Source: Streptomyces ferrugineus (GTDB lineage Bacteria > Actinomycetota > Actinomycetes > Streptomycetales > Streptomycetaceae). Taken from it: DNA of 64,000 nt. The position numbers and the translations under genes were made by a program. Shown one piece after another: positions 1 to 64,000 of this stretch. Each line of letters opens with the position of its first letter. Within the stretch, counting starts at the first letter, position 1. The notes below the pieces were generated by a model. The model saw only the letters and a program-made list of their open reading frames with translations, had not been told where the DNA came from and did not search any database. Where the stretch lies: assembly GCF_015160855.1 (NCBI RefSeq), contig NZ_CP063373.1:2294001-2358000 (forward strand). Direction: 5' to 3'.

Positions 1-714
1 CGCCAGCTGCTCACGCACACCTCCGGGCTGCGGCCGGAACTTCCCCTGTACGACTGCGCGGACGACGCGGAGCGCCTGGAGATGCTGCGCGCCGAACCCC
101 CGATCGGCGTCCCCGGCACCTACTGCTACTCCGACCTCAACCTGCTCCTGCTCCAGCACGTCCTGGAACGCATCACGAGCCGCACCCTCGACGTCCTGAT
201 CCACGACGGCATCACGCGTCCGCTGGGCATGACGGCGACCCACTTCGGCCCCTGCGCCGGCGCGGCGGCGACGGAGGACCAGCGCCGGCCCTGGGCCAAG
301 GCGGACCGGGGGATGCTGCGCGGCACGGTCCACGACGAGAACGCCTGGGCGCTGGGCGGGGTGGCGGGCCACGCGGGCCTGTTCGCCACCGGCCACGACC
401 TCGCGGTCTTCTGCCGCGCCCTGCTCTCCGGGGGCGCGTACGGCCCCGCCCGCATCCTGGGCCCCGACTTCGTGGAACTCCTGCTGACCCCGCCCGGTCT
501 GGGCTTCGCGGTCGACCAGCCGTGGTTCATGGGAGAGCTGGCGGGCCGGGGGGCGGCCGGGCACACGGGCTTCACCGGGACGTCACTGGTACTGGATCCG
601 GCCACGGACTCGTTCCTGGTACTGCTGGCGAACACGGTGCATCCGCGGAGGCGGGGGGCGGACAGCGGGCCGCGGGCGCGGGCGGGGTCGAGGGTGGCGC
701 GGGCGATGCGGTAG
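1..714 (+). CDS. Serine hydrolase, beta-lactamase class C / esterase family, 5' truncated by window edge
   Basis: The reading frame is open from base 1 to the TAG at 712-714, so only the C-terminal ~237 residues are seen. A QLLTHTSGL stretch at the very start, a YSDLN motif (equivalent of the catalytic Tyr-x-Asn) about 40 residues later, and an HTGFTGTS segment (the H/KTG box) identify the penicillin-binding-protein-like serine hydrolase fold. The SxxK nucleophile must lie upstream of the window. Such proteins act on beta-lactams, esters or peptides, and the substrate cannot be read from sequence. The last ~25 residues are arginine-rich and low in complexity. The gene is followed by a long inverted repeat. 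Confidence 0.85.
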   Translation, partial: RQLLTHTSGLRPELPLYDCADDAERLEMLRAEPPIGVPGTYCYSDLNLLLLQHVLERITSRTLDVLIHDGITRPLGMTATHFGPCAGAAATEDQRRPWAKADRGMLRGTVHDENAWALGGVAGHAGLFATGHDLAVFCRALLSGGAYGPARILGPDFVELLLTPPGLGFAVDQPWFMGELAGRGAAGHTGFTGTSLVLDPATDSFLVLLANTVHPRRRGADSGPRARAGSRVARAMR

Positions 715-740
715 CGGCGGGGAGAGTTTCTCCGCCCCCG

Positions 741-940
741 CCGCCCCTACCCATTCCCGTCCCCCAGGGGCTCCGCCCCTTCGACCCCGCCAGGGGGCTC
801 CGCCCCCTGGACCCCCGCTCCTCAAACGCCGGAGGGGCTGGATTTTCAGCCCGTCCGGCGTTTGAGGACGAGGCCCGTTCAGGGCCGAAGCGGGGGTCTG
901 GGGGCGGCAGCCCCCAGGGGACGGGAATGGGTAGGGGCGG
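741..940. repeat. Composite intergenic inverted repeat (Streptomyces-type)
   Basis: A 200-bp element folds back on itself in nested arms. A perfect 24-bp outer pair lies at 741-764 and 917-940. A perfect 15-bp pair (TCCTCAAACGCCGGA at 819-833 with its complement at 854-868) lies inside, and a GGGCTG/CAGCCC hairpin forms the centre. The CTCAAACGCCGGA core is, from memory, a very common dispersed intergenic repeat in Streptomyces. It sits between two genes on the same strand and could act as a transcription terminator. Confidence 0.8.
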
Positions 941-976
941 TCGGCTCCGCGCCGGTCGCGCTCGTAGAATCGCCGG

Positions 977-1975
977 GTGAACGCCCCCGTCCCCCCGCCC
1001 GCCGAAACCCTGCGCAGCGCCCTCGCCGCCCTCCTCGACGGCCTCCCGCCCCACCGGGCCACCCAGGCGGTCGACCGGCTGATCGCCGCCTACCGCGGAG
1101 CGACCCCCACCCACACCCCCATCCTCCGCGACCACGCAGACGTGGCCGCCTACGCCGCCTACCGCATGCCCGCCACCTTCGAGGCCGTCCACGCGGCGCT
1201 GGAGGCGTTCGCACGGGCCGTACCGGACTGGACCCCCACCGGCCACATCGACGTCGGCGGCGGAACCGGCGCCGCCACCTGGGCCGTCACCGCCACCTGG
1301 CCCGGCGAGCGCAGCGTCACCGTGCTGGACTGGGCCGAGCCCGCCCTGGAGACCGGCCGGGAGATCGCCGCCGTCAACCCGGCGCTGAGGCAGGCCCGCT
1401 GGCAGCGCGCCCGCATCGGCCCGGAGCTCACCCTCGACCCCACCGACCTCGTCACCGTCTCCTACGTCCTCAACGAACTCACCGCCCCCGACCGCACCAC
1501 CCTCCTCGACACCGTCGCCTCCGCCGCGCAGGCGGTCGTGATCGTCGAACCCGGCACCCCCGACGGCTACACCCGCGTCATCGAGGCCCGCGACCGCCTC
1601 ATCGCCGCCGGCTTCCACGTCGCCGCCCCCTGCCCGCACAGCGCCGCCTGCCCCATCACGCCCGGCACGGACTGGTGCCACTTCGCGGCCCGCGTCAGCC
1701 GCTCCTCGCTGCACCGCCGGATCAAGGGCGGCTCCCTCGCCTACGAGGACGAGAAGTTCAGCTACGTCGCCGCCACCCGCCGCCCACCCACCCCGGCCCC
1801 CGCCCGGGTCGTACGCAAACCCCAGATCCGCAAGGGCCAGGTACTCCTCGACCTCTGCGAAACCGAACCGTCCCTACGCCGCACCACGATCACCAAACGC
1901 CACGGCGACCTCTACAAGTCGGCCCGAGACGCCGACTGGGGCGACGCCTGGACCCCGGAGGGCGACACCCCCTAG
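977..1975 (+). CDS. Rsm22-family small-ribosomal-subunit methyltransferase-like protein
   Basis: A 332-residue protein read from GTG at 977. Residues 92-98 (DVGGGTG) form the SAM-binding motif I of a class I methyltransferase fold. Four cysteines (219, 225, 234 and 294) sit in the pattern C-P-H-x3-C ... D-W-C-H ... L-C-E expected of the Rsm22/METTL17 family, where they hold an iron-sulfur cluster. Family members bind the assembling small ribosomal subunit, and catalytic activity has not been shown for all of them. The C-terminus is rich in basic residues, which fits RNA contact. It converges on the S37 peptidase gene, with a terminator-like repeat between them. Confidence 0.8.
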   Translation: MNAPVPPPAETLRSALAALLDGLPPHRATQAVDRLIAAYRGATPTHTPILRDHADVAAYAAYRMPATFEAVHAALEAFARAVPDWTPTGHIDVGGGTGAATWAVTATWPGERSVTVLDWAEPALETGREIAAVNPALRQARWQRARIGPELTLDPTDLVTVSYVLNELTAPDRTTLLDTVASAAQAVVIVEPGTPDGYTRVIEARDRLIAAGFHVAAPCPHSAACPITPGTDWCHFAARVSRSSLHRRIKGGSLAYEDEKFSYVAATRRPPTPAPARVVRKPQIRKGQVLLDLCETEPSLRRTTITKRHGDLYKSARDADWGDAWTPEGDTP

Positions 1976-1980
1976 GGGAG

Positions 1981-2095
1981 TGTTTTGAAAGTCCCGCACG
2001 GCACTTGCGGCGCCCGGCACGCACCCTCGCCGCACCGGCTGTGACAACAGCCGCTGCCGCGGCGGGCGCGGGCACCGCACCGGACCTTCAAAACA
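1981..2095. terminator. Bidirectional terminator region between convergent genes
   Basis: TGTTTTGAAAGTCC at 1981-1994 pairs with GGACCTTCAAAACA at 2082-2095 with one mismatch, and a small CGGCTGT/ACAGCCG hairpin lies between them near 2035-2053. The right arm contains the TGA stop (2088-2090) of the leftward peptidase gene, so the element serves both convergent transcripts. Confidence 0.55.
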
Positions 2096-3476
2096 CCCCT
2101 TGGCACCGAGCCCATCGCGCCAGCGTCGCCCGTGCCTGCGCCCGGTCGGCGGGCGGCAGGTTCTCGATCTTGGCGCTGTGGTTCCCGCCCGGTACGTGCA
2201 GGACCCTGGAATCGGGGCCACCGGGGCGGAAGGGCTCGGCGACGGAGGGGTCCATCGTGCCGTTGACGAACAGCAGGCGGCTGCCTCGGCGGCGCACCCA
2301 GCGGTCGATGTCCGGCATGGCCGTGGAGTCGAACCGCATCGGGATGTCGCGCGGCACGAAGGTGCGGGGCCGGGTGTGGTCCCGGTACCGCAGCAGGCCG
2401 GTCAGATGCGGCGCCGGCACCTCGGGGTAGCCGAGCTGGGTGCCGCACTGGTACCAGTACGGGATGTAGTTGCGCGCCGTCGAGTCGGCGTACAGGGACA
2501 GCCCGGTCGTACGGTCCAGCCAGTCGTACAGCTCGTCCGACGTGGCGTCCGGACCGGGAAGCGCGGCGAGGTCCGCCGCCTGCGCGCGCTGCCAGAACAT
2601 GAACTGCGCGCGCACCACCGCGATCTCCAGCGCCTTGTCGGCACTTCCGACGAGGCGGAAGGTGTCCCCGGCGCCGGCCGCCCAGCCCTCGTAACGGGCG
2701 ACCATCTCGTCGCGGCGCAGCAGGATGCGCCGCTGGGCCCCCTGCACCGCCTCGCGGTGTTCAGCGCTGCCCACGCTGTCCAGGAAGCGCACGTAGGCGG
2801 AGTCGTCCCGGTCGTCGACGTTGTTCGGGGCGCCGTACGCCACGGTGCCGTCCACGTCGTGGGGATGGAAGCGGCGGTGGTAGACCGCGGCCATGCCGCC
2901 CTTGCTGCCGCCCGCCGAGATCCAGGAACCGGGGTACAGATCGCGGAAGAGGCGGACGACGCGGTGATGGTCGTCCGCGGCCTGGCGGATCGTCAGATGG
3001 GTGTGGTCGAGGGTCGCCGGGCGGGACGTGCCGAAGTAGCGGTGCTCGATCTGGAGCTGGTTGGCGCCCAGCAGCACGGTCGGTTCGGCCCGCCAGGGCG
3101 TGAGTACGGCGTGGTATCCCGTCGTGGCGAGGACCATGGGGCGGTCCACCGCGGTGTGCAGCAGCGTGAGGCGCTGCTCGAAGGTGCCGGCCGCCGGGTC
3201 GGTGTGGTCCACCCGCTGACGCAGCCCGAGCACGAAGAACCGGTCACCCGACTCGGCCCCCGGCCGCTCCTCGACCACCCTCAGCCCCGGCAGCGCCCGT
3301 AACACACTGGCGACGTCGCCCCTCCCCGCACGCTCCCCCGGACTCCGTCCGGGGGGACCCCCGTCTCGCTTCGGTCGGCCCGCGGCCGACGCCGTCGAGG
3401 CCGTCGGCACCGTCGAGATCAGCGGCGCCGCCGACGCCGTGGTGATGAGCATGCGACGTCTCGTCCACCCGCGCAT
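2088..3476 (-). CDS. Secreted S37-family tripeptidyl aminopeptidase (PS-10 peptidase family)
   Basis: 462 residues. The N-terminus (TRRRMLITTASAAPL) looks like a twin-arginine export signal. GGSKGG places the nucleophile at Ser191. The TMDPS segment near residue 411 and GGNHS near residue 433 supply the expected Asp and His of an alpha/beta-hydrolase triad. HRYFGTSRP matches the substrate-side loop of Streptomyces prolyl tri/tetrapeptidyl aminopeptidases, which trim tripeptides from proteins outside the cell. The glycine/proline-rich stretch after the signal may be a pro-segment. The start at ATG 3476 puts the signal peptide in place. Confidence 0.85.
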   Translation of the reverse strand: MRGWTRRRMLITTASAAPLISTVPTASTASAAGRPKRDGGPPGRSPGERAGRGDVASVLRALPGLRVVEERPGAESGDRFFVLGLRQRVDHTDPAAGTFEQRLTLLHTAVDRPMVLATTGYHAVLTPWRAEPTVLLGANQLQIEHRYFGTSRPATLDHTHLTIRQAADDHHRVVRLFRDLYPGSWISAGGSKGGMAAVYHRRFHPHDVDGTVAYGAPNNVDDRDDSAYVRFLDSVGSAEHREAVQGAQRRILLRRDEMVARYEGWAAGAGDTFRLVGSADKALEIAVVRAQFMFWQRAQAADLAALPGPDATSDELYDWLDRTTGLSLYADSTARNYIPYWYQCGTQLGYPEVPAPHLTGLLRYRDHTRPRTFVPRDIPMRFDSTAMPDIDRWVRRRGSRLLFVNGTMDPSVAEPFRPGGPDSRVLHVPGGNHSAKIENLPPADRAQARATLARWARCQGVF

Positions 3477-3594
3477 CGCGATTCCTCCGTCACTGTCCTG
3501 AGCTGCTGACCGCTTCAGTACAGCCGCCGTGCGCCGGGCGGGGATCCCGCACGAGAGGGGCCCGTCTCCCTCGGGCGGGGGAGACGGGCCCCCG

Positions 3595-3759
3595 CTATTT
3601 CTGCTTCTGCTGGAGCCTGCGCAGCAGTTCCCGCTTCTGCGCCGCGGGGTCCGTACCGCCGCCGATCCGGCTGCCCCGGCCCCCGCCGCGCAGCGCCTTG
3701 CGGCCGAGGTTCCGTCGGGTGCCGCCGACTCCGAGCATGTTTCCGCCGCCTCGGGTCAT
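3595..3759 (-). CDS. Small basic conserved protein (DUF6243-like)
   Basis: A 54-residue protein starting MTRGGGNMLGVGGTRR and ending in a lysine/glutamine-rich helix. The start at 3759 is preferred over the upstream ATG at 3780 because AAAGGAG lies just before it. The GG-rich N-terminus with NLGRKALRG resembles a small Streptomyces family I recall as DUF6243, whose function is unknown. It is transcribed divergently from the TetR gene across a perfect palindrome. Confidence 0.6.
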   Translation of the reverse strand: MTRGGGNMLGVGGTRRNLGRKALRGGGRGSRIGGGTDPAAQKRELLRRLQQKQK

Positions 3760-3798
3760 GGTGAGGCTCCTTTCGTTCATCCATCACTCACATCACTT

Positions 3799-3814
3799 GA
3801 CGATACGTATCGTC
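3799..3814. promoter_or_regulatory. Perfect 16-bp palindrome, candidate TetR operator
   Basis: GACGATACGTATCGTC is fully self-complementary. It lies in the divergent space between the small basic protein and the TetR regulator, beside a TTGACG -35-like hexamer, where an autoregulatory TetR site would be expected. Confidence 0.6.
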
Positions 3815-3879
3815 TCGTTTCCGTCGCTCGATCAGGATCCGGCGAGACGCTCCGTCTTGTCAACTGATAAATTCGAGCC

Positions 3880-4533
3880 ATGGCAGCCCAGAAGTCCGCC
3901 CAGAAGTCCCCCCGGACCGTCCCCAACTCCACCCGCCGCAGCGAGAAGTCCCGCCGCGCCATCTACGACGCCGCACTCGCTCTCGTCGGGGAGGTCGGCT
4001 ACCCCAGGACCACCATCGAGGGCATCGCCGCCCGCGCCGGCGTCGGCAAGCAGACGATCTACCGGTGGTGGTCGTCGAAGGCCGACGTGCTGCTGGAGGC
4101 CTTCCTCGACCTGAGCGAGCAGGCCTCCCGGGACGCGGGAGCGGAGTACGAGTTCGCCATCCCGGACACCGGCGACCTCGCCGCCGACCTCAAGGCCGTA
4201 CTGCGCCTCACCGTCGACCAGCTCAAGGACCCCCGCTTCGAGGCACCCTCCCGCGCCCTGGCCGCCGAGGGCGTGGTCGACGAGCAGCTCGGCCGGGTCT
4301 TCGTGGCCAAGCTCCTCGAACCCTCGCTCCAGCTGTACGTCGACCGGGTGCGCGCCGCCCAGGAGGCCGGCCAGGTCCGCCGCGAGGTCGACCCGCGCAT
4401 CGCCCTCGAACTGTGGGTCTCGCCCCTCGCCCAGCGTTGGCTGCAGCACACGGGGCCGATCTCGTACGAGTACACCGACACCCTCGTCGACTACGCCCTG
4501 CACGGCATCGCATCGCGCACGGTTGGGGCGTAA
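3880..4533 (+). CDS. TetR/AcrR-family transcriptional regulator
   Basis: 217 residues. A helix-turn-helix spans about residues 44-70 (TTIEGIAARAGVGKQTIYRWW), typical of TetR repressors. The C-terminal ligand and dimer domain resembles TetR_C families seen beside efflux or metabolic genes, and the ligand is unknown. A lysine/arginine-rich tail of ~25 residues precedes the DNA-binding domain. It probably represses itself and the divergent small gene through the palindrome at 3799-3814. Confidence 0.85.
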   Translation: MAAQKSAQKSPRTVPNSTRRSEKSRRAIYDAALALVGEVGYPRTTIEGIAARAGVGKQTIYRWWSSKADVLLEAFLDLSEQASRDAGAEYEFAIPDTGDLAADLKAVLRLTVDQLKDPRFEAPSRALAAEGVVDEQLGRVFVAKLLEPSLQLYVDRVRAAQEAGQVRREVDPRIALELWVSPLAQRWLQHTGPISYEYTDTLVDYALHGIASRTVGA

Positions 4534-4681
4534 ATCCCGCCAAAACAGCTCATTACCGCTGATCCAGGGGGTGTGTACGCCTCGCCCCACCTACCCCGGT
4601 TGTCCGCTACGGCCCCCCGGAGCGCACGATAGTGGGACCATAGGGCATGCTGTTCCGCACGACAGCGAGGCGAGGGGATAG

Positions 4682-5419
4682 ATGAGCGCGGAGTTGGGCG
4701 GCCGCACCGGCCTGCAGGGCAAACTCTCCCAGTGGCTGCGCGGACGCCGCCCCAAGGACACCACCGCGGACGACGGTGGTCGTGAGGCCCTGCTGCTGGC
4801 CGCCGCCGGAACGGGCCTGCCGCTCGCGCCCGCCGCGTACCCCGCCCCCGGCTACCGCTGCTCCTGCGACCGCGTCGGCTGTCCCACGCCCGCCCGGCAC
4901 CCGGTGTCCTTCGCCTGGCAGACGCAGTCCACCACCGACCGCGCCCAGATCGAGCGCTGGGCCCGCCACCAGCCGCAGGCCAACTTCATCACCGCCACCG
5001 GCATGGTCCACGACGTGCTCGACGTGCCGCTGGAGGCCGGGCTCGACGCGCTGGAGCGGCTGCTCGGCGCGGGTGTCGAGGTCGGGCCGGTCGCCGAGAG
5101 CGACGACGGACGCCTGCTGTTCTTCACCCTCACCCGCGGCACCCCCGAGGACGAGGACGAGTGGTGGCCCTGCGAGCTGGACTGCCACCCCGAGACGATG
5201 GACGAGCACCCCGGACTGCGCTGGCACTGCCGGGGCTCGTACGTCCTCGTACCGCCCGCCCGGCTGCCCGGCGACGGTCAGACCGTGCACTGGGTACGCG
5301 GCCTCGAACACCCCTTGCCCGACCCGCTCAGCCTGCTGGAAGTCCTCACCGACGCCTGCGCCCGCCACGCCGACGAGGAGCCCGGCCACGTCCCCGCGGC
5401 CTGGCCCCTGCGCCACTGA
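4682..5419 (+). CDS. Stand-alone PrimPol-like (bifunctional DNA primase/polymerase N-terminal domain) protein
   Basis: 245 residues. The segment YRCSCDRVGCPTPARHP followed by AWQTQSTTDRAQIERW matches the N-terminal zinc-binding and start region of actinobacterial PrimPol-domain proteins, and HDVLDVP corresponds to the strand that normally carries catalytic acidic residues. There is no helicase or C-terminal domain. Whether it has primase activity cannot be judged. The C-terminus (WVRGLEHPLPDPLSLLEVL) is conserved in Streptomyces relatives as I remember them. It converges on the lipoprotein gene 18 bp away. Confidence 0.6.
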   Translation: MSAELGGRTGLQGKLSQWLRGRRPKDTTADDGGREALLLAAAGTGLPLAPAAYPAPGYRCSCDRVGCPTPARHPVSFAWQTQSTTDRAQIERWARHQPQANFITATGMVHDVLDVPLEAGLDALERLLGAGVEVGPVAESDDGRLLFFTLTRGTPEDEDEWWPCELDCHPETMDEHPGLRWHCRGSYVLVPPARLPGDGQTVHWVRGLEHPLPDPLSLLEVLTDACARHADEEPGHVPAAWPLRH

Positions 5420-5437
5420 GCCACCACGACGGCGGCG

Positions 5438-6430
5438 CTACTCGCCCTTCGCCGACGTCAGCCCCTGGGTCCGGCCGATGATCTCCACCTTCCCCGAGCC
5501 CTTCGGGTCCAGGGCCACCTCGTTCGAGATGATCTCCAGCGTCAGCGACTGCTTTATCTCGCCCGTCGTCAGGGCCTCCACCGCCTTGCCCGGCGAGGGG
5601 ACGTCGGTGCCCGCGTAGGCCGTCCGCTTCTCGTAGTAGCGCGTGGTGAAGAACACCATCGCGCCACCGTCCGCGGTGCGCAGCGCCAGCGGGGCGTAGT
5701 CGCCGTCGGTCAGCGGCTCGTCGATGAACTGGCTGACCAGGCCGGGGCGCTTGGCGTCCTTCTCCCGGTCGGCACGCCAGGCGCTGGTGTGGCGACCGGG
5801 CGCGAAGGTGTCCCCGCCGTCCTTGAGGTAGCCGGCGTACTCCTTGCTCAAGTCCCGCGGCGGCACGGCCAGTTCGGTCGAGTTCGCGGGAACGGCCTCG
5901 GCCCAGCCGTCCTTGTCGGTCTTGAACTCCGGTACGTCGTCGGGGGCCGTCAGCGTCAGATACGCGGCCTCCCACGGCTCGTCCAGACCGTCCCGGGTGA
6001 ACACGAAGAGCCAGCGCGCGCTGCCGAACTTGTTGCCCGCCGCGTCGGCCAGGAACCAGCGCGGCCAGCCCGCCTTCTTCGGAATCGTGTACTTGACGTC
6101 CGACAGCTTCAGCGGGGTGTGCTTCGCGTTGCCGCCGGGGCTGACCGCCTTGCTCGCCTTCAGCCGGGCGGCGTCGATGTCGCCCAGGGCGCCGGTGACG
6201 TAGTCGGCGTCGAGGGAGCTGTCGTACTCCTTGTCCGCCTCGTTGTACGCGACAGTGAACTGCTGGAGCGCCTTGGCGGCCTCCGCCTTGGTGGCCGAGG
6301 GGAGGATCTCCCGCTCCCCGTGGACCACCACGCACCCGCTCGCCGTCAACGACAAAGCGGTCACGGACGCCGCTATCAGTGCGCTCCGGTCAAGCCTGCG
6401 GAGCCTTCGAGGGCCGCGATCCCTGCTCAT
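5438..6430 (-). CDS. Putative lipoprotein of unknown function
   Basis: 330 residues with a basic N-terminus, a hydrophobic stretch and a lipobox LTASGC with Cys33, so it is expected to be anchored outside the cell membrane. The mature part is rich in Lys/Asp and has no motif I recognise. Its start overlaps the 3' end of the broken iron permease gene upstream, which suggests the two were once translated together. A role in the iron locus is possible on position only. Confidence 0.7.
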   Translation of the reverse strand: MSRDRGPRRLRRLDRSALIAASVTALSLTASGCVVVHGEREILPSATKAEAAKALQQFTVAYNEADKEYDSSLDADYVTGALGDIDAARLKASKAVSPGGNAKHTPLKLSDVKYTIPKKAGWPRWFLADAAGNKFGSARWLFVFTRDGLDEPWEAAYLTLTAPDDVPEFKTDKDGWAEAVPANSTELAVPPRDLSKEYAGYLKDGGDTFAPGRHTSAWRADREKDAKRPGLVSQFIDEPLTDGDYAPLALRTADGGAMVFFTTRYYEKRTAYAGTDVPSPGKAVEALTTGEIKQSLTLEIISNEVALDPKGSGKVEIIGRTQGLTSAKGE

Positions 6431-6986
6431 CAGGTCCCTTCACCTTCCCCTTCCCGGAGGCGAACCCTACCGGGGCCAGGAACAGCGCGAGCGTCGGGAT
6501 CAGGTACAGCAGCCACACCGTGACCTGAAGGACGGTCGGATCCGCCTGGAAGTTGAACACGCCCTTCAGCAAGGTGCCGTACCAACTCGACGGGTCGATG
6601 GTGTCGGCAGATCGTGGAAGCCGTACGCCAGCACGCCCGCCGCCACGACGACCAGCATGCCGCCGGTCCAGGTGAAGAACCTGGAGAGGTTGATGCGCAG
6701 CGCGCCCCGGTAGAACAGTCGGCCGCGCGCACCGGCGCCCACACGAACAGGGCCGTCTCGATGCCCTCCTGGCGCACCGCCAGGGCGGTGCGCCGCATCC
6801 AGAGCGCCATCCACGTCACCAGGCCGACCGCGAGGAGCGACAGCGACCCGCCGAGCGCCTCCTGCGCCTCGAACGTCAGCTCCTGCGAGCCGAATTCGCG
6901 TCCCTACGGTCCGTCCTCACCAGATAGGCGATGAGTATGCAGACGACGAGGGACGCCTCCAGGCCCTCGCGCAGCTTCGCCCCCAT
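6390..6986 (-). pseudogene. efeU: FTR1/EfeU-type iron permease, broken by several internal deletions
   Basis: Three frames together spell an FTR1 permease. ATG 6986 begins MGAKLREGLEASLVV (first REGLE iron motif). The frame then jumps to [17 protein letters not shown] and [13 protein letters not shown] (second motif), then to [20 protein letters not shown], then to [18 protein letters not shown] and the C-terminal helix ending at 6390. Family members are about 280 residues. Here blocks of roughly 20-30 codons are missing after TDRRD, after MRRTA, after VRAA and after FHDL. The product cannot be a working permease. No efeO or efeB follows. Confidence 0.85.
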
Positions 6987-7004
6987 GGAGAGGTCAAAGG
7001 ACGG

Positions 7005-7823
7005 TCAAAGGTTGCGTTTCGGGGTCACCAGGACCGCACCCGTCCGAGGATGCGAGAGCACTTCGACCGGCTGGTCGTAGACCTCCGACAGCAGCCGCTC
7101 GGAGAACACCTCGGCGGGTGGCCCGTCGGCGGCGATCCGCCCGGCGCGCAGAATCGCGACCCGATGCGCGTACGCCGCCGCGAGACCCAGATCGTGGAGT
7201 ACGACCACCACCGCGTCCCCGGCCCGCGCCCGCTCCCGGCACAACCGCAGCACCAGCTCCTGATGCCTGAGGTCGAGCGCCGCCGTCGGCTCGTCCAGCA
7301 ACAGCAGCGGCGCGCGCTGCGCGAGCACCCGGGCGAGCGCGACCCGGGCCCGCTCGCCACCGCTGAGCGCGGAGAACGGCCGTACCGCGAAGCCGGTCAC
7401 CTCGGCGGCGGCCATCGCCTCGGCGACGGCCAGATCGTCCTCGGCGGGGGAGACGGCATGGGGTGCGCGCCCCATCCGCACGACCTCCTCCACCGTGAAG
7501 GGGAAGGCCAGCGCCGCCGACTGCGGCAGAACGGCACGACGCAGGGCCAGTTCGGGGGCGGACCACTCGGCGGCCGGCCGGCCGTGAATCCGTACGGTGC
7601 CTCCGGCGACCGGCAGATCGGCGGCCAGCGCGCTCAACAGGGTGGACTTACCGGCCCCGTTGGGCCCGACGAGGGCGAGCACTTCGCCGGCGCGGACGGT
7701 CACGGAGACGCCGTGGAGCACGGGACGGGAGCCGAGACGAACGTGGACCGCCTCGGCGCGGGCGAGGACGTCGCCGGGTGAGGCGGGAGCGGGAGGGGCG
7801 GGACGGTGGCGGAGGAGTCTCAT
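7005..7823 (-). CDS. hmuV: Heme/iron-complex ABC transporter ATP-binding protein
   Basis: 272 residues. Walker A GPNGAGKS at 53-60, signature LSGGE at 153-157, Walker B LLLLDEP at 173-179 and a VLHDLGLAA switch region are those of the FepC/HmuV class of importer ATPases. It follows the permease gene on the same strand and would power uptake of heme or a siderophore through HmuU. The iron box upstream of the permease suggests iron repression of both. Confidence 0.85.
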   Translation of the reverse strand: MRLLRHRPAPPAPASPGDVLARAEAVHVRLGSRPVLHGVSVTVRAGEVLALVGPNGAGKSTLLSALAADLPVAGGTVRIHGRPAAEWSAPELALRRAVLPQSAALAFPFTVEEVVRMGRAPHAVSPAEDDLAVAEAMAAAEVTGFAVRPFSALSGGERARVALARVLAQRAPLLLLDEPTAALDLRHQELVLRLCRERARAGDAVVVVLHDLGLAAAYAHRVAILRAGRIAADGPPAEVFSERLLSEVYDQPVEVLSHPRTGAVLVTPKRNL

Positions 7824-7887
7824 GAGGAGGGTGCTCCTTCAACGGAGGGTCACGTGCTGTCGCGGGCAGGGGCAACGCCCGTTGTTC

Positions 7888-7960
7888 AGGGGCGCGGGGC
7901 TGTATCAATTTGCGGCTCCGCCGCGCGGGCGCGACCAGCCCCCACACACCCGCAGCCGCC
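7888..7960. repeat. Dispersed Streptomyces intergenic repeat inside the heme operon
   Basis: AGGGGCGCGGGGCTG ... GCGCGACCAGCCCCCAC ... CCCGCAGCCGC is, from memory, one of the commonest short dispersed sequences in Streptomyces intergenic DNA. It can fold (GGGGCTG with CAGCCCC) and lies in the 146-bp gap between hmuU and hmuV, where it could dampen read-through. Confidence 0.6.
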
Positions 7961-7969
7961 ATACAACCT

Positions 7970-9058
7970 TCAGGCCCATCCCCCTTGCCGCCGCCGAGTC
8001 CGACGCAGCAGCCAGAAGAAGAACGGACTGCCGAGCAGCGCGGTCAACACCCCCAGCGGCAACTCCGCGGGCGCGGCCACCGTCCGCGCCACAAGATCCG
8101 CCGCGAGCAGAACCACCGCCCCCAGCAACGCGCTGCCCGGCACCAGAAACCGATGCCCCGGCCCCGCCGCCATCCGCAGCAGATGCGGCACGACCAGGCC
8201 GACGAAGCCGATGATCCCGGAGACGCTCACCGCCGCGGCCGTCAGCAGCGCGATGACCAGGACGAGAACGATCCGCAGCCGCTCCACGTCCACGCCCAGA
8301 TGCCGCGCGGGTCCCTCGCCGAGGGCCAGCAGGTCCAGCCGGCGGGCGTACAGCGGCGCGACGGCCAGCCCGAGCGCGGCGCACGGCAGTACGGCCAGCG
8401 CCTTCGGCCAGGTCGCCTGGGAGAGCGAGCCGAGCTGCCAGAAGGTGATCTGCTGGATGGCCGCGGCGTCCGCGAAGAACAGGAACAGCCCGATCACCGC
8501 CCCGCCGAAGGCGTTCACGGCGATACCGGTGAGGATCAGCGTCACCACTTCCGTACGGCCGCCCGAGCGCGCCATGACGTATACGAGCAGCACGGTGGCG
8601 AGCCCGGAGACGAAGGCGAAGGCCGACACCGTCCAGGTGCCGAGGAAGCCGGCGTTGAGCGCGATCGCGCCGACCGCGCCGACCGCCGCGCCGGAGGAGA
8701 CGCCGATGACGCCGGGCTCGGCGAGCGGGTTGCCGAACACCCCCTGCATCAGCGCCCCGGCACACCCCAGCGACGCCCCGATGAGCAGCGCGAGCACGAT
8801 CCGCGGGAAGCGCACGTTCCACAGCACCGACTCGGCGACGCGGTCCGACTCGCCGCCGCCGAGCCCGACTTTGTGCTGGATGGAGGCGAGGACGTCCCCG
8901 ACGGGGATCGGGTAGGCGCCGATCCCGGCGGCGACCGGCACGAGGACGACCAGGGCCACGCTCAGGCCGGCGGTCAGCAGCCACGCGGTGGTGTGCCGTC
9001 CGCGCGGCGGCGTCTCGGCCACCGCCCCGGACGGGGTGGCCTTCTCCAGTACGGTCAT
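7970..9058 (-). CDS. hmuU: Heme/iron-complex ABC transporter permease (FecCD family)
   Basis: 362 residues from ATG 9058, with about ten hydrophobic helices. FPRIVLALLIGASLGCAGALMQG, NPLAEPGVIGVSSGAA, and GFVGLVVPHLLR are hallmark FecCD/BtuC segments. It forms the membrane channel partnered by HmuV. The ATG overlaps the TGA of a short upstream frame (ATGA), implying translational coupling to a gene that is no longer full length. The usual binding-protein gene is not present. Confidence 0.85.
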   Translation of the reverse strand: MTVLEKATPSGAVAETPPRGRHTTAWLLTAGLSVALVVLVPVAAGIGAYPIPVGDVLASIQHKVGLGGGESDRVAESVLWNVRFPRIVLALLIGASLGCAGALMQGVFGNPLAEPGVIGVSSGAAVGAVGAIALNAGFLGTWTVSAFAFVSGLATVLLVYVMARSGGRTEVVTLILTGIAVNAFGGAVIGLFLFFADAAAIQQITFWQLGSLSQATWPKALAVLPCAALGLAVAPLYARRLDLLALGEGPARHLGVDVERLRIVLVLVIALLTAAAVSVSGIIGFVGLVVPHLLRMAAGPGHRFLVPGSALLGAVVLLAADLVARTVAAPAELPLGVLTALLGSPFFFWLLRRTRRRQGGWA

Positions 9059-9195
9059 GCCGCATCCCGCCCGACCGAGACGATCCGGCGGATCCGGCGG
9101 TCCGCGCCGGCCCGAGGGACGTCCTCCCGCGGAACGTCCTCGCGCACGGCGGCGGTCCGCGGCGCGCCCGTCAGTCGTGTGCGCAAGCGTCGCAC
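9055..9195 (-). pseudogene. 46-codon frame coupled to hmuU, possible remnant of the binding-protein gene
   Basis: From GTG 9195 a short frame runs to a TGA that overlaps the hmuU ATG. It encodes mostly Arg/Asp residues and ends RRIVSVGRDAA, which faintly resembles the first strand of periplasmic heme or siderophore binding proteins (RIVSVG-type). A full hmuT would be about 330-360 codons. It may be a leader, a remnant or chance. Confidence 0.3.
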
Positions 9196-9244
9196 GGTCC
9201 CGTCCGTTCCTCTCGGTCCACTGCCGTTCCGGCCAGGGCAAAGC

Positions 9245-9263
9245 TTAGGTTAGCCTTACCTTT
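9245..9263. promoter_or_regulatory. Iron box (DmdR/IdeR-type operator) upstream of the heme transporter
   Basis: TTAGGTTAGCCTTACCTTT is close to the actinobacterial iron-box consensus TTAGGTTAGGCTNACCTAA. It lies between the divergent transporter operon and phzF-like gene and predicts iron-dependent repression, probably of the leftward operon. Confidence 0.8.
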
Positions 9264-9323
9264 ATTCGCTAGATCGCGAAGGGGAGTTGCCTGGCGCGGG
9301 ACGGCTGATGCTTCAATCGTCCC

Positions 9324-9968
9324 GTGACTGACTACGACGTCCTCCGCGTCTTCTGCGGGCCGACCGGTGGATACGGCAACGAACTCGGCGTCGTCCGCGA
9401 GGGGTCCGTGCTGCCGGACCCCGCGGAGCGGCAGGCGTTCGCGGCGAAGCTCGGCTTCAGCGAGACCGTGTTCGTGGACGACCCCGAGCGCGGGATCATC
9501 GACATCTACACGCCCTCCGTACGGCTGCCCTTCGCCGGGTATCCCTGCGTCGGTACGGCCTGGCTGCTCGACGTCCCCGAACTGGTCACGCCCGCCGGGG
9601 TGGTGGGGGCCAGGGTCGACGGCGAGTTCTGCTGGATCGAGGCCCGCCCGGACTGGCCGCTGCCGCGCACCCTGCGGCAGTACGGCAGCGCGGGGGAGGT
9701 CGACGCTCTCGCCGTACCGCCGCCCGGGGAGTGGATCTATGCCTGGGCCTGGGAGGACGAGGCCGCCGGACGGGTCCGCGCGCGAGGGTTTCCCGGCCGT
9801 GGCGACGGCGTGGCGGAGGACGAGGCGACGGGCGCGGCGGCCATCCAGCTCACCCACCGGCTGGGCCGGGCGCTCAACATCACGCAGGGCGCGGGCTCAC
9901 AGCTGCTGACGGCGCCCCAGCCCGGCGACTGGGTCGAGCTGGGCGGCCGGGTGGTCCTGGAGCGCTGA
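9324..9968 (+). CDS. PhzF-family isomerase-like protein
   Basis: 214 residues from GTG 9324. SETVFV puts the family catalytic acid at Glu47, LPFAGYPCVGTAW matches the N-terminal domain signature, and GDGVAEDEATGAAA is the C-terminal signature. The diaminopimelate-epimerase-like fold usually needs about 260-290 residues, so this is a short member. The substrate is unknown. It faces the heme oxygenase gene, with ends 8 bp apart. Confidence 0.8.
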   Translation: MTDYDVLRVFCGPTGGYGNELGVVREGSVLPDPAERQAFAAKLGFSETVFVDDPERGIIDIYTPSVRLPFAGYPCVGTAWLLDVPELVTPAGVVGARVDGEFCWIEARPDWPLPRTLRQYGSAGEVDALAVPPPGEWIYAWAWEDEAAGRVRARGFPGRGDGVAEDEATGAAAIQLTHRLGRALNITQGAGSQLLTAPQPGDWVELGGRVVLER

Positions 9969-9975
9969 CACCGCC

Positions 9976-10623
9976 TCACGCCGACAGCGGGAACTCCTCG
10001 CCCAGTGCCCGGAACACCGCCGTGTTCAGCGCGAACGCCCGCTTGCACTCCGCGACGACGCGCTGCTTCTCCAGGTCGTCCGCGCGCACCGCGTCCAGCA
10101 GTTCGCGGTAACCCCGCTTGAACGCCGCCGGGTTGGGGATGTCCTCGAAGACGTAGAACCGGACCCCGTCGCCCTTGCGGGCGAAGCCCCACGTCTTCTC
10201 CGCCTTGGCGCGGATGATCTGCCCGCCGGAGAGATCGCCGAGGTAGCGGGTGTAGTGGTGGGCGACATAACCGGCCGGCCAGTCGGCGGCGCACTCCCGC
10301 ACCCGGTCCGCGTATGCCCGGGTGGCCGGGAGCGCCGACAGTCCCGCGCGCCACCGAGGACCCCGCAGATGCGCCAGGTCCCGCTCCAGGGCCGCCAGCC
10401 GGAACAGCTCCGGCCGGATGAACGGGCCGGCCACCGGGTCCGACGCCAGCCGCTCGGCGCCGGCCTCCAGGGCCTCGTACACGAACCACAACTGCTCGGT
10501 GTACCGCGCGTAGGCGTCCACGCCCAGCCTGCCGCCGAGCATGTCGCTCATGAACGTCGAGGTCTCCGCCTCGGTGTGCTCTTCGTGGGAGGCGGTGCGG
10601 ATGACTGTCGAGAAGGAGTCCAT
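9976..10623 (-). CDS. Biliverdin-producing heme oxygenase
   Basis: 215 residues. Aligning HTEAETSTFM with bacterial HmuO makes His16 the proximal heme ligand, and YLGDLSGGQIIRAKAEKTWG is the distal helix with its flexible glycines. The enzyme opens imported heme to biliverdin, CO and iron, giving a reason for the neighbouring heme importer. A near-perfect iron box directly upstream predicts expression in iron starvation. Confidence 0.9.
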   Translation of the reverse strand: MDSFSTVIRTASHEEHTEAETSTFMSDMLGGRLGVDAYARYTEQLWFVYEALEAGAERLASDPVAGPFIRPELFRLAALERDLAHLRGPRWRAGLSALPATRAYADRVRECAADWPAGYVAHHYTRYLGDLSGGQIIRAKAEKTWGFARKGDGVRFYVFEDIPNPAAFKRGYRELLDAVRADDLEKQRVVAECKRAFALNTAVFRALGEEFPLSA

Positions 10624-10635
10624 GGCCGTATTTTC

Positions 10636-10654
10636 TGAGGTTAGGCTAACCTAA
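10636..10654. promoter_or_regulatory. Iron box upstream of heme oxygenase
   Basis: TGAGGTTAGGCTAACCTAA contains the perfect dyad AGGTTAG-G-CTAACCT and lies 12 bp ahead of the start codon. It is the stronger of the two iron boxes in the window. Confidence 0.85.
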
Positions 10655-10699
10655 GTCAATAGGTTTGCCGACGCCGTGTCGGTAAAAGCGTACCGAGAA

Positions 10700-10725
10700 A
10701 ACCCGCCCTCCGCAGAGGACGGGTT
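10700..10725 (-). terminator. Hairpin terminator downstream of map
   Basis: AACCCG/CGGGTT with an inner CCTC/GAGG stem and a CGCA loop, between the map stop and the heme oxygenase promoter. It probably ends the leftward map transcript. Confidence 0.55.
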
Positions 10726-10741
10726 CTGCTGCCCGCTTCGG

Positions 10742-11599
10742 CTACGGCAGCGTCAGGATCTCCGCGCCCGTCTCCGTCACCACCAAGGTGTGCTCGAACT
10801 GAGCCGTCCGCTTGCGGTCCTTCGTGACGACCGTCCAGCCGTCGTCCCACATGTCGTACTCGTGGGTGCCCAGCGTCAGCATCGGCTCGATCGTGAAGGT
10901 CATCCCCGGCTGGATCACCGTCGTCGCGTGCGGGCTGTCGTAGTGCGGGATGATCAGGCCCGAGTGGAAGGACGAGTTGATGCCGTGCCCGGTGAAGTCC
11001 CGCACCACCCCGTAGCCGAAGCGCTTGGCGTACGACTCGATCACCCGGCCGATGACATTGATCTGGCGGCCCGGCTTGACCGCCTTGATCGCGCGGTTGA
11101 GGGACTCGCGGGTGCGCTCCACCAGCAGACGGCTCTCCTCGTCCACGTCGCCCACCAGGTACGTGGCGTTGTTGTCGCCGTGCACCCCGCCGATGTACGC
11201 CGTCACGTCGAGGTTGATGATGTCGCCGTCGCGCAGCACCGTGGAGTCCGGGATGCCGTGGCAGATGACCTCGTTGACGCTGGTGCACAGCGACTTGGGG
11301 AAGTTGCGGTAGCCGAGCGTCGAGGGGTAGGCGCCGTGGTCGCACATGTACTCGTGCGCCACCCTGTCCAGCTCGTCGGTCGTCACGCCGGGCGCGATCA
11401 GCTTCGCCGCCTCGGCCATCGCCCGCGCGGCGATCCGCCCGGCGACCCGCATCGCCTCGACGGTCTCGGGGGTCTGCACCTCCGGACCCGAGTACGGGGT
11501 CGGCGCGGGCTTGCCGACGTACTCGGGACGGCGGATGTTTCCGGGTACGGAACGGGTGGGAGACAGCTCCCCTGGTACGAGCAGCGACTGGCCAGACAT
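10742..11599 (-). CDS. map: Type I methionine aminopeptidase
   Basis: 285 residues. Removes the initiator methionine from new proteins. The metal ligands sit in [19 protein letters not shown] (two Asp), FTGHGI (His), FTIEPML (Glu) and QFEHTLVV (Glu). The ~45-residue N-terminal extension with proline motifs ([11 protein letters not shown]) marks the actinobacterial subtype. [10 protein letters not shown] holds the substrate-pocket cysteine region. Likely essential unless a second map exists elsewhere. Confidence 0.95.
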
Positions 11600-11679
11600 G
11601 CAGCGAGTCTAAGACAGCGGCCATGGGGGACCATGACCGTGGCGATCTCAGTGGCGATCCCATGTGAAAGGAGCCGGTC

Positions 11680-11910
11680 ATGGCCCTGTTCAAGAAGCGC
11701 ACGGTCGGCAAACCGGGCGAGTGGTACTACTGCCTCGTCCACAAGAAGGTCGAGGAGGGCCCGGAGTGCCCGGCCAAGGACCGCTTCGGGCCGTACGCCA
11801 GCCGCGAGGAGGCCCAGCACGCGATGGACCTGGCACGCGAACGCAACCTGGAGTGGGAAACCGACCCGAGGTGGCACGACGCCCCGACCGGACCGGCGGA
11901 CGAGGACTAG
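11680..11910 (+). CDS. Small conserved actinobacterial protein
   Basis: 76 residues, start ATG 11680 with AAAGGAG upstream. The core EWYYCLVHKKVEEGPECP and FGPYASREEAQHAMDLA has two cysteines and a compact alpha/beta look, reminiscent of SPOR-like peptides but not clearly that family. Function unknown. It is divergent from map, with a doubled GTGGCGATC motif in the spacer. Confidence 0.7.
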   Translation: MALFKKRTVGKPGEWYYCLVHKKVEEGPECPAKDRFGPYASREEAQHAMDLARERNLEWETDPRWHDAPTGPADED

Positions 11911-11921
11911 GGCCCGGCGGG

Positions 11922-13244
11922 TCAGCCCTCCGCCGGGGCCGGAGCCGGTGTGGTTGCCGATGTCGCGCGCTGCTCGCGCAGTCGTACCGCGTGCTCGTTG
12001 GTGCGGGCGTCGTACGTCATCAGCTTCGGCAGGCACAGCGCCAGCAGCCCCACCGCGCCCACGCACAGCAGCCCGCCCGACCAGACGGCGGTGCGCACCC
12101 CGCGCCAGGCCGCGATGCCGCCCATGTAGGTCTGGCCGAGCTGTGGGCCCACCGAGTACGACAGCAGCTCGATCCCGGCGAGCCGGCCGCGCAGCTCGTC
12201 CGGGATCGTCTGGTTCCACATCACGCCGCGGAAGATGCCGCTGACCATGTCGGCGGCGCCGCCCAGGGTCAGGAACAGCAGCACCAGCCAGACGTTCCCG
12301 GAGACACCGGCGGCCGCGACCGCCACGCCCCACAGCGCGGCCGCCAGCACGACGACCCGCCCGTGCCGGTACACCCGTGAGGTCCAGCCGCTGGTCAGGC
12401 TCACCAGCATCGCCCCGGCCGGGACGGACGCGTACATCAGACCGAGCGACCAGGGGGCGTTCAACTCGTCCGCGAGGAAGGGCAGTACGGCCAGCGGCAG
12501 CGCGAAGAGCATCGCCGCGATGTCGATGACGTACGTGCCGAGGAGCTCCTTGCGGCTCCAGGCGTAGCGCGCGCCCTCGGCGATGGCCTTCAACGACGGC
12601 TTCGCGGCCTCGTGCGAGGCGGGGGAGGGGGCGAGCCCGATCACGAACAGGACGGAGACGACGAAGGTCACGAGATCCGCGCCGTACGCCCAGCCGAGCC
12701 CCGCGTACGCCACCACCACACCGGCCAGGGCGGGGCCCGCGACCCCGCCGACCTGCCAGCGCAGGGCGTTGAGGGCGGCGGCCGCCGGGAGGTGGTCGTG
12801 GGCGACGATCCGGGGCAACAGGGCGTCCAGGGCGGGACGCTGGACCGAGACCAGCGCGGAGGACAGGGCGGCGACGACGTACAGCGGCCAGATCGCCGGA
12901 ACCGGAAGCAGGGCGTTGAGCAGCAGGACGGCGCTCAGCAGGCCCTGCCCGGCCTCCGTCCACACGATCAGCTTCCGCTTGTCGAGCGCGTCGGCGAGCG
13001 CGCCCCCGTACAGCCCGAACACCACCAGCGGCACCAGCTCCACGGCCCCGATCGCCCCGACCGCCGCGGCGGACCCGGTCAGCTCCTTGATCTGCACGGG
13101 CAGCGCGACGAACGTCAGAAAACTCCCGAAGGACGAGACCAGCCCCGCCAGCCACAACTTCCGGAAGTCGGCGGAGGCCCGCCAGGGGGTGAGGTCGGGC
13201 AGTACGGCCCGGAGCCGGGAGGGGGTGGGGGAGTCGTCGGTCAC
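11922..13244 (-). CDS. Major facilitator superfamily transporter
   Basis: 440 residues with about twelve hydrophobic helices. The opening FRKLWLAGLVSSFGSFLTFVALPVQI and the YGGALADALDKRKLI loop between helices 2 and 3 match the enterobactin-exporter-like MFS group (EntS/MFS_3). It is probably an exporter, and the substrate cannot be read. No regulator gene is adjacent. Confidence 0.8.
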   Translation of the reverse strand: MTDDSPTPSRLRAVLPDLTPWRASADFRKLWLAGLVSSFGSFLTFVALPVQIKELTGSAAAVGAIGAVELVPLVVFGLYGGALADALDKRKLIVWTEAGQGLLSAVLLLNALLPVPAIWPLYVVAALSSALVSVQRPALDALLPRIVAHDHLPAAAALNALRWQVGGVAGPALAGVVVAYAGLGWAYGADLVTFVVSVLFVIGLAPSPASHEAAKPSLKAIAEGARYAWSRKELLGTYVIDIAAMLFALPLAVLPFLADELNAPWSLGLMYASVPAGAMLVSLTSGWTSRVYRHGRVVVLAAALWGVAVAAAGVSGNVWLVLLFLTLGGAADMVSGIFRGVMWNQTIPDELRGRLAGIELLSYSVGPQLGQTYMGGIAAWRGVRTAVWSGGLLCVGAVGLLALCLPKLMTYDARTNEHAVRLREQRATSATTPAPAPAEG

Positions 13245-13313
13245 GAAGGGCCATGCTCGAAGGGCGCGGTACCGGAGGCAACCGGTTTTGCGGCCCGGTG
13301 GCCGGTGGGCGCC

Positions 13314-13916
13314 CTACCAGCGCGGCGGTGGCGGTGCCGTCAGCGACTCCGCCAGGCGCGACAGACGGTCCCGCAGGCGGCTGCGTCCCCGCGCGGAGGG
13401 CACCGCGTTCTCGCCGGCCGCCGCGCTCACCAGGTGCTGCACCGTGTCCAGGTCCAGCTCCGCGCCCTCCGGCACGACCAGCCGCTCGTGGGCCATCGCC
13501 GTCAGCTCGCCCTCGCCGCTGCCGAGCGCCAGCACCGTCGCCCCGGCCCGCCGCACGTCGTGCACCCGTTCCAGCAGCGGCGCCCCCGGCCGGTCCGGCG
13601 ACACCACCAGCAGCGTCTCCCCGCGCCGCGCCGCCGCCAGCCGCCCCAGGCCCACCGCCAGATGCGCCGGATCCGAGGCGCGCGCGTCATGCCGGACGAG
13701 GGTCGGGGCCAGCTCCGGCGTCCCCGACCACGCGGCCTCGTCCACCAGGTGCGCCGCCAGATGCCACGGCTCGTACTCCCGCGTCCCGACCAGCAGCAAC
13801 CCGCCCCCGTGCGCCACCGCCGACGCCCGCAGCGCCCCCGCGAACCGCCGGGTCGCCCCCAGCCACTCGGTTCCGGCGAGCACTTCGCGCAGCAACGCGA
13901 CACGTACGGCATCCAT
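13314..13916 (-). CDS. Conserved hypothetical protein with SIS-like (phosphosugar-binding) features
   Basis: 200 residues. GGGLLLVGTREYEPWHLAAHLVDE, GETLLVVSPDR, and GATVLALGSGEGELTAMA alternate strand and helix as in sugar isomerase (SIS) domains, but the classic serine/threonine phosphosugar loop is not obvious. The C-terminus is proline- and arginine-rich. Function unknown. It is divergent from the sialidase-like gene. Confidence 0.55.
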   Translation of the reverse strand: MDAVRVALLREVLAGTEWLGATRRFAGALRASAVAHGGGLLLVGTREYEPWHLAAHLVDEAAWSGTPELAPTLVRHDARASDPAHLAVGLGRLAAARRGETLLVVSPDRPGAPLLERVHDVRRAGATVLALGSGEGELTAMAHERLVVPEGAELDLDTVQHLVSAAAGENAVPSARGRSRLRDRLSRLAESLTAPPPPRW

Positions 13917-14012
13917 GCGGCCGCATCCTGCCGCAACCGACCACTCGTGACCCGGAGTTCACCACGAATTCGCCCAACCTGGGCAGAGGCCTTCGTTATC
14001 CCGCGCAACCAC

Positions 14013-14068
14013 CCGCCATGTGCTACCCGCCATGTGCTACCCGCTGAGTGATATCCGCTGCGTGATAC
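14013..14068. repeat. Four tandem 14-bp repeats upstream of the sialidase gene
   Basis: CCGCCATGTGCTAC occurs twice (14013-14026, 14027-14040), followed by CCGCTGAGTGATAT and CCGCTGCGTGATAC, each exactly 14 bp. The array ends 21 bp before the ATG of the downstream gene, overlapping its likely promoter/leader. Confidence 0.8.
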
Positions 14069-14089
14069 CGGCCATCCGAGGAGCCCCTC

Positions 14090-15163
14090 ATGACAGAGAC
14101 CAGCGTCCCGTTCCGCGCCGGCCGCGAGGGCTACGCGAGCTTCCGCATCCCGGCCGTCGTCGCCACCGCCGCCGGCACCCTCCTCGCCTTCTGCGAGGGC
14201 CGGGTCGACTCCGCCGCCGACCACGGGCACATCGACATCGTGCTGAAGCGCTCGACGGACGGCGGCCGCACCTGGGGACCCCTCGAGGTGGCCGCCGACA
14301 ACAACTGGCACCTCGCCGGCAACCCCGCCCCCGTCGTCCTCGACACCGGCCGCATCCTGCTCGTCTACCTCCGCAACCACGCCGACGCCACCGAGGACGG
14401 CATCCTGCGCGGCGAGGTCTCCGACGCCGACGGCCGCCGGATCTGGGTGCGGTACAGCGACGACGACGGTGTCACCTGGTCCACCTCGAAGGAGATCACC
14501 GCGCAGGTGAAGCGGCCGGGATGGCGGTGGTACGCCACCACCCCCGGCCACGCCATCCAGCTCGGCACCGGCCGGGTCGTCGTCCCCGCCAACCACACCA
14601 TCCCGCCCACCGGCGCCGACATCGGCACCGAGGCCCGGTACAACAGCGGCCACTGCCTGCTCAGCGACGACCGGGGCGAGACCTGGCGCATCGGCTACGT
14701 CGACGAGAACACCGACGGCTACATCAACGTCAACGAGACCACCGCCGCCGAACTCCCCGACGGCCGCGTCTACTTCAACACCCGCAACGACTCCATGTCC
14801 CCCGGCAACCGCGCCGACGCGTACTCCGAGGACGGCGGCGAGACCCTGGTGAAGCCCTTCCGCCCGCAGGCGGGCCTCATCGCCCCCGTCTGCGAGGCCA
14901 GTGTCCTGCACCTCCGTGACCCCGACGTCCTGCTCTACTCCGGCCCCGCCGACCCCGCCGCCCGCGCCCTGATGGCCATCCGCGCCTCCACCGACGGCGG
15001 CGTCACCTGGCGCTCGGCGCACACGGCGGACGGGCTGCCCGCCGCGTACTCGGACCTCGTACGGATCGACGCCGACACGGTCGGACTCCTGTACGAGACC
15101 GGCGACTTCGGCCCGTACGAGACCCTCACCTTCCGGCGGGTGCCCGTGACGGAGCTCACCTGA
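14090..15163 (+). CDS. Exo-alpha-sialidase family protein (GH33-like, BNR repeats)
   Basis: 357 residues. YASFRIPAVV carries the FRIP arginine motif. Four Asp-boxes are visible: STDGGRTWG, SDDDGVTWS, SDDRGETWR and STDGGVTWR. NETTAAELPDGRVYFNTRN holds the likely active-site acid region. Together they indicate a six-bladed propeller sialidase or related glycosidase. There is no signal peptide at the chosen start, so it appears cytoplasmic, which is unusual for sialidases. The start has GGAG upstream (CCGAGGAGCCCC). Confidence 0.8.
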   Translation: MTETSVPFRAGREGYASFRIPAVVATAAGTLLAFCEGRVDSAADHGHIDIVLKRSTDGGRTWGPLEVAADNNWHLAGNPAPVVLDTGRILLVYLRNHADATEDGILRGEVSDADGRRIWVRYSDDDGVTWSTSKEITAQVKRPGWRWYATTPGHAIQLGTGRVVVPANHTIPPTGADIGTEARYNSGHCLLSDDRGETWRIGYVDENTDGYINVNETTAAELPDGRVYFNTRNDSMSPGNRADAYSEDGGETLVKPFRPQAGLIAPVCEASVLHLRDPDVLLYSGPADPAARALMAIRASTDGGVTWRSAHTADGLPAAYSDLVRIDADTVGLLYETGDFGPYETLTFRRVPVTELT

Positions 15164-15200
15164 CCCGTCGGGGTGCGTGGGGCGGACGTAAAGTCGGCCC

Positions 15201-15926
15201 ATGACCTCTACCGACAGTGCACAGCAGCCCACCGACGCCCCCGCGAAGGCCCCGGCCAAGGACCCCTGGGATCTCCCGGACGTCTCGGGGCTCGTCGTCG
15301 GCGTGCTCGGCGGGACCGGACCGCAGGGCAAAGGCCTCGCCTACCGGCTCGCCCGGGCCGGCCAGAAGGTGATCATCGGCTCGCGGGCCGCCGAGCGCGC
15401 GCAGGCCGCCGCCGACGAGCTCGGGCACGGTATCGAGGGCCACGACAACGCCGAGACCGCCCGCCGCAGCGACCTCGTGATCGTCGCCGTGCCGTGGGAG
15501 GGCCACGGCAAGACCCTCGAATCCCTGCGCGAGGAGCTGGCCGGCAAGCTGGTCGTCGACTGCGTCAACCCGCTCGGCTTCGACAAGAAGGGCGCCTACG
15601 CGCTCAAGCCGCAGGAGGGCAGCGCCGCCGAGCAGGCCGCCGCCCTGCTGCCGGACTCCCGGGTGACGGCGGCCTTCCACCATCTGTCGGCGGTGCTGCT
15701 GCAGGACCCGGAGATCGCGGAGATCGACACCGATGTGATGGTGCTCGGCGAGGTGCGGGCGGACGTGGAGATCGTCCAGGCGCTGGCCGGCCGTATCCCC
15801 GGCATGCGCGGCGTCTTCGCGGGGCGGCTGCGCAACGCCCACCAGGTGGAGTCGCTGGTCGCGAACCTGATCTCGGTGAACCGCCGCTACAAGGCACACG
15901 CGGGGCTCCGCGTCACGGACGTATGA
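15201..15926 (+). CDS. npdG: NADPH-dependent F420 reductase
   Basis: 241 residues. After a ~30-residue Ala/Pro-rich leader, VVGVLGGTGPQGKGLAYRLA is the NADP-binding Rossmann motif and VIIGSRAAERAQ the NADP phosphate-recognition strand. VVDCVNPLGFD and VTAAFHHLSAVLLQD are conserved in F420H2:NADP oxidoreductases. It moves hydride between NADPH and the deazaflavin cofactor F420, supplying F420-dependent reductases. Confidence 0.9.
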   Translation: MTSTDSAQQPTDAPAKAPAKDPWDLPDVSGLVVGVLGGTGPQGKGLAYRLARAGQKVIIGSRAAERAQAAADELGHGIEGHDNAETARRSDLVIVAVPWEGHGKTLESLREELAGKLVVDCVNPLGFDKKGAYALKPQEGSAAEQAAALLPDSRVTAAFHHLSAVLLQDPEIAEIDTDVMVLGEVRADVEIVQALAGRIPGMRGVFAGRLRNAHQVESLVANLISVNRRYKAHAGLRVTDV

Positions 15927-15979
15927 GGCGATGGGGGACACTGGTCGCGTAGCAGTGTCCCCCGAAGGAGCCGAGTGAA

Positions 15980-16165
15980 ATGCCCCGCCTTGGTGTCTAT
16001 GCCCTGATCGTCTGTGTGCTCGCCGTGGCCGCGGCCGTGGTCTCCTTCGCGCGGGGCAGCTGGCTCGGGATCGTGTGGGTGCTGCTGGCGGGGCTGTCGT
16101 CGAACATGACGTGGTACTACGTCAAGCGGGCCAGGGACGCCCGGCGGGACTCGGTCACGGGCTGA
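15980..16165 (+). CDS. Small two-helix membrane protein
   Basis: 61 residues, AAGGAG upstream of ATG 15980. Two hydrophobic helices (about residues 5-24 and 28-46) are joined by a short FARGSW turn, with a basic KRARDARR tail. Function unknown. Its 3' end overlaps that of the convergent protease gene by 11 bp. Confidence 0.65.
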   Translation: MPRLGVYALIVCVLAVAAAVVSFARGSWLGIVWVLLAGLSSNMTWYYVKRARDARRDSVTG

Positions 16166-16955
16166 TCGAGCAGACCTCGTTGGCGTCCCGCCAGAAGCGG
16201 AACATGTCGTAGCCGCAGTACGTGTCCAAGTCGCTGATGCCCAGCCCCCGCAGCACGGCGTCGATCATGTCGAAGAACACACCGTTGACCTCCGGCACCC
16301 ACAGCAGCGCGAACACGAACAGCAGGCCGAACGGGGCGAACGGCTCCACCTGGCGCCTGATGCCGTGCGACAGCCAGGGCTCGACCACGCCGTAGCCGTC
16401 CAGGCCCGGGACCGGCAGGAAGTTCAGGATCGCGGCCGTGACCTGGAGCAGCGCGAGGAAGGCGAGCGCGAACCGGAAGTCCCGGGGGACACCGTCCAGC
16501 GCGTCCAGCCAGAACGGCGCGGTGCACACGACGGCGAAGAGGACGTTCGTCAGCGGGCCCGCCGCCGAGATCAGACTGTGCCGCCAGCGCCCCCGGATCC
16601 GCCCGCGCTCGATGAAGACGGCACCGCCGGGAAGACCGATGCCGCCCATGATCACGAAGATCACCGGGAGCACGATGCTGAGCAGCGCGTGCGTGTACTT
16701 CAGCGGATTGAGGGTGAGATAGCCCTTCGCGCCGATCGAGATGTCACCGCTGTGCAGGGCGGTACGCGCGTGTGCGTACTCGTGCAGACACAGCGACACG
16801 ATCCACGCGGCCGTCACGAACAGGAACACCGCCAGCCCGGGCTGCTCGGCGAACCCGCTCCAGGTGGCCCAGCCCGTCACCGCCATGACGGCCAGAATCC
16901 CGAGGAAGACGGGGCTGATCCGCCGCTCGCTGCGGCGGCTGAGGGCGGTCGTCAT
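16155..16955 (-). CDS. Site-2 protease family (M50) membrane protein
   Basis: 266 residues with about six helices. The HEYAHA metal motif is near residue 59 and the second zinc site NFLPVPGLDG is near residue 178, both inside membrane segments. This is the M50B rhomboid-like layout of bacterial intramembrane metalloproteases. There is no PDZ or CBS domain, so the substrate is open. It is divergent from the large SARP regulator. Confidence 0.85.
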   Translation of the reverse strand: MTTALSRRSERRISPVFLGILAVMAVTGWATWSGFAEQPGLAVFLFVTAAWIVSLCLHEYAHARTALHSGDISIGAKGYLTLNPLKYTHALLSIVLPVIFVIMGGIGLPGGAVFIERGRIRGRWRHSLISAAGPLTNVLFAVVCTAPFWLDALDGVPRDFRFALAFLALLQVTAAILNFLPVPGLDGYGVVEPWLSHGIRRQVEPFAPFGLLFVFALLWVPEVNGVFFDMIDAVLRGLGISDLDTYCGYDMFRFWRDANEVCSISP

Positions 16956-17155
16956 GAGGACGGGCTCCTGTGGGGACGGGACGGGAAGGACCTGCCCGAC
17001 CGTACCGGGCGTACGGGGAAAACGTCTCGCGGTGGGGTGGTGGTTCCGGGGAGGGTGGGGTCATGGGCCCCGGCAGGGGCGCTCGGCCGCCTCGGCGCGG
17101 CCCGCGCCCCGCCGAGCCCCCCAACCCTGTGACCGCCCCGACTCCACCAGAGACA

Positions 17156-20100
17156 ATGGATCCCGTGCGCTATCGCATCCTCGGCACCACCCAGGTACTA
17201 CGCCCCGACGGCCGCCCCGTTCCGGTCGGCGGGGCGCGGCTTCGCGCACTGCTGACCGTGTTGGCGCTGCGGGGTGGGCGGACCGTCACCGTGGGGCTGC
17301 TGGTCGACGAGGTGTGGGGCGCGCAGCCGCCCACCGACGCCACGGGCGCGCTGCAGGCGCTCGTCGGACGGCTGCGGCGGGTCCTCGGGGCGGACGCGAT
17401 CCTCTCGACGGAGGGCGGCTACCGGCTCGCCGCCGCGCCCGACGAGATCGACCTGCACCGGTTCGAGCGGCTCGTCGGCGAGGGCACACGCGCGCTGGCC
17501 GACGGCGACCCCGCCAAGGCGGCCGGCATCCTCGACGACGCCCTCGCCCTGTGGCGCGGCCCCGCCCTCGTCGACCTCCCCGACCGCACCGCCGAGGCGG
17601 CCCGCCAGGAGACCCGCCGCCTCGACGCCCTGCGCGCCCGGCACGCCGCCGCCCTCGCCCTCGGCCACGCCGAGCAGTCCCTGCCCGAGCTGACCGCCCT
17701 GTGCGACACCCACCCGCTCGACGAACCCCTCCAGGCCCTGCGCCTGCGCGCCCTGCGCGACGCGGGCCGTACCGCGGAGGCACTGGCCGCCTACGAGGAC
17801 GTACGCCACCTCCTGGCGGACCGGCTCGGCTCGGACCCGGGTCCGGAACTGCGGGCCCTGCACGGGGAGTTGCTCCGGCCGACGCAGGAGGCGTACCGCG
17901 CCGGCCACGACACCGCGACCGAGGCGGAGGCCCGCCGTCCGAGGCCCGCGCCCACGTCACCCCCGCCCACCGGCAACCTCCGCGCCCGCCTCACCTCCTT
18001 CGTCGGCCGGGAGAGCGACATCGATGCCATTCGCGGTGACCTCGCCACCGCCCGGCTCGTCACCCTGCTGGGCCCCGGCGGCGCCGGGAAGACGCGGCTG
18101 TCGCAGGAGGCCGCCGAGACCGCGCGGGACGTGGCGCCGGACGGGGTGTGGCTGGCCGAGCTCGCGCCGGTCGACGACCCGGAGGCGGTACCGGAGGCCG
18201 TGCTCACCGCCGTCGGCGCCCGCGAGACCGTGCTGTACGGCGCCGGCGCCGAGGCCATGCGGGCGGCGAACGAGCGGCACGACGACCCCGTGGAGCGGCT
18301 CGCCGAGCACTGCGGCAAGCGCCGGATGCTGCTGATCCTCGACAACTGCGAGCATGTCGTGGCGGCCGCCGCCCGCCTGGTGGAGGAGGTGCTGGAGCGC
18401 TGCCCGGAGCTGACGGTGCTGGCCACCAGCCGCGAACCCCTCGGCGTACCGGGGGAGTTGCTGCGCCCCGTGGACCCGCTGCCGCAGCCCGTCGCGCTGC
18501 GGCTGCTCGCCGACCGCGGGGCAGCCGCCCGGCCCGGGTTCCGCACTCAGGACGACCCCGAGGCCTGCGCCGAGATCTGCCGGCGGCTCGACGGACTCCC
18601 GCTCGCCATCGAGCTCGCCGCCGCCCGCCTGCGCATGCTGACCCCGCGCCAGATCGCCGACCGGCTCGACGACCGCTTTCTGCTGCTCACCTCCGGCAGC
18701 CGCACCGTCCTGCCCCGCCAGCAGACCCTGCGGGCCGTCGTCGACTGGTCCTGGGAGCTGCTGGACGAGGACGAACGGGAGGTGCTGCGCCGGCTGTCCG
18801 TCTTCGCCGGCGGCTGTGACCTCGCCGCCGCCGAGGCCGTGTGCGGACCCGCCGCGCTGGTGGCGCTCGGCTCGCTCGTCGACAAGTCCCTGGTGGTGGC
18901 CGCGCCTTCGGGCGACGGCGAGATGCGCTACCGGCTGCTGGAGACCGTCGCCGAGTACGCGGGCGAACGGCTCGACGAGACCGGGCGGCGGGCCGAGGCC
19001 GAGCGCGCGCATCTGACGTACTACCGCGAACTCGCCCGCGCCTGCGACCCGCTGCTGCGCGGCCCCGGTCAGTTCGCCACCATCGAGCGGCTGGAACGCG
19101 AGTACGAGAACCTGCGCACCGCCCTGCGGCACGCCGTCGCCGACCGCGACGAGCAGGAGGGGCTGTGCCTGATCCTGTCGCTGGCCTGGTACTGGCAGAT
19201 GCGTGACCTGCGCGTCGAGGCCCGCAACTGGTGCCGGGAGGTCATGGCCCTGGGCCCCGACCCGTTCACCGATCCCGTCCGCCCCGCCGCCCCCGTCTGG
19301 GAGCGCTGCACCGACACCCCGCCCCCATGGACCGGAGAGACCCTCGAAGAGGCCCGGCGCGGTGTCCATCTCGCCCATCTGGCCTGCATGGACACCGAGC
19401 TGGACGCCTGGGAGAACCCCGCCGCGCAGGCGAAGCTGCGGGCCATCTCCGCCACCTACGAGCCGGGCCTGCCGCAGACCTGCCGCATCCCCGGCTCCCT
19501 GTGGGTCTTCGCCGTCATGCTCACCGGGGACATCGAGCGGATGCGGACGGTCGTCGACGCCACCGTCCGTACCTCGCGCGAGACGCCCGGATACGAGTGG
19601 GAGCTCGCCGCGAGCCTGCACTGGCGCGCCAATCTGCTCGCCAACCGCAGCGACTGGGCGGGCGACGCCACCCGTGACGCCGACGAGGCGCTGGAGATCT
19701 ACCGCCGCCTCGGCGACCTGTGGGGCACCGCCGAGGCGCTCTCCTCGCGGGCCGAGTGCCATGAGCGCAGGGGGCGCCACGACCTGGCGGGAGCCGACTA
19801 CGAGGCGGCGATCGAGATCGCCGAACGGCTCGGCGCCCGGGCCCAGCGGGCGGTGCTCCAGGCCAGGCTCGGCAGCGCGCTGCTGGAGACCGGGGAGGCC
19901 GAGCGCGGTGAACGGATGCTGCGCGAGGTGATCGCCGTGCGGGACGGCCTGAGCAACGAGGGGATGCCCGCCGCCCGGCTCTTCCTCGCCGGCCGGCTCG
20001 GCATGACCGGCCGGATCCCCGAGGCGCGCGAGCAGCTCCGGTTGCTGCGCGAGGAGTTCCGTATCGCCCACTTCATCCTCTTCGACGCCTTCATCCTCGG

Positions 20101-20470
20101 CTCGGAGGCCTGGGTGGAGGCGGCCGACGGCCGGTACGAGGACTGCCTGGCCAAGGCCCGCCAGGCGCTGGAGCGCGCCCGGGACCCCTTGTCCGAGGCC
20201 ATCGCCCCGCACATGCGGGCCGTGTTCCTGCACATCGCCGCGGTCGCCCTCGCCCATGTCGCCGACGGGAGCCGCGCGTCCGACGGCGCCCGCGCTCTCG
20301 CCGCCGGCGACGCGCTGCTGCCGGCCGGACATGTCCCGACGGCCATCGAGCGCGAGACGTACGCCTGGGCCGAGCGGGCCCTGCGCGCCGTACTCGACGA
20401 CGAGGCCTTCGAGGCGGCGTACGCGCAGGGCGGCGGCCTGTCCCCCGAGGAGGCCGCCGCCCTCGTCTGA
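17156..20470 (+). CDS. Large SARP-type regulator (OmpR-like DBD, BTAD, NB-ARC, TPR)
   Basis: 1,104 residues from ATG 17156 (GTG 17165 is an alternative, and the frame is open further upstream without a convincing ribosome site). Residues ~1-95 form the OmpR-type winged helix, ~95-245 the BTAD domain (HPLDEPLQALRLRALRDAGRTAEAL), and ~283 onward an NB-ARC/STAND ATPase: FVGRE, Walker A GPGGAGKT near 304, MLLILDNCEHV Walker B, and GLPLAIELAAARL. The C-terminal half carries TPR-like helices. Relatives such as AfsR-like regulators switch on specialised metabolism after an ATP-dependent signal. No biosynthetic cluster is visible here, so the target may be the adjacent ABC pair or genes elsewhere. 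Confidence 0.85.
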   Translation: MDPVRYRILGTTQVLRPDGRPVPVGGARLRALLTVLALRGGRTVTVGLLVDEVWGAQPPTDATGALQALVGRLRRVLGADAILSTEGGYRLAAAPDEIDLHRFERLVGEGTRALADGDPAKAAGILDDALALWRGPALVDLPDRTAEAARQETRRLDALRARHAAALALGHAEQSLPELTALCDTHPLDEPLQALRLRALRDAGRTAEALAAYEDVRHLLADRLGSDPGPELRALHGELLRPTQEAYRAGHDTATEAEARRPRPAPTSPPPTGNLRARLTSFVGRESDIDAIRGDLATARLVTLLGPGGAGKTRLSQEAAETARDVAPDGVWLAELAPVDDPEAVPEAVLTAVGARETVLYGAGAEAMRAANERHDDPVERLAEHCGKRRMLLILDNCEHVVAAAARLVEEVLERCPELTVLATSREPLGVPGELLRPVDPLPQPVALRLLADRGAAARPGFRTQDDPEACAEICRRLDGLPLAIELAAARLRMLTPRQIADRLDDRFLLLTSGSRTVLPRQQTLRAVVDWSWELLDEDEREVLRRLSVFAGGCDLAAAEAVCGPAALVALGSLVDKSLVVAAPSGDGEMRYRLLETVAEYAGERLDETGRRAEAERAHLTYYRELARACDPLLRGPGQFATIERLEREYENLRTALRHAVADRDEQEGLCLILSLAWYWQMRDLRVEARNWCREVMALGPDPFTDPVRPAAPVWERCTDTPPPWTGETLEEARRGVHLAHLACMDTELDAWENPAAQAKLRAISATYEPGLPQTCRIPGSLWVFAVMLTGDIERMRTVVDATVRTSRETPGYEWELAASLHWRANLLANRSDWAGDATRDADEALEIYRRLGDLWGTAEALSSRAECHERRGRHDLAGADYEAAIEIAERLGARAQRAVLQARLGSALLETGEAERGERMLREVIAVRDGLSNEGMPAARLFLAGRLGMTGRIPEAREQLRLLREEFRIAHFILFDAFILGSEAWVEAADGRYEDCLAKARQALERARDPLSEAIAPHMRAVFLHIAAVALAHVADGSRASDGARALAAGDALLPAGHVPTAIERETYAWAERALRAVLDDEAFEAAYAQGGGLSPEEAAALV

Positions 20471-20508
20471 CGCGCGCACAGGGCTCTGACGCGCGCACGG
20501 GGCCCGCG

Positions 20509-21318
20509 TCAGCTCTTGGTGCGGAACTTGTGGATCGCGACCGGCGCCATCACCGCGGTGATCGCCGCCGACCAGCCCAGCGTCATCCACAGGTCGTGCG
20601 CGACCGGGCCGCCCACCATCATTCCGCGCGCCGCGTCCGCGAGCGTGGACAGCGGGTTGTAGTCGGTGAAGGCCTGCAGCCAGCCCGGCATCGAGTTCGT
20701 CGGCGCGAAGATCGACGAGCCGAACTGCAGCGGGAACAGCACCATGAAGCCCATCGCCTGCACGGACTGGGCGTTCTTCAGGACCACGCCGAGGGTGAGG
20801 AACACCCACATGATGGACGAGGCGAACACCGCGGACAGCCCCACGGCCCCGAACAGGCCGGGCCAGCTGTTGATGTCGAAGCCGACCAGGACGGCGACGA
20901 CCAGCAGCACGGCCGTCGCGAACAGCATCCGCAGCAGCTCCACGGAGATCTTCGCGAACAGCACCGAGCCGCGCCCGATCGGCAGCGACCGGAAGCGGTC
21001 CATGACACCGGAGTTGAAGTCCTGGCTGAAGCCGGTGCCGACGCCCTGGGACAGCGTCATGCTCATCATCGCGATCATGCCGGGGATCACGTACTGCACG
21101 TACCCGTCCTGACCGCCGCCGAGGGCCTGTCCGATCGAGCCGCCGAAGACGTACACGAACAGCAGGGTGAAGACGACCGGCATCAGCAGCGCGTCGAACA
21201 TCGACTCGGGATCCTGCCGGATCCACAGGAGGTTGCGGCGGACGAGCGCGCCGGTGTGGCGCAGATGCCCGCGCAGCGGGATGCGGGCGTCATGGGTGGA
21301 GAGGGTGGCGGCGCTCAT
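20509..21318 (-). CDS. DrrB-type ABC-2 permease
   Basis: 269 residues, about six helices. QDPESMFDALLMPVVFTLLFVYVFGG and the FAPTNSMPGWLQAFTDYNPLS motif are typical of daunorubicin-resistance-type exporters. The ATG overlaps the stop of the ATPase gene (ATGA). With that ATPase it probably exports a drug or lipid-like compound. Confidence 0.85.
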   Translation of the reverse strand: MSAATLSTHDARIPLRGHLRHTGALVRRNLLWIRQDPESMFDALLMPVVFTLLFVYVFGGSIGQALGGGQDGYVQYVIPGMIAMMSMTLSQGVGTGFSQDFNSGVMDRFRSLPIGRGSVLFAKISVELLRMLFATAVLLVVAVLVGFDINSWPGLFGAVGLSAVFASSIMWVFLTLGVVLKNAQSVQAMGFMVLFPLQFGSSIFAPTNSMPGWLQAFTDYNPLSTLADAARGMMVGGPVAHDLWMTLGWSAAITAVMAPVAIHKFRTKS

Positions 21319-22340
21319 ACGGCGACCTCCTCGCGGTCGTCGGTGGGCACGGTGTCCTGGGGCGCACTGGCGCGGTGGCCGGTGAGGGAGAGGAACACCT
21401 CGTCCAGGCTGGGCAGTTCGGTGGTGACGGAGGCGAGCGTGACCCCGCGCGCGGTGATGGCACCGACGACGGCCGTGAGCTGCTCGTCGCTGAGGATCGG
21501 CACGAGGAGGGCGCCGGTGCCGGTGTCCACGGTGGTGGCGGCGAGCCCGGTGATGCCGAGCTCGTCGAGGTACCCGGCGAGCGGGCGCAGTTGCAGGGCG
21601 TCGACCGGCCGGACCCTGAGCGTCCGCCCGCCGACCTTGGCCTTGAGCTGCTCGATGCCGCCGTCCGCGACGACCTTGCCCCGGTCCACGACCGTCAGCT
21701 CGGAGGCCAGCTGCTCGGCCTCCTCCATGTACTGCGTGGTCAGCAGCACGGTCACCCCGTCCCCGACCATGGCCTTGACCTCGTCCCACACCTCGTTGCG
21801 GGTCCGCGGGTCGAGCCCGGTGGTCGGCTCGTCGAGGAAGAGGACGGAAGGCCGCCCGATCATGGAGGCGGCGAGGTCCAGCCGCCGCCGCATACCGCCG
21901 GAGTAGGTGGAGACGGGCCGCCTGGCCGCCTCGGTCAGCGAGAACCGCTCCAGCAGCGCGTCGGCACGCGCGCGTGCCTCCTTGCGGGGCAGATCGAGCA
22001 GCCGCCCGATCATGTACAGGTTCTCCCATCCCGGGAGCTTCTCGTCCACGGACGCGTACTGCCCGGTCAGCCCGATCACCCGGCGCAGCTGCCGAGGCTG
22101 CCGTACGACGTCGTATCCGGCGACGGTCGCCTGCCCGGCGTCCGGCGCCAGCAGCGTCGACAGGATCCGCACCAGGGTGGTCTTGCCCGCCCCGTTCGGT
22201 CCCAGCACCCCCATGACGGTGCCCTCACGCACATCCAGGTCCACACCGTCCAGGGCCTTGGTCTCGCCGTAGTGCTTGACCAACCCCCGCACGCGGACGG
22301 CGCTGCCCGCGCCGCCCGGCTTGTCGTCGATTCGCATCAT
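21315..22340 (-). CDS. DrrA-type ABC exporter ATPase
   Basis: 341 residues from ATG 22340 (frame open to a weak GTG at 22370). Walker A GPNGAGKTT, Q-loop TGQYASVDEKLPGWENL, signature YSGGMRRRLDLAASMIG, Walker B VLFLDEPTTGLD and the C-terminal PSLDEVFLSLTGH motif, which is specific to the DrrA subfamily. First gene of a two-gene leftward operon with the permease. Confidence 0.85.
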   Translation of the reverse strand: MMRIDDKPGGAGSAVRVRGLVKHYGETKALDGVDLDVREGTVMGVLGPNGAGKTTLVRILSTLLAPDAGQATVAGYDVVRQPRQLRRVIGLTGQYASVDEKLPGWENLYMIGRLLDLPRKEARARADALLERFSLTEAARRPVSTYSGGMRRRLDLAASMIGRPSVLFLDEPTTGLDPRTRNEVWDEVKAMVGDGVTVLLTTQYMEEAEQLASELTVVDRGKVVADGGIEQLKAKVGGRTLRVRPVDALQLRPLAGYLDELGITGLAATTVDTGTGALLVPILSDEQLTAVVGAITARGVTLASVTTELPSLDEVFLSLTGHRASAPQDTVPTDDREEVAV

Positions 22341-22472
22341 GGGCACGACGGTGCCAGGGCGCACCGACAAAACACCGACAGGCCGCCGACACGCGGCCTA
22401 CGTCCCGGCCGACATACGGCAAGGGGTGCCCGGTACGCACCGGGCGCCCCTGTGTCGCAGGACGGGCGAGAG

Positions 22473-23696
22473 TCAGTACTGGACGGTCTCGGTCTGCTGC
22501 GGAACGTGCGAGGCGACCACGCGCTCGCGTCCGGCCGGCCGTGCCACCCGACGCCTGTCCACCGCGTACGCGGCCCCGGCCACGCCCAGGCCCAGCACGG
22601 CCAGCGCCGCCCCGGCCAGCGCCGGAGAGGTCACGCCGAACCCCGCCGCAAGAGCCAGCCCTCCGATCCAGGCGCCGCCGGCGTTCGCGAGGTTGAAGGC
22701 GGCCTGGTTGGCCGAGGAGGCCAGGGACGGGGCGGCCGACGCCTTCTCCATGACCATCAGCTGGAGCGGGGAGCCGGTCACGAAGGCCGCCATGCCGAGC
22801 AGGGCCACCGCCAGGGCCGCGCTCCACGCCGCCGCCATCATCAGCGGGAACAGCGCCAGCACCGCGGCCAGGGAGAGCAGGCCGCCGAACAGCGTCCCGC
22901 GCAGCGCGTGGTCCGCCAGCCGGCCGCCCAGCAGGTTGCCCGCCGTCGCGCCCACGCCGAACAGCGCCAGCAGCAGCGTCACGCTGGTCCCGGCGTATCC
23001 GGCGGCGTCGGTCAGCATCGGCGTGACGTAGCTGTACGCGGCGAACAGCGCCCCGAAGCCCGCGACCGTCGTGCCGAGCGCCAGCCACACCGGCAGCGAC
23101 CGCAGGGCGGCCAGCTCGCCGCGCAGGCCGGCCGCGGGAGCGGCGTGCGCCTCGGCGCGCGGGATCAGCAGCGCCAGCGACGCCATCGCCGCCAGGCCGA
23201 TCGTGCTCACGCCGAGGAACGTCGCCCGCCAGCCCAGGTGCTGCCCCATCAGGGTGGCCACCGGCACGCCCGCGACGTTGGCCATCGTCAGGCCCAGGAA
23301 CATCAGCGACACGGAGCGGGCCTTGCGCTCCGGCGCCACCATGTTCGTCGCCACGACCGCGCCGACGCCGAAGAAGGCGCCGTGCGGCAGGCCGCTGAGG
23401 AACCGGGCGGCCATCAGCCAGTGGTAGTCGGGGGCGAAGGCGGACAGGGCGTTGCCCGCCACGAACAGGGCCATGAGGCCGATCAGGACGCTACGGCGGG
23501 ACATGCGGGCCGTGACCGCCGCGAGCAGCGGGGCGCCGATGACGACGCCCAGCGCGTACGCCGAGACCAGATGCCCGGCGGTGGGGATCGAGATGTGCAG
23601 GTCGTTCGCGACTTCGGGCAGCAGTCCCATCATCACGAACTCGGTCGTACCGATGCCGAAGGCGCCGACGGCGAGGGCGAGCAGTGCCAGTGGCAT
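22473..23696 (-). CDS. MFS drug efflux transporter (DHA1, Cml/Cmx-like)
   Basis: 407 residues. The opening ALLALAVGAFGIGTTEFVMMGLLPEVA and the LPHGAFFGVGAVVA segment are classic for chloramphenicol/arabinose-type DHA1 exporters. Twelve helices. The substrate is not determined, and chloramphenicol-like drugs are only a family guess. A nested inverted repeat lies just upstream. Confidence 0.85.
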   Translation of the reverse strand: MPLALLALAVGAFGIGTTEFVMMGLLPEVANDLHISIPTAGHLVSAYALGVVIGAPLLAAVTARMSRRSVLIGLMALFVAGNALSAFAPDYHWLMAARFLSGLPHGAFFGVGAVVATNMVAPERKARSVSLMFLGLTMANVAGVPVATLMGQHLGWRATFLGVSTIGLAAMASLALLIPRAEAHAAPAAGLRGELAALRSLPVWLALGTTVAGFGALFAAYSYVTPMLTDAAGYAGTSVTLLLALFGVGATAGNLLGGRLADHALRGTLFGGLLSLAAVLALFPLMMAAAWSAALAVALLGMAAFVTGSPLQLMVMEKASAAPSLASSANQAAFNLANAGGAWIGGLALAAGFGVTSPALAGAALAVLGLGVAGAAYAVDRRRVARPAGRERVVASHVPQQTETVQY

Positions 23697-23709
23697 GAAA
23701 AGAGCCGTG

Positions 23710-23775
23710 CCTTTCGAGGGAGGTGCGGAGTTCCGGATCAAGCATATGTTCAGCTTCGGAACAAACCCTCGAAGG
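23710..23775. promoter_or_regulatory. Nested inverted repeat upstream of the MFS gene
   Basis: CCTTTCGAGGG (23710-23720) pairs with CCCTCGAAGG (23766-23775), and GTTCCG (23730-23735) with CGGAAC (23757-23762), around a central CATATG. It is placed in the MFS promoter region and could be a regulator site or a terminator for the neighbouring leftward gene. Confidence 0.4.
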
Positions 23776-23791
23776 GCCGGTATTCCTCCGG

Positions 23792-24841
23792 TCAAGAGGA
23801 CGTGTCGACCCTCACACGCGCCGCCACCGGCAGATGGTCGCTCCCGGTCTGCGGCAGCGTCCACGAGGTCACCGGCTCGATGCCCTTCACCATGATCTGG
23901 TCGATCCGCGCCATCGGGAACGACGCCGGCCAGCTGAAGCCCATCCCGTTGCCCGAAGCGCCCTGAGTGGAGCGCATCTGGGCGGTGACGGCGCGCAGCG
24001 CGCGGTCGTTCATCGTGCCGTTCAGGTCCCCGAGCAGGACGACCTTCCCCTGCGGCTCGTCGGCGATGGCCTCGCCCAGCGCGTCGGCGCTCTTGTCGCG
24101 CTGCCGGGCGGTGAACCCGGCCTCCACCTTCACCCGCACCGACGGCAGATGGGCGACGTACACCGCGACCTGCCCCGACGGCGCGTTCACCACGGCCCGC
24201 ATGGCACGGGTCCAGCCCAGCTCGATGTCGACGGGGTTGACGCCGCTCAGCGGGTACTTGCTCCACAGCCCCACCGTGCCCTGCACCGAGTGGTACTTGT
24301 ACGTCGCCGCCAGCGCCTTCTCGTACGTCGGCACCGCGGCCGCCGTCAGCTCCTCCAGGGCCACCACGTCCGCGCCGGACGCGGCCACGTCCCGGGCGGT
24401 GCCGGACGGATCGGCGTTGTCGGCGTTGACGTTGTGCGTGGCCACCGTCAGATCGCCGCCGGCGCCGGTCTTGTCGGTGAGCTGGCCGCCGAAGAGGTTC
24501 AGCCACACGATCGCCGGGATGAGCACGGCGATCAGCGCGGTCGCGGACCTGCGCACCAGGGCCAGCACCAGCAGTACCGGGACGAACAGGCCCAGCCAGG
24601 GCAGAAACGTCTCGGTCAGACTGCCGAGGTTGCCGATGGCGTTCGGGATCTGCGCGTGCAGCAGCATCACCAGGGCGAGGATCACCGCGAGGGCCGCCAG
24701 CACGATGCCCCGCCGCCAGACGCGCACATCGCCGCGCCATCCCGCGAGCAGCCGATCGAGCAGGCGCCGGACCCCGGATTCCCGGGGCTCGGGTCCCGAG
24801 CCTCCGCTGTCCGTCTCCGTCACGTACGCCTGCTGCGCCAT
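23792..24841 (-). CDS. Membrane-anchored endonuclease/exonuclease/phosphatase-fold protein
   Basis: 349 residues. Three hydrophobic helices (about 45-65, 75-95 and 97-116) anchor a C-terminal EEP domain. THNVNADNADP, ALEELTAAAV (catalytic Glu), VVLLGDLNGTMND (Asp/Asn) and GSDHLPVAARV (Asp-His) are the metal-hydrolase motifs. The active domain most likely faces outward. Phosphodiester or phospholipid head-group cleavage is expected, and the substrate is unknown. Confidence 0.8.
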   Translation of the reverse strand: MAQQAYVTETDSGGSGPEPRESGVRRLLDRLLAGWRGDVRVWRRGIVLAALAVILALVMLLHAQIPNAIGNLGSLTETFLPWLGLFVPVLLVLALVRRSATALIAVLIPAIVWLNLFGGQLTDKTGAGGDLTVATHNVNADNADPSGTARDVAASGADVVALEELTAAAVPTYEKALAATYKYHSVQGTVGLWSKYPLSGVNPVDIELGWTRAMRAVVNAPSGQVAVYVAHLPSVRVKVEAGFTARQRDKSADALGEAIADEPQGKVVLLGDLNGTMNDRALRAVTAQMRSTQGASGNGMGFSWPASFPMARIDQIMVKGIEPVTSWTLPQTGSDHLPVAARVRVDTSS

Positions 24842-25029
24842 ACCGTCGCCTCACTACCTGCCGTGCACACCGTCGTCCCCCCGCGCCCAAGGAAACCCTA
24901 GGGGATGATCGGCTCCGTCCCTGCCGTACTCATGACGGCCGTACGGGGGCGAGGACGTACAAGTCGGTTGCGCGAGTTCCGGTTGCGGCGCGGGAAAGCG
25001 CGCTCTGTGACGAAACGCGCACATGCGTG

Positions 25030-25659
25030 CTACGGGGTCGGTGAACTGACGGGCCGTAGACCTTCCAGCACCGCGTCGACCATGCGCTCCGCCAGCCCTT
25101 CCGGAAGGTCGGCGTCCGGGCGCATGACGGCACGTACCAGCATCGGGCCGAAGACGATGTCGTTCATCACGTCGACGTCGATGTCCGTGCGCAGTTCGCC
25201 GTTCTCCTGCCCGCGGCGCAGGATCTCGTGCTGCTTCCGGCGCCGCGGCTCCACGACGATGGCGTGATACGCCTCCCAGATCTTCGGGCTGTGCTTCATC
25301 TGGGCGATGACGTTGTGCAGCAGCACCGATGAACGGCTCATCAGGCCGCGCCGGCGCAACTGCTCGACCAGCGTCACGAGATCGTCGCGCACCGAGGTGC
25401 CCGGCAGTTCGGGGTCCGGGGGCTCGGCGGCGCGTACGACGTCGACGAACAGCTCCTCCTTGCCGTTCCAGCGGCGGTAGATGGTGGCCTTGCCGACGCC
25501 CGCGGTACGGGCGATGCGCTCGATGGACAGCTCCGAGAGCGGCACGCCGTCCTCCAGCAGCCCGATGACGCCCTCGATGATGGACCGCTCCACGGCCTCG
25601 CTGCGGGGGCGGCCCCTGACGGGCCCGTCCTGCCGGGAATGGCTGTCGGCGAGGCTCAC
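25030..25659 (-). CDS. TetR-family regulator of the adjacent MFS pump
   Basis: 209 residues. The helix-turn-helix LSIERIARTAGVGKATIYRRW lies near residues 43-63. The C-terminal domain (LHNVIAQMKHSPKIWEAYHAIVVEPRRRK) resembles TetR_C_11-type regulators. It lies 82 bp downstream of the DHA2 pump gene on the same strand and probably represses the operon at the dyad 27349-27375. Confidence 0.85.
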   Translation of the reverse strand: MSLADSHSRQDGPVRGRPRSEAVERSIIEGVIGLLEDGVPLSELSIERIARTAGVGKATIYRRWNGKEELFVDVVRAAEPPDPELPGTSVRDDLVTLVEQLRRRGLMSRSSVLLHNVIAQMKHSPKIWEAYHAIVVEPRRRKQHEILRRGQENGELRTDIDVDVMNDIVFGPMLVRAVMRPDADLPEGLAERMVDAVLEGLRPVSSPTP

Positions 25660-25741
25660 TGGGTCGGTCCTTTCCGTGGGGTGTGCTGATTGTCCCCCGG
25701 GCGCGTCCCCGTCGGGTACGACGGCGACGTGGGCGCGTCCG

Positions 25742-27328
25742 CTACTCCGAGGCCACCAACTCCGGCTTCTCCTCGCCCTCCTGGGGCGCCGTGGACCGCC
25801 CCGGCAGGCACAGCGCCACGACCACCGCGCCGAGCACCGCGATGCCCGCTCCCCACAGCGCCGTGATGTGCATGGCGTGCAGGAACGCGTCGTGGGCCGG
25901 GCCGACCAGGGACTCGCCCCGTGGGCCGAGCCGGGCGGCGGCGCCGAGGGTGGCCTCGATGGACTCGCCCGCCGTGTGCCGTACGCCCTCCGGCAGCACC
26001 GTCAGCCGGTCGTCGATGCCGCCCCGATACGCCGTCGACAGGACCGAGCCCAGGACGGCGATGCCGAGGGCGCCGCCGACCTGCCGGAAGGTGTTGCTGA
26101 GCGCGGAGGCGGAACCGGCCTTCTCGCGGGGCAGTGCCTGCATGATGACGACGCTGATCGGGGTCATGATGTGCGCCATCGCGGCGCCCATGAGGAAGAA
26201 GACGACCTCGAGCAGCCAGATCGGCGTGTCCGCCTCGAAGGTGGCGAACGCGGCCAGCGTGAGCGCGATCAGCAGCATGGCGCCGGTGGTCGTGGCCCGG
26301 TTGCCGAACCGGTCGACCAGGAGCCGGGCGCGCGGCGCGAAGATCATCTGGGCGGCGGCGAGCGGCAGCATCAACAGGCCGGTCTGCAACGGCGTGTAGC
26401 CGCGCACGCTCTGGGTGTAGAACACCGAGAAGAAGGTCACGCCCATCAGGGCGAAGAAGACCAGCGCGATGACGCCGATCGCGGCGGAGAACACCTTGTC
26501 GCGGAAGTAGCCGATGTCGATGGACGGATGGTCGCTGCGCTTCTCGAACACCACGAAGGCGGCGAGGACGGCGAGACCGGCGGCGATGGTGGCGAGGACC
26601 GCCGGGTCCGTGAAGTCGGCGAGCTGGCCGCCCTTGATGATGCCGTAGACGAGCAGGACGAGCCCGACGACGGAGAGCACGACGCCGATGGGATCGATCC
26701 GCCCCGGCTTCGGATCACGCGAGTCGGGAACCAGCCACAGCATCAGCCCGAGCGCGATGATCACGATCGGCACGTTGATGAGGAAGACGGACCCCCACCA
26801 GAAGTGGTCGAGGAGGACACCGCCGGTGATCGGCCCGATGGCGATGGCGAGCCCGACGCCGCCCGCCCAGATCCCGATGGCCTTCGGCTGTTCCTCCCGC
26901 TCGAAGACGTTCATCAGGACGGCGAGCGTGGCCGGCATGACGAAGGCGGCACCGAGGCCCATGACCGCGCGGAACGCGATGAGCTCGCCCGGCGAGCCGG
27001 AGAACGCGGCGAGCGCGGAGCCGACGCCGAACACGGCGAGCCCGCCGAGCAGCACCTTCTTCCGGCCGAGCCGGTCGCCGAGGATGCCCGCGCTGAACAG
27101 CAGGCCCGCGAAGACGAGCGTGTAGGCGTTGATCGCCCACTCCAGCTCGCTCTGGGTGGCCCCGAGGCCGGTCGGGGCCGGCGTCGAGATGGTCTTGATG
27201 GCGACGTTCAGGATCGAGTTGTCCAGCACGACGATCAGCAGGCTGAGCATCAGCACGCCGAGGATCGCCCAGCGGCGCCGGTGCACCGCTTCCGGTATGC
27301 GGGTGGCTGGGGCGGCGGGAGAAGTCAT
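25742..27328 (-). CDS. DHA2 (14-helix) MFS multidrug efflux transporter
   Basis: 528 residues. [13 protein letters not shown] (motif D1), [13 protein letters not shown] (motif A) and [24 protein letters not shown] (motif C region) mark the EmrB/QacA proton antiporters. First gene of an operon with its TetR regulator. The dyad upstream suggests induction by substrate drugs. Confidence 0.9.
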
Positions 27329-27348
27329 GTCGTCGACCGTACCTGCTT

Positions 27349-27375
27349 TACGATACGGAACCGTCTCGTATCGTA
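27349..27375. promoter_or_regulatory. 27-bp dyad, candidate TetR operator for the DHA2 pump
   Basis: TACGATACG at 27349-27357 is the exact complement of CGTATCGTA at 27367-27375, with a 9-bp spacer. It lies 21 bp upstream of the pump start. Its half-site ACGATACG is the same sequence found in the palindrome at 3799-3814. Confidence 0.65.
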
Positions 27376-27509
27376 TTCTCTTACCGAGAATTTACGCGGG
27401 GCGGAACTCACATGAGGGGGCCTGGCAGCCCTCGGCACGAAGTGCCACCATGGAGGGGATCCGGGGACGCCGTCAGGGCGCCTCGAGATGACATGAAGGA
27501 GCCGTTGCC

Positions 27510-28385
27510 ATGACGCAGCTTTCGGCTGCCCAGACGCCTCAGGCGAAGCCCTCCGACGGCAGCAAGGCGCTGTACGGGGGTAAGAGCACCCGCCGCATCA
27601 CCGTGCGCGACATCGCCGCCGCCAAGGAGCGCGGCGAGAAGTGGCCCATGCTCACCGCGTACGACGCGATGACCGCGTCCGTCTTCGACGAGGCCGGCAT
27701 CCCGGTCATGCTCGTCGGCGACTCCGCGGGCAACTGCCACCTGGGCTACGACACCACGGTCCCGGTGACCCTCGACGAGATGACCATGCTCTCGGCGGCC
27801 GTCGTGCGCGGCACGTCCCGCGCCCTGATCGTCGGCGACCTCCCCTTCGGCTCGTACCAGGAGGGCCCGGTGCAGGCGCTGCGCTCGGCGACCCGGCTGG
27901 TGAAGGAGGCCGGCGTGGGGGCGGTCAAGCTGGAGGGCGGCGAGCGCTCGCACCGCCAGATCGAGCTGCTGGTCGAGTCCGGCATCCCGGTCATGGCCCA
28001 CATCGGCCTGACCCCGCAGTCCGTCAACGCCATGGGCTATCGCGTCCAGGGCCGCGGCGAGGAGGCGGCCGCGCAGCTCATGCGGGACGCGAAGGCGGTC
28101 CAGGACGCGGGCGCGTTCGCGGTCGTCCTGGAGCTGGTGCCGGCCGAACTGGCGGCCGAGGTCACGCGCATGCTCCACATCCCGACGGTCGGCATCGGCG
28201 CCGGCGCGCAGACCGACGCGCAGGTCCTGGTCTGGACGGACATGCTGGGCCTGACCGCCGGCCGGGTCCCGAAGTTCGTCAAGCAGTACGCCGACCTCCG
28301 CGCGGTCATGGGCGACGCGGCCAAGGCGTTCGCGGAGGACGTGGTCGGTGGAACGTTCCCGCGGGAGGAGCACTCCGTCCACTGA
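27510..28385 (+). CDS. panB: 3-methyl-2-oxobutanoate hydroxymethyltransferase
   Basis: 291 residues, AAGGAG before ATG 27510. First committed enzyme of pantothenate synthesis: transfers hydroxymethyl from methylene-THF to ketoisovalerate. VRDIAAAKERGEKWPMLTAYDAMTA, VGDSAGNCHLGYDTTVPVT, GDLPFGSYQEG and VKLEGGE are PanB signatures. The N-terminal ~25 residues are a Streptomyces-type extension. It stands alone, and panC/panD are not nearby. Confidence 0.95.
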   Translation: MTQLSAAQTPQAKPSDGSKALYGGKSTRRITVRDIAAAKERGEKWPMLTAYDAMTASVFDEAGIPVMLVGDSAGNCHLGYDTTVPVTLDEMTMLSAAVVRGTSRALIVGDLPFGSYQEGPVQALRSATRLVKEAGVGAVKLEGGERSHRQIELLVESGIPVMAHIGLTPQSVNAMGYRVQGRGEEAAAQLMRDAKAVQDAGAFAVVLELVPAELAAEVTRMLHIPTVGIGAGAQTDAQVLVWTDMLGLTAGRVPKFVKQYADLRAVMGDAAKAFAEDVVGGTFPREEHSVH

Positions 28386-28430
28386 GCCGGGTTGGGGCTG
28401 CGGCCCGTTGAACCACTGCGGCACCACCAC

Positions 28431-28466
28431 GACAGCCCGCCGATCTTCCCCCGTCGGCGGGCTGTC
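28431..28466 (+). terminator. Terminator of panB
   Basis: GACAGCCCGCCGA at 28431-28443 pairs perfectly with 28454-28466 around a 10-base loop, starting 46 bp after the panB stop. Strong GC stem without a T-run, as usual in this genus. It also marks the left boundary of the accessory region. Confidence 0.7.
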
Positions 28467-28480
28467 CCTGTGGTTCCGAC

Positions 28481-28630
28481 ATGGTGGGTACATGGCAAAA
28501 GGGCAGCTGCGCACCGGTGGACACCGGGTTCGTCTCCTGGGGAACGCCGTGCTGGGGCCTGCCCGACGTCCGCAACATCCTCGTCGACGAGGCGGGAGGT
28601 ACCGTGTTGACGACCTGGCCGGACCTCTAG
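28481..28630 (+). CDS. Doubtful 49-residue ORF
   Basis: An open frame MVGTWQKGSC...TTWPDL ends 28 bp before the HAD gene. It has two cysteines and tryptophan-rich segments but no ribosome site in front of the ATG, and it overlaps the panB terminator region. It could be the tail of a lost gene. Confidence 0.2.
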   Translation: MVGTWQKGSCAPVDTGFVSWGTPCWGLPDVRNILVDEAGGTVLTTWPDL

Positions 28631-28658
28631 TGCCTGTCGTGGGCCGTAGGCTCCCAGG

Positions 28659-29300
28659 GTGATTGAGACCATCGTGTTGGACATCGGCGAGACGATCACC
28701 CGGGACGACCGCTACTGGGCACTGTGGGCCGACTGGCTGGACATTCCCCGCCACACCCTCTCTGCCCTCGTGGGAGCGGTCGTTGCCCGCGGGCAGGACA
28801 ACGCCGAAGCCCTCCGCCTTGCGCTCCCCGGCATCGATGTCGCGGCTGAGTACGACGCACGCGAAGCCGCCGGCCGTGGCGAGGACCTTGACGAGAGCGA
28901 CCTGTATGACGACGTCCGCCCAGCCCTGTCCATGTTCCAGCAGGCTGGTGTGCGGGTCGTCATCGCGGGCAACCAGACTCCCCGCGCCGCTGAGCTGTTG
29001 CGCGACCTGGATCTACCGGCGGATCTCATCGTCACCTCGGGGGAGTGGGGTGTAGCGAAGCCGCAGCCGGAGTTCTTCCGGCGGGTGCTCGACGTGGCGC
29101 AGGCTGCTCCGAGGGCAAGCCTGTATGTCGGCGACCATCCGGCCAACGACGTCTTCCCGGCGAAGGCGGCCGGGCTGCGTGTGGCGCACCTGCGCCGCGG
29201 ACCGTGGGGGCACCTGTGGGCAGAAGACCCGGAGGTAGTGGCAGTGGCGGACTGGCGGATCGACAGCCTCACCCAGCTCACTGAGATCGTGAAGGGCTGA
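28659..29300 (+). CDS. HAD-family hydrolase
   Basis: 213 residues. Motif I is VLDIGETIT, with the second catalytic Asp replaced by Glu. Motif II lies in VVIAGNQTPR, with Asn where Ser/Thr is usual. WGVAKPQPEFF carries the motif III lysine and VGDHPANDV the motif IV acids. The fold is that of HAD phosphatases, but the DxE change at motif I may alter activity. It lies at the entrance of the accessory region, upstream of an XRE regulator. Confidence 0.75.
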   Translation: MIETIVLDIGETITRDDRYWALWADWLDIPRHTLSALVGAVVARGQDNAEALRLALPGIDVAAEYDAREAAGRGEDLDESDLYDDVRPALSMFQQAGVRVVIAGNQTPRAAELLRDLDLPADLIVTSGEWGVAKPQPEFFRRVLDVAQAAPRASLYVGDHPANDVFPAKAAGLRVAHLRRGPWGHLWAEDPEVVAVADWRIDSLTQLTEIVKG

Positions 29301-29407
29301 CCGAACGATGCGGCTCCACCAGCCTGAGCTGGCGGCGGCCGTTCGTGTGCAACGCGGCGTTTCGACGCGGGTACGGTTCGGAGTGGACGCACCGAACTGG
29401 AGCCGGT

Positions 29408-30592
29408 ATGCACGCACTTGGGAGAGGCGGTGTGGGCGGGCGGATCGCCTACTATCGCGGCGTCATGCGCCCGAAGCTGACGCAGGAACGGCTTGCCGCA
29501 GCTGCCAACGTGTCTCTTGGAACCATCCGCAAGATCGAGCGGGGCGAGCGGGGTGTGAGCGAATCTACGCTCGAAGCCATCGCCGAGGCCCTCGGGATCG
29601 ACCCCACGCGCCTATGCGCCGATCGTGAACCGGCTCAGACCCGTGTCCATGAAGCGCTCCCCGCACTGTCCGCAGTGATCGCTTCGTACGACCTTCCCGA
29701 AGACGGGCCTGTCCGGCCCGCCCATGAACTGCGCGCAGCGGTCAGCGAGGCCGCCCGCTGGCGACTGGGAGCGCAATACACGTTGATTGCCCGGCGGCTG
29801 CCCGACCTGCTCGCCGAGCTCGCCCGCGCCTACCGCGTGGCCCCCGCCGAGCAGCGAGCCGAGCTGGCCGGGCTCCTTGTGCGGGCGTACCGGTCCGCGG
29901 ACGCCGTCGCCTACAAGTTCGGCGCCCACGACCTGTCAGCTCGTCTGATCGAACTCATGCGCTGGGCAGTTCCAGAGGCTGACGATCCACTGTTGTCAGC
30001 CGCCGTCGCCTACGTGCGGACGGAGACCTTCTTCGCTGCCCGTGCTCACGCCGTGGGTCAGCGCGCGCTGGAACTCGCTCTGGACGCCACCCCCGCCACC
30101 ACCGTGGCGGAGATCGCGAGTCGGGGTGCCCTCCACATGCGGGCCGCCGTCGTCGCAGGCCGGGCACGTGATGCCTCGGCGGCAGCCACGCACCTCGATG
30201 AGGCCCGCACGCTGGCCGATCGGGTGCTCGAAGACATCTATTGCGGAACGGCGTTCGGCCCGGAATCCGTGCGCATCCACGAAGTGTCGGTCGCCGTGAG
30301 CCTTGGCGGCGATCATGTCGGCCGCGCCCTTGACGCAGCCAGCGAATGGAAGCCGCCTCACGACCTTCCGGCGGAGCGGCGTTCCGGGTTCTACATCGAA
30401 CTCGGGCGTGCACAGTTGTGGTCCGGACTCGCGGACGATGCCTTCGAGTCACTCAAGGTCGCCCGCCGTATCACCCCCCAGCACACCCGCGAGCACCCGT
30501 GGGTGCGTGAGGACGCTGCCACCCTGCGCCGCTTGAAGCGTGCCGACTCGGAGAGCCTCAGCAACTTCGCTGAGTGGTGCGCCGCCACCTGA
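29408..30592 (+). CDS. XRE-family regulator with TPR-like C-terminal domain
   Basis: 394 residues from ATG 29408, chosen because GGAG lies 7 bp upstream; the open frame reaches 29345 but without a ribosome site. LTQERLAAAANVSLGTIRKIERG is the helix-turn-helix. The remainder is repeated helices as in the Streptomyces XRE-TPR regulators that sit beside small RiPP or conservon-like cassettes. It probably senses a peptide or small ligand and controls the following genes through the repeat at 30648-30680. Confidence 0.8.
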   Translation: MHALGRGGVGGRIAYYRGVMRPKLTQERLAAAANVSLGTIRKIERGERGVSESTLEAIAEALGIDPTRLCADREPAQTRVHEALPALSAVIASYDLPEDGPVRPAHELRAAVSEAARWRLGAQYTLIARRLPDLLAELARAYRVAPAEQRAELAGLLVRAYRSADAVAYKFGAHDLSARLIELMRWAVPEADDPLLSAAVAYVRTETFFAARAHAVGQRALELALDATPATTVAEIASRGALHMRAAVVAGRARDASAAATHLDEARTLADRVLEDIYCGTAFGPESVRIHEVSVAVSLGGDHVGRALDAASEWKPPHDLPAERRSGFYIELGRAQLWSGLADDAFESLKVARRITPQHTREHPWVREDAATLRRLKRADSESLSNFAEWCAAT

Positions 30593-30647
30593 CCGAGCTA
30601 CCCCAACTACCCCTCGCCGGGGTACTTGTTGCCCTTTGCTGTCCCCA

Positions 30648-30680
30648 CCATCTGTTGCACGCGTAGGAACCAGCAGATGG
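30648..30680. promoter_or_regulatory. Inverted repeat ahead of the small-gene operon
   Basis: CCATCTGTTG at 30648-30657 pairs with CAGCAGATGG at 30671-30680 (9 of 10 positions). A second hairpin, TACCCC/GGGGTA, lies about 35 bp upstream. They are placed between the XRE gene and a run of small genes, making them a candidate XRE operator and promoter region. Confidence 0.5.
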
Positions 30681-30689
30681 GAACCGGGG

Positions 30690-30872
30690 ATGCCCGACGC
30701 ACTCCCGCCCGCGCCGACGGTCATCGACGGGCGCGTGAGCATCGTCCGACTGCACGGTGAGGCCTGCTTCGACTGCGGGGCCGTGCACGAACCCCTGCGC
30801 GCGGCTGGGCATGTCGTGGTCCGAGGCAGCACGCAGGTGTGGCAGATCGTCACGTGCGGGTGCCGGAGCTAG
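30690..30872 (+). CDS. Small cysteine-containing protein
   Basis: 60 residues from ATG 30690. CFDCG and CGC give four cysteines in a zinc-ribbon-like spacing (C-x2-C ... C-x-C). A start here is preferred to the longer open frame because of the AACCGGGG leader and the promoter-like repeat immediately upstream. Such small proteins accompany XRE/DUF6415 cassettes in Streptomyces as I remember them. Function unknown. Confidence 0.55.
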   Translation: MPDALPPAPTVIDGRVSIVRLHGEACFDCGAVHEPLRAAGHVVVRGSTQVWQIVTCGCRS

Positions 30873-30976
30873 GCCGCTGCGTGAACACCGGAAGGACCAA
30901 GGTCCACGGACCCCGGCAGCCGCGCGCACGGCGCCGGGGGCATGGCCAACGCTCGAACCAGCGAGGGAGCGTCGAC

Positions 30977-31147
30977 ATGAGGAACGCTACAGCCCCGAGA
31001 AAGCCCGGAGTCAAGATGACGCTGCGCGTGTACACCGTGACACGCGAAGGCATCATCAAGGAGGACAGCGGCACCCGGGAGGTCAAGCCCGTCGAGGAGT
31101 TGCCGGATGGGCAGCATCAGGCCGGACAGTCGGCGGTGACCCGGTGA
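30977..31147 (+). CDS. Small protein of the XRE/DUF6415 cassette
   Basis: 56 residues from ATG 30977, with GCGAGGGAG upstream. MTLRVYTVTREGIIKEDSGTREV recalls a short Streptomyces family found beside XRE regulators. Its TGA overlaps the GTG of the next gene (GTGA), so the two are translationally coupled. Function unknown. Confidence 0.55.
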   Translation: MRNATAPRKPGVKMTLRVYTVTREGIIKEDSGTREVKPVEELPDGQHQAGQSAVTR

Positions 31148-31635
31148 ACACCACCCAGGACGAGACCGACGCGATGCCCGGCATCGTGTCGATGCGCGCC
31201 GCAGCGACCTGGTTCCTGGATCAGCGCACGCTGCCGCGCCACGAGAGCGCGAAGAAATACCACCGGGACCTCGCCGCTTTCGTGGAACACCTGATCCCTG
31301 CGGTCGAGCAACTCGCCGCAGCCCTGCCCAAGGACGACGTGCCCGCGCAGGTGGCCATGGCCGGAGTCGGCGAGGCCCGCCGGCGACTGCACGAGCCGGA
31401 GGCCGCAGGCCTGCTCGGCGAAGTGGAGCGCGTGAAGCGCCTCGCGCGCTCCGTCGTGGCCCTGTGCGACCACCACGATGCCCTCAAGGGCTCAACCATG
31501 TGCTTGGCGTGCGACAAGCCGATCGAGGACGGTCAGGGGTCGCTGGAGTACGAGCACGTCAGCCCGTCCGGGGGTGCGAAGCTGCCCGGCCGTATCCACG
31601 CCGCGTGTGCGAGCACGGGCCGCCCCCGCCGCTGA
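31144..31635 (+). CDS. DUF6415-like protein
   Basis: 163 residues from GTG 31144, coupled to the preceding stop; ATG 31174 is an alternative. The helical N-terminal half contains LIPAVEQLAA and LARSVVALCDHH, as in proteins annotated DUF6415 (often seen near natural-product genes). The C-terminal part holds CLACDKPIEDGQ ... IHAAC, a possible metal site. The biochemical role is unknown. Confidence 0.5.
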   Translation: MNTTQDETDAMPGIVSMRAAATWFLDQRTLPRHESAKKYHRDLAAFVEHLIPAVEQLAAALPKDDVPAQVAMAGVGEARRRLHEPEAAGLLGEVERVKRLARSVVALCDHHDALKGSTMCLACDKPIEDGQGSLEYEHVSPSGGAKLPGRIHAACASTGRPRR

Positions 31636-31701
31636 CACCCCAGCCCTGCCCCGGCGATGAGGGGCCCACGGCGAACGAAGGGGCAGGGTCGCGCCCAGGA
31701 C

Positions 31702-31743
31702 ACCCCTCCCGTCGCAGGACCGCAAGCCTGCGGCGGGAGGGGT
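31702..31743 (+). terminator. Strong hairpin upstream of the graspetide precursor
   Basis: The 17-base arms at 31702-31718 and 31727-31743 pair throughout if one G-U is allowed, with an 8-base loop (ACCGCAAG). It separates the DUF6415 gene from the RiPP genes and could be a terminator or attenuator. Confidence 0.65.
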
Positions 31744-31877
31744 TCCACAAGGAGAACCGACGACCACCGACGACATGACAACGGACGCCGACAACTGGGA
31801 ACTGCGGCGCTTCGAGGTGCCCCCAGCCAGCCGGCTCACCGCCGAGCAGCGAGCATCGACCAAAGGACAGACATCTC

Positions 31878-32164
31878 ATGACAGTTGCAGACATGCGGGA
31901 AGCGTTCCCGCTCGCGCCCGAGGGCGGACGCATCCCCTACAGCACGGAGCCTCCGACCGGTGCGGACAGTGGATCCTTCGCTTCGCGCGCGTCCCCGACG
32001 CCACGCAGGCCATCGTGAAGCCGCCGGCGGTCTACGACGAGGCGTTGCAGATGTCAGTCGGCTTGTTCGACGGCCCGTTGCCCTACATGGGCACGCACAA
32101 CCCGACCATCCCCGACGGCGACCCGAACAACCCCCCGCCTCTCGACGAGGGCCCGAAGGACTGA
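31878..32164 (+). pseudogene. ATP-grasp-modified RiPP precursor (TgmA-like) with a one-base frameshift
   Basis: From ATG 31878 the leader MTVADMREAFPLAPEGGRIPY ends in a dead frame (TGADSGSFAS...). The correct continuation, GQWILRFARVPDA ... NPTIPDGDPNNPPPLDEGPKD, lies one frame over and stops at 32164. Adding one G near 31956-31960 rejoins them into a ~95-residue precursor. The C-terminal PTIPDGDPNNPPPLDEGPKD is what I recall as the hallmark tail of GRASP-target peptides, whose acidic and hydroxyl side chains are cross-linked into esters or amides. It sits 4 bp before the maturase fragment. The frameshift may be a mutation or a base-call error. Confidence 0.75.
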
Positions 32165-32168
32165 TGCC

Positions 32169-32588
32169 GTGATGCCGCCCGTTCTCGTGATCGCGGCGCG
32201 TGATGACTGGTCGACCGACCGCGTCGTCAAGGCTCTCACGGACGGTGGAGCGGAGGTGTTCCGCATGGACACCGCCGAGTTCCCTCAGGAACTCACCCTC
32301 GCCGGGCGCGTCGACGCCCGGCGAGGGTGGTCCGGCGGACTCGCCACCCCGCTCCGCACCGTCGACCTCGCCGACGTCTCCGCGGTCTACTACCGCACGC
32401 CGACCCCGTTTGACCTGCCCGCAACCATGTCTGGGCCCGAACGCAGGTTCGCCGCCGCCCAGGCCCGCGCCGGGCTCGGCGGCATCATCTCGGCCCTCGA
32501 CTGCCGCTGGGTCAACCACCCCGCCGCCATGTCCCGCGCCGAGTACAAGCCGTCTGGCATCTCCCCGACGCGACCCGGTGGAACCTGA
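32169..32588 (+). pseudogene. ATP-grasp ribosomal peptide maturase (TgmB-like), N-terminal fragment
   Basis: PPVLVIAARDDWSTDRVVKALTDGGAEVFRMDTAEFP and AVYYRTPTPFDLPATMSGPERRFA are the N-terminal domain of graspetide maturases, which run to roughly 320 residues. Homology stops after RAEYKP (about 32550), followed by eleven unrelated residues and a stop, so the ATP-grasp catalytic domain is gone. Start at GTG 32169 or ATG 32172. The sequence right after the junction belongs to something else, so this is a deletion or rearrangement breakpoint. Confidence 0.8.
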
Positions 32589-32939
32589 CCGCCTGAGCCC
32601 CTGGCCGGCCCCGCTCGTCTGCTTCCCCGTGGCGGATGGGCGGAGTCTTCTCACACCCCGTGTGACTGCCGTGTACGCGCATATGCCGTGTGCACGGTTC
32701 TGAAGCGCGGACTCCGCCGCGATGGTGGATTCCGAACGACACGGCCCCGGCCGCGTGGAAGAACCGGAAGCCTCTTGCGGCGGGGCCCTTGTCGTGCCAT
32801 TCCGGGCAGCGATCCGGGGACGTCGCCATCTCACAGATTTCTCACACACGTGCTGTGAGACAGGGCCCATGCTGCCTCTGACCTGCAACGCAGCGCACAC
32901 GCGGGCATCTCACGCGCACGGTGCACTCGGCATAAGCCA
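32589..32939. other. Non-coding stretch with clustered CACA/TGTG dyads
   Basis: No convincing gene. It contains TCACAC-CCC-GTGTGA (32651-32665), a GGCCCCGGCCGC/GCGGCGGGGCC fold-back near 32740-32790, and TCTCACA with TGTGAGA (32840-32846, 32854-32860) around CACGTGC. These look like operators or control sites left from a mobile element. Confidence 0.4.
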
Positions 32940-33075
32940 GGCGCCGCCCTACGCGGCGACGCCCGTGCCCGGTCGGCAATCAGCCATCGGCCGTCAGCCG
33001 ACGCGGCCCGCCCCGGCCCGTTACCGCGGCTGTGTCGCGATCTGGATCAGATTGCCGCAGGTGTCGTCGAAGACG
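32940..33075. repeat. Inverted copy of the VOC-gene 3' end and spacer found at 44901-45045
   Basis: The segment matches the reverse complement of 44901-45045 almost throughout, with a few substitutions and small gaps. The distant copy covers the last codons of an intact VOC gene plus the spacer up to the next MFS start codon. Confidence 0.85.
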
Positions 33076-33107
33076 AAATGTAGCCAGACCGCGCCTCCGT
33101 GGACATG
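33024..33107 (-). pseudogene. C-terminal fragment of a VOC (glyoxalase-fold) gene
   Basis: On the minus strand the frame reads HGGAVWLHFVFDDTCGNLIQIATQPR and a stop. This is the last ~26 residues of a VOC protein, nearly identical at its end to the one ending at 44955. Nothing further upstream of the gene is recognisable. Confidence 0.7.
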
Positions 33108-33138
33108 AGAGCGCCGCGACGCCTCGGAACCACGGCAC

Positions 33139-33633
33139 TCACTGCGTCGAGTTCATTGCGCCCGCCGCTCGCCCCTCCCCGGAGTCCGGGTATGCCTCCC
33201 AATGTTCTGCGAGCGCCGGCCACCACTCCGGGTGTTCATTCACGACTTCGACCAGCGAGGGGCACGTGCCACGCATCACCAGCGCGAAGTTCTTCCAGCC
33301 CCCGTAACCCCGCATCTCGGGGTTGAGTATGGAGATCATGAGGCCATACGTCAGCACGTCAGCGAGCATGCGAGAGAGAGCGAGAACACGGACACGCTGA
33401 TTCTCGTCCGACGGGAGATCGGCATTCTCGTAGAAGTGGGCATGCAGCCAGGGTTCTGCGGCGATGTAGCTCTCGAAGTGCTGGATCCGCTCAATTCCGT
33501 TGTAGATGGCAGCCGCACCCGCGATGCCGTTGTTGATGGCGGTTTGGCGAGTAAGTTCCCGTGTCTGCCAGGCCGCGACGAGCAGTGACACCACCACACC
33601 GGCGGATGCGATCAGTCCGAATAAGCTGGCCAC
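33139..33633 (-). CDS. Membrane-anchored protein of unknown function
   Basis: 164 residues from GTG 33633, with GGGAGGG upstream. One N-terminal helix (ASLFGLIASAGVVVSLLVAAW) precedes a soluble helical domain with many aromatic residues (YGGWKNFALVMRG, EWWPALAEHWEAYP). The base composition is lower in GC than the core genes nearby, suggesting acquisition. It loosely resembles small Streptomyces single-helix proteins such as DUF6082, but I cannot confirm this. Confidence 0.6.
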   Translation of the reverse strand: MASLFGLIASAGVVVSLLVAAWQTRELTRQTAINNGIAGAAAIYNGIERIQHFESYIAAEPWLHAHFYENADLPSDENQRVRVLALSRMLADVLTYGLMISILNPEMRGYGGWKNFALVMRGTCPSLVEVVNEHPEWWPALAEHWEAYPDSGEGRAAGAMNSTQ

Positions 33634-33730
33634 TCAAGCCCTCCCAGGCGCAAAGTACCGGTGCCCTACCCCTGGCTGGTGATCCATTAACGGTCGGCTC
33701 AGCGGCCAGCCCAAGGGCGCGAGACGCGGA

Positions 33731-33762
33731 GAGGCCGACGGTCCGCGACCGTCGGCCTCTTT
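33731..33762. terminator. Perfect 12-bp hairpin beside the displaced glnA2 tail
   Basis: GAGGCCGACGGT (33731-33742) pairs exactly with ACCGTCGGCCTC (33748-33759) and is followed by TTT on the plus strand. It lies just beyond the tail copy, in the same relative place as the terminator of the intact glnA2 at 37173-37199. Confidence 0.7.
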
Positions 33763-33798
33763 CGTCGAATGAGCGGGAGGTCCGCTCCTGGCTACGCC

Positions 33799-33885
33799 TA
33801 CAGCACCGGCAGATTCTTCCGCAGCTCGAACGCCGTCACCTCGGAGCGGTACTCCTCCCACTCCTGCTTCTTGTTGCGCAGGAAG
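33799..33885 (-). repeat. 87-bp copy of the glnA2 3' end (left repeat, attachment-site-like)
   Basis: Bases 33799-33885 are identical to 37240-37326, the last ~28 codons of glnA2, in the same orientation. The base before it makes the stop TAG instead of TAA. There is no glnA2 sequence beyond 33885, so this is a displaced tail, as left when an element integrates at a gene 3' end. Confidence 0.9.
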
Positions 33886-34092
33886 TGACGTTGGCCCGGC
33901 GCCACCTCACGTGCTCGACGTCGACGCAGCGCTGACCTGCGGTCGGACGGTCGTCATTGGTGGTTGTTGGTCGCTGTGGGCCACTCTTCGACGGCCCACA
34001 GACGGCCCGAATGAACCGATCTTGCAGAATCACTCCCCTGCACGCCTTGACCTCGCTACCTTGAATCAAGGCAGACGCCTCCTGGGGGTGGC

Positions 34093-34794
34093 ATGAACTT
34101 TCTCAGCAAGTTTGCGAAAATCTTACGCAAGGACACAGCAGAACGGGTTGATCACGAGGCCTCAGCGATCGCAGCAATGCTAGAGAAGATGGCCGCACTA
34201 AATGCGTCCGCGGAGGGGCGTCTCGGCTACGGCGCTCTCACATCGACCGAAAGACGGCCGGAAGTCTCGGCAGCTTCGAATCTCGCCGATTACATCTTCA
34301 GTTCCCGTTCAATACCCGACCATCGTGACCTGCTGATCTACCTCATTGATCATGATGTCATCCAGAGATACTTGCCGAATGCATCACTCGTGGATCCTGA
34401 TCCAGCAAAGATCGCGATGACTGTCTTAAACGAAATCGCCGTGATCGTCGCAGACGACCTTCCCTCCTATGAAGCGGTGGACAAAGCCCGCGCAAGGGCG
34501 CGCGCATCCCTCGCGGATTATCCACCCCGTGAGCCGGGAAGTCTCAGCCACGATCCGCTCGTGATTGCTGCACTGAGGGATTCAGTCATTCGAAATCAGC
34601 GCCGGTCGCAGGCGGATCCTGATTTCGATGTGCGACATCTGGACGCCGAAGAGATTCGGACTGCCGCAGCAAAAGCGGAAGAGACCATCGAGCATACTCT
34701 GGCCAGGCTCTTCCTCCGCCTTGGGCCACCACCAGAATCCACGGGACTCAATTTCAGCCCAGTAGAAAGCGGCGGCGGAGGCGCAAGGCAGTGA
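34093..34794 (+). CDS. Unknown protein of the low-GC insert, first of a pair
   Basis: 233 residues. No recognised domain. Mostly helical, with an acidic/alanine-rich middle and a conserved-looking DLLIYLIDHDVIQRYLPNASLVDPDP stretch. The GC content and codon use are clearly lower than in core genes. Its stop overlaps the start of the next gene (GTGA), so the two are coupled. The ATG follows a GGGGGTGGC leader. It may be a soluble partner of the membrane protein that follows. Confidence 0.6.
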   Translation: MNFLSKFAKILRKDTAERVDHEASAIAAMLEKMAALNASAEGRLGYGALTSTERRPEVSAASNLADYIFSSRSIPDHRDLLIYLIDHDVIQRYLPNASLVDPDPAKIAMTVLNEIAVIVADDLPSYEAVDKARARARASLADYPPREPGSLSHDPLVIAALRDSVIRNQRRSQADPDFDVRHLDAEEIRTAAAKAEETIEHTLARLFLRLGPPPESTGLNFSPVESGGGGARQ

Positions 34795-35276
34795 CCATCG
34801 AGAACAGCAGCGCGGTCCCTGCACCGCGCGACAATGACCCCTTAGTCTCGGCTGGCCTTGAGATCGCTATGAAGTGGGGACAGGCTCTAGGGAGCCCGGA
34901 ACAGCTCAAGATTGCCCTAGAGGCGTTGGAGCCCCAGTTGCAGCGTGAGCACCAGATACGCATGAAACAGCTCGATATGCAGGCGGTGAAGGCAGAACAC
35001 GAGGCCCGCGACAAACGCGATAAGCGCCAACATCGGTTCAAAACAGTAAGCCTCATCGTTGGCGCAGTCCTCAGCGTGGCGATGCTCGGCGCAGGCGTCT
35101 ATGTCGCCAAGGATGCCTGGTGGCTGGCCACACTTCTGTGCGGTCCCAGCCTGATCGGCATGGCGCTGGTCATTATTCTTCGTCGCCACGACTCGGCCGC
35201 CATTAAGGCGGTTGCGGACGCAGCACGAAGGTCTACAAGCGCCGCTGGACAGACCCTGACACCACCCCTGTCCTAA
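34791..35276 (+). CDS. Two-helix membrane protein of the low-GC insert, second of a pair
   Basis: 161 residues from GTG 34791, coupled to the upstream gene. A charged, probably coiled N-terminal half (EPQLQREHQIRMKQLDMQAVKAEHEARDKR) leads into two membrane helices (about residues 85-107 and 110-130). This coil-plus-two-helix plan is loosely like DUF2335-type proteins. Function unknown. Confidence 0.6.
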   Translation: MTIENSSAVPAPRDNDPLVSAGLEIAMKWGQALGSPEQLKIALEALEPQLQREHQIRMKQLDMQAVKAEHEARDKRDKRQHRFKTVSLIVGAVLSVAMLGAGVYVAKDAWWLATLLCGPSLIGMALVIILRRHDSAAIKAVADAARRSTSAAGQTLTPPLS

Positions 35277-35403
35277 GTCGCCCTAATTCGCCACAAGACA
35301 GAGAAGAGCAGAAGGTGCCAGAGCTCCAGGATGTCCGAACAAGAGATATCGGCAATCCTGGAGCTACTCTGCTGTTCGCCTTGCGAGTCAAGAGTTTCCA
35401 ACT

Positions 35404-36185
35404 CTAGCTCTCATGGCATCCGAGAGTACCGATGTAGTAAAGACCATCCTCGTGATCACGACCTTCGTCATCAAGGAAATTGACACTGTAGGCGTTATCA
35501 GCGACATAGATGTGGACCTTCTTGTCGTCCGTCACAAACAAGATGTCGCCACAAGAATTCTGGGTGATGGTGTTATAGCCAGCATAGTAGTGGAGGTACT
35601 CCGAGGGTGCTTCACCTATCACCACCAGCCCTGGATCCATAAGTTCCAGCCACGCCCGCGGCACCTTGCCCGACGTGCGACCGTGATGCGGCGCGAACAG
35701 GACATCCACTTTCGGAATGTCCACCTTGTTTTCAATCTTCTCCATGAAGTCCGTTTCGAGATCACCCATCCACAGCACAGCACGCTCAGCCCGGCCGATC
35801 CTCGCTCTTCGCTGCTCTCATTCATCCAGCGGCGCGTGCAGCCTTTGTAAAGATAGAAGGCCTTCTTGGTGTCGTCGCGCAAAGAGCAGTAGTGCTTGAA
35901 GTCCACAGTCGGGGCCGTCTTGGTCGCAGCGTTTTTCACGCAGTAGAAATTATGGATACCGACATGTTCATCCAATTCAACCAGGCCACCGATGTGATCC
36001 TGGTCAGGATGTGTGGAAATAAAGCGTGTAATACCCTTGTCTTGCGATTGCGTGGAGATCTCTGCCAGGATGCTGCCGATCCGGTCCGGCGGGAGCGAGC
36101 AATCAATAATGGTGAAATTGTCGCTGCCGTGGCAGATATAATACATATCGCCGTTGCCGATAGCGAAAGATTTTACGTGGGGCAT
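35404..36185 (-). pseudogene. Metallo-beta-lactamase-fold hydrolase, frameshifted
   Basis: From ATG 36185, MPHVKSFAIGNGDMYYI and ISTHPDQDHIGGLVELDEH (the THxDxDH metal motif) are in one frame. From about 35795 the continuation ARIGRAERAVLWMGDLETDF, VLFAPHHGRTSGK and VIGEAPSEYLHYY lies in another, ending at 35404. One missing G near 35800 explains the break. Rejoined, it would be about 260 residues, like ComEC-type MBL hydrolases. It lies 3 bp downstream of a four-helix membrane gene and was surely co-expressed with it. Confidence 0.75.
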
Positions 36186-36188
36186 CTT

Positions 36189-36944
36189 CTAGGAACCCTC
36201 CTGCGTTGCATCTGTGGCACTTGACGATTCGATCCGACTGACCTGAATGACCGCATGCAACAGCTGGCGGGCATAGCGGAACCCTGCGTCCTTCGCTCGT
36301 TCCTCGGACGGCACGAGGCACCAGCCGATCAAAAATGCGACATTGATCAGGGCGCCGCTAATTGCAGCCCCTGTTGATACAAGAAAAGAGGTGTACCTCG
36401 CCAAGAGACAGGCCAACCCGATGGCTACTAAGCAAGCTAGGGCCACAAAGCGACCGATCCAGCGGAATCCCCACATGTTGCGCTCAAAGCCATATGCCGC
36501 GTTCTCAGCAGCTACCATCGGAAAGCGAGGGTCTTGGCCGAGGTGACGCACCTGATCGGTGGCAGCTTCGATGACTTGATCAGCGGCCACTGGATTTGCC
36601 GCTTCCCGCCGCTTACTCAGCAACTGGACGTCCGTAACCCCTTCGACCGCCTGTCGCCAGATGTCTCGCTGCCCTGGGTTACTACTCTCATCGCGGGTGC
36701 GCAGCAGTTGCGTCGTAGGCCGGCCGCCCCACCGCTCGTACATCCGGTCCTGGGCTCGCCGCCCTGAGTTACCTACCAGGACCGACAGCACATACCCACC
36801 GACCGTAGCCGAGAGCACCCCAAGCGCTACGGGGATAGCTGGGTAAGTCTTCAGTCCCAGCGCGACGACAGTGATGGTAACAGGCGCAATCCCCAACAGG
36901 CCTGGGGTAAGGCGGGCCTTCCGTTCATATGCACTCAAAGCCAC
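36189..36944 (-). CDS. Four-helix membrane protein partnered with the MBL gene
   Basis: 251 residues. Helices at about 12-33 and 36-57, then a ~100-residue cytoplasmic-looking domain, then helices at about 163-184 and 187-208 and a short tail. The 2+2 helix layout recalls the S-4TM/SLATT-type putative pore-forming effectors of bacterial conflict systems, but I see no diagnostic motif. First gene of a tight two-gene unit with the MBL gene, in low-GC DNA. Confidence 0.6.
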   Translation of the reverse strand: MALSAYERKARLTPGLLGIAPVTITVVALGLKTYPAIPVALGVLSATVGGYVLSVLVGNSGRRAQDRMYERWGGRPTTQLLRTRDESSNPGQRDIWRQAVEGVTDVQLLSKRREAANPVAADQVIEAATDQVRHLGQDPRFPMVAAENAAYGFERNMWGFRWIGRFVALACLVAIGLACLLARYTSFLVSTGAAISGALINVAFLIGWCLVPSEERAKDAGFRYARQLLHAVIQVSRIESSSATDATQEGS

Positions 36945-37172
36945 AGTGGACTTGATACCAGTAAAAAGTCATAGCTGTCAGCGAGATTGCAAATCTCGGA
37001 GTACTTCGCAGAATCATCTGCCGCCCTCGATGAGACGTGCCTCCGGTGTCCGCCCAACCGCATGCGCCAGCCAAAGCCACGCCCAAGCCGCTGCCGCTCC
37101 CCACGCGAGGCCAGCGGTCGAGGTTGGCGCTGCGACGGCCCAGAGACGGCCCAGGGTCCATAAAACGAGAAA

Positions 37173-37199
37173 GGGTCGACGGTGCATGACCGTCGACCC
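37173..37199 (-). terminator. Terminator of glnA2
   Basis: GGGTCGACGGT pairs exactly with ACCGTCGACCC around GCATG, and the minus strand then runs into TTTCTCGTTTTAT. A proper intrinsic terminator 40 bp after the glnA2 stop. Confidence 0.8.
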
Positions 37200-37238
37200 C
37201 ATGCGCCGGATCTACGGGAGACCCGCCCTGACCTGCGC

Positions 37239-38600
37239 TTACAGCACCGGCAGATTCTTCCGCAGCTCGAACGCCGTCACCTCGGAGCGGTACTCCTCCC
37301 ACTCCTGCTTCTTGTTGCGCAGGAAGAAGTCGAAGACATGCTCCCCCAGCGTCTCGGCGACGAGGTCGCTGCGCTGCATCAGGGCCAGTCCCTCGCCGAG
37401 GTTCTGCGGGAGGGGCTCGATGCCCATCGCGCGGCGTTCGGCGTCGGAGAGGGCCCAGACGTCGTCCTCGGCGCCGGGGGGCAGTTCGTAGCCCTCCTCG
37501 ATGCCCTTGAGGCCGGCGGCCAGGAGGACGGCGTAGGCGAGGTACGGGTTCGCGCCCGAGTCCAGTGACCGGACCTCCACCCGTGCCGAGCCCGTCTTGC
37601 CGGGCTTGTACATCGGCACCCGGACCAGGGCCGAGCGGTTGTTGTGGCCCCAGCAGATGTACGACGGGGCCTCGCCGCCGGCGCCGGCGGTGCGCTCGGC
37701 GCCGCCCCAGATGCGCTTGTAGGAGTTCACCCACTGGTTGGTGACCGCGGAGATCTCCGCCGCGTGCCGCAGCAGGCCGGCGATGAAGGAGCGGCCGACC
37801 TTGGAGAGCTGGTACTCGGAGCCGGACTCGTAGAACGCGTTGCGGTCGCCCTCGAAGAGGGACAGGTGGGTGTGCATGCCGGAACCCGGGTGCTCGGAGA
37901 ACGGCTTCGGCATGAACGTCGCGTGGACGCCCTGCTCCAGCGCCACCTGCTTCATGACCAGGCGGAACGTCATGATGTTGTCCGCCGTGGACAGCGCGTC
38001 GGCGTAGCGGAGGTCGATCTCCTGCTGGCCGGGCGCGCCCTCGTGGTGGGAGAACTCCACCGAGATGCCCATCGACTCCAGCATGGTGATCGCCTGGCGG
38101 CGGAAGTCCATGCCGACGTTGGTCGGGGTGTGGTCGAAGTAGCCCGAGTTGTCCGCGGGCATCGGCCGTGAGCCGTCCAGCGGCCGGTCCTTCAGCAGGA
38201 AGAACTCGATCTCGGGGTGGGTGTAGAAGGTGAAGCCGAGGTCGGAGGCGCGGGCCAGGGCGCGCTTGAGGACGTAGCGCGGGTCGGCGAAGGACGGGGA
38301 GCCGTCCGGCATGAGGATGTCGCAGAACATCCGGGCCGTGCCGGGCGCCTCGGCGCGCCAGGGCAGGATCTGGAAGGTCGACGGGTCCGGCTTGGCGATC
38401 ATGTCGGACTCGTAGACCCGGGCGAAGCCCTCGATGGCCGAGCCGTCGAAGCCGATGCCCTCGTCGAAGGCCTGCTCCAGCTCGGCGGGGGCCACGGCCA
38501 CGGACTTGAGGAAGCCCAGCACGTCCGTGAACCACAGGCGTACGAACCGGATGTCGCGCTCCTCCAACGTCCGGAGCACGAACTCCTGCTGCTTGTCCAT
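37239..38600 (-). CDS. glnA2: Glutamine synthetase-like enzyme, GlnA2 type (gamma-glutamylpolyamine synthetase)
   Basis: 453 residues from ATG 38600 (MDKQQEF), the length I recall for Streptomyces GlnA2; the ATG five codons upstream is less likely. GFDGSAIEGFARVYESD, EIEFFLLKD, HHEGAPGQQEID, GSGMHTHLSL and NRSALVRVP are glutamine-synthetase-fold motifs. A clear adenylylation tyrosine loop is not obvious. In S. coelicolor the GlnA2 enzyme glutamylates polyamines rather than ammonia. Its 3' end appears to have served as an integration site. Confidence 0.9.
   Translation of the reverse strand: MDKQQEFVLRTLEERDIRFVRLWFTDVLGFLKSVAVAPAELEQAFDEGIGFDGSAIEGFARVYESDMIAKPDPSTFQILPWRAEAPGTARMFCDILMPDGSPSFADPRYVLKRALARASDLGFTFYTHPEIEFFLLKDRPLDGSRPMPADNSGYFDHTPTNVGMDFRRQAITMLESMGISVEFSHHEGAPGQQEIDLRYADALSTADNIMTFRLVMKQVALEQGVHATFMPKPFSEHPGSGMHTHLSLFEGDRNAFYESGSEYQLSKVGRSFIAGLLRHAAEISAVTNQWVNSYKRIWGGAERTAGAGGEAPSYICWGHNNRSALVRVPMYKPGKTGSARVEVRSLDSGANPYLAYAVLLAAGLKGIEEGYELPPGAEDDVWALSDAERRAMGIEPLPQNLGEGLALMQRSDLVAETLGEHVFDFFLRNKKQEWEEYRSEVTAFELRKNLPVL
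37240..37326 (-). repeat. 87-bp glnA2 3' end (right repeat, inside the intact gene)
   Basis: Identical to 33799-33885. It includes two bases of the TAA stop and the codons for the C-terminal VTAFELRKNLPVL. Together the two copies bound a 3.35-kb low-GC segment. Confidence 0.9.
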
Positions 38601-38910
38601 CTTGCGCTTCCCCATCCTTGCTGGTCAGGCCGCCTGTCTCCGGTACCGCGGAAGGCGGTCGGGCACACCTGAGCATCACACAGCCGCGTTTCGCGCGCGT
38701 TGCCGACCTTGATCGCCCGGGCGACCCGGCCCTGAACGCCGCACCCGCGGCGAGCATGCTGCTCCTGAGCCCATCTTGCCTGCTCGGATCGACATCCGTA
38801 ATGCCCGGCCCCTCGGGACCCACCCCGCATTAATTGGAATCTCAGATGCAAGTTTTAATGGGGTGGCAGGCGGCCGCTGACACGCCGCCGATCGAGCCTG
38901 AGGAGACCCG
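38601..38910. other. Divergent promoter region glnA2 / flavohemoglobin
   Basis: 310 bp without a gene. It contains an AT-rich island (CATTAATTGGAATCTCAG ... GTTTTAATGG) with the candidate NsrR dyad, and a CGCGTTTCGCGCGCG stretch near 38690. No ORF was seen. Confidence 0.6.
38836..38850. promoter_or_regulatory. Candidate NsrR operator in front of the flavohemoglobin gene
   Basis: GGAATCTCAGATGCA contains ATCT-C-AGAT inside an AT-rich island, the kind of short dyad bound by nitric-oxide sensor NsrR upstream of hmp genes. The nsrR gene lies just beyond hmp. Assignment is by position and general form, not an exact consensus match. Confidence 0.5.
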
Positions 38911-40110
38911 ATGCTGTCCGAGCAGTCCGCCGCCACCGTGCGCGCCACCCTCCCCGTCGTCGGCGGGGCCATCGGCGAGATCACCGAGCGCTTCTACGCC
39001 GGGATGTTCGCCGCCCGCCCCGAGCTGCTGCGCGACCTGTTCAACCGCGGCAACCAGGCGGCCGGCACCCAGCGGCAGGCCCTGGCGGGATCGATCGCGG
39101 CGTTCGCGACGCACCTGGTGGACCACCCCGACGAGCGGCCCGACGCGATGCTCGGCCGCATCGCCCACAAGCACGCCTCCCTGGCCATCGCGCCGGAGCA
39201 GTACGGGATCGTCCACGAGCACCTGTTCGCCGCCATCGTCGAGGTGCTCGGCGAGGCCGTCACCCCCGAGGTCGCGGCCGCCTGGGACGAGGTCTACTGG
39301 CTGATGGCGAACGCCCTGATCGCCATCGAGAAGCGGCTGTACGAGGAGCGCGGCGGGGGCGGATGGCGGGAGTGGGAGGTCGTCGGGCGCGTCGAGGAGA
39401 CCGCCGACGTCGCCACGTTCCGGCTGCGCCCGGCCGACGGCCGCCCGGCGCCGGACTTCCGGGCCGGGCAGTACGTCTCGGTGCAGGTCGAGCTGGCGGA
39501 CGGGGCCCGGCAGATACGCCAGTACAGCCTCTCCGCCGCGCCCGGCTCACCCCTGCGCCAGTTCAGCGTGAAGCGGGTGCACGGCGGGGCCACGCCCGAC
39601 GGCGAGGTCTCCCAGCACCTGCACACGCGCGTGCGGGTCGGCGACCGGCTGCGCCTGTCCGCGCCGTACGGCGATCTCGTGCTCGGCGACACGGACGCCG
39701 CCGCACCGCTGCTCCTCGCCTCCGCCGGCATCGGCGTGACCCCGATGATCGCCATGCTGGGTCAGCTCGCGGACCTCGGACACGAGGGCCCGGTGCGCGT
39801 CGTGCACGGCGACCGCTCGCCCGCCGGGCACGCCCTGCGCGCCGACCACGAGGCGTACGCGGAGAAGCTGGCGGACGCGTCGGTCCACTTCTTCTACGAG
39901 ACGGACGCCGACCCCGCCCAGCGGTCCCACCGCACCGGCCTGGTCGACCTCGCCGACATCGACGTACCGCAGGGCACGCGCGCGTACCTGTGCGGTCCGC
40001 TGCCGTTCATGCGGGCGGTGCGGACCCAGCTGATCGGCAAGGGCGTGGCACCGGCCGACATCCACTACGAGGTGTTCGGGCCGGACCTGTGGCTGGCGCA
40101 GGAGGGCTGA
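38911..40110 (+). CDS. hmp: Flavohemoglobin (nitric oxide dioxygenase)
   Basis: 399 residues. Globin domain 1-140 with the proximal-His helix AHKHASLAIAPEQY. FAD domain ~150-255 with RQYSLSAAP (flavin-binding RxYS). NAD domain with ASAGIGVTPMIAML and YLCGPLPFMRAV. Converts NO to nitrate using NADPH/NADH and protects against nitrosative stress. GAGGAG precedes the ATG. Convergent with nsrR, its probable repressor. Confidence 0.95.
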   Translation: MLSEQSAATVRATLPVVGGAIGEITERFYAGMFAARPELLRDLFNRGNQAAGTQRQALAGSIAAFATHLVDHPDERPDAMLGRIAHKHASLAIAPEQYGIVHEHLFAAIVEVLGEAVTPEVAAAWDEVYWLMANALIAIEKRLYEERGGGGWREWEVVGRVEETADVATFRLRPADGRPAPDFRAGQYVSVQVELADGARQIRQYSLSAAPGSPLRQFSVKRVHGGATPDGEVSQHLHTRVRVGDRLRLSAPYGDLVLGDTDAAAPLLLASAGIGVTPMIAMLGQLADLGHEGPVRVVHGDRSPAGHALRADHEAYAEKLADASVHFFYETDADPAQRSHRTGLVDLADIDVPQGTRAYLCGPLPFMRAVRTQLIGKGVAPADIHYEVFGPDLWLAQEG

Positions 40111-40117
40111 GGCCGGG

Positions 40118-40240
40118 CACAGCACCGGCGTCGGCCCGAGCTGGGCGAGCGCGCCGCCGATCACCTCGGCGAACGCCGGGAAGAGGGGGTTCTGCGGCTC
40201 GGGGAGCACGAGGCCGACGAGCCGGGCGCGTTCGCCGTGC
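40118..40240 (-). pseudogene. Fragment of a LacI-family regulator gene
   Basis: On the minus strand ERARLVGLVLPEPQNPLFPAFAEVIGGALAQLGPTPVLCPA matches the first strand and helix of the sugar-binding domain of LacI regulators (compare GLVGLITPELENPIFPALAQVIGQAL in MalR at 52430-53464). Only about 40 codons remain between hmp and nsrR. Confidence 0.7.
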
Positions 40241-40265
40241 GGGCAACGTCGTACCGGCGCTGGTC

Positions 40266-40700
40266 TCAGGGGGCGCGGCCGATCTCCAGCAGCAGTGGCC
40301 CGGTCGGGTCGGCGGTCACGTCGGCCACCGTCAGGGGGTCCAGCGAGGCGTAGAAGGCCTCCTGGGCCCGCCGCAGGGCGCCGCGCAGCCGGCATGCGGA
40401 GTTGAGCGGGCAGGGGTTGTCGCCCTCGCACTCGACGACGTCGCCGTCCCCCTCGAAGGCCCGCACGATCGCACCGACCGAGGCGGTGCGCCCCTTGCCG
40501 CTGAGCGAGAGCCCGCCGCCGCGGCCCCGGCGGGCGTCGACCAGCCCCATGTGCTGGAGCTCGGCGACCACCTTGGCGGCGTGCGTGTACGGCACCTCCA
40601 TGTCCGCGGCGACCTCGCGGGTCGTCGGTGTGGCGTCCTCCAGGACGGCGAGCCGCATGAGGAGGCGCAGTGCCAGGTCGGTGGAGCGCAACAGCCGCAT
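40266..40700 (-). CDS. nsrR: Rrf2-family nitric-oxide-sensing repressor NsrR
   Basis: 144 residues from ATG 40700. Winged helix in residues ~1-80 (RSTDLALRLLMRLAV, TTREVAADMEVPYTHAAKVVAELQHMGLV). The cluster cysteines CEGDNPCPLNSAC are those of [4Fe-4S] NsrR. NO damages the cluster and lifts repression of hmp. AATGCGCATT (40717-40726) upstream may be its own operator. Confidence 0.9.
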   Translation of the reverse strand: MRLLRSTDLALRLLMRLAVLEDATPTTREVAADMEVPYTHAAKVVAELQHMGLVDARRGRGGGLSLSGKGRTASVGAIVRAFEGDGDVVECEGDNPCPLNSACRLRGALRRAQEAFYASLDPLTVADVTADPTGPLLLEIGRAP

Positions 40701-40822
40701 GCCGGGTAGCGTAGATAATGCGCATTCGCGGTTCAAAATATCGGCCGCCCTACTGAAGGTCACACCTTCCCCATTACGATCAGCGGACCCGACCGTCCCT
40801 TTCCCCAGAAGGACAACGCCTC

Positions 40823-41485
40823 ATGGGCTCCGCCAAGAACAAGAGCAACGCTTCACGCAAAGCGCGAATAGCAGAGATGCGGCGTGCCGAGCAAGCTCGT
40901 GAGCGCCGCAACCGCATCCTCACGATCGTGACCAGCGCGGTGGTCGTCACCGGTCTCGTCGTCGGCGGTGTCGTGCTCATCCGGTCGCAGTCCGACGACA
41001 GCGACCCGGCGGCCGACACGAAGACCAGCGGCAAGCTCGTGGCCGGCAAGGACGGCGTGCGGACCTGGCAGGGGGAGCTCGGGCGCACCCACGTCGCCAA
41101 GAGCGTGAAGTACCCCACGGAGCCCCCGGTCGGCGGCGACCACAACCAGGTGTGGATGAACTGCAACGGCGACGTCTACACCAAGGAGCTCAAGAACGAG
41201 CACGCCGTGCACTCGCTGGAGCACGGTGCGGTCTGGGTGACGTACACCTCCAAGGCGCCCAAGGCCGATGTCGAGGCGCTGGCGGCGAAGGTGAAGCAGA
41301 CGCCGTACACGCTGATGAGCCCGGACGAGAAGCAGAAGGACCCGATCATGCTGACCGCGTGGGGGCACCAGCGCAGTGTGACGAGCGCGGACGACCCGAA
41401 CGTCGCCAAGTTCCTCGAGACGTACGTCCAGGGTGAGCAGACACCCGAGCCGGGCGCGGCGTGCACGGGTGGTCTGTCGGAGTGA
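40823..41485 (+). CDS. DUF3105 membrane protein
   Basis: 220 residues. A charged N-terminus (KNKSNASRKARIAEMRRAEQARERRNR) and one helix (about 33-54) precede an outward domain. PVGGDHNQVWMNCNGDVYTKELKNEHAVHSLEHGAVWVTY is the DUF3105 signature, rich in His and Cys and possibly metal-binding. Its stop overlaps the start of the DUF305 gene (GTGA). Confidence 0.85.
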   Translation: MGSAKNKSNASRKARIAEMRRAEQARERRNRILTIVTSAVVVTGLVVGGVVLIRSQSDDSDPAADTKTSGKLVAGKDGVRTWQGELGRTHVAKSVKYPTEPPVGGDHNQVWMNCNGDVYTKELKNEHAVHSLEHGAVWVTYTSKAPKADVEALAAKVKQTPYTLMSPDEKQKDPIMLTAWGHQRSVTSADDPNVAKFLETYVQGEQTPEPGAACTGGLSE

Positions 41486-42105
41486 AGAAGCACGTCGGCT
41501 GGATAGCGGGGACCGCGGCGGCCGTGCTGGTCGCGGTCGGAGCACTCACCTACGCCGTCGCCGAGGACGGCGGTTCGAGCGATACGCCGAGCGGCGACTC
41601 GGCGGACGCCGGGTTCGCCCGGGACATGGCGGTGCACCATCAGCAGGCCGTGGAGATGTCGTACATCGTGCGCGACCGCACGGACGACAAGGAGGTGCGG
41701 CTGCTGGCGTACGACATCGCGCAGACGCAGGCCAACCAGCGCGGCATGATGCTGGGCTGGCTGGATCTGTGGGGGCTGCCGAAGGTGTCGTCGCAGGCGC
41801 CGATGGCCTGGATGGGCATGGGCGACATGCCCTCCGCCGGGGAGGGTTCGCTGATGCCGGGCATGGCGACCAACGCGGAGATGAAGAAGCTTCAGGGCCT
41901 CAGCGGCAAGCAGGCGGAGGTCCTCTTCCTCCAGTTGATGACGGCCCATCACAAGGGCGGCATCCACATGGCCGAGGGCTGTGTCGACAAGTGCTCGGTC
42001 GATGTGGAGAAGCGGCTCGCCCAGGGCATGGTCGACGCGCAGCAGTCGGAGATCGACCTGATGGCGGACCTGCTGGAGAAGCGGGGCGCGAAGCCGCGGT
42101 CGTAG
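41482..42105 (+). CDS. DUF305 membrane-anchored protein
   Basis: 207 residues from GTG 41482, translationally coupled. One N-terminal helix, then FARDMAVHHQQAVEMSYIV and LMTAHHKGGIHMAEGC, the paired HH motifs of DUF305 (four-helix, ferritin-like) with Met-rich linker MAWMGMGDMPS. The His/Met richness suggests copper or another soft metal. Acts with DUF3105 by context. Confidence 0.85.
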   Translation: MKKHVGWIAGTAAAVLVAVGALTYAVAEDGGSSDTPSGDSADAGFARDMAVHHQQAVEMSYIVRDRTDDKEVRLLAYDIAQTQANQRGMMLGWLDLWGLPKVSSQAPMAWMGMGDMPSAGEGSLMPGMATNAEMKKLQGLSGKQAEVLFLQLMTAHHKGGIHMAEGCVDKCSVDVEKRLAQGMVDAQQSEIDLMADLLEKRGAKPRS

Positions 42106-42246
42106 TGCGTGCGGCCTGCGAAATGGCGTTGTCATTAGGTTAGTTGGGACCTTCTTGGCCCGGGCATTCCCCTGGCGTGAACGGTTCGTCGCTTAAGTGG
42201 CCACCGTCGGGTGATCCACTCGCACACGAATCGCACAGGGGGTTCC

Positions 42247-44190
42247 ATGAGATCTCGACGTGCCGCGCTGCGCACCTCCGTGAGTCTGGCGGCGACGCTG
42301 CCCCTCCTCACCGGCGCGCTGGCGCTCGGCATACCCGCGGCGCACGCCGCGGACAACCCGGGGCGTGACCGGCTCGCCGGGACCAAGCCCGCGTGGGCCA
42401 CGGCCAGGACGGACGAGGGCGCCACCTCCGACGGCGCCCGGGTGTCCGCACGCGTCTACCTCCGGGGCCGGGACCCGGCCGGGCTCGCCGCGTACGCGAA
42501 GGCCGTGTCCGACCCGGCGTCGGCGTCGTACGGCAGGTACCTGAGCGCGAGCCGGGCGCAGGCCCGCTTCGGGGCGACGAAGGACCAAGTCGTCGCGGTC
42601 AAGGGGTGGTTGACCTCCGCCGGTCTGAAGGTCACGGGTGTCACCCAGCACTATGTCGCCGTGACCGGCGATGTGGCCGCCGCGGAGAAGGCGTTCGGCA
42701 CCGAACTGCACAACTACACCAAGGGCGCGAGGACTTACCGCGCGCCCGTGACCACCGCCTCGGTGCCGAAGGCGCTGAAGGACGCCGTCCTGACCGTCAC
42801 CGGCCTCGACAGCGCCCCGCACCTGGCGCGCCACCAGGACCGGCTGCCGCCGCCGGAGACGGTGTTCCGCAACTCGGGGCCCTTCTCGACGTATCACGGC
42901 TCGAACGTGGCGAAGGCGCTGCCGGACGCGTACGGCACGAAGATCCCGTACGCCGTGAAGGGCTACACCGGCAAGCAGCTGCGCGCCGCGTACGGCGCCG
43001 GCAACCGCACCGGCAAGGGGGTGCGCATCGCCATCACCGACGCGTACGCCTCCCCGACCATCGCCTACGACGCGGCGACCTACGCCGGACGCAACGGCGA
43101 CGCGGCCTGGCGCGCGGGTCAGCTGCACCAGGTCCTGCCCGCCGAGTACACGCACACCAAGGAGTGTTCGGCGGCGGGCTGGTACGGCGAGCAGACCCTG
43201 GACGTCGAGGCCGCGCACGCGGTGGCGCCCGGCGCGCAGATCACGTACGTGGGCGCCGCCTCCTGCGCCGACGAGGACCTCCTGGACTCGCTCAGCAAGA
43301 TCGTCGACCGCCATCTGGCCGACATCGTCTCCAACTCCTGGGGCGAGACCGAGGCCGCCCAGACGCCCGACCTCGCGGCCGCCTACGACCAGGTCTTCCA
43401 GTTCGGCGCGGTGGAGGGGATCGGCTTCTACTACTCCTCCGGCGACGACGGGGACGAGGTCGCGAGCTCCGGCACCAAGCAGGTCGACATCCCGGCGAGC
43501 TCGGCGTGGGTGACGGCGGTCGGCGGCACCTCGCTGGCGGTCGGCAAGGGCGACACGTACCTCTGGGAGACCGGCTGGGGCACCGAGAAGGCGGACCTGT
43601 CGGCCGACGGCGGGAGCTGGACCGGCTTCCCCGGCGCGTTCACCTCGGGCGCGGGCGGCGGCACCAGCAGGACCGTCGCCGAGCCGTCCTACCAGCAGGG
43701 CGTGGTCCCGGACGCGCTGGCCAAGGCGTACGACTCCGCCGGCAACCGCGTCGTCCCGGACATCGCGGCCATCGCCGACCCGAACACCGGGTTCCTGGTG
43801 GGCCAGACCCAGACCATGCCGGACGGCAGGACGCGGGCGTACGACGAGTACCGCCTCGGCGGCACCTCGCTGGCGGCGCCGGTCGTCGCAGGTGTCCAGG
43901 CGCTGGCCCAGGAGGCCCACGGCGGCAGGCCGCTCGGCTTCGCCAACCCGGCGATCTACGCCAGGTACGGCTCGACGGCGTACCACGACGTCACGGACGA
44001 CCCGACGGCGTCCGGGCTCGCGGTGGCGCGCGTCGACTTCGTCAACGGGTACGACGCGACGGGCGGCCTGGAGACGTCCGTACGCAGCCTCGGCAGGGAC
44101 AGCTCGCTGAGCGCCGTGCGGGGGTACGACGACGTGACCGGGGTCGGGACGCCCGCGGGCGGTTACGTGGAGTCGTATCGACGCCGCTGA
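42247..44190 (+). CDS. Secreted S53 (sedolisin/kumamolisin-type) peptidase precursor
   Basis: 647 residues from ATG 42247. A Sec signal ends at AHA (about 33). The pro-domain runs to about 200 (YGRYLSASRAQARFG, HYVAVTGDVAAAEKAFG). In the catalytic domain, WYGEQTLDVEAAHAVAPGA carries the Glu and Asp, and GGTSLAAPVVAG the nucleophile Ser. YDDVTGVGTPAGG is close to the usual calcium loop. An acid-active extracellular endopeptidase. Confidence 0.9.
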   Translation: MRSRRAALRTSVSLAATLPLLTGALALGIPAAHAADNPGRDRLAGTKPAWATARTDEGATSDGARVSARVYLRGRDPAGLAAYAKAVSDPASASYGRYLSASRAQARFGATKDQVVAVKGWLTSAGLKVTGVTQHYVAVTGDVAAAEKAFGTELHNYTKGARTYRAPVTTASVPKALKDAVLTVTGLDSAPHLARHQDRLPPPETVFRNSGPFSTYHGSNVAKALPDAYGTKIPYAVKGYTGKQLRAAYGAGNRTGKGVRIAITDAYASPTIAYDAATYAGRNGDAAWRAGQLHQVLPAEYTHTKECSAAGWYGEQTLDVEAAHAVAPGAQITYVGAASCADEDLLDSLSKIVDRHLADIVSNSWGETEAAQTPDLAAAYDQVFQFGAVEGIGFYYSSGDDGDEVASSGTKQVDIPASSAWVTAVGGTSLAVGKGDTYLWETGWGTEKADLSADGGSWTGFPGAFTSGAGGGTSRTVAEPSYQQGVVPDALAKAYDSAGNRVVPDIAAIADPNTGFLVGQTQTMPDGRTRAYDEYRLGGTSLAAPVVAGVQALAQEAHGGRPLGFANPAIYARYGSTAYHDVTDDPTASGLAVARVDFVNGYDATGGLETSVRSLGRDSSLSAVRGYDDVTGVGTPAGGYVESYRRR

Positions 44191-44232
44191 TCGCGCGGGC
44201 TCGTGGCATGCGGCACCGCACCCCGACTTGGT

Positions 44233-44252
44233 AGGCAAGTGGCCACTTGCCT
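44233..44252. promoter_or_regulatory. Perfect 20-bp palindrome, ArsR autoregulatory operator
   Basis: Half-site AGGCAAGTGG followed directly by its complement, with no mismatch and no spacer. It lies 11 bp before the GTG of the ArsR regulator and so covers its promoter. Confidence 0.8.
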
Positions 44253-44263
44253 ATGCTGTCCGT

Positions 44264-44566
44264 GTGGCCGAAGACCTCTTCAAAGCCTTGGCCGACCCCA
44301 CCCGCCGTACGATCCTCGACGAGCTCACCGAGCAGTCCGGACAGACACTGTTCGAGATCTGCTCGCGACTGAGCATGAAACATCAGCTCGCGATCTCCCG
44401 TCAGGGAGTCTCCCAGCACCTCGCCGTGCTGGAGGCCGCCGGGCTCGTCGAGACCAGGCGGGAGGGCCGCTACAAGTTCCACGACCTCAACACGGCCCCG
44501 CTCCGGCAGATCACCGAGCGCTGGCCCCTGCGCGACCTGACCGGGCCGAAGGAGAGCACCCCATGA
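44264..44566 (+). CDS. ArsR-family regulator
   Basis: 100 residues from GTG 44264. DLFKALADPTRRTILDEL and ISRQGVSQHLAVLEAAGLVETRREGRYKFHDLNTAPL are the ArsR winged helix. It lacks the metal-binding cysteine pair of true ArsR, so it belongs to the non-metal group commonly paired with VOC or SRPBCC genes. Its stop overlaps the VOC start (ATGA). Confidence 0.85.
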   Translation: MAEDLFKALADPTRRTILDELTEQSGQTLFEICSRLSMKHQLAISRQGVSQHLAVLEAAGLVETRREGRYKFHDLNTAPLRQITERWPLRDLTGPKESTP

Positions 44567-44955
44567 AAATCCGTCTGACCAGCGTCTTCGTCGACGACCA
44601 GAGCAAGGCCCTGCGCTTCTACACCGAGATCCTCGGCTTCGTGACGAAGCACGACGTCCCGGTGGGGGAGAAGGACCGGTGGCTGACCGTCGTCTCGCCC
44701 GACGAGCCCGAGGGCACCGAGCTGCTGCTGGAGCCCGCGGGCCACCCGGCGGTCAAGACCTACCGCGACGCCCTCGTCATGGACGGCGTCCCACTCGCCC
44801 AGTTCGCCGTCGCCGACGTACGGGCGGAGTACGACCGTCTGCGCGGCCTCGGCGTCCACTTCACCCAGGAGCCCCTGGAGATGGGCCCTGTCACCACCGC
44901 CGTCTTCGACGACACCTGCGGCAATCTGATCCAGATCGCGACACAGCCGGAGTAA
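44563..44955 (+). CDS. VOC-family (glyoxalase/bleomycin-resistance fold) protein
   Basis: 130 residues, coupled to the ArsR gene. MKIRLTSVFVDDQSKALRFYTEILGF and VFDDTCGNLIQIA are the N- and C-terminal beta-alpha-beta modules of the vicinal-oxygen-chelate fold. Substrate unknown. The last codons and downstream spacer are duplicated in inverted orientation at 32940-33075. Confidence 0.85.
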   Translation: MKIRLTSVFVDDQSKALRFYTEILGFVTKHDVPVGEKDRWLTVVSPDEPEGTELLLEPAGHPAVKTYRDALVMDGVPLAQFAVADVRAEYDRLRGLGVHFTQEPLEMGPVTTAVFDDTCGNLIQIATQPE

Positions 44956-45045
44956 CGGGCCGGGGCGGGCCGCGTCGGCTGGCGGCCGATGGCTGATGGC
45001 TGATTGCCGACCGGGCACGGTCGTCGCCGCGTAGGGTGCGGCGCC
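44901..45045. repeat. VOC 3' end plus spacer, partner of the inverted copy at 32940-33075
   Basis: Reverse complement matches 32940-33075 over ~135 bp. It covers the end of the VOC gene and the whole spacer to the MFS start, including a GGCCGATGGCTGATGGCTGATTG short tandem that is contracted in the other copy. Confidence 0.85.
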
Positions 45046-46323
45046 ATGCCTACCTCCCCCGACCGGTCTCTCTGGGCTGACCGGCAGTTCCTTCTTCTCG
45101 CTTCGGCTCGGACCATCTCGGTGCTGGGTAATGGCTTCGCCCGCGTGGCACTGGGGTTCGCCGTCCTCGCCCTGCCCGGGGCGACTCCGGGGCGGCTGTC
45201 GCTGGTCCTGGCCTGCCAGGCCCTGCCCCAGCTGGTGTTCGTGCTGGCCGGCGGGGTGATCGCGGACCGGATGTCGCGCGCACGGCTGATGGTGGCCGCC
45301 GACGTCGTGGGCGCCGCCGCGTACGCGGGTCTGGCGGCCGTCGTGCTCAGCGGTCACGCGCCGTTGCTCCTCATGTGCGTGCTGGCCGTCGTCGCCGGTA
45401 CCGCGACCGCGCTGTTCGCTCCCGCGATGGACGGTCTGGTGCCGCTGATCGTGCCGGCCGGGAGGCTTCAGCAGGCCAACGGCATGCTGCGGGTGGGCAC
45501 GAACAGCAGCCTGCTGCTGGGGCTGGCGCTGTCGGGCGTCGCCGTCGCCTGGATCGGGGCCGGCTGGGCACTGGCCCTCAACGCCGCGTCGTTCGTCGTC
45601 AGCGCGGTCCTCATCGCCCGTCTGCGCGTTCCCGGACGTGCGGCCAAGGCGTCCTCGGGCTGGGACGACCTCAGAGAGGGGTGGCGGGAGTTCAGCTCCC
45701 GGCAGTGGCTGTGGGTGGTCGTCGCCCAGTACGCGATTGTCGTCGCGGCGCTCAACGCCAACGTCGGCGTCCTGGGTCCGCTGGTCGCCGAGGCGGAGCT
45801 GGGCGGCGCCCGGGCGTGGTCGGTCATCGTCGCCGCCCAGGCGCTGGGCACCATCGCCGGCGCGGGCCTGGCGGCTCGTGTGCGGGTGAACAGGCCGATC
45901 CTGGTAGGGGTTCTGGCCACTTTCCCGGCCGCGCTGCCGATCGCGCTGCTCGCCGTCTCCGCCCCGGTCTGGCTGGTCGCGGTGGCCATGTTCTGCTGGG
46001 GCATCGCCGCGGACGTCTTCGCCGTGCTCTGGTCCACGACCATCCAGCGCGAGGTTCCCGAAGCAGCCCTGTCCCGCGTCAGCTCCTACGACCTGTTCGG
46101 CTCCCTGGCCTTCGCCCCGCTCGGGCTGCTGGCGGCGGGCCCCGTCGCCGGCCTCGTCGGCACCCGGCAGGCGCTGGCGGGGTGCGCCGTCATGATCGTC
46201 GTGGCCACCTGTGCGGCGCTGTTGTCGCCGCAGGTCCGCCGACTCGGCCCGGCGGCGCTCGCGTCCCGCTCTGAGCGGCGTGGGGTTGCCGCTTCGGGTA
46301 CGGCCGACGAGGGGCCGGCGTAG
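45046..46323 (+). CDS. MFS transporter (MFS_3-like)
   Basis: 425 residues from ATG 45046. FLLLASARTISVLGNGFARVALGFAVLALPGA, GVIADRMSRARLMVAADVVGAAAYAGLA and NGMLRVGTNSSLLLGLALSG are typical of exporters related to EntS and macrolide pumps. Twelve helices. Its last ~53 codons recur as a diverged tandem copy right after the stop. Confidence 0.85.
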   Translation: MPTSPDRSLWADRQFLLLASARTISVLGNGFARVALGFAVLALPGATPGRLSLVLACQALPQLVFVLAGGVIADRMSRARLMVAADVVGAAAYAGLAAVVLSGHAPLLLMCVLAVVAGTATALFAPAMDGLVPLIVPAGRLQQANGMLRVGTNSSLLLGLALSGVAVAWIGAGWALALNAASFVVSAVLIARLRVPGRAAKASSGWDDLREGWREFSSRQWLWVVVAQYAIVVAALNANVGVLGPLVAEAELGGARAWSVIVAAQALGTIAGAGLAARVRVNRPILVGVLATFPAALPIALLAVSAPVWLVAVAMFCWGIAADVFAVLWSTTIQREVPEAALSRVSSYDLFGSLAFAPLGLLAAGPVAGLVGTRQALAGCAVMIVVATCAALLSPQVRRLGPAALASRSERRGVAASGTADEGPA

Positions 46324-46339
46324 GGTCGGCCTCCTCGGC

Positions 46340-46537
46340 CCGCTCGGGCTGCTGGTGGCGGGCCCTGTCGCCGGCCTTGTCGGTGGTCGGCGGGCGTTGG
46401 CGGGGTGCGTCGTCATGATCGTCGTGGTCATCTGTGCGGCGCTGTTGTCGCCGCAGGTCCGCCGACTCGGCCCGGCGGCGCCCGCGCCCCGCTCTGAGCC
46501 GCGCGCGGCTGCCGCTTCGGCGACGGTCACGCCGTAA
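46340..46537 (+). pseudogene. Tandem copy of an MFS C-terminal end
   Basis: LGLLVAGPVAGLVGGRRALAGCVVMIVVVICAALLSPQVRRLGPAA repeats the end of the preceding MFS gene (46118-46276) at a distance of about 222 bp with scattered differences. It has no start or upstream body, so it is the tail of a lost paralogue or a partial duplication. Confidence 0.75.
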
Positions 46538-46538
46538 C

Positions 46539-46686
46539 CGGTGACCAGGAGACCGACCGCCGGCACGGGCACCCTCAGGCCCTCGGAGATGAGCTCCAGG
46601 AGTCCGATCGGCAGGTTCTCCGCGGTGTTGAAGGTGAAGGCGGCCGGCATCAGGGCGCAGGGCACCGCCGCCCGGCGGGGGCTCAT
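46539..46686 (-). pseudogene. N-terminal fragment of another MFS transporter
   Basis: From ATG 46686 on the minus strand, ALMPAAFTFNTAENLPIGLLELISEGL and VPAVGLLVTGYGVTVAEA match the first two helices of DHA1-type MFS exporters. The homology ends where the opposite-strand MFS tail copy begins. A truncated relic about 50 codons long. Confidence 0.7.
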
Positions 46687-46826
46687 GAGTGCGCCTCGCT
46701 CGTTTTGTTTTCAACTGACCGATTTATATTGACTTGTAGGCATTCTGCGAGAAGCGTGGAGGACAAGACGCGACAGTCCCACCACGCTCTGCCGCATAGT
46801 TGAAGCAGGACCGGAGGCTGAGCGGA

Positions 46827-47054
46827 ATGACAGCCAGGACCACCACGAAGCGGCTGGCAGCGGCCGTCGGAGCCGGTGCGGCCGTGGTCGCGCTGAGCCT
46901 CGGCAGTGCAGGCGTCGCCGATGCCAAGATCACCCCGCAGTGTTCCAACAGCGGTGGGCAGCAGCCCGCCGGTCAGCAGGACAAGTGCAACGGCAACGGG
47001 CTGCAGACCGAGAACGTGAACCCGCAGGGCAAGCTCCCGCCGGGACACAACTGA
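46827..47054 (+). CDS. Small secreted protein
   Basis: 75 residues from ATG 46827, with GGAGG 9 bp upstream. Signal peptide to about residue 35 (GVADA), then a short mature part with two cysteines (QCSNSGGQQPAGQQDKCNGNG), Gln/Asn/Gly-rich. Function unknown. Followed by a clear terminator. Confidence 0.7.
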   Translation: MTARTTTKRLAAAVGAGAAVVALSLGSAGVADAKITPQCSNSGGQQPAGQQDKCNGNGLQTENVNPQGKLPPGHN

Positions 47055-47082
47055 CCAGCCAAGGAAGACGGAGCCACCAGCA

Positions 47083-47109
47083 GGGGCGGCCGGCACAGCC
47101 GCCCCTTTT
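47083..47109 (+). terminator. Intrinsic terminator with T-run
   Basis: GGGGCGGC (47083-47090) pairs with GCCGCCCC (47098-47105), then TTTT. Ends the small secreted-protein transcript; the convergent VOC gene stops 7 bp away. Confidence 0.8.
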
Positions 47110-47115
47110 CGGGTG

Positions 47116-47568
47116 CTACGACTCGCGGCCCTTCGCCAGCTCCGCCAGCAGATGGTGCAGCGGCTCCGTCGCCCGGCGCCGGTACTCCTGGATCGACCAG
47201 CCGTTGCCGTCCGGGTCCGTGAAGTACATGAACGTGGCGCCGTCGTCGGGGGCGTACTGGACCGGCTCCGAGATCTCCAGGCCGCGTTCGAGCAGTTCCG
47301 CCCGGGCCGCCTTGATGTCCGCCACGCACAGCTGGAGGCCCTGGTAGGAGCCGGGCTCCGGCCTGGTCTCGCCCTTGGTCATGTCCCAGATGCTGTCGCC
47401 CAGGGCGATCGAGCAGCCCGAGCCCGGAGGCGTGAGCTGGACGATGCGCATGCCCGGCATGACCTCCTGGTCGATGTCGACGTGGAAGCCGACCTTGTCC
47501 CGGTAGAAGTCGCGGGCCCGGTCGATGTCGCTCACGGGCAGCGGGATCACTTCGAGGGTGAAGTCCAT
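47116..47568 (-). CDS. VOC-family glyoxalase-like protein
   Basis: 150 residues. LEVIPLPVSDIDRARDFYRDKVGFHVDID and FMYFTDPDGNGWSIQEY are the two VOC modules, with DPDGN typical of group 2 enzymes. Substrate unknown. It is 2 bp downstream of the pyridoxamine-oxidase-fold gene on the same strand, so they form an operon. Confidence 0.85.
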   Translation of the reverse strand: MDFTLEVIPLPVSDIDRARDFYRDKVGFHVDIDQEVMPGMRIVQLTPPGSGCSIALGDSIWDMTKGETRPEPGSYQGLQLCVADIKAARAELLERGLEISEPVQYAPDDGATFMYFTDPDGNGWSIQEYRRRATEPLHHLLAELAKGRES

Positions 47569-47570
47569 CG

Positions 47571-48116
47571 CTAGTCCTCCATGGTGAATCGCCAGCGGGT
47601 CTGGCTGAACGGCTCACCCTTACCGAAGCCGAAAACCGTCCGTGGCGCCACCGAAAACACGTAGGCGTGCCCCGCCCCGTGGTGGAAACGGCCGTTCGTC
47701 ACCTCGAAGTGCCAGAAGGCGCCGTACTTCTCCTCCCACCCGGCGGCCAGCTCACGCAGCCGCGCATCGTCGGTGATCCGCACCGCCTCGCCCTCGACCA
47801 CCAGGTCGTAGCCCTTGTCCCAGGTGTTCGTGCCGGTCGTCAGGACGACGTCCGGGTTCAGGGCGAGGTTCCTCGCCTTGCGTTCCTCCGGGCCCGTGCA
47901 GAAGTGCAGCGCGCCCCGTGACCACACCGCCGGCAGCGGGGTCACATGCGGCCGTCCGTCCGGCCGTACCGTCGAGATCCAGAACAGCTCGGCCTCGGCC
48001 AGCAGCCTCTCCGCCTCGGCCCAGGGCGTCGCGGTGGCCCTCTCGTCGCTGTAGCGGGTGTCCAGCCGGGTCTGTGGTTGCGGGTGCTTCTCGGTCATCG
48101 GGTGCTTCTCGGTCAT
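47571..48116 (-). CDS. Pyridoxamine 5'-phosphate oxidase-fold (split-barrel flavin) protein
   Basis: 181 residues from ATG 48116 with GGAGG upstream. ELFWISTVRPDGRPHVTPLPAVW and LHFCTGPEERKARNLALNPDVVLTTG define the PPOX split barrel, which in actinobacteria binds FMN or F420. The first 18 bases after the ATG are repeated, so MTEKHP occurs twice and a second start at 48098 is possible. Confidence 0.85.
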   Translation of the reverse strand: MTEKHPMTEKHPQPQTRLDTRYSDERATATPWAEAERLLAEAELFWISTVRPDGRPHVTPLPAVWSRGALHFCTGPEERKARNLALNPDVVLTTGTNTWDKGYDLVVEGEAVRITDDARLRELAAGWEEKYGAFWHFEVTNGRFHHGAGHAYVFSVAPRTVFGFGKGEPFSQTRWRFTMED

Positions 48117-48253
48117 CGGACGGCCCTCCAGAGGTGTCGGACGTAGCCCTCCAAGGGACAGACCGGCCGGGTCGCCGGAACTCATCGGCGCCACTCGCAG
48201 GTACTGCGGCTAGGCTCGATCGCGTACGACCTTGATCGGACGGGAGGGCGAGC

Positions 48254-51253
48254 ATGACGGCGCCGGGTCGCAGGAGCAGTACCTTCACACGGCTGCTGCG
48301 GCACGGATTCACCGACCCGTCCGCCGCCGAGCGACTCCTGGACAGCGTCGAGGTCGCTCCGATCAGGAACGACCCGGTGCTCCTCGAGGCCCTCGGCGCC
48401 ACCGCCGACCCGGACCTCGCCCTGCACGGCCTCGTCCGGCTCATCGAGGCGCAGCCCGCCCCCGCCGCCCGGCGTGAGCTGCTGGACACGGTGATAGCGG
48501 CCAAGCCCCTGCGGGACCGGCTGCTCGGTGTGCTCGGTGCCTCCGCCGCGCTCGCCGACCACCTCGCCCGGCACCCCGGCGACTGGCAGGCGCTGGTGAT
48601 GTACGAGCCGCGGGACCTGCACCCGGAGGTGGAGGAGTTCGAGCAGGGCCTCGCCGAGGCCACCGACCCGGTGTCGCTGCGCGTCGCCTACCGGCGCTGT
48701 CTGCTGTCCATCGCCGCGCGCGACGTGTGCGGCACCACCGACGTGGCCCAGACCGCCGCCGAACTCGCCGACCTCGCCACCGCGACCCTGCGCGCCGCCC
48801 TCGCCATCGCCCGCGCCGCCGCGCCGGAGGACGCCGCGCAGTGCCGGCTCGCGGTGATCGCGATGGGCAAGTGCGGGGGCCACGAGCTCAATTACGTCTC
48901 CGACGTCGACGTCATCTTCGTCGGCGAGACCGCCGACGGCGCCGACGAGGGCAAGGCGCTGCGGGCGGCCACCAGGCTCGCCTCGCACATGATGCGGATC
49001 TGCTCCGAGACGACCGTCGAGGGGTCCATCTGGCCCGTGGACGCCAATCTGCGGCCGGAGGGCAGGAACGGTCCGCTGGTGCGTACGCTCAGCAGCCACC
49101 TCGCCTACTACCGGCGCTGGGCCAAGACCTGGGAGTTCCAGGCGCTGCTCAAGGCCCGCCCGGTGGCGGGGGACATCGAGCTGGGCGAGGAGTACGTCGC
49201 CGCGCTGGAGCCGCTGGTGTGGAAGGCCGCCGAGCGGGAGAACTTCGTCGCCGACGTGCAGAAGATGCGGCGGCGGGTCGTCGAGAACATCCCGGTGGCC
49301 GAGCTGGACCGGCAGTTGAAGCTGGGTCCTGGCGGGCTGCGGGACGTCGAATTCGCCGTACAGCTACTGCAGTTGGTGCACGGCCGGGACGATGCCTCGC
49401 TGCGCAGCGGTACGACCCTGGATGCCTTGCAGGCGCTCGCGGCGGGCGGGTACGTCGGGCGGGCCGACGCCGCCCAGCTCGACACCGCCTATCGCTTCCT
49501 GCGCTCCATGGAACACCGCATCCAGCTCTACCGGCTGCGGCGCACCCACCTGGTGCCCGAGGACGAGGCCGACCTGCGGCGCATCGGGCGCTCGCTCGGG
49601 CTGCGGGTGGACGCGGTCGCCGAGCTGACCCGCGAGTGGAAGCGGCACGCGAGCGTCGTACGGCGGCTGCACGAGAAGCTCTTCTACCGGCCGCTGCTCG
49701 ACGCCGTGGCCCAACTCGCCCCCGGCGAGGCCAGATTGAGCGCGGGGGCGGCGCGGGAGCGGCTGATCGCGCTCGGATACGCCGATCCCGCCGCGGCGCT
49801 CCGGCATCTGGAGGCGCTGGCCTCCGGGGTGACACGCAAGGCGGCCATCCAACGCACGCTGTTGCCGGTGCTGTTGGGCTGGTTCGCGGACTCCGCCAAT
49901 CCGGACGCGGGGCTGCTGAACTTCCGCAAGGTGTCGGACGCGCTCGGCAAGACCCCTTGGTATCTGCGGTTGTTGCGGGACGAGGGTGCCGCCGCCGAGA
50001 ACCTCGCACGGGTGCTGTCGGCGGGACGGCTCGCTCCCGATCTGCTGATGCGGGCGCCGGAGGCGGTGGCGCTGCTCGGGGACGGGGACGGCGGCAGCGG
50101 CCTCGAGCCCCGCTCGCGGGCGCATCTGGAGCAGGAGATCCTCGCCGCGGTACGGCGTGCGGACGGTGCCCTCCAGGCGGTCACGGCCGCGCGTGGGGTG
50201 CGGCGCCGGGAGCTGTTCCGTACGGCCGCCGCGGACATCGTCGACTCCTACGGTACCGAGACGAAGCCGGCCGAGGCCGATCAGGGCGCGTTGGTGGACC
50301 GGGTCGGGGGCGCGGTCTCCGATCTGACCGCGGCGACGCTGGCGGGGACCTTGCGGGCGGTGGTCCGGCAAGGGTGGGGCGACACCCTGCCCACCCGGTT
50401 CGCGATCATCGGCATGGGGCGGTTCGGGGGACATGAGCTGGGATACGGCAGTGACGCCGACGTCCTGTTCGTGCACGAGCCGCGCGAGGGGGTCGACGAG
50501 CACGAGGCCGGTGTCGCCGCCAACCGGGTCGTCGAGGAGATGCGCCGGCTGCTGCAGATTCCGAGTGCCGATCCGCCGCTGCTGATCGACGCCGATCTGC
50601 GGCCGGAGGGCAAGTCGGGGCCGCTGGTCCGTACGCTGAATTCGTACGGGGCCTACTACCGGCGGTGGTCGCTGGTGTGGGAGTCGCAGGCGCTGCTGCG
50701 GGCCGAGCCGGTCGCGGGGGACGAGGATCTGGCCCGGCGGTTCGTCGACCTGATCGATCCGCTGCGCTATCCCGCCGAGGGGCTCGGTGACGACGCCGTG
50801 CGGGAGATCCGGCGGCTGAAGGCCCGGATGGAGACCGAGCGGCTGCCGCGGGGCGCCGATCCCAAGCTGCACACCAAGCTCGGGCCGGGCGGGCTGTCCG
50901 ACATCGAGTGGACCGTGCAGCTGCTGCAGCTCCAGCACGGGTGGGCCGAGCCGGGGCTGCGGACGACCCGGACGCGTGAGGCCCTCGCCGCGGCCTGTGC
51001 GGCCGGGCTCATTCCGGGCGAGGAGGCGGCGATCCTGGACGAGGCGTGGGTGCTGGCCACCCGGGTGCGCAACGCCGTGATGCTGGTGCGGGGGCGGGCC
51101 GGGGACACGTTCCCGTCGGACGGGCGCGAGTTGGCGGCCGTGGGGCGCTACCTGGGGTACGAGCCCGGTCACGTGGGGGACATGCTCGACGCGTACCGGC
51201 GTACCGCGCGGCGGGCCCGGGGGGTTGTGGAGGAGTTGTTCTACGGGGGGTAA
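48254..51253 (+). CDS. glnE: Bifunctional glutamine synthetase adenylyltransferase/deadenylylase
   Basis: 999 residues, GGGAGGGC upstream of ATG 48254. Two nucleotidyltransferase halves: GKCGGHELNYVSDVDVIFV (N-terminal, deadenylylating) and GRFGGHELGYGSDADVLFV (C-terminal, adenylylating), each with the G-G...DxD signature, followed by KLGPGGLRDVEF and KLGPGGLSDIEW. It adjusts glutamine synthetase I activity to nitrogen supply. Full length. Confidence 0.97.
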   Translation: MTAPGRRSSTFTRLLRHGFTDPSAAERLLDSVEVAPIRNDPVLLEALGATADPDLALHGLVRLIEAQPAPAARRELLDTVIAAKPLRDRLLGVLGASAALADHLARHPGDWQALVMYEPRDLHPEVEEFEQGLAEATDPVSLRVAYRRCLLSIAARDVCGTTDVAQTAAELADLATATLRAALAIARAAAPEDAAQCRLAVIAMGKCGGHELNYVSDVDVIFVGETADGADEGKALRAATRLASHMMRICSETTVEGSIWPVDANLRPEGRNGPLVRTLSSHLAYYRRWAKTWEFQALLKARPVAGDIELGEEYVAALEPLVWKAAERENFVADVQKMRRRVVENIPVAELDRQLKLGPGGLRDVEFAVQLLQLVHGRDDASLRSGTTLDALQALAAGGYVGRADAAQLDTAYRFLRSMEHRIQLYRLRRTHLVPEDEADLRRIGRSLGLRVDAVAELTREWKRHASVVRRLHEKLFYRPLLDAVAQLAPGEARLSAGAARERLIALGYADPAAALRHLEALASGVTRKAAIQRTLLPVLLGWFADSANPDAGLLNFRKVSDALGKTPWYLRLLRDEGAAAENLARVLSAGRLAPDLLMRAPEAVALLGDGDGGSGLEPRSRAHLEQEILAAVRRADGALQAVTAARGVRRRELFRTAAADIVDSYGTETKPAEADQGALVDRVGGAVSDLTAATLAGTLRAVVRQGWGDTLPTRFAIIGMGRFGGHELGYGSDADVLFVHEPREGVDEHEAGVAANRVVEEMRRLLQIPSADPPLLIDADLRPEGKSGPLVRTLNSYGAYYRRWSLVWESQALLRAEPVAGDEDLARRFVDLIDPLRYPAEGLGDDAVREIRRLKARMETERLPRGADPKLHTKLGPGGLSDIEWTVQLLQLQHGWAEPGLRTTRTREALAAACAAGLIPGEEAAILDEAWVLATRVRNAVMLVRGRAGDTFPSDGRELAAVGRYLGYEPGHVGDMLDAYRRTARRARGVVEELFYGG

Positions 51254-51321
51254 GGCGTGCCGGCTTGCGTGTGGGGGTGCCTGCGGCGGCCTGTGTCGCC
51301 TTGTGGGGATGCGCGTAGCGC

Positions 51322-52287
51322 CTACGGTTCCGTGGGGGTGCGGGGCCGCGCCGGGGGGTGTCCGTCCTCGGTCGGGCGGCTCGATGGCTCAAAGGGGCGC
51401 CCTGCGTTGACGCCCGCCGCTGCGGGCGGACACCCCGCGGCACGGCCCCTTCCCGCCGTGGGCGGCCTGGGCACCATCCGTGGCAGTGAGTACGGCAGCG
51501 CTCCGTACCATACGCGCGCCACCGTGTAGCCGAACGCCAGGCAGATCAGTCCGCCCACCGCGTCCAGCCAGAAGTGGTTGGCCGTTGCCACGATCACCAG
51601 GAGCGTGGCCGTCGGGTAGAGCAGGCCCAGGACGCGGACCCAGGGGATCCTCGCCAGGGCGAAGATCGTCAGGCCGGACCAGACCGACCAGCCGATGTGC
51701 ATCGACGGCATCGCGGCGTACTGGTTCGACATGTTCTTCAGATCGCCGGACGCCATCGAACCCCAGGTGTCGTGGGCCAGGACCGTGTCGATGAAACCGG
51801 TCCTGGTCATCAACCGTGGGGGAGCGAGCGGGTACAGGTAGTAGCCGACCAGGGCCACACCCGTGGTCGCGAAGAGGACCAGGCGGGTCGCCGCGTAGCG
51901 GCCGGGGTGACTGCGGTAGAGCCAGACCAGGACACCCAGCGTGACGATGAAGTGCAGGGTCGCGTAGTAGTAGTTCATGCCGACGATGAGCCAAGTCACG
52001 CCGTTCACGGCGTGGTTGATCGACTCCTCGACGGCGATGCCGAGGTCGTGCTCCAGCTTCCAGAGCCAGTCGGCGTTGCGCAGGGCCTCCGCCCGCTGCT
52101 CCGGTACCGCGTTGCGGATGAGTGAGTACGTCCAGTAACTCACCGCGATCAGCAGGATCTCGAACCAGAGCCGGGGGTGGCGTGGGGCGCGCAGACGGCG
52201 CAGGTGTCCCCGCCCCGTCTCGTCCGCGACGGGTTGCGGAACGGCCGCTTCCCGGCCTTCCAGTGTCGTCACGGTCGCTTCACCCAT
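51322..52287 (-). CDS. PAP2-family (AUR1-like) membrane phosphatase
   Basis: 321 residues from ATG 52287, five to six helices. YPLAPPRLM, AMPSMHIGWSVW (His motif) and ATANHFWLDAVGGL (second His-Asp motif) are the PAP2/inositol-phosphorylceramide-synthase-like catalytic blocks. Probably a lipid or inositol-phosphate transferase/phosphatase. The C-terminal ~55 residues are disordered and proline-rich. Confidence 0.85.
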   Translation of the reverse strand: MGEATVTTLEGREAAVPQPVADETGRGHLRRLRAPRHPRLWFEILLIAVSYWTYSLIRNAVPEQRAEALRNADWLWKLEHDLGIAVEESINHAVNGVTWLIVGMNYYYATLHFIVTLGVLVWLYRSHPGRYAATRLVLFATTGVALVGYYLYPLAPPRLMTRTGFIDTVLAHDTWGSMASGDLKNMSNQYAAMPSMHIGWSVWSGLTIFALARIPWVRVLGLLYPTATLLVIVATANHFWLDAVGGLICLAFGYTVARVWYGALPYSLPRMVPRPPTAGRGRAAGCPPAAAGVNAGRPFEPSSRPTEDGHPPARPRTPTEP

Positions 52288-52429
52288 AGGCACAGAGTCT
52301 GCCAGAAAAGCCTTCCCCCACCGATCATCCTCCGGTCGGGTTCCGGACGCACGTTCTACGGCGGTCGTACGCCTCCCACTCGTTCCAACGCAGGGGCGCG
52401 GTGTGCTTATTCTCCGCCTTGGGGACGAG

Positions 52430-53464
52430 TCAGGGACGAATCCTGTCACCGGGGGCCGAAGCCGTCGAACCGCGCACCACCAGCTCCGGCATGAACACGA
52501 ACTCACTGTGCGGAGCGGGAGTCCCGCCGATCTCCTCGAGGAGCGTGCGTACCGCGGCCTGGCCCATCGCCGGGACCGGCTTGCGGACGGTGGTGAGGGG
52601 CGGGTCGGTGAAGGCGATCAGGGGGGAGTCGTCGAAGCCCACGACCGAGATGTCGCGGGGGACCCGCAGGTCGTGCTGGCGGGCCGCTCGTATCGCGCCC
52701 AGCGCCATCATGTCGCTGGCGCAGACCACCGCGGTGCAGTCGCGGTCGATCAGGGCCGTCGCGGCCGCCTGGCCGCCCTCCAGGGTGTAGAGGGAGTGCT
52801 GGATCAGCTCGGTCTCGACGGTCTGCGCCGGCAGGTCGAGCTGGTCCTGCATCGCGCGGACGAAGCCCTCGATCTTGCGCTGGACCGGGACGAAGCGCTT
52901 GGGGCCCAGGGCGAGGCCGATGCGGGTGTGGCCCAGGGAGGCGAGGTGGGTGACCGCCAGGGTCATCGCCGCGCGGTCGTCGGGGGAGATGAAGGGCGCC
53001 TGGACCTTGGGGGAGAAGCCGTCCACCAGGACGAAGGGGACGCCCTGGGCGCGCAGTCGCTCGTAGCGCTGCATGTCGGCGGTGGTGTCGGCGTGCAGGC
53101 CGGAGACGTAGATGATGCCGGCCACTCCGCGGTCGACGAGCATCTCGGTGAGCTCGTCCTCGGTGGAGCCGCCGGGGGTCTGGGTGGCCAGCACGGGGGT
53201 GTAGCCCTGCCTGGTCAGCGCCTGTCCGATGACCTGGGCCAGGGCCGGGAATATCGGGTTCTCCAGCTCCGGGGTGATCAGGCCCACCAGGCCCTCGCTC
53301 CGTTGGCGCAGCCTCACCGGGCGCTCATAGCCGAGCACGTCGAGTGCGGCCAGCACGGACTGGCGAGTGGTGGCGGCGACGCCCGGCTTCCCGTTGAGGA
53401 CGCGGCTGACGGTCGCTTCGCTCACCCCCGCCTGAGCAGCGATGTCGGCAAGCCGTGTGGTCAC
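52430..53464 (-). CDS. malR: LacI-family repressor of maltose metabolism
   Basis: 344 residues from GTG 53464. TTRLADIAAQAGVSEATVSRVLNGKPGVAATTR is the LacI helix-turn-helix and hinge. The sugar-binding domain follows. It is divergent from malE with two CTTGC-type operators between them, as in S. coelicolor MalR, which represses malEFG in the absence of maltose. The amylase promoters downstream carry the same motif. Confidence 0.92.
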   Translation of the reverse strand: MTTRLADIAAQAGVSEATVSRVLNGKPGVAATTRQSVLAALDVLGYERPVRLRQRSEGLVGLITPELENPIFPALAQVIGQALTRQGYTPVLATQTPGGSTEDELTEMLVDRGVAGIIYVSGLHADTTADMQRYERLRAQGVPFVLVDGFSPKVQAPFISPDDRAAMTLAVTHLASLGHTRIGLALGPKRFVPVQRKIEGFVRAMQDQLDLPAQTVETELIQHSLYTLEGGQAAATALIDRDCTAVVCASDMMALGAIRAARQHDLRVPRDISVVGFDDSPLIAFTDPPLTTVRKPVPAMGQAAVRTLLEEIGGTPAPHSEFVFMPELVVRGSTASAPGDRIRP

Positions 53465-53578
53465 GGCACTGGACTGTACCGGCCGTATGTCGCCTTGCAC
53501 ACCAATCGGACGCCGTGGGCGACCTGTTGACCGGCCCGGGCCGGGCTGCTGCCTCATCGCGCTCCCTCGTGAAAGTGA

Positions 53579-53604
53579 TGGCAAGAGCTTGCAGAGTCTT
53601 GCAC
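53579..53604. promoter_or_regulatory. MalR operator near malR
   Basis: GGCAAGAGCTTGCAGAGTCTTGCA holds three GCAAG/CTTGC elements, including GCAAGAGCTTGC as a dyad. It lies about 115 bp upstream of the malR GTG. Confidence 0.65.
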
Positions 53605-53690
53605 AGACCGCTCGTGTGCCGCTCCACCGCCGAAAAGAAGCGTCTCACGGCGGTCGCCGAGAGGTCACGCCCGGATAACTTCGGAGACTT

Positions 53691-53720
53691 CTTGCACTTT
53701 TTTTCTGCAAGACCTTTCGT
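53691..53720. promoter_or_regulatory. MalR operator in the malE promoter
   Basis: CTTGCA and TGCAAG (53691-53696, 53706-53711) form a dyad over a T-rich spacer, followed by ACCTTTCG, the same block found in both amylase promoters. Confidence 0.7.
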
Positions 53721-53844
53721 AAGGATTGCATCGCTGTTACGTTCACGTCGCCCGGCCGCCGCAACGGCGCAGTCGGCAAGACAGCAGGGGCAGGCAGACG
53801 GGGCCGCCCTCGCACACTCGGGCTTTCACCCTCAAGGAGATCTC

Positions 53845-55113
53845 ATGCGGCGTGGCATAGCGGCCACCGCGCTGGTGGCGTCCCTCGCTCTCGCGGCGAC
53901 GGCCTGCGGCGGGGACGACAGCGGCAGCGAATCGAGCGGGCCGGTCACCATCACCTGGTGGGACACCTCCAACGCCACCAACGAGGCGCCGACCTACCAG
54001 GCCCTGGTCAAGGAGTTCGAGGCCGCCAACAAGGACATCAAGGTCAAGTACGTCAACGTCCCCTTCGACCAGGCGCAGAACAAGTTCGACACCGCCGCCG
54101 GCTCCAAGGGCGCCCCGGACGTCCTGCGCTCCGAGGTCGGCTGGACCCCCGCCTTCGCCAAGAAGGGCTTCTTCCTGCCGCTGGACGGCACCGAGGCCCT
54201 CGCCGAGCAGGACAAGTTCAAGTCCAACCTGATCGAGCAGGCCAAGTACGAGGACAAGGTCTACGGCGTTCCGTTCACCACGGACACCCTCGCGCTGGTC
54301 TACAACAAGGACCTGTTCGAGAAGGCCGGCGTCGAGGCCCCCAAGACCTGGGACGACCTGAAGAAGGCCGCCGCCACGATCAAGGACAAGACCGGCGTCG
54401 ACGGCTACTGGGGCTCCGCCCAGGGCTACTACGCCCAGACGTTCCTCTACGGCGAGGGCACCGACACCGTCGACGCCGACGCCAAGAAGATCACCGTCAA
54501 CTCGGCCGCGGCCAAGAAGGGCTACGAGACCTGGCTGGGCCTCTTCGACGGCAAGGGCCTGCACAAGGCCGACACCACCGCCGACGCCTACGCCCACATC
54601 CAGGAGGCGTTCGTCAACGGCAAGGTCGCCGCGATCATCCAGGGCCCCTGGGAGATCACCAACTTCTACAAGGGCTCCGCGTTCAAGGACAAGAACAACC
54701 TCGGCATCGCCACCGTCCCGGCCGGCTCCGCCGGCAAGGCGGGCGCCCCGACCGGCGGCCACAACCTCTCCGTGTACGCCGGCTCGGACAAGGCGCACCA
54801 GGAGGCCTCGCTGAAGTTCGTGAAGTTCATGACCTCGGCGAAGGCCCAGGAGACCATCGCCCTGAAGAACTCCACGCTCCCGACGCGCGACGACGCCTAC
54901 ACCGCCGAAGTGAAGGCCGACCCGGGCATCGCCGGCTACCAGACGGTGCTCTCCGCCGCCCAGCCGCGCCCGGCCCTGCCCGAGTACAGCTCGTTCTTCC
55001 CCGTGCTGGACACCGAGCTGAACGGCATCGCCGGCGGCAAGGAGTCCCTGGACAAGGGCCTGGGCGACGCCGAGACCGCCATCGCCAAGCTGGTTCCGGA
55101 CTTCACCAAGTGA
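53845..55113 (+). CDS. malE: Maltose/maltodextrin-binding lipoprotein
   Basis: 422 residues from ATG 53845, AAGGAG upstream. Lipobox ATACGG with Cys23. ITWWDTSNATNEAPTYQALVKEFE starts a family 1 sugar-binding protein, with WGSAQGYYAQTFLYGEG and IQGPWEITNFYKG in the ligand cleft. Delivers maltodextrins to MalFG. The ATPase is probably a shared MsiK elsewhere, since none is encoded here. Confidence 0.93.
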   Translation: MRRGIAATALVASLALAATACGGDDSGSESSGPVTITWWDTSNATNEAPTYQALVKEFEAANKDIKVKYVNVPFDQAQNKFDTAAGSKGAPDVLRSEVGWTPAFAKKGFFLPLDGTEALAEQDKFKSNLIEQAKYEDKVYGVPFTTDTLALVYNKDLFEKAGVEAPKTWDDLKKAAATIKDKTGVDGYWGSAQGYYAQTFLYGEGTDTVDADAKKITVNSAAAKKGYETWLGLFDGKGLHKADTTADAYAHIQEAFVNGKVAAIIQGPWEITNFYKGSAFKDKNNLGIATVPAGSAGKAGAPTGGHNLSVYAGSDKAHQEASLKFVKFMTSAKAQETIALKNSTLPTRDDAYTAEVKADPGIAGYQTVLSAAQPRPALPEYSSFFPVLDTELNGIAGGKESLDKGLGDAETAIAKLVPDFTK

Positions 55114-55121
55114 CCCCGACT

Positions 55122-55165
55122 GGCCGCCGGATCCTCCTGCACAAGGGGGGAAGGATCCGGCGGCC
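55122..55165 (+). terminator. Perfect 14-bp hairpin between malE and malF
   Basis: 55122-55135 pairs exactly with 55152-55165 around a 16-base loop, starting 8 bp after the malE stop. No T-run. Such a hairpin stabilises or partly ends the malE message, so that the binding protein outnumbers the permease. Confidence 0.7.
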
Positions 55166-55220
55166 ATCGGCCTGTGTGCCGTACCCCTGATCTGCAGAGC
55201 CTGAAGAAGGTTGTCGAACC

Positions 55221-56225
55221 ATGACAGTCGCCATCGACCGCGCGACCGGCAAGGTGCGCGGTGAGCGCGGGCCGCGGCGCGGGCCGCTGAAGCGCCTCAA
55301 GAGCAGCTACCGGAAGTACTGGTACGCCTACGCGATGATCACGCCCGTGGTCATCGTGCTCGGTGTCCTCGTGCTGTACCCGCTGGCGTACGGCTTCTAT
55401 CTGACCCTCACCGACGCCAACAGCCTCAACACGGCCCGCACCATCGGCGTCAACGAGATCGAGGCCACCTACAAGTTCATCGGCTTCGACAACTACGCCG
55501 ACATCCTGTGGGGCCCGACCTCCTACGACCGGTTCTGGTCCCACTTCATCTGGACGATCGTCTGGACGGCCGCCTGTGTCACCCTGCACTACACGATCGG
55601 CCTGGGCCTGGCTCTGCTGCTCAACCAGAAGCTGCGCGGACGCACCTTCTACCGGATGATGATGGTCCTGCCGTGGGCCGTGCCCACCTTCGTCACCGTC
55701 TTCGGCTGGCGCTTCATGCTCGCCGACGGCGGCATCATCAACGCCGGCCTCGAATGGCTCCACCTGCCGACACCGCTGTGGCTGGAGGACGCCTTCTGGC
55801 AGCGGTTCGCCGCGATCATGGTCAACACCTGGGCCGGTGTGCCGTTCATGATGCTCTCCCTGCTCGGCGGACTGCAGTCCATCGACGCCAGCCTCTACGA
55901 GGCCGCCGAAATGGACGGCGCGAGTGCCTGGCAGCGCTTCCGGTACGTCACCCTGCCGGGCCTGCGGTCCGTCAGCTCCACCGTCGTACTCCTCGGCATC
56001 ATCTGGACCTTCAACCAGTTCGCGATCATCTTCCTGCTGTTCGGCAACACCGCGCCGGACGCCCAGATCCTCGTCACCTGGGCCTACCGCCTCGGCTTCG
56101 GACAGCAACCGCGCGACTTCGCGCAGTCGGCGGCGTTCGGCATGCTGCTGCTGGCCATCCTCGTCGTCTTCACCTCCTTCTACCGCCGCTGGCTGAACCG
56201 CAATGACCAGCAGCTCGCGATCTGA
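55221..56225 (+). CDS. malF: Maltose ABC permease MalF
   Basis: 334 residues, six helices after a basic N-terminus. The EAAEMDGASAWQRFRYVTLPGL loop is the ABC-coupling motif of sugar permeases. YAYAMITPVVIVLGVLVLYPLAYGF is the first helix. With MalG it forms the channel for maltodextrins. 107 bp after malE. Confidence 0.92.
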   Translation: MTVAIDRATGKVRGERGPRRGPLKRLKSSYRKYWYAYAMITPVVIVLGVLVLYPLAYGFYLTLTDANSLNTARTIGVNEIEATYKFIGFDNYADILWGPTSYDRFWSHFIWTIVWTAACVTLHYTIGLGLALLLNQKLRGRTFYRMMMVLPWAVPTFVTVFGWRFMLADGGIINAGLEWLHLPTPLWLEDAFWQRFAAIMVNTWAGVPFMMLSLLGGLQSIDASLYEAAEMDGASAWQRFRYVTLPGLRSVSSTVVLLGIIWTFNQFAIIFLLFGNTAPDAQILVTWAYRLGFGQQPRDFAQSAAFGMLLLAILVVFTSFYRRWLNRNDQQLAI

Positions 56226-56238
56226 GGCGGGAGTCCCC

Positions 56239-57150
56239 ATGAGCACCACGACCGTTTCGACACCCGCCTCCGCGGACCGGCCCGCCGCGGACACCGCACC
56301 GCCGCGCAAGGCACGCCGCCGGGGCGAGAGCGGCCCCCTCGCCTCGCTCGCCTCCCACGGCATCCTGATCGCGGCGAGCCTGATCGCGCTCTTCCCGGTC
56401 GCCTGGCTGGTCTTCCTGTCCCTCGGCCCCGACAAGGACGACTATCTGCACCCCGGCGGCATCTGGAGCAAGATGACGCTGGACAACTACTCGTTCGTCC
56501 TGCAGCACACGAACTTCTTCCACTGGGCGGCCAGTTCGCTGATCGTCTCGCTCGGCACCACCGTCGTCGGCGTGATGGTGGCCGCCACCACCGGCTACGC
56601 GGTCTCACGCATGCGGTTCCCCGGCTACAAGAAGTTCATGTGGCTGCTGCTGCTCACACAGATGTTCCCGATCGCCGTGCTCATCGTGCCGATGTACCAG
56701 ATCCTGTCGGAGCTGCAGCTCATCGACAGCTACCTCGGCCTCGTCCTCGTCTACTGCGCGACCGCCGTGCCCTACAGCGCCTGGCTGCTCAAGGGCTACT
56801 TCGACACCATCCCGTTCGAGATCGACGAGGCCGGACGCGTCGACGGACTGACCCCCTTCGGCACGTTCGTACGGCTGATCCTGCCGCTCGCCAAGCCCGG
56901 TCTCGCGGTCGCCGCCTTCTACAACTTCATCACGGCCTTCGGCGAGGTCGCGTTCGCCTCGACGTTCATGCTGTCCGACACGAAGTACACCTTCGCCGTC
57001 GGCCTGCAGAGTTTCATCAGCGAGCACGACGCCCAGCGCAACCTCATGGCCGCCACGGCCGTGCTGGTCGCCATACCCGCCTCCGCGTTCTTCTACTTCG
57101 TGCAGAAGAACCTGGTGACCGGCCTGACCGCGGGCGGCACGAAGGGCTGA
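56239..57150 (+). CDS. malG: Maltose ABC permease MalG
   Basis: 303 residues from ATG 56239, GGCGGGAG upstream, 13 bp after malF. EIDEAGRVDGLTPFGTFVRLILPLAKPGL is the coupling loop. The N-terminal ~40 residues are Ala/Pro-rich. Six helices as in MalG permeases. Confidence 0.92.
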   Translation: MSTTTVSTPASADRPAADTAPPRKARRRGESGPLASLASHGILIAASLIALFPVAWLVFLSLGPDKDDYLHPGGIWSKMTLDNYSFVLQHTNFFHWAASSLIVSLGTTVVGVMVAATTGYAVSRMRFPGYKKFMWLLLLTQMFPIAVLIVPMYQILSELQLIDSYLGLVLVYCATAVPYSAWLLKGYFDTIPFEIDEAGRVDGLTPFGTFVRLILPLAKPGLAVAAFYNFITAFGEVAFASTFMLSDTKYTFAVGLQSFISEHDAQRNLMAATAVLVAIPASAFFYFVQKNLVTGLTAGGTKG

Positions 57151-57164
57151 CCCCCCGCAGACCC

Positions 57165-57212
57165 GAGGCGGTCGCGGTGGCCATCCGACCCCGCTGCCAC
57201 CGCGACCGCCTC
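57165..57212 (+). terminator. Perfect 16-bp hairpin between malG and aglA
   Basis: GAGGCGGTCGCGGTGG (57165-57180) pairs exactly with 57197-57212. It starts 14 bp after malG and ends 67 bp before aglA. Likely terminator or attenuator separating transport genes from the glucosidase. Confidence 0.7.
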
Positions 57213-57279
57213 GTCACCTCCGTCTGCCGTACCCACACCCCACCCCATGACCTCGACACCCTTACGTACCAAGGACGCC

Positions 57280-58944
57280 ATGAGCCAGCACTCCGCCGAC
57301 CCGGCCCCGAACTCCGCCGTCGCCACCGTCGCCAAGCGCCGTGACTGGTGGCGGGACGCGGTGATCTACCAGGTCTATCCGCGCAGCTTCGCCGACAGCA
57401 ACGGCGACGGCATGGGCGATCTGGAAGGCATCCGCTCCCGCCTGCCCTACCTGCGCGACCTCGGTGTGGACGCCGTGTGGCTCAGCCCCTTCTACGCCTC
57501 CCCGCAGGCCGACGCCGGCTACGACGTCGCCGACTACCGGGCCGTCGACCCGATGTTCGGCAACCTGCTCGACGCGGACGCGCTGATCCGCGACGCCCGG
57601 GAGCTGGGGCTGCGGACCATCGTCGACCTGGTCCCCAACCACTCCTCCGACCAGCACGAGTGGTTCAAGCGAGCGGTCGCGGAAGGGCCGGGATCCCCGC
57701 TGCGCGACCGCTACCACTTCCGCCCCGGCAAGGGTGAGAACGGCGAACTCCCGCCCAACGACTGGGAGTCGATCTTCGGTGGCCCCGCGTGGACGCGGGT
57801 GCCGGACGGTGAGTGGTACCTCCACCTCTTCGCCCCCGAGCAGCCCGACTTCAACTGGGAGCACCCGGCGGTCGGGGACGAGTTCCGCTCGATCCTGCGC
57901 TTCTGGCTGGACATGGGCGTCGACGGCTTCCGCATCGACGTCGCCCACGGCCTGGTGAAGGCGGAGGGCCTGCCGGACCTCGGATCCCACGACCAGCTCA
58001 AGCTGCTGGGCAACGATGTCATGCCGTTCTTCGACCAGGACGGCGTGCACGACATCTACCGCCAGTGGCGGTTCGTCCTCGACGAGTACGCCGGCGAGCG
58101 CATCTTCGTCGCCGAGGCGTGGACCCCGACCGTCGAGCGCACGGCGAACTACGTCCGCCCGGACGAGCTGCACCAGGCCTTCAACTTCCAGTACCTGTCG
58201 ACCGACTGGGACGCGGCCGAGCTGCGCAAGGTCGTCGACCGCACCCTGGAGGCGATGCGCCCGGTCGGCGCCCCCGCCACCTGGGTCCTGTCCAACCACG
58301 ACGTCACCCGGCACGCCACCCGCTTCGCCAACCCGCCCGGCCTCGGCACCCAGATCCGCACCGCCGGGGACCGCGAACTCGGCCTGCGGCGGGCGAGGGC
58401 GGCGACCCTGCTCATGCTCGCGCTGCCCGGCTCCGCGTACGTCTACCAGGGCGAGGAGCTCGGCCTGCCGGACGTCGTCGACCTCCCCGACGAGGTGCGC
58501 CAGGACCCGGCGTACTTCCGCGGCGCCGGCCAGGACGGCTTCCGTGACGGCTGCCGGGTGCCGATCCCGTGGACGCGCACGGGATCGTCGTACGGCTTCG
58601 GCGCGGGCGGCAGCTGGCTGCCGCAGCCGCAGGGCTGGGGCGAGCTGAGCGTCGAGGCCCAGACCGGCGACCCCGACTCCACCCTGGAGCTCTACCGCTC
58701 CGCCCTCGCCGTCCGCCGCGCACAGCCCGACCTGGGCGCCGGCGACTCGGTGGAGTGGCTCAAGGCGCCGGAAGGCGTCCTCGCCTTCCGGCGCGGGGAG
58801 TTCGTGTGCGTCGCGAACACCACGGGCGAGTCGGTGACGACCCCCTCGTACGGCCGTGTCCTGCTCAGCAGCGGCGAGGTGGCCGAGGTCGACGGCGAGG
58901 CGAAGGTGCCCGCGGACACGACGGTGTGGTGGGCCACGGCGTAG
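57280..58944 (+). CDS. aglA: GH13 alpha-glucosidase
   Basis: 554 residues from ATG 57280 (AAGGAC upstream; ATG 57247 less likely). [52 protein letters not shown] (nucleophile Asp), FVAEAW (acid Glu) and LSNHDVTRH (third Asp) are the GH13 exo-glucosidase motifs. No signal peptide, so it cleaves imported maltodextrins to glucose inside the cell. Its position after malEFG fits the S. coelicolor arrangement. Confidence 0.93.
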   Translation: MSQHSADPAPNSAVATVAKRRDWWRDAVIYQVYPRSFADSNGDGMGDLEGIRSRLPYLRDLGVDAVWLSPFYASPQADAGYDVADYRAVDPMFGNLLDADALIRDARELGLRTIVDLVPNHSSDQHEWFKRAVAEGPGSPLRDRYHFRPGKGENGELPPNDWESIFGGPAWTRVPDGEWYLHLFAPEQPDFNWEHPAVGDEFRSILRFWLDMGVDGFRIDVAHGLVKAEGLPDLGSHDQLKLLGNDVMPFFDQDGVHDIYRQWRFVLDEYAGERIFVAEAWTPTVERTANYVRPDELHQAFNFQYLSTDWDAAELRKVVDRTLEAMRPVGAPATWVLSNHDVTRHATRFANPPGLGTQIRTAGDRELGLRRARAATLLMLALPGSAYVYQGEELGLPDVVDLPDEVRQDPAYFRGAGQDGFRDGCRVPIPWTRTGSSYGFGAGGSWLPQPQGWGELSVEAQTGDPDSTLELYRSALAVRRAQPDLGAGDSVEWLKAPEGVLAFRRGEFVCVANTTGESVTTPSYGRVLLSSGEVAEVDGEAKVPADTTVWWATA

Positions 58945-59067
58945 CCCGACGCTCACCCAGGTCTTCCTGCGGGGCCCGTCGTCCGATTCCGGGCGGCGGG
59001 CCGCGCCTTTGCCCGGGATGCGGCCGAATCTGTTCTTGACAGGCAACTTCACGTAATCTCGCGGCCC

Positions 59068-59913
59068 GTGAAGATCGCACGGACGATACGGGGCCGCTCG
59101 CGGGCAGTGGCCACCCTGCACCGACTCGGCCACCAGCTGCGAGAGGGCAGGTACGAGGAGGTCGAGGCCGGGGCCAGGGCGCTGGAGGCCGAAGCGGCAC
59201 GGCTGCGCCGGCGAGGGCTGCGGCTGTCGGTGGGCTGGCACGCCAAGGCGCTGGCCACGGCGGTGGCCTGTGCCCACGGGCGCGGGGCGCAGGTGCTGGC
59301 CGAACTGGAGTCCCTCGCGGCGGACCTGGGCGGGATGACCGGGTCCGGGCGGACGCTGCTGCTGATGGTCCGCAACAACCGCGCGATGGCCCTCGGCCTT
59401 CTGGGGCGGTGCGCCGAGGCCGAGGCGGAGACGCTGGACCTGCTGCGCGAACTGGCCCGCATCAAGCATCTGGCGCCGGTGTGGGAGATCGAGCTGTGCG
59501 CGTTGGCCAACCTGGCGGACGCGCTGTACTACCAGGACCGCCACGAGGAGGCCGAGGCCATCGCCCGGGGGAACCTGCCCCGCGCCGAAGGGGCCGCGCT
59601 CGCCTCCCTGCACTGCACCCTGGTGCGCGGCCTGAGCGGACAGGGACGGCACGACGAGGCGCTGACCGAGGCGCGCCGATTCGCCCCACGGTGGGACCGA
59701 GGGCAGAGCGGCGGCCTGGACCTGGCCACCGCCGGCGCCCTGCACGGTCTGGGGCGGCTCGACGAGGCGGAGGCTGCGGCGCGTCGGGCGCTCACCGACT
59801 GCGAGCGCTTCCTGCACCCGGACCACCCCCGCATCCAGGACGTCCACGCCCTGCTGGCCCGCATCACCGCCGACGAGCCACCGACGCCGGCAGCCGAAGA
59901 GGCTGCTCGCTGA
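59068..59913 (+). CDS. TPR-like helical repeat protein
   Basis: 281 residues from GTG 59068. Repeated Ala/Leu/Arg-rich helix pairs (LREGRYEEVEAGARALEAEAARL, LGRCAEAEAETLDLLREL, GQGRHDEALTEARRF, GLGRLDEAEAAARRAL) form tetratricopeptide-like repeats. No other domain. Probably a protein-protein scaffold. Its link to the mal genes is positional only. Confidence 0.75.
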   Translation: MKIARTIRGRSRAVATLHRLGHQLREGRYEEVEAGARALEAEAARLRRRGLRLSVGWHAKALATAVACAHGRGAQVLAELESLAADLGGMTGSGRTLLLMVRNNRAMALGLLGRCAEAEAETLDLLRELARIKHLAPVWEIELCALANLADALYYQDRHEEAEAIARGNLPRAEGAALASLHCTLVRGLSGQGRHDEALTEARRFAPRWDRGQSGGLDLATAGALHGLGRLDEAEAAARRALTDCERFLHPDHPRIQDVHALLARITADEPPTPAAEEAAR

Positions 59914-59961
59914 CCGCGCGGCCTCTCCGGATCGGGCCTCTCCGGGGCGGGTCGGGGTCGG

Positions 59962-61095
59962 TCACCGCCACGTGCCGCCGGCGGTGTATCCCGACGAACT
60001 GCCGGTCGTGTACGAGCGGTTGGTGCCGGACTCCCAGGTCACGTTGCCCGAGCCGTCCTTCTTGAGGAACTTGTACTCGAAGGTCGTGCTCTTCGGGACG
60101 ATCACCGACCTGCTCCACGTCGGGTACGACGCCGACGACAGCGGGATCGCGTCGGCCCCCGGTTGGCGTTGGACTCCCACGTGACGTTCCCGGAGCCGTC
60201 CTTCCCGGACGACGACAGCTTCACCGCCTTCGACGTGTCCCAGCCGCCCAGCGCCGCGATCGAACCGACCACGTACACGTCCTGCCCGGCCGAGGTGGGC
60301 GCGTACCCGGAGAAGGTCGCGGTCACCGTCGAGGTGCCGTCGTCCGGTTCCTCGCACGCGGTGTCGCAGGGCGTGAACTCACCGTCGTAGAAGGCGATCG
60401 CGCTCTTCGCGGGGATCGTGAGGGTCGCGTTGCCACCGGACAAGCCGATCACGCTCGACGACTTCGTCGACGGCGGTGTCGCGGTGCAGGCAGTACCAGC
60501 CGCCGGAGCAGTCCGTGTCCGTCACGAAGCCGTTGGAGTTCGGCGGCGCCTGGTCGGAGGACGAGAACTCGAAGCCCGAGTAGACCGTCGGCGTCGACCA
60601 CTTGTAGGCGAGCTGGAAGACATTGGCGAGCCGGTAGGCGTCACCGTCCTTGTAGCTCATGTGCAGTCCGTTGCGCTCGGTGTCGTGGTTGGTCACGAAG
60701 GACACCGAGTCGTCGGGGGTCAGGACCCCCGACGAGGGAAGCGACTCCAGGTCGCTCCAGGACGTCACCGGAGGAGTAGTAGTCGGACGCTGCCGGGGTC
60801 GAGCCCGGATACACCTCCTGGATCTGCTTGTCTGGGCGGCGGTGTGGTTGATCACCGCGTCCGTATACACCTTCACACCCGCGTCATGGCAGGCGTTGAC
60901 CATCGACGCGAACTCGGCCGCCGTACCGAAGCGGCCGCTGAGCTCGTACGAGTACGGCTGGTAGACGTCCCACCAGTAGTAGTCGGCCTGCTTCAGCGAC
61001 TCGGCCGGCGGCGCCACCCGGACCGCGCCGTAGCCGTTCGGGCCGAGCATGTCCGTGCACTCCGAGGCGACGGAGTCCCAGGTGCGGCGGAGCAA
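59962..61095 (-). pseudogene. Secreted alpha-amylase with starch-binding domain, wrecked by internal deletions
   Basis: Pieces in several frames read as a GH13 amylase. SVASECTDMLGPNGYGAVRVAPPAESL ... VYTDAVINHTA (barrel start). Then QEVYPGSTPAASDYYSSGDV. Then [29 protein letters not shown] (third catalytic Asp) to GGWYCLHRD. Then [21 protein letters not shown], and CBM20 parts [35 protein letters not shown] and [11 protein letters not shown] to TAGGTWR. Missing are the signal peptide, the catalytic nucleophile region, most of the C domain and part of one starch-binding domain. It is divergent from the intact amylase. Confidence 0.85.
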
Positions 61096-61167
61096 CGGTC
61101 AGGCATTCAACAACTCGTGAGCGTGAGGGAGTTGAGAAGGGCACGTCAAGGTTGCGGGTGAAAGAAC

Positions 61168-61222
61168 TTGCTATGACTTTCAACTCTCTTGCTGTAAACC
61201 TTTCGTGGCGGTACGGTCACGC
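61168..61222 (+). promoter_or_regulatory. MalR-type operator and promoter block of the intact amylase
   Basis: ACTTGCTATG and CTCTTGCTGTAAACCTTTCG give CTTGC repeats, then GGCGGTACGGTCACG. The CTTGCTG-N-AA-ACCTTTCG-N2-GGCG block is shared with 62788-62822 and partly with the malE promoter. Confidence 0.65.
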
Positions 61223-61295
61223 CGGCGCCCGGCAACGAAGCCGCGCCGCGGCGCAGGGGGGATCCGACTGAGCCGCATTCGCAAGGAGTTCGCCC

Positions 61296-62705
61296 GTGAT
61301 ACCCAGATGGCAGGCGCCCGCACGGCGCCGTACCACGACCGCCGCCGTCACCGCCCTCGCGGCAGCCGCAGCGACCGTCGTCATGACTCCCGGCGGCACG
61401 GCGTCCGCCGCCCCGCCCGGCACCAAGGACGTCACCGCGGTGATGTTCGAGTGGAACTTCGCCTCGGTCGCCAAGGAGTGCACCAACACCCTCGGCCCCG
61501 CCGGCTACGGCTACGTCCAGGTCTCTCCGCCCGCCGAGCACATACAGGGCGCTCAGTGGTGGACGTCGTACCAGCCGGTGAGCTACAAGATCGCCGGACG
61601 CCTCGGAGACCGTGCGGCCTTCCAGAACATGGTCAACACCTGCCACGCGGCCGGGGTGAAGGTCGTCGCCGACGCCGTGGTCAACCACATGTCGGCGGGC
61701 AGCGGCACCGGGACCGGCGGCTCGTCGTACACGAAGTACAACTACCCGGGCCTGTACTCGGCGCCCGACTTCGACGACTGCACGAGCCAGATCAACAACT
61801 ACCAGGACCGCTGGAACGTCCAGCGCTGCGAACTGGTGGGCCTCGCCGACCTGGACACGGGGGAGTCCTACGTCCGCGGCGCCATCGCCGGGTACCTGAA
61901 CGACCTTCTTTCCCTCGGCGTCGACGGCTTCCGCATCGACGCGGCCAAGCACATGGACGCCGCCGACCTGGCCGACATCAAGTCGCGGCTGAGCAACCCG
62001 TCGGTGTACTGGAAGCAGGAGGTCATCCACGGCAGCGGGGAGGCCGTCCAGCCGACCGAGTACACCGGCAACGGGGACGTGCAGGAGTTCCGGTACGCGT
62101 ACGACCTCAAGCGCGTCTTCAACAGCGAGAACCTCGCCTACCTGAAGAACTACGGCGAGGGCTGGGGCTACCTGAGCAGCTCCGTCGCCGGCGTCTTCGT
62201 CGACAACCACGACACCGAGCGCAACGGCTCGACGCTCAGCTACAAGGACAACGCCAACTACACCCTCGCGAACGTCTTCATGCTCGCCTGGCCCTACGGC
62301 GCCCCGGACGTCAACTCCGGCTACGAGTGGTCCGACTCGGACGCCGGGCCGCCCAACGGTGGCACGGTCAACGCCTGCTGGCAGGACGGCTGGAAATGCC
62401 AGCACAACTGGCCGGAGATCAAGTCCATGGTCGCCTTCCGCAACGCCACCCGCGGTGAGGCGGTCACCAACTGGTGGGACAACGGGGCCGACGCCATCGC
62501 GTTCGGGCGGGGCGGCAAGGGATTCGTGGCCATCAACCACGAGTCGGGCTCGCTGAGCCGGACGTACCAGACGTCGCTGCCCGCGGGGACGTACTGCGAC
62601 GTGCAGAGCAACACGACCGTGACGGTGAACTCCAGCGGCCAGTTCACGGCCACCCTGGGCTCGAACACCGCCCTGGCGATCTATGCCGGGAAGTCAGGCT
62701 GCTGA
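61296..62705 (+). CDS. Secreted alpha-amylase (GH13)
   Basis: 469 residues from GTG 61296, AAGGAG upstream. Signal peptide ends near GTASA (residue ~39). [22 protein letters not shown] (nucleophile Asp), YWKQEVIHG (acid Glu) and [11 protein letters not shown] (transition-state Asp) are all present. The C domain ends at AIYAGKSGC with no starch-binding module. Degrades starch outside the cell to maltodextrins that MalEFG imports. Confidence 0.93.
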
Positions 62706-62766
62706 GCTTCCTGATGGGGTGAGAGGTGGGCTGGTCGCGCCAGCTGGAAGATCGCGCCCCGAAAGC

Positions 62767-62822
62767 TCTTACCGATCGTTTCAAGACTCTTGCTGAAAAC
62801 CTTTCGGCGGCGATACGGTCGC
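62767..62822 (+). promoter_or_regulatory. MalR-type operator and promoter block of the pullulanase-type gene
   Basis: CTCTTGCTGAAAACCTTTCGGCGGCGATACGGTCGCG closely repeats the amylase promoter block at 61188-61222, indicating shared control. Confidence 0.65.
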
Positions 62823-62867
62823 GCGGGGTCGGACCCACGAGAGCCGTATCGCAAGGAGTCCACGTCA

Positions 62868-64000
62868 GTGATACCCAGTTGGCCGGCGCCGCCGAGGCGC
62901 CGAACCGCGCATGCCGGACGGGTCGCCGCGGTCACCGTGACCGCGCTGGCCGCAGCGCTCGTCCAGCCGCTCGCGGCGCGGGCGGACACCCCGCCGCCGC
63001 CCCCGTCCGACGCCAGGCTCGCCGCCGAGCCCGCCCGGCACGACGCCACCCGTGAGCAGTTCTACTTCGTCCTGCCGGACCGTTTCGCCAACGGCGACCG
63101 CGGCAATGACAGGGGCGGACTGACCGGCTCCCGCCTCACCACCGGCTACGACCCCGCCGACAAGGGCTTCTACCAGGGCGGCGACCTCAAGGGCCTGACC
63201 AAGCGCCTCGACTACATCAAGGGGCTCGGCACCACCGCCATCTGGATGGCGCCCATCTTCAAGAACCAGCCCGTTCAGGGGACGGGGAGCAACGCCTCCG
63301 CCGGCTACCACGGTTACTGGATCACCGACTTCACCCAGGTCGACCCCCACTTCGGCACCAACAAGGACCTACAGACCCTCATCTCCAAGGCGCACGCCAA
63401 GGGCATGAAGGTCTTCTTCGACGTCATCACCAACCACACGGCCGACGTCGTCGACTACGAGGAGAAGTCCTACGACTACCTCTCCAAGGGCGCCTTCCCG
63501 TACCTGACCAAGGACGGCAAGCCGTTCGACGACGCCGACTACGCGGACGGCACCAAGCGCTTCCCGGCCGTCGACACCGACTCCTTCCCGCGCACGCCGA
63601 CGGTCGGTGAGAACACCAAGGTTCCGTCGTGGCTCAACGACCCGACGATGTACCACAACCGCGGCGACTCCACCTTCGCCGGTGAGAGCTCCACCCACGG
63701 CGACTTCTCCGGCCTCGACGACCTGTGGACCGAGCGTCCCGAGGTCGTCAGCGGCATGGAGAAGATCTACCAGCGCTGGGTGCGGGACTTCGACATCGAC
63801 GGCTTCCGCGTCGACACCGTGAAGCACGTCAACACGGAGTTCTGGACCCAGTGGGCCACGGCCCTCGACTCCTACGCGGCCAAGCGGGGCCGCGACGACT
63901 TCTTCATGTTCGGCGAGGTGTACTCCGCCGACACGAACATCACCTCCCCGTACGTCACCCAGGGCCGCCTCGACGCCACGCTCGACTTCCCCTTCCAGGA
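62868..64000 (+). CDS. Secreted GH13 enzyme (pullulanase/alpha-amylase type), 3' end beyond the window
   Basis: Open from GTG 62868 (AAGGAG at 62853-62858) to the window end, 377 codons seen. A signal peptide similar to that of the amylase upstream ends near AARAD. QFYFVLPDRFANGDRGND, VFFDVITNHTADVVDY, FDIDGFRVDTVKHVNTEFW (nucleophile Asp) and FFMFGEVYS (acid Glu) define a GH13 barrel. In S. coelicolor the gene at this place is a long pullulanase-type alpha-1,6-glucosidase, which I recall but could not check. Confidence 0.85.
   Translation, partial: MIPSWPAPPRRRTAHAGRVAAVTVTALAAALVQPLAARADTPPPPPSDARLAAEPARHDATREQFYFVLPDRFANGDRGNDRGGLTGSRLTTGYDPADKGFYQGGDLKGLTKRLDYIKGLGTTAIWMAPIFKNQPVQGTGSNASAGYHGYWITDFTQVDPHFGTNKDLQTLISKAHAKGMKVFFDVITNHTADVVDYEEKSYDYLSKGAFPYLTKDGKPFDDADYADGTKRFPAVDTDSFPRTPTVGENTKVPSWLNDPTMYHNRGDSTFAGESSTHGDFSGLDDLWTERPEVVSGMEKIYQRWVRDFDIDGFRVDTVKHVNTEFWTQWATALDSYAAKRGRDDFFMFGEVYSADTNITSPYVTQGRLDATLDFPFQ

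Follow-up and report, generated by a model that had tools for sequence, protein, structure and literature searches.

A recurrent attachment site at the 3' end of glnA2 in Streptomyces and a probable decayed AICE derivative in Streptomyces ferrugineus

Introduction

How did the end of a conserved protein gene come to stand twice, in direct orientation, around a stretch of DNA of foreign composition, and could that DNA still move? The question is raised by a 64-kb stretch (64,000 nucleotides, here called the window) of the 9.96-Mb, one-contig genome of Streptomyces ferrugineus. A preliminary description of the window had read the locus as the trace of a site-specific integration event that used the 3' end of glnA2 and in which the element restored the gene. 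It had proposed that the insert would be a remnant, or else a satellite that a helper moves, and that glnA2 would be an unusual attachment site.

The repeat and its setting

The target gene (37239-38615, minus strand) matched Gln-synt_N and Gln-synt_C (E 3.6e-123 for the latter) and is presumably glnA2, a glutamine-synthetase-like gene. Its 3' end (37240-37326, minus strand) is repeated without a mismatch at 33799-33885 on the same strand, and we refer to these 87-bp direct repeats as the right and left attachment-site copies. As the preliminary description stated, only the right copy is attached to the gene; the left one is a distal tail. Two exact repeats of at least 30 bp occur in the window, of which this is the longer (the other, at 46209/46432, is 50 bp). 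In the right copy, the repeated block starts at the middle base of the stop codon and extends into glnA2; the base adjoining it alters the stop only (TAA in the right copy versus TAG in the left). The 3,354 bp between the tail copies have a GC content of 58.1%, compared with 69.2% and 71.0% in the 10-kb flanks, which bears out the lower GC noted previously.

Outside the 87-bp repeat, the sequence differs on all sides of both copies. Similarity between the two places nevertheless continues past the repeat, reaching a total of 162 bp at 84%, since each stop codon is followed by a hairpin. The hairpin beyond the left copy (33730-33760), on the chromosomal flank of attL, is a possible glnA2 terminator (RNA fold of 33718-33765, minus strand, -31.8 kcal/mol, z -4.98); the flank at 33703-33798 aligned with DNA below glnA2 in relatives. 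The second hairpin (37172-37200; fold of 37160-37205, minus strand, -22.8 kcal/mol, z -5.38) lies just below glnA2 and is carried by the element. As these strong hairpins differ in sequence, the element seems to supply a terminator-like structure along with the gene end that it gives back.

Recurrence of the site in the genus

A query spanning 33724-33885 gave matches in 291 of 295 genomes of the genus. Besides the window, 50 genomes with two matches were taken further. Among these, 31 had both matches on the same contig and strand, and the other 19 were dropped because the contig was split, the strands were opposite or the second match was weak. At least three of these 19 (G187, G201 and G210) have an integrase next to a tail on a split contig. 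Tail pairs sharing contig and strand were therefore present in 32 of the 295 genomes, the window included. The tails of a pair are 0.8 to 26 kb apart, and the inserts range from 697 to 26,090 bp. The inner end of the repeat falls at offset 86-88 in 20 of the 32 pairs (at offset 87 in 16); the repeat ends short of this in 10 and extends further in two (G140 and G050). The last two, in which it continues well past offset 88, could be duplications. Left tails are shortened in G233 and G143. The proposal that glnA2 would be an unusual attachment site does not hold for this genus, in which the site has been used repeatedly.

In five relatives with a single tail, both flanks of the window aligned to one place, from 33703-33733 to 33885 on one side and from 37134-37174 onward on the other. 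Integration predicts such a pattern, and a comparison with strains whose region downstream of glnA2 is empty had been suggested in the preliminary description.

The gene at 48254-51253 of the window, which we take to be glnE, served as a reference for orientation in 76 of 80 genomes; G281, G236, G013 and G110, with glnE and tail on different contigs, were left out. Downstream of glnA2, glnE has the same direction in 68 of the 76 and is turned round in three, while the glnA2 block is inverted relative to glnE in five, the window included; the arrangement was read in four relatives. Tail pairs were found in four of these five genomes versus 14 of the 68 (Fisher p 0.012, in a sample that over-represents tail-pair genomes and by a statistic that ignores relatedness). 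At the far side of the glnA2 block, an inverted attachment end is present in G206 but not in the window. Participation of the elements in inversion of the block is a lead only.

Integrases and gene content of the larger inserts

When the 32 inserts were searched with the G090 integrase protein, 14 had a full-length match, eight a partial or broken one and 10 none. Full-length matches were confined to the 16 inserts of at least 10.6 kb (14/16) and did not occur in the 16 inserts of up to 8.2 kb. In G090 and G025, one in-frame stop interrupts the integrase reading frame, so a full-length match is no proof of a working gene. A tblastn search with a relative's integrase had no match in the window insert, in agreement with the earlier statement that it contains no recombinase.

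The integrase family at the site combines Phage_integrase, Phage_int_M and a SAM-like domain (read from the G213 protein). With that protein as query, 113 of 295 genomes had a match at E ≤ 1e-120. Each of the best 16 matches (72-100% identity) has a glnA2 tail at a distance of 77 bp to 4.6 kb; a search of other Streptomyces genomes for such tails beside integrases had been suggested in the preliminary description. For the next 25 matches (65-71% identity), the tail is on the same contig at a distance of at least 88 kb in 12 and on another contig in six, and seven have no listed tail position. The integrases of G090 (68%) and G045 (72%, truncated) are likewise at glnA2. Among the matches considered, specificity for glnA2 thus appears to follow a close integrase group, with sister integrases at other places. 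The window's genome gave no match at E ≤ 1e-120; its best match to the glnA2-type integrase is 47% identical, and at present the genome has no integrase of this type.

In four large inserts, open reading frames (ORFs) inspected by eye included GntR-like, Nudix-like, large translocase, replication, small HTH and int genes. Family searches identified Prim-Pol, HTH_17 and Phage_integrase in G213, FtsK_SpoIIIE in G273 and G250, and DnaB N-terminal and DUF3987 domains in G273. Pfam did not recognize the translocase (Tra) candidates of G068 and G213, and NCBIfam gave no hit for that of G213 either. The large glnA2 inserts appear to share the AICE layout given in PMC3218068.

The degree of tail identity varies among the inserts. 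It is 87/87 in the window, as in two of the other 31 inserts (G068 and G090), and 68 to 76 of 87 in G153, G206, G030 and G190. The perfect identity in the window fits a recent event. However, G280 has a full-length integrase match and yet a tail identity of 77/87, so that tail identity is not a clean clock.

Element ends and the paired motif

The left end of the element (33886-34010, plus strand) is a putative integrase arm region; it aligned at 77-82% with similar places in relatives and also aligned with the left ends of other inserts. Searched against plasmids and phages, this left-end DNA had no match. It includes an arm-type motif, GACGGCCCACAGACGGCC (33990-34007, plus strand), 105 nt inside the left tail. 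The motif belongs to a pair of the general form GACGGCCC-N(1-4)-GACGGCC. Among the 14 inserts whose integrase match is full-length, 13 have it at 104-106 nt from the distal tail and at 106-107 nt from the gene-side tail, measured inward and with no more than one mismatch at either end; in the fourteenth, G280, the distances are 105 and 94. The motif is exact at both ends in 16 of the 32 inserts. Among the 10 integrase-free inserts, only the window insert, whose motifs lie at 105 and 106 nt, belongs to these 16.

The form GACGGCCCANAGACGGCC has two matches in the window, both perfect. With three mismatches allowed, shuffled sequences averaged 1.0 matches and contained two or more in 26 of 100 cases. 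The motif count alone is therefore unremarkable, and the weight is carried by the absence of mismatches and by the positions. We infer that the motif is an integrase arm site.

The right motif (37134-37151) also encodes the C terminus of the integrase. In the window, it lies within a frame reading DGPETAQGP followed by a stop (37134-37163, plus strand), and matching C termini are DGPETAQKG in G090 and DGPQTAQ in G213, G068, G273 and G250. Thus, int is missing from the window insert except for its last nine codons, which double as the motif.

A scan of the whole S. ferrugineus genome for the motif with up to one mismatch returned four places, and a control pattern returned none. Two of the four are the insert ends. 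The others, at 7882838 and 7887052, frame a second element. This element stands between 44-bp direct repeats (98% alike) and has integrase pieces that are 56-57% identical to the glnA2 type. Thus, the motif sites seem to be common to integrases with differing core sites.

Single-tail genomes were first taken for untouched sites, an assumption that was dropped. Of 19 single-tail loci read, four have the exact motif 106-107 nt below glnA2 and two more have it with one mismatch. G192, one of the five single-tail relatives described above, also carries the end motif. Some apparently empty sites, including that of G192, therefore look like scars of lost elements.

Origin of the insert

As judged from sequence comparison, the insert is very probably what decay has left of an AICE, mobilizable in cis (CIME/DAICE), at a place where such elements attach repeatedly. 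An AICE integrase would have recombined an attP consisting of the last 87 bp of glnA2 and a hairpin with the chromosomal site. Since attP would have carried the gene end, glnA2 would thereby have regained a complete one. The backbone (int, xis, rep, tra) would later have been lost or replaced, leaving the cargo between att sites that look functional. Movement would then occur only upon arrival of an AICE of the same specificity, either in cis by accretion or through Int and Xis supplied in trans. What can be read directly at the locus are the two att copies, the two spaced motifs, the nine-codon int remnant and the AICE-like relatives with their integrase group; integration by an AICE integrase, backbone loss and dependence on an incoming AICE would account for them. 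No AICE with this cargo was found at glnA2 when the insert DNA was searched in 61 genomes. As that search returned end matches only, it gives no direct view of a deletion that shortened a full AICE.

The window insert can be compared with the features that define a CIME or decayed AICE. Both att sites appear to be kept, as the 87-bp copies and the motif pair at 105 and 106 nt. The insert contains no recombination or conjugation gene, and searches with its five ORF pieces gave no Tra or Rep match. Descent from an integrating conjugative element is supported by the int remnant and by the AICE-type relatives at the site. An autonomous AICE has Int, Tra and Rep inside, and the window insert is without all three.

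Could the cassette instead be a true satellite, integrated directly by the integrase of a helper AICE acting in trans, with its ends under selection? The exact motifs at both ends, unique among the 10 integrase-free inserts, would suit such an element, as would the foreign composition of the cargo and the 87/87 tail identity, shared with two of the other 31 inserts, which fits a recent event. However, a recent deletion would give the same picture, no second copy of the cassette was present in the 61 genomes searched with its DNA, and the nine-codon remnant shows that there was an int-bearing ancestor. We regard a true satellite as unlikely. Of the two readings in the preliminary description, both of which fit the locus, the remnant, in its cis-mobilizable form, is better supported.

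Homologous recombination without a dedicated recombinase, either duplicating the glnA2 tail or inserting, by a single crossover, a plasmid that carries this tail, would agree with the similarity of the hairpin region outside the 87 bp (84%, 162 bp) and with the repeats that reach further into the gene in G140 and G050. Random events would not be expected to share an inner end at offset 86-88 in 20 of 32 pairs, nor to be accompanied by a fixed-distance motif pair and an integrase group beside the tails, which makes this origin very improbable. An assembly artefact that copied the tail is a general possibility for any repeat. It is extremely improbable here, because the genome is a single contig, the sequence differs outside both copies and five single-copy relatives align with both flanks; moreover, the pattern recurs in 31 other genomes. 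Site-specific integration that restores the glnA2 end, the core of the preliminary description, is thus upheld by the five relatives, the 32 tail-pair genomes, the integrase group and the paired motif, and a decayed AICE derivative remains our preferred reading of the insert.

Cargo genes

The insert contains four genes, at 34093-34794 and 34791-35276 on the plus strand and at 35404-36185 and 36189-36944 on the minus strand. The preliminary description had counted four unfamiliar genes; the number stands, but the third gene is split between two frames (35619-36185 and 35404-35778) and is not without known likeness. It encodes a hydrolase of the metallo-beta-lactamase fold (Lactamase_B E 6.1e-8), and both pieces match the candidate PADLOC model PDC-M48B (E 3.7e-63 and 4.8e-49). 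The other three insert genes had no strong PADLOC match. By its split metallo-hydrolase near this candidate model, the cargo of the window appears defence-like.

The first two genes form a pair. The 233-aa protein (34093-34794) has a variable front and a conserved C-terminal tail of about 45 residues ending in GGGGA-Q; its homologues mostly have these last residues in common and fronts that are unlike, and a few share more. Its structure model (pLDDT 58.5) was set aside. The partner, a 161-aa membrane protein (34791-35276), has 139 other homologues at E ≤ 0.001. At 16 loci with a homologue of the 161-aa protein (window included), the C-terminal tail was detected at E ≤ 1e-5 in 11, weakly in two and not in three. 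The fourth gene (36189-36944) encodes a helical, probably membrane, protein of 251 aa with 75 homologues besides itself and a model pLDDT of 90.8; a fold search with this model gave a best E of 0.28. It had seven matches in 392 genomes, the window included, and a profile scan of genome contigs with its alignment found three loci.

PADLOC hits at E ≤ 1e-20 were obtained in nine of the 18 inserts scanned (G000, G014, G025, G041, G179, G213, G230, G249 and G273), a proportion that is no enrichment figure, as the scans covered 18 of 32 inserts with ORFs chosen by eye and had no control gene set. Seven of the remaining inserts had no hit at 1e-5 and two had weaker hits only. Several of the weaker hits may reflect shared domains. 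Recognized defence families were RT_UG23 and RTasSLATT in G230, itself integrase-free, RT_UG22 and RTasHEPN in G273, a type II methyl-directed enzyme in G041, and SduA in G025.

A broader, tentative and unlikely reading is that the glnA2 3' end is a genus-wide dock for defence genes, served by a close integrase group with fixed end motifs. The AICEs that it repeatedly brings in would carry largely anti-phage cargo, and cassettes that had shed the backbone but kept intact ends, the window insert among them, would stay mobilizable by the next AICE in cis or in trans. The 233/161-aa pair would then form a membrane-tethered conflict module of a new kind: its two-helix member would recognize the conserved C-terminal tail of the other protein, the front of which would be exchangeable.

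Implications and comparison with known elements

With tail pairs in 32 of the 295 genomes sampled, the end of glnA2 is a site at which AICE-type elements attach repeatedly, and it lies in a conserved protein gene, not in a tRNA gene. Together, the tail and end motif make it simple to search for new elements, for what they carry and for what is left of them, and they offer a possible attB for vectors. As full, broken and integrase-free inserts occur at one place, decay and the mobilization of stripped cassettes can be directly tested against each other. Use of glnA2 as an att site was not found in the open-licence literature searched; the table of sites belonging to PMC9513070 falls outside that coverage, and a prior description is possible.

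Several elements of this picture are already in print: PMC9513070 covers decayed AICEs flanked by direct repeats as well as AICEs located in protein genes, and PMC7563491 covers CIMEs. The accessible text of PMC9513070 describes AICEs and decayed AICEs (DAICEs) in a Streptomyces population, with 14 of 51 insertion sites in protein-coding genes. The sites named there are tRNA genes, rlmN and a glycosyltransferase gene, and glnA2 is not among them. The DAICEs and the window insert are alike in being cargo flanked by direct repeats after integrase loss at an AICE site.

According to PMC3218068, pSLS represents a subfamily of tyrosine integrases found on AICEs that integrate at places other than tRNA genes, and the glnA2 integrases are similar in being tyrosine integrases at non-tRNA sites. 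No pSLS record was among the matches listed for the glnA2-type integrase. CIMEs, as presented in PMC7563491, are a defined class of cis-mobilizable elements that carry cargo (1.2-13 kb). The window insert resembles them in its kept att sites, its lost conjugation and recombination genes and its cargo. In contrast to those CIMEs, which derive from streptococcal ICEs and IMEs, it would derive from an AICE-type element, and it stands alone rather than in a tandem array.

Gene content and surroundings of the glnA2 insert

The 3,354-bp insert between the two copies of the glnA2 3' end (33799-33885 and 37240-37326) carries an unnamed gene pair at 34093-35276. The first proteins of such pairs vary in their front part and keep a C-terminal tail of about 45 residues (LARLFLRLGPPPE...GGGGA-Q); the adjoining gene encodes a conserved membrane protein of 161 amino acids, and the C-terminal tail was detected in 11 of the 16 loci having this partner. 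A short distance to the left of the insert is a short open reading frame with an MvdD pre-ATP-grasp domain (31775-32588; E value, 1.4e-14), which appears truncated relative to full ATP-grasp maturases. An exact 50-bp direct repeat, with copies 223 bp apart, was also detected at 46209-46481.

In the region 33703-47100, unlike in most relatives, the block from glnA2 to approximately 44.2 kb is flipped relative to glnE (48254-51253) and its surroundings. This inversion was common to 5 of the 76 genomes compared, 4 of which have both glnA2 tails; in genome G206, an inverted attachment end lies at the far side of the block.

Related elements and the glnA2 site in other genomes

Another element of the genome containing the window (locus L150, 3221-7687), bounded by 44-bp direct repeats, bears an end motif (a putative integrase arm site) identical in kind to that of the glnA2 insert. 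Its integrase is broken and shares 56 to 57% identity with the type found beside glnA2 tails. The exact motif also occurs 106 to 107 nt below glnA2 in genomes with a single tail (L013, L014, L022, and L026), and these sites are probably scars left by lost elements. In genome G230, a 2.6-kb glnA2 insert lacking an integrase (L055, 1053-3162) encodes matches to RT_UG23 and its SLATT partner (E values, 2.5e-187 and 5.8e-56, respectively).
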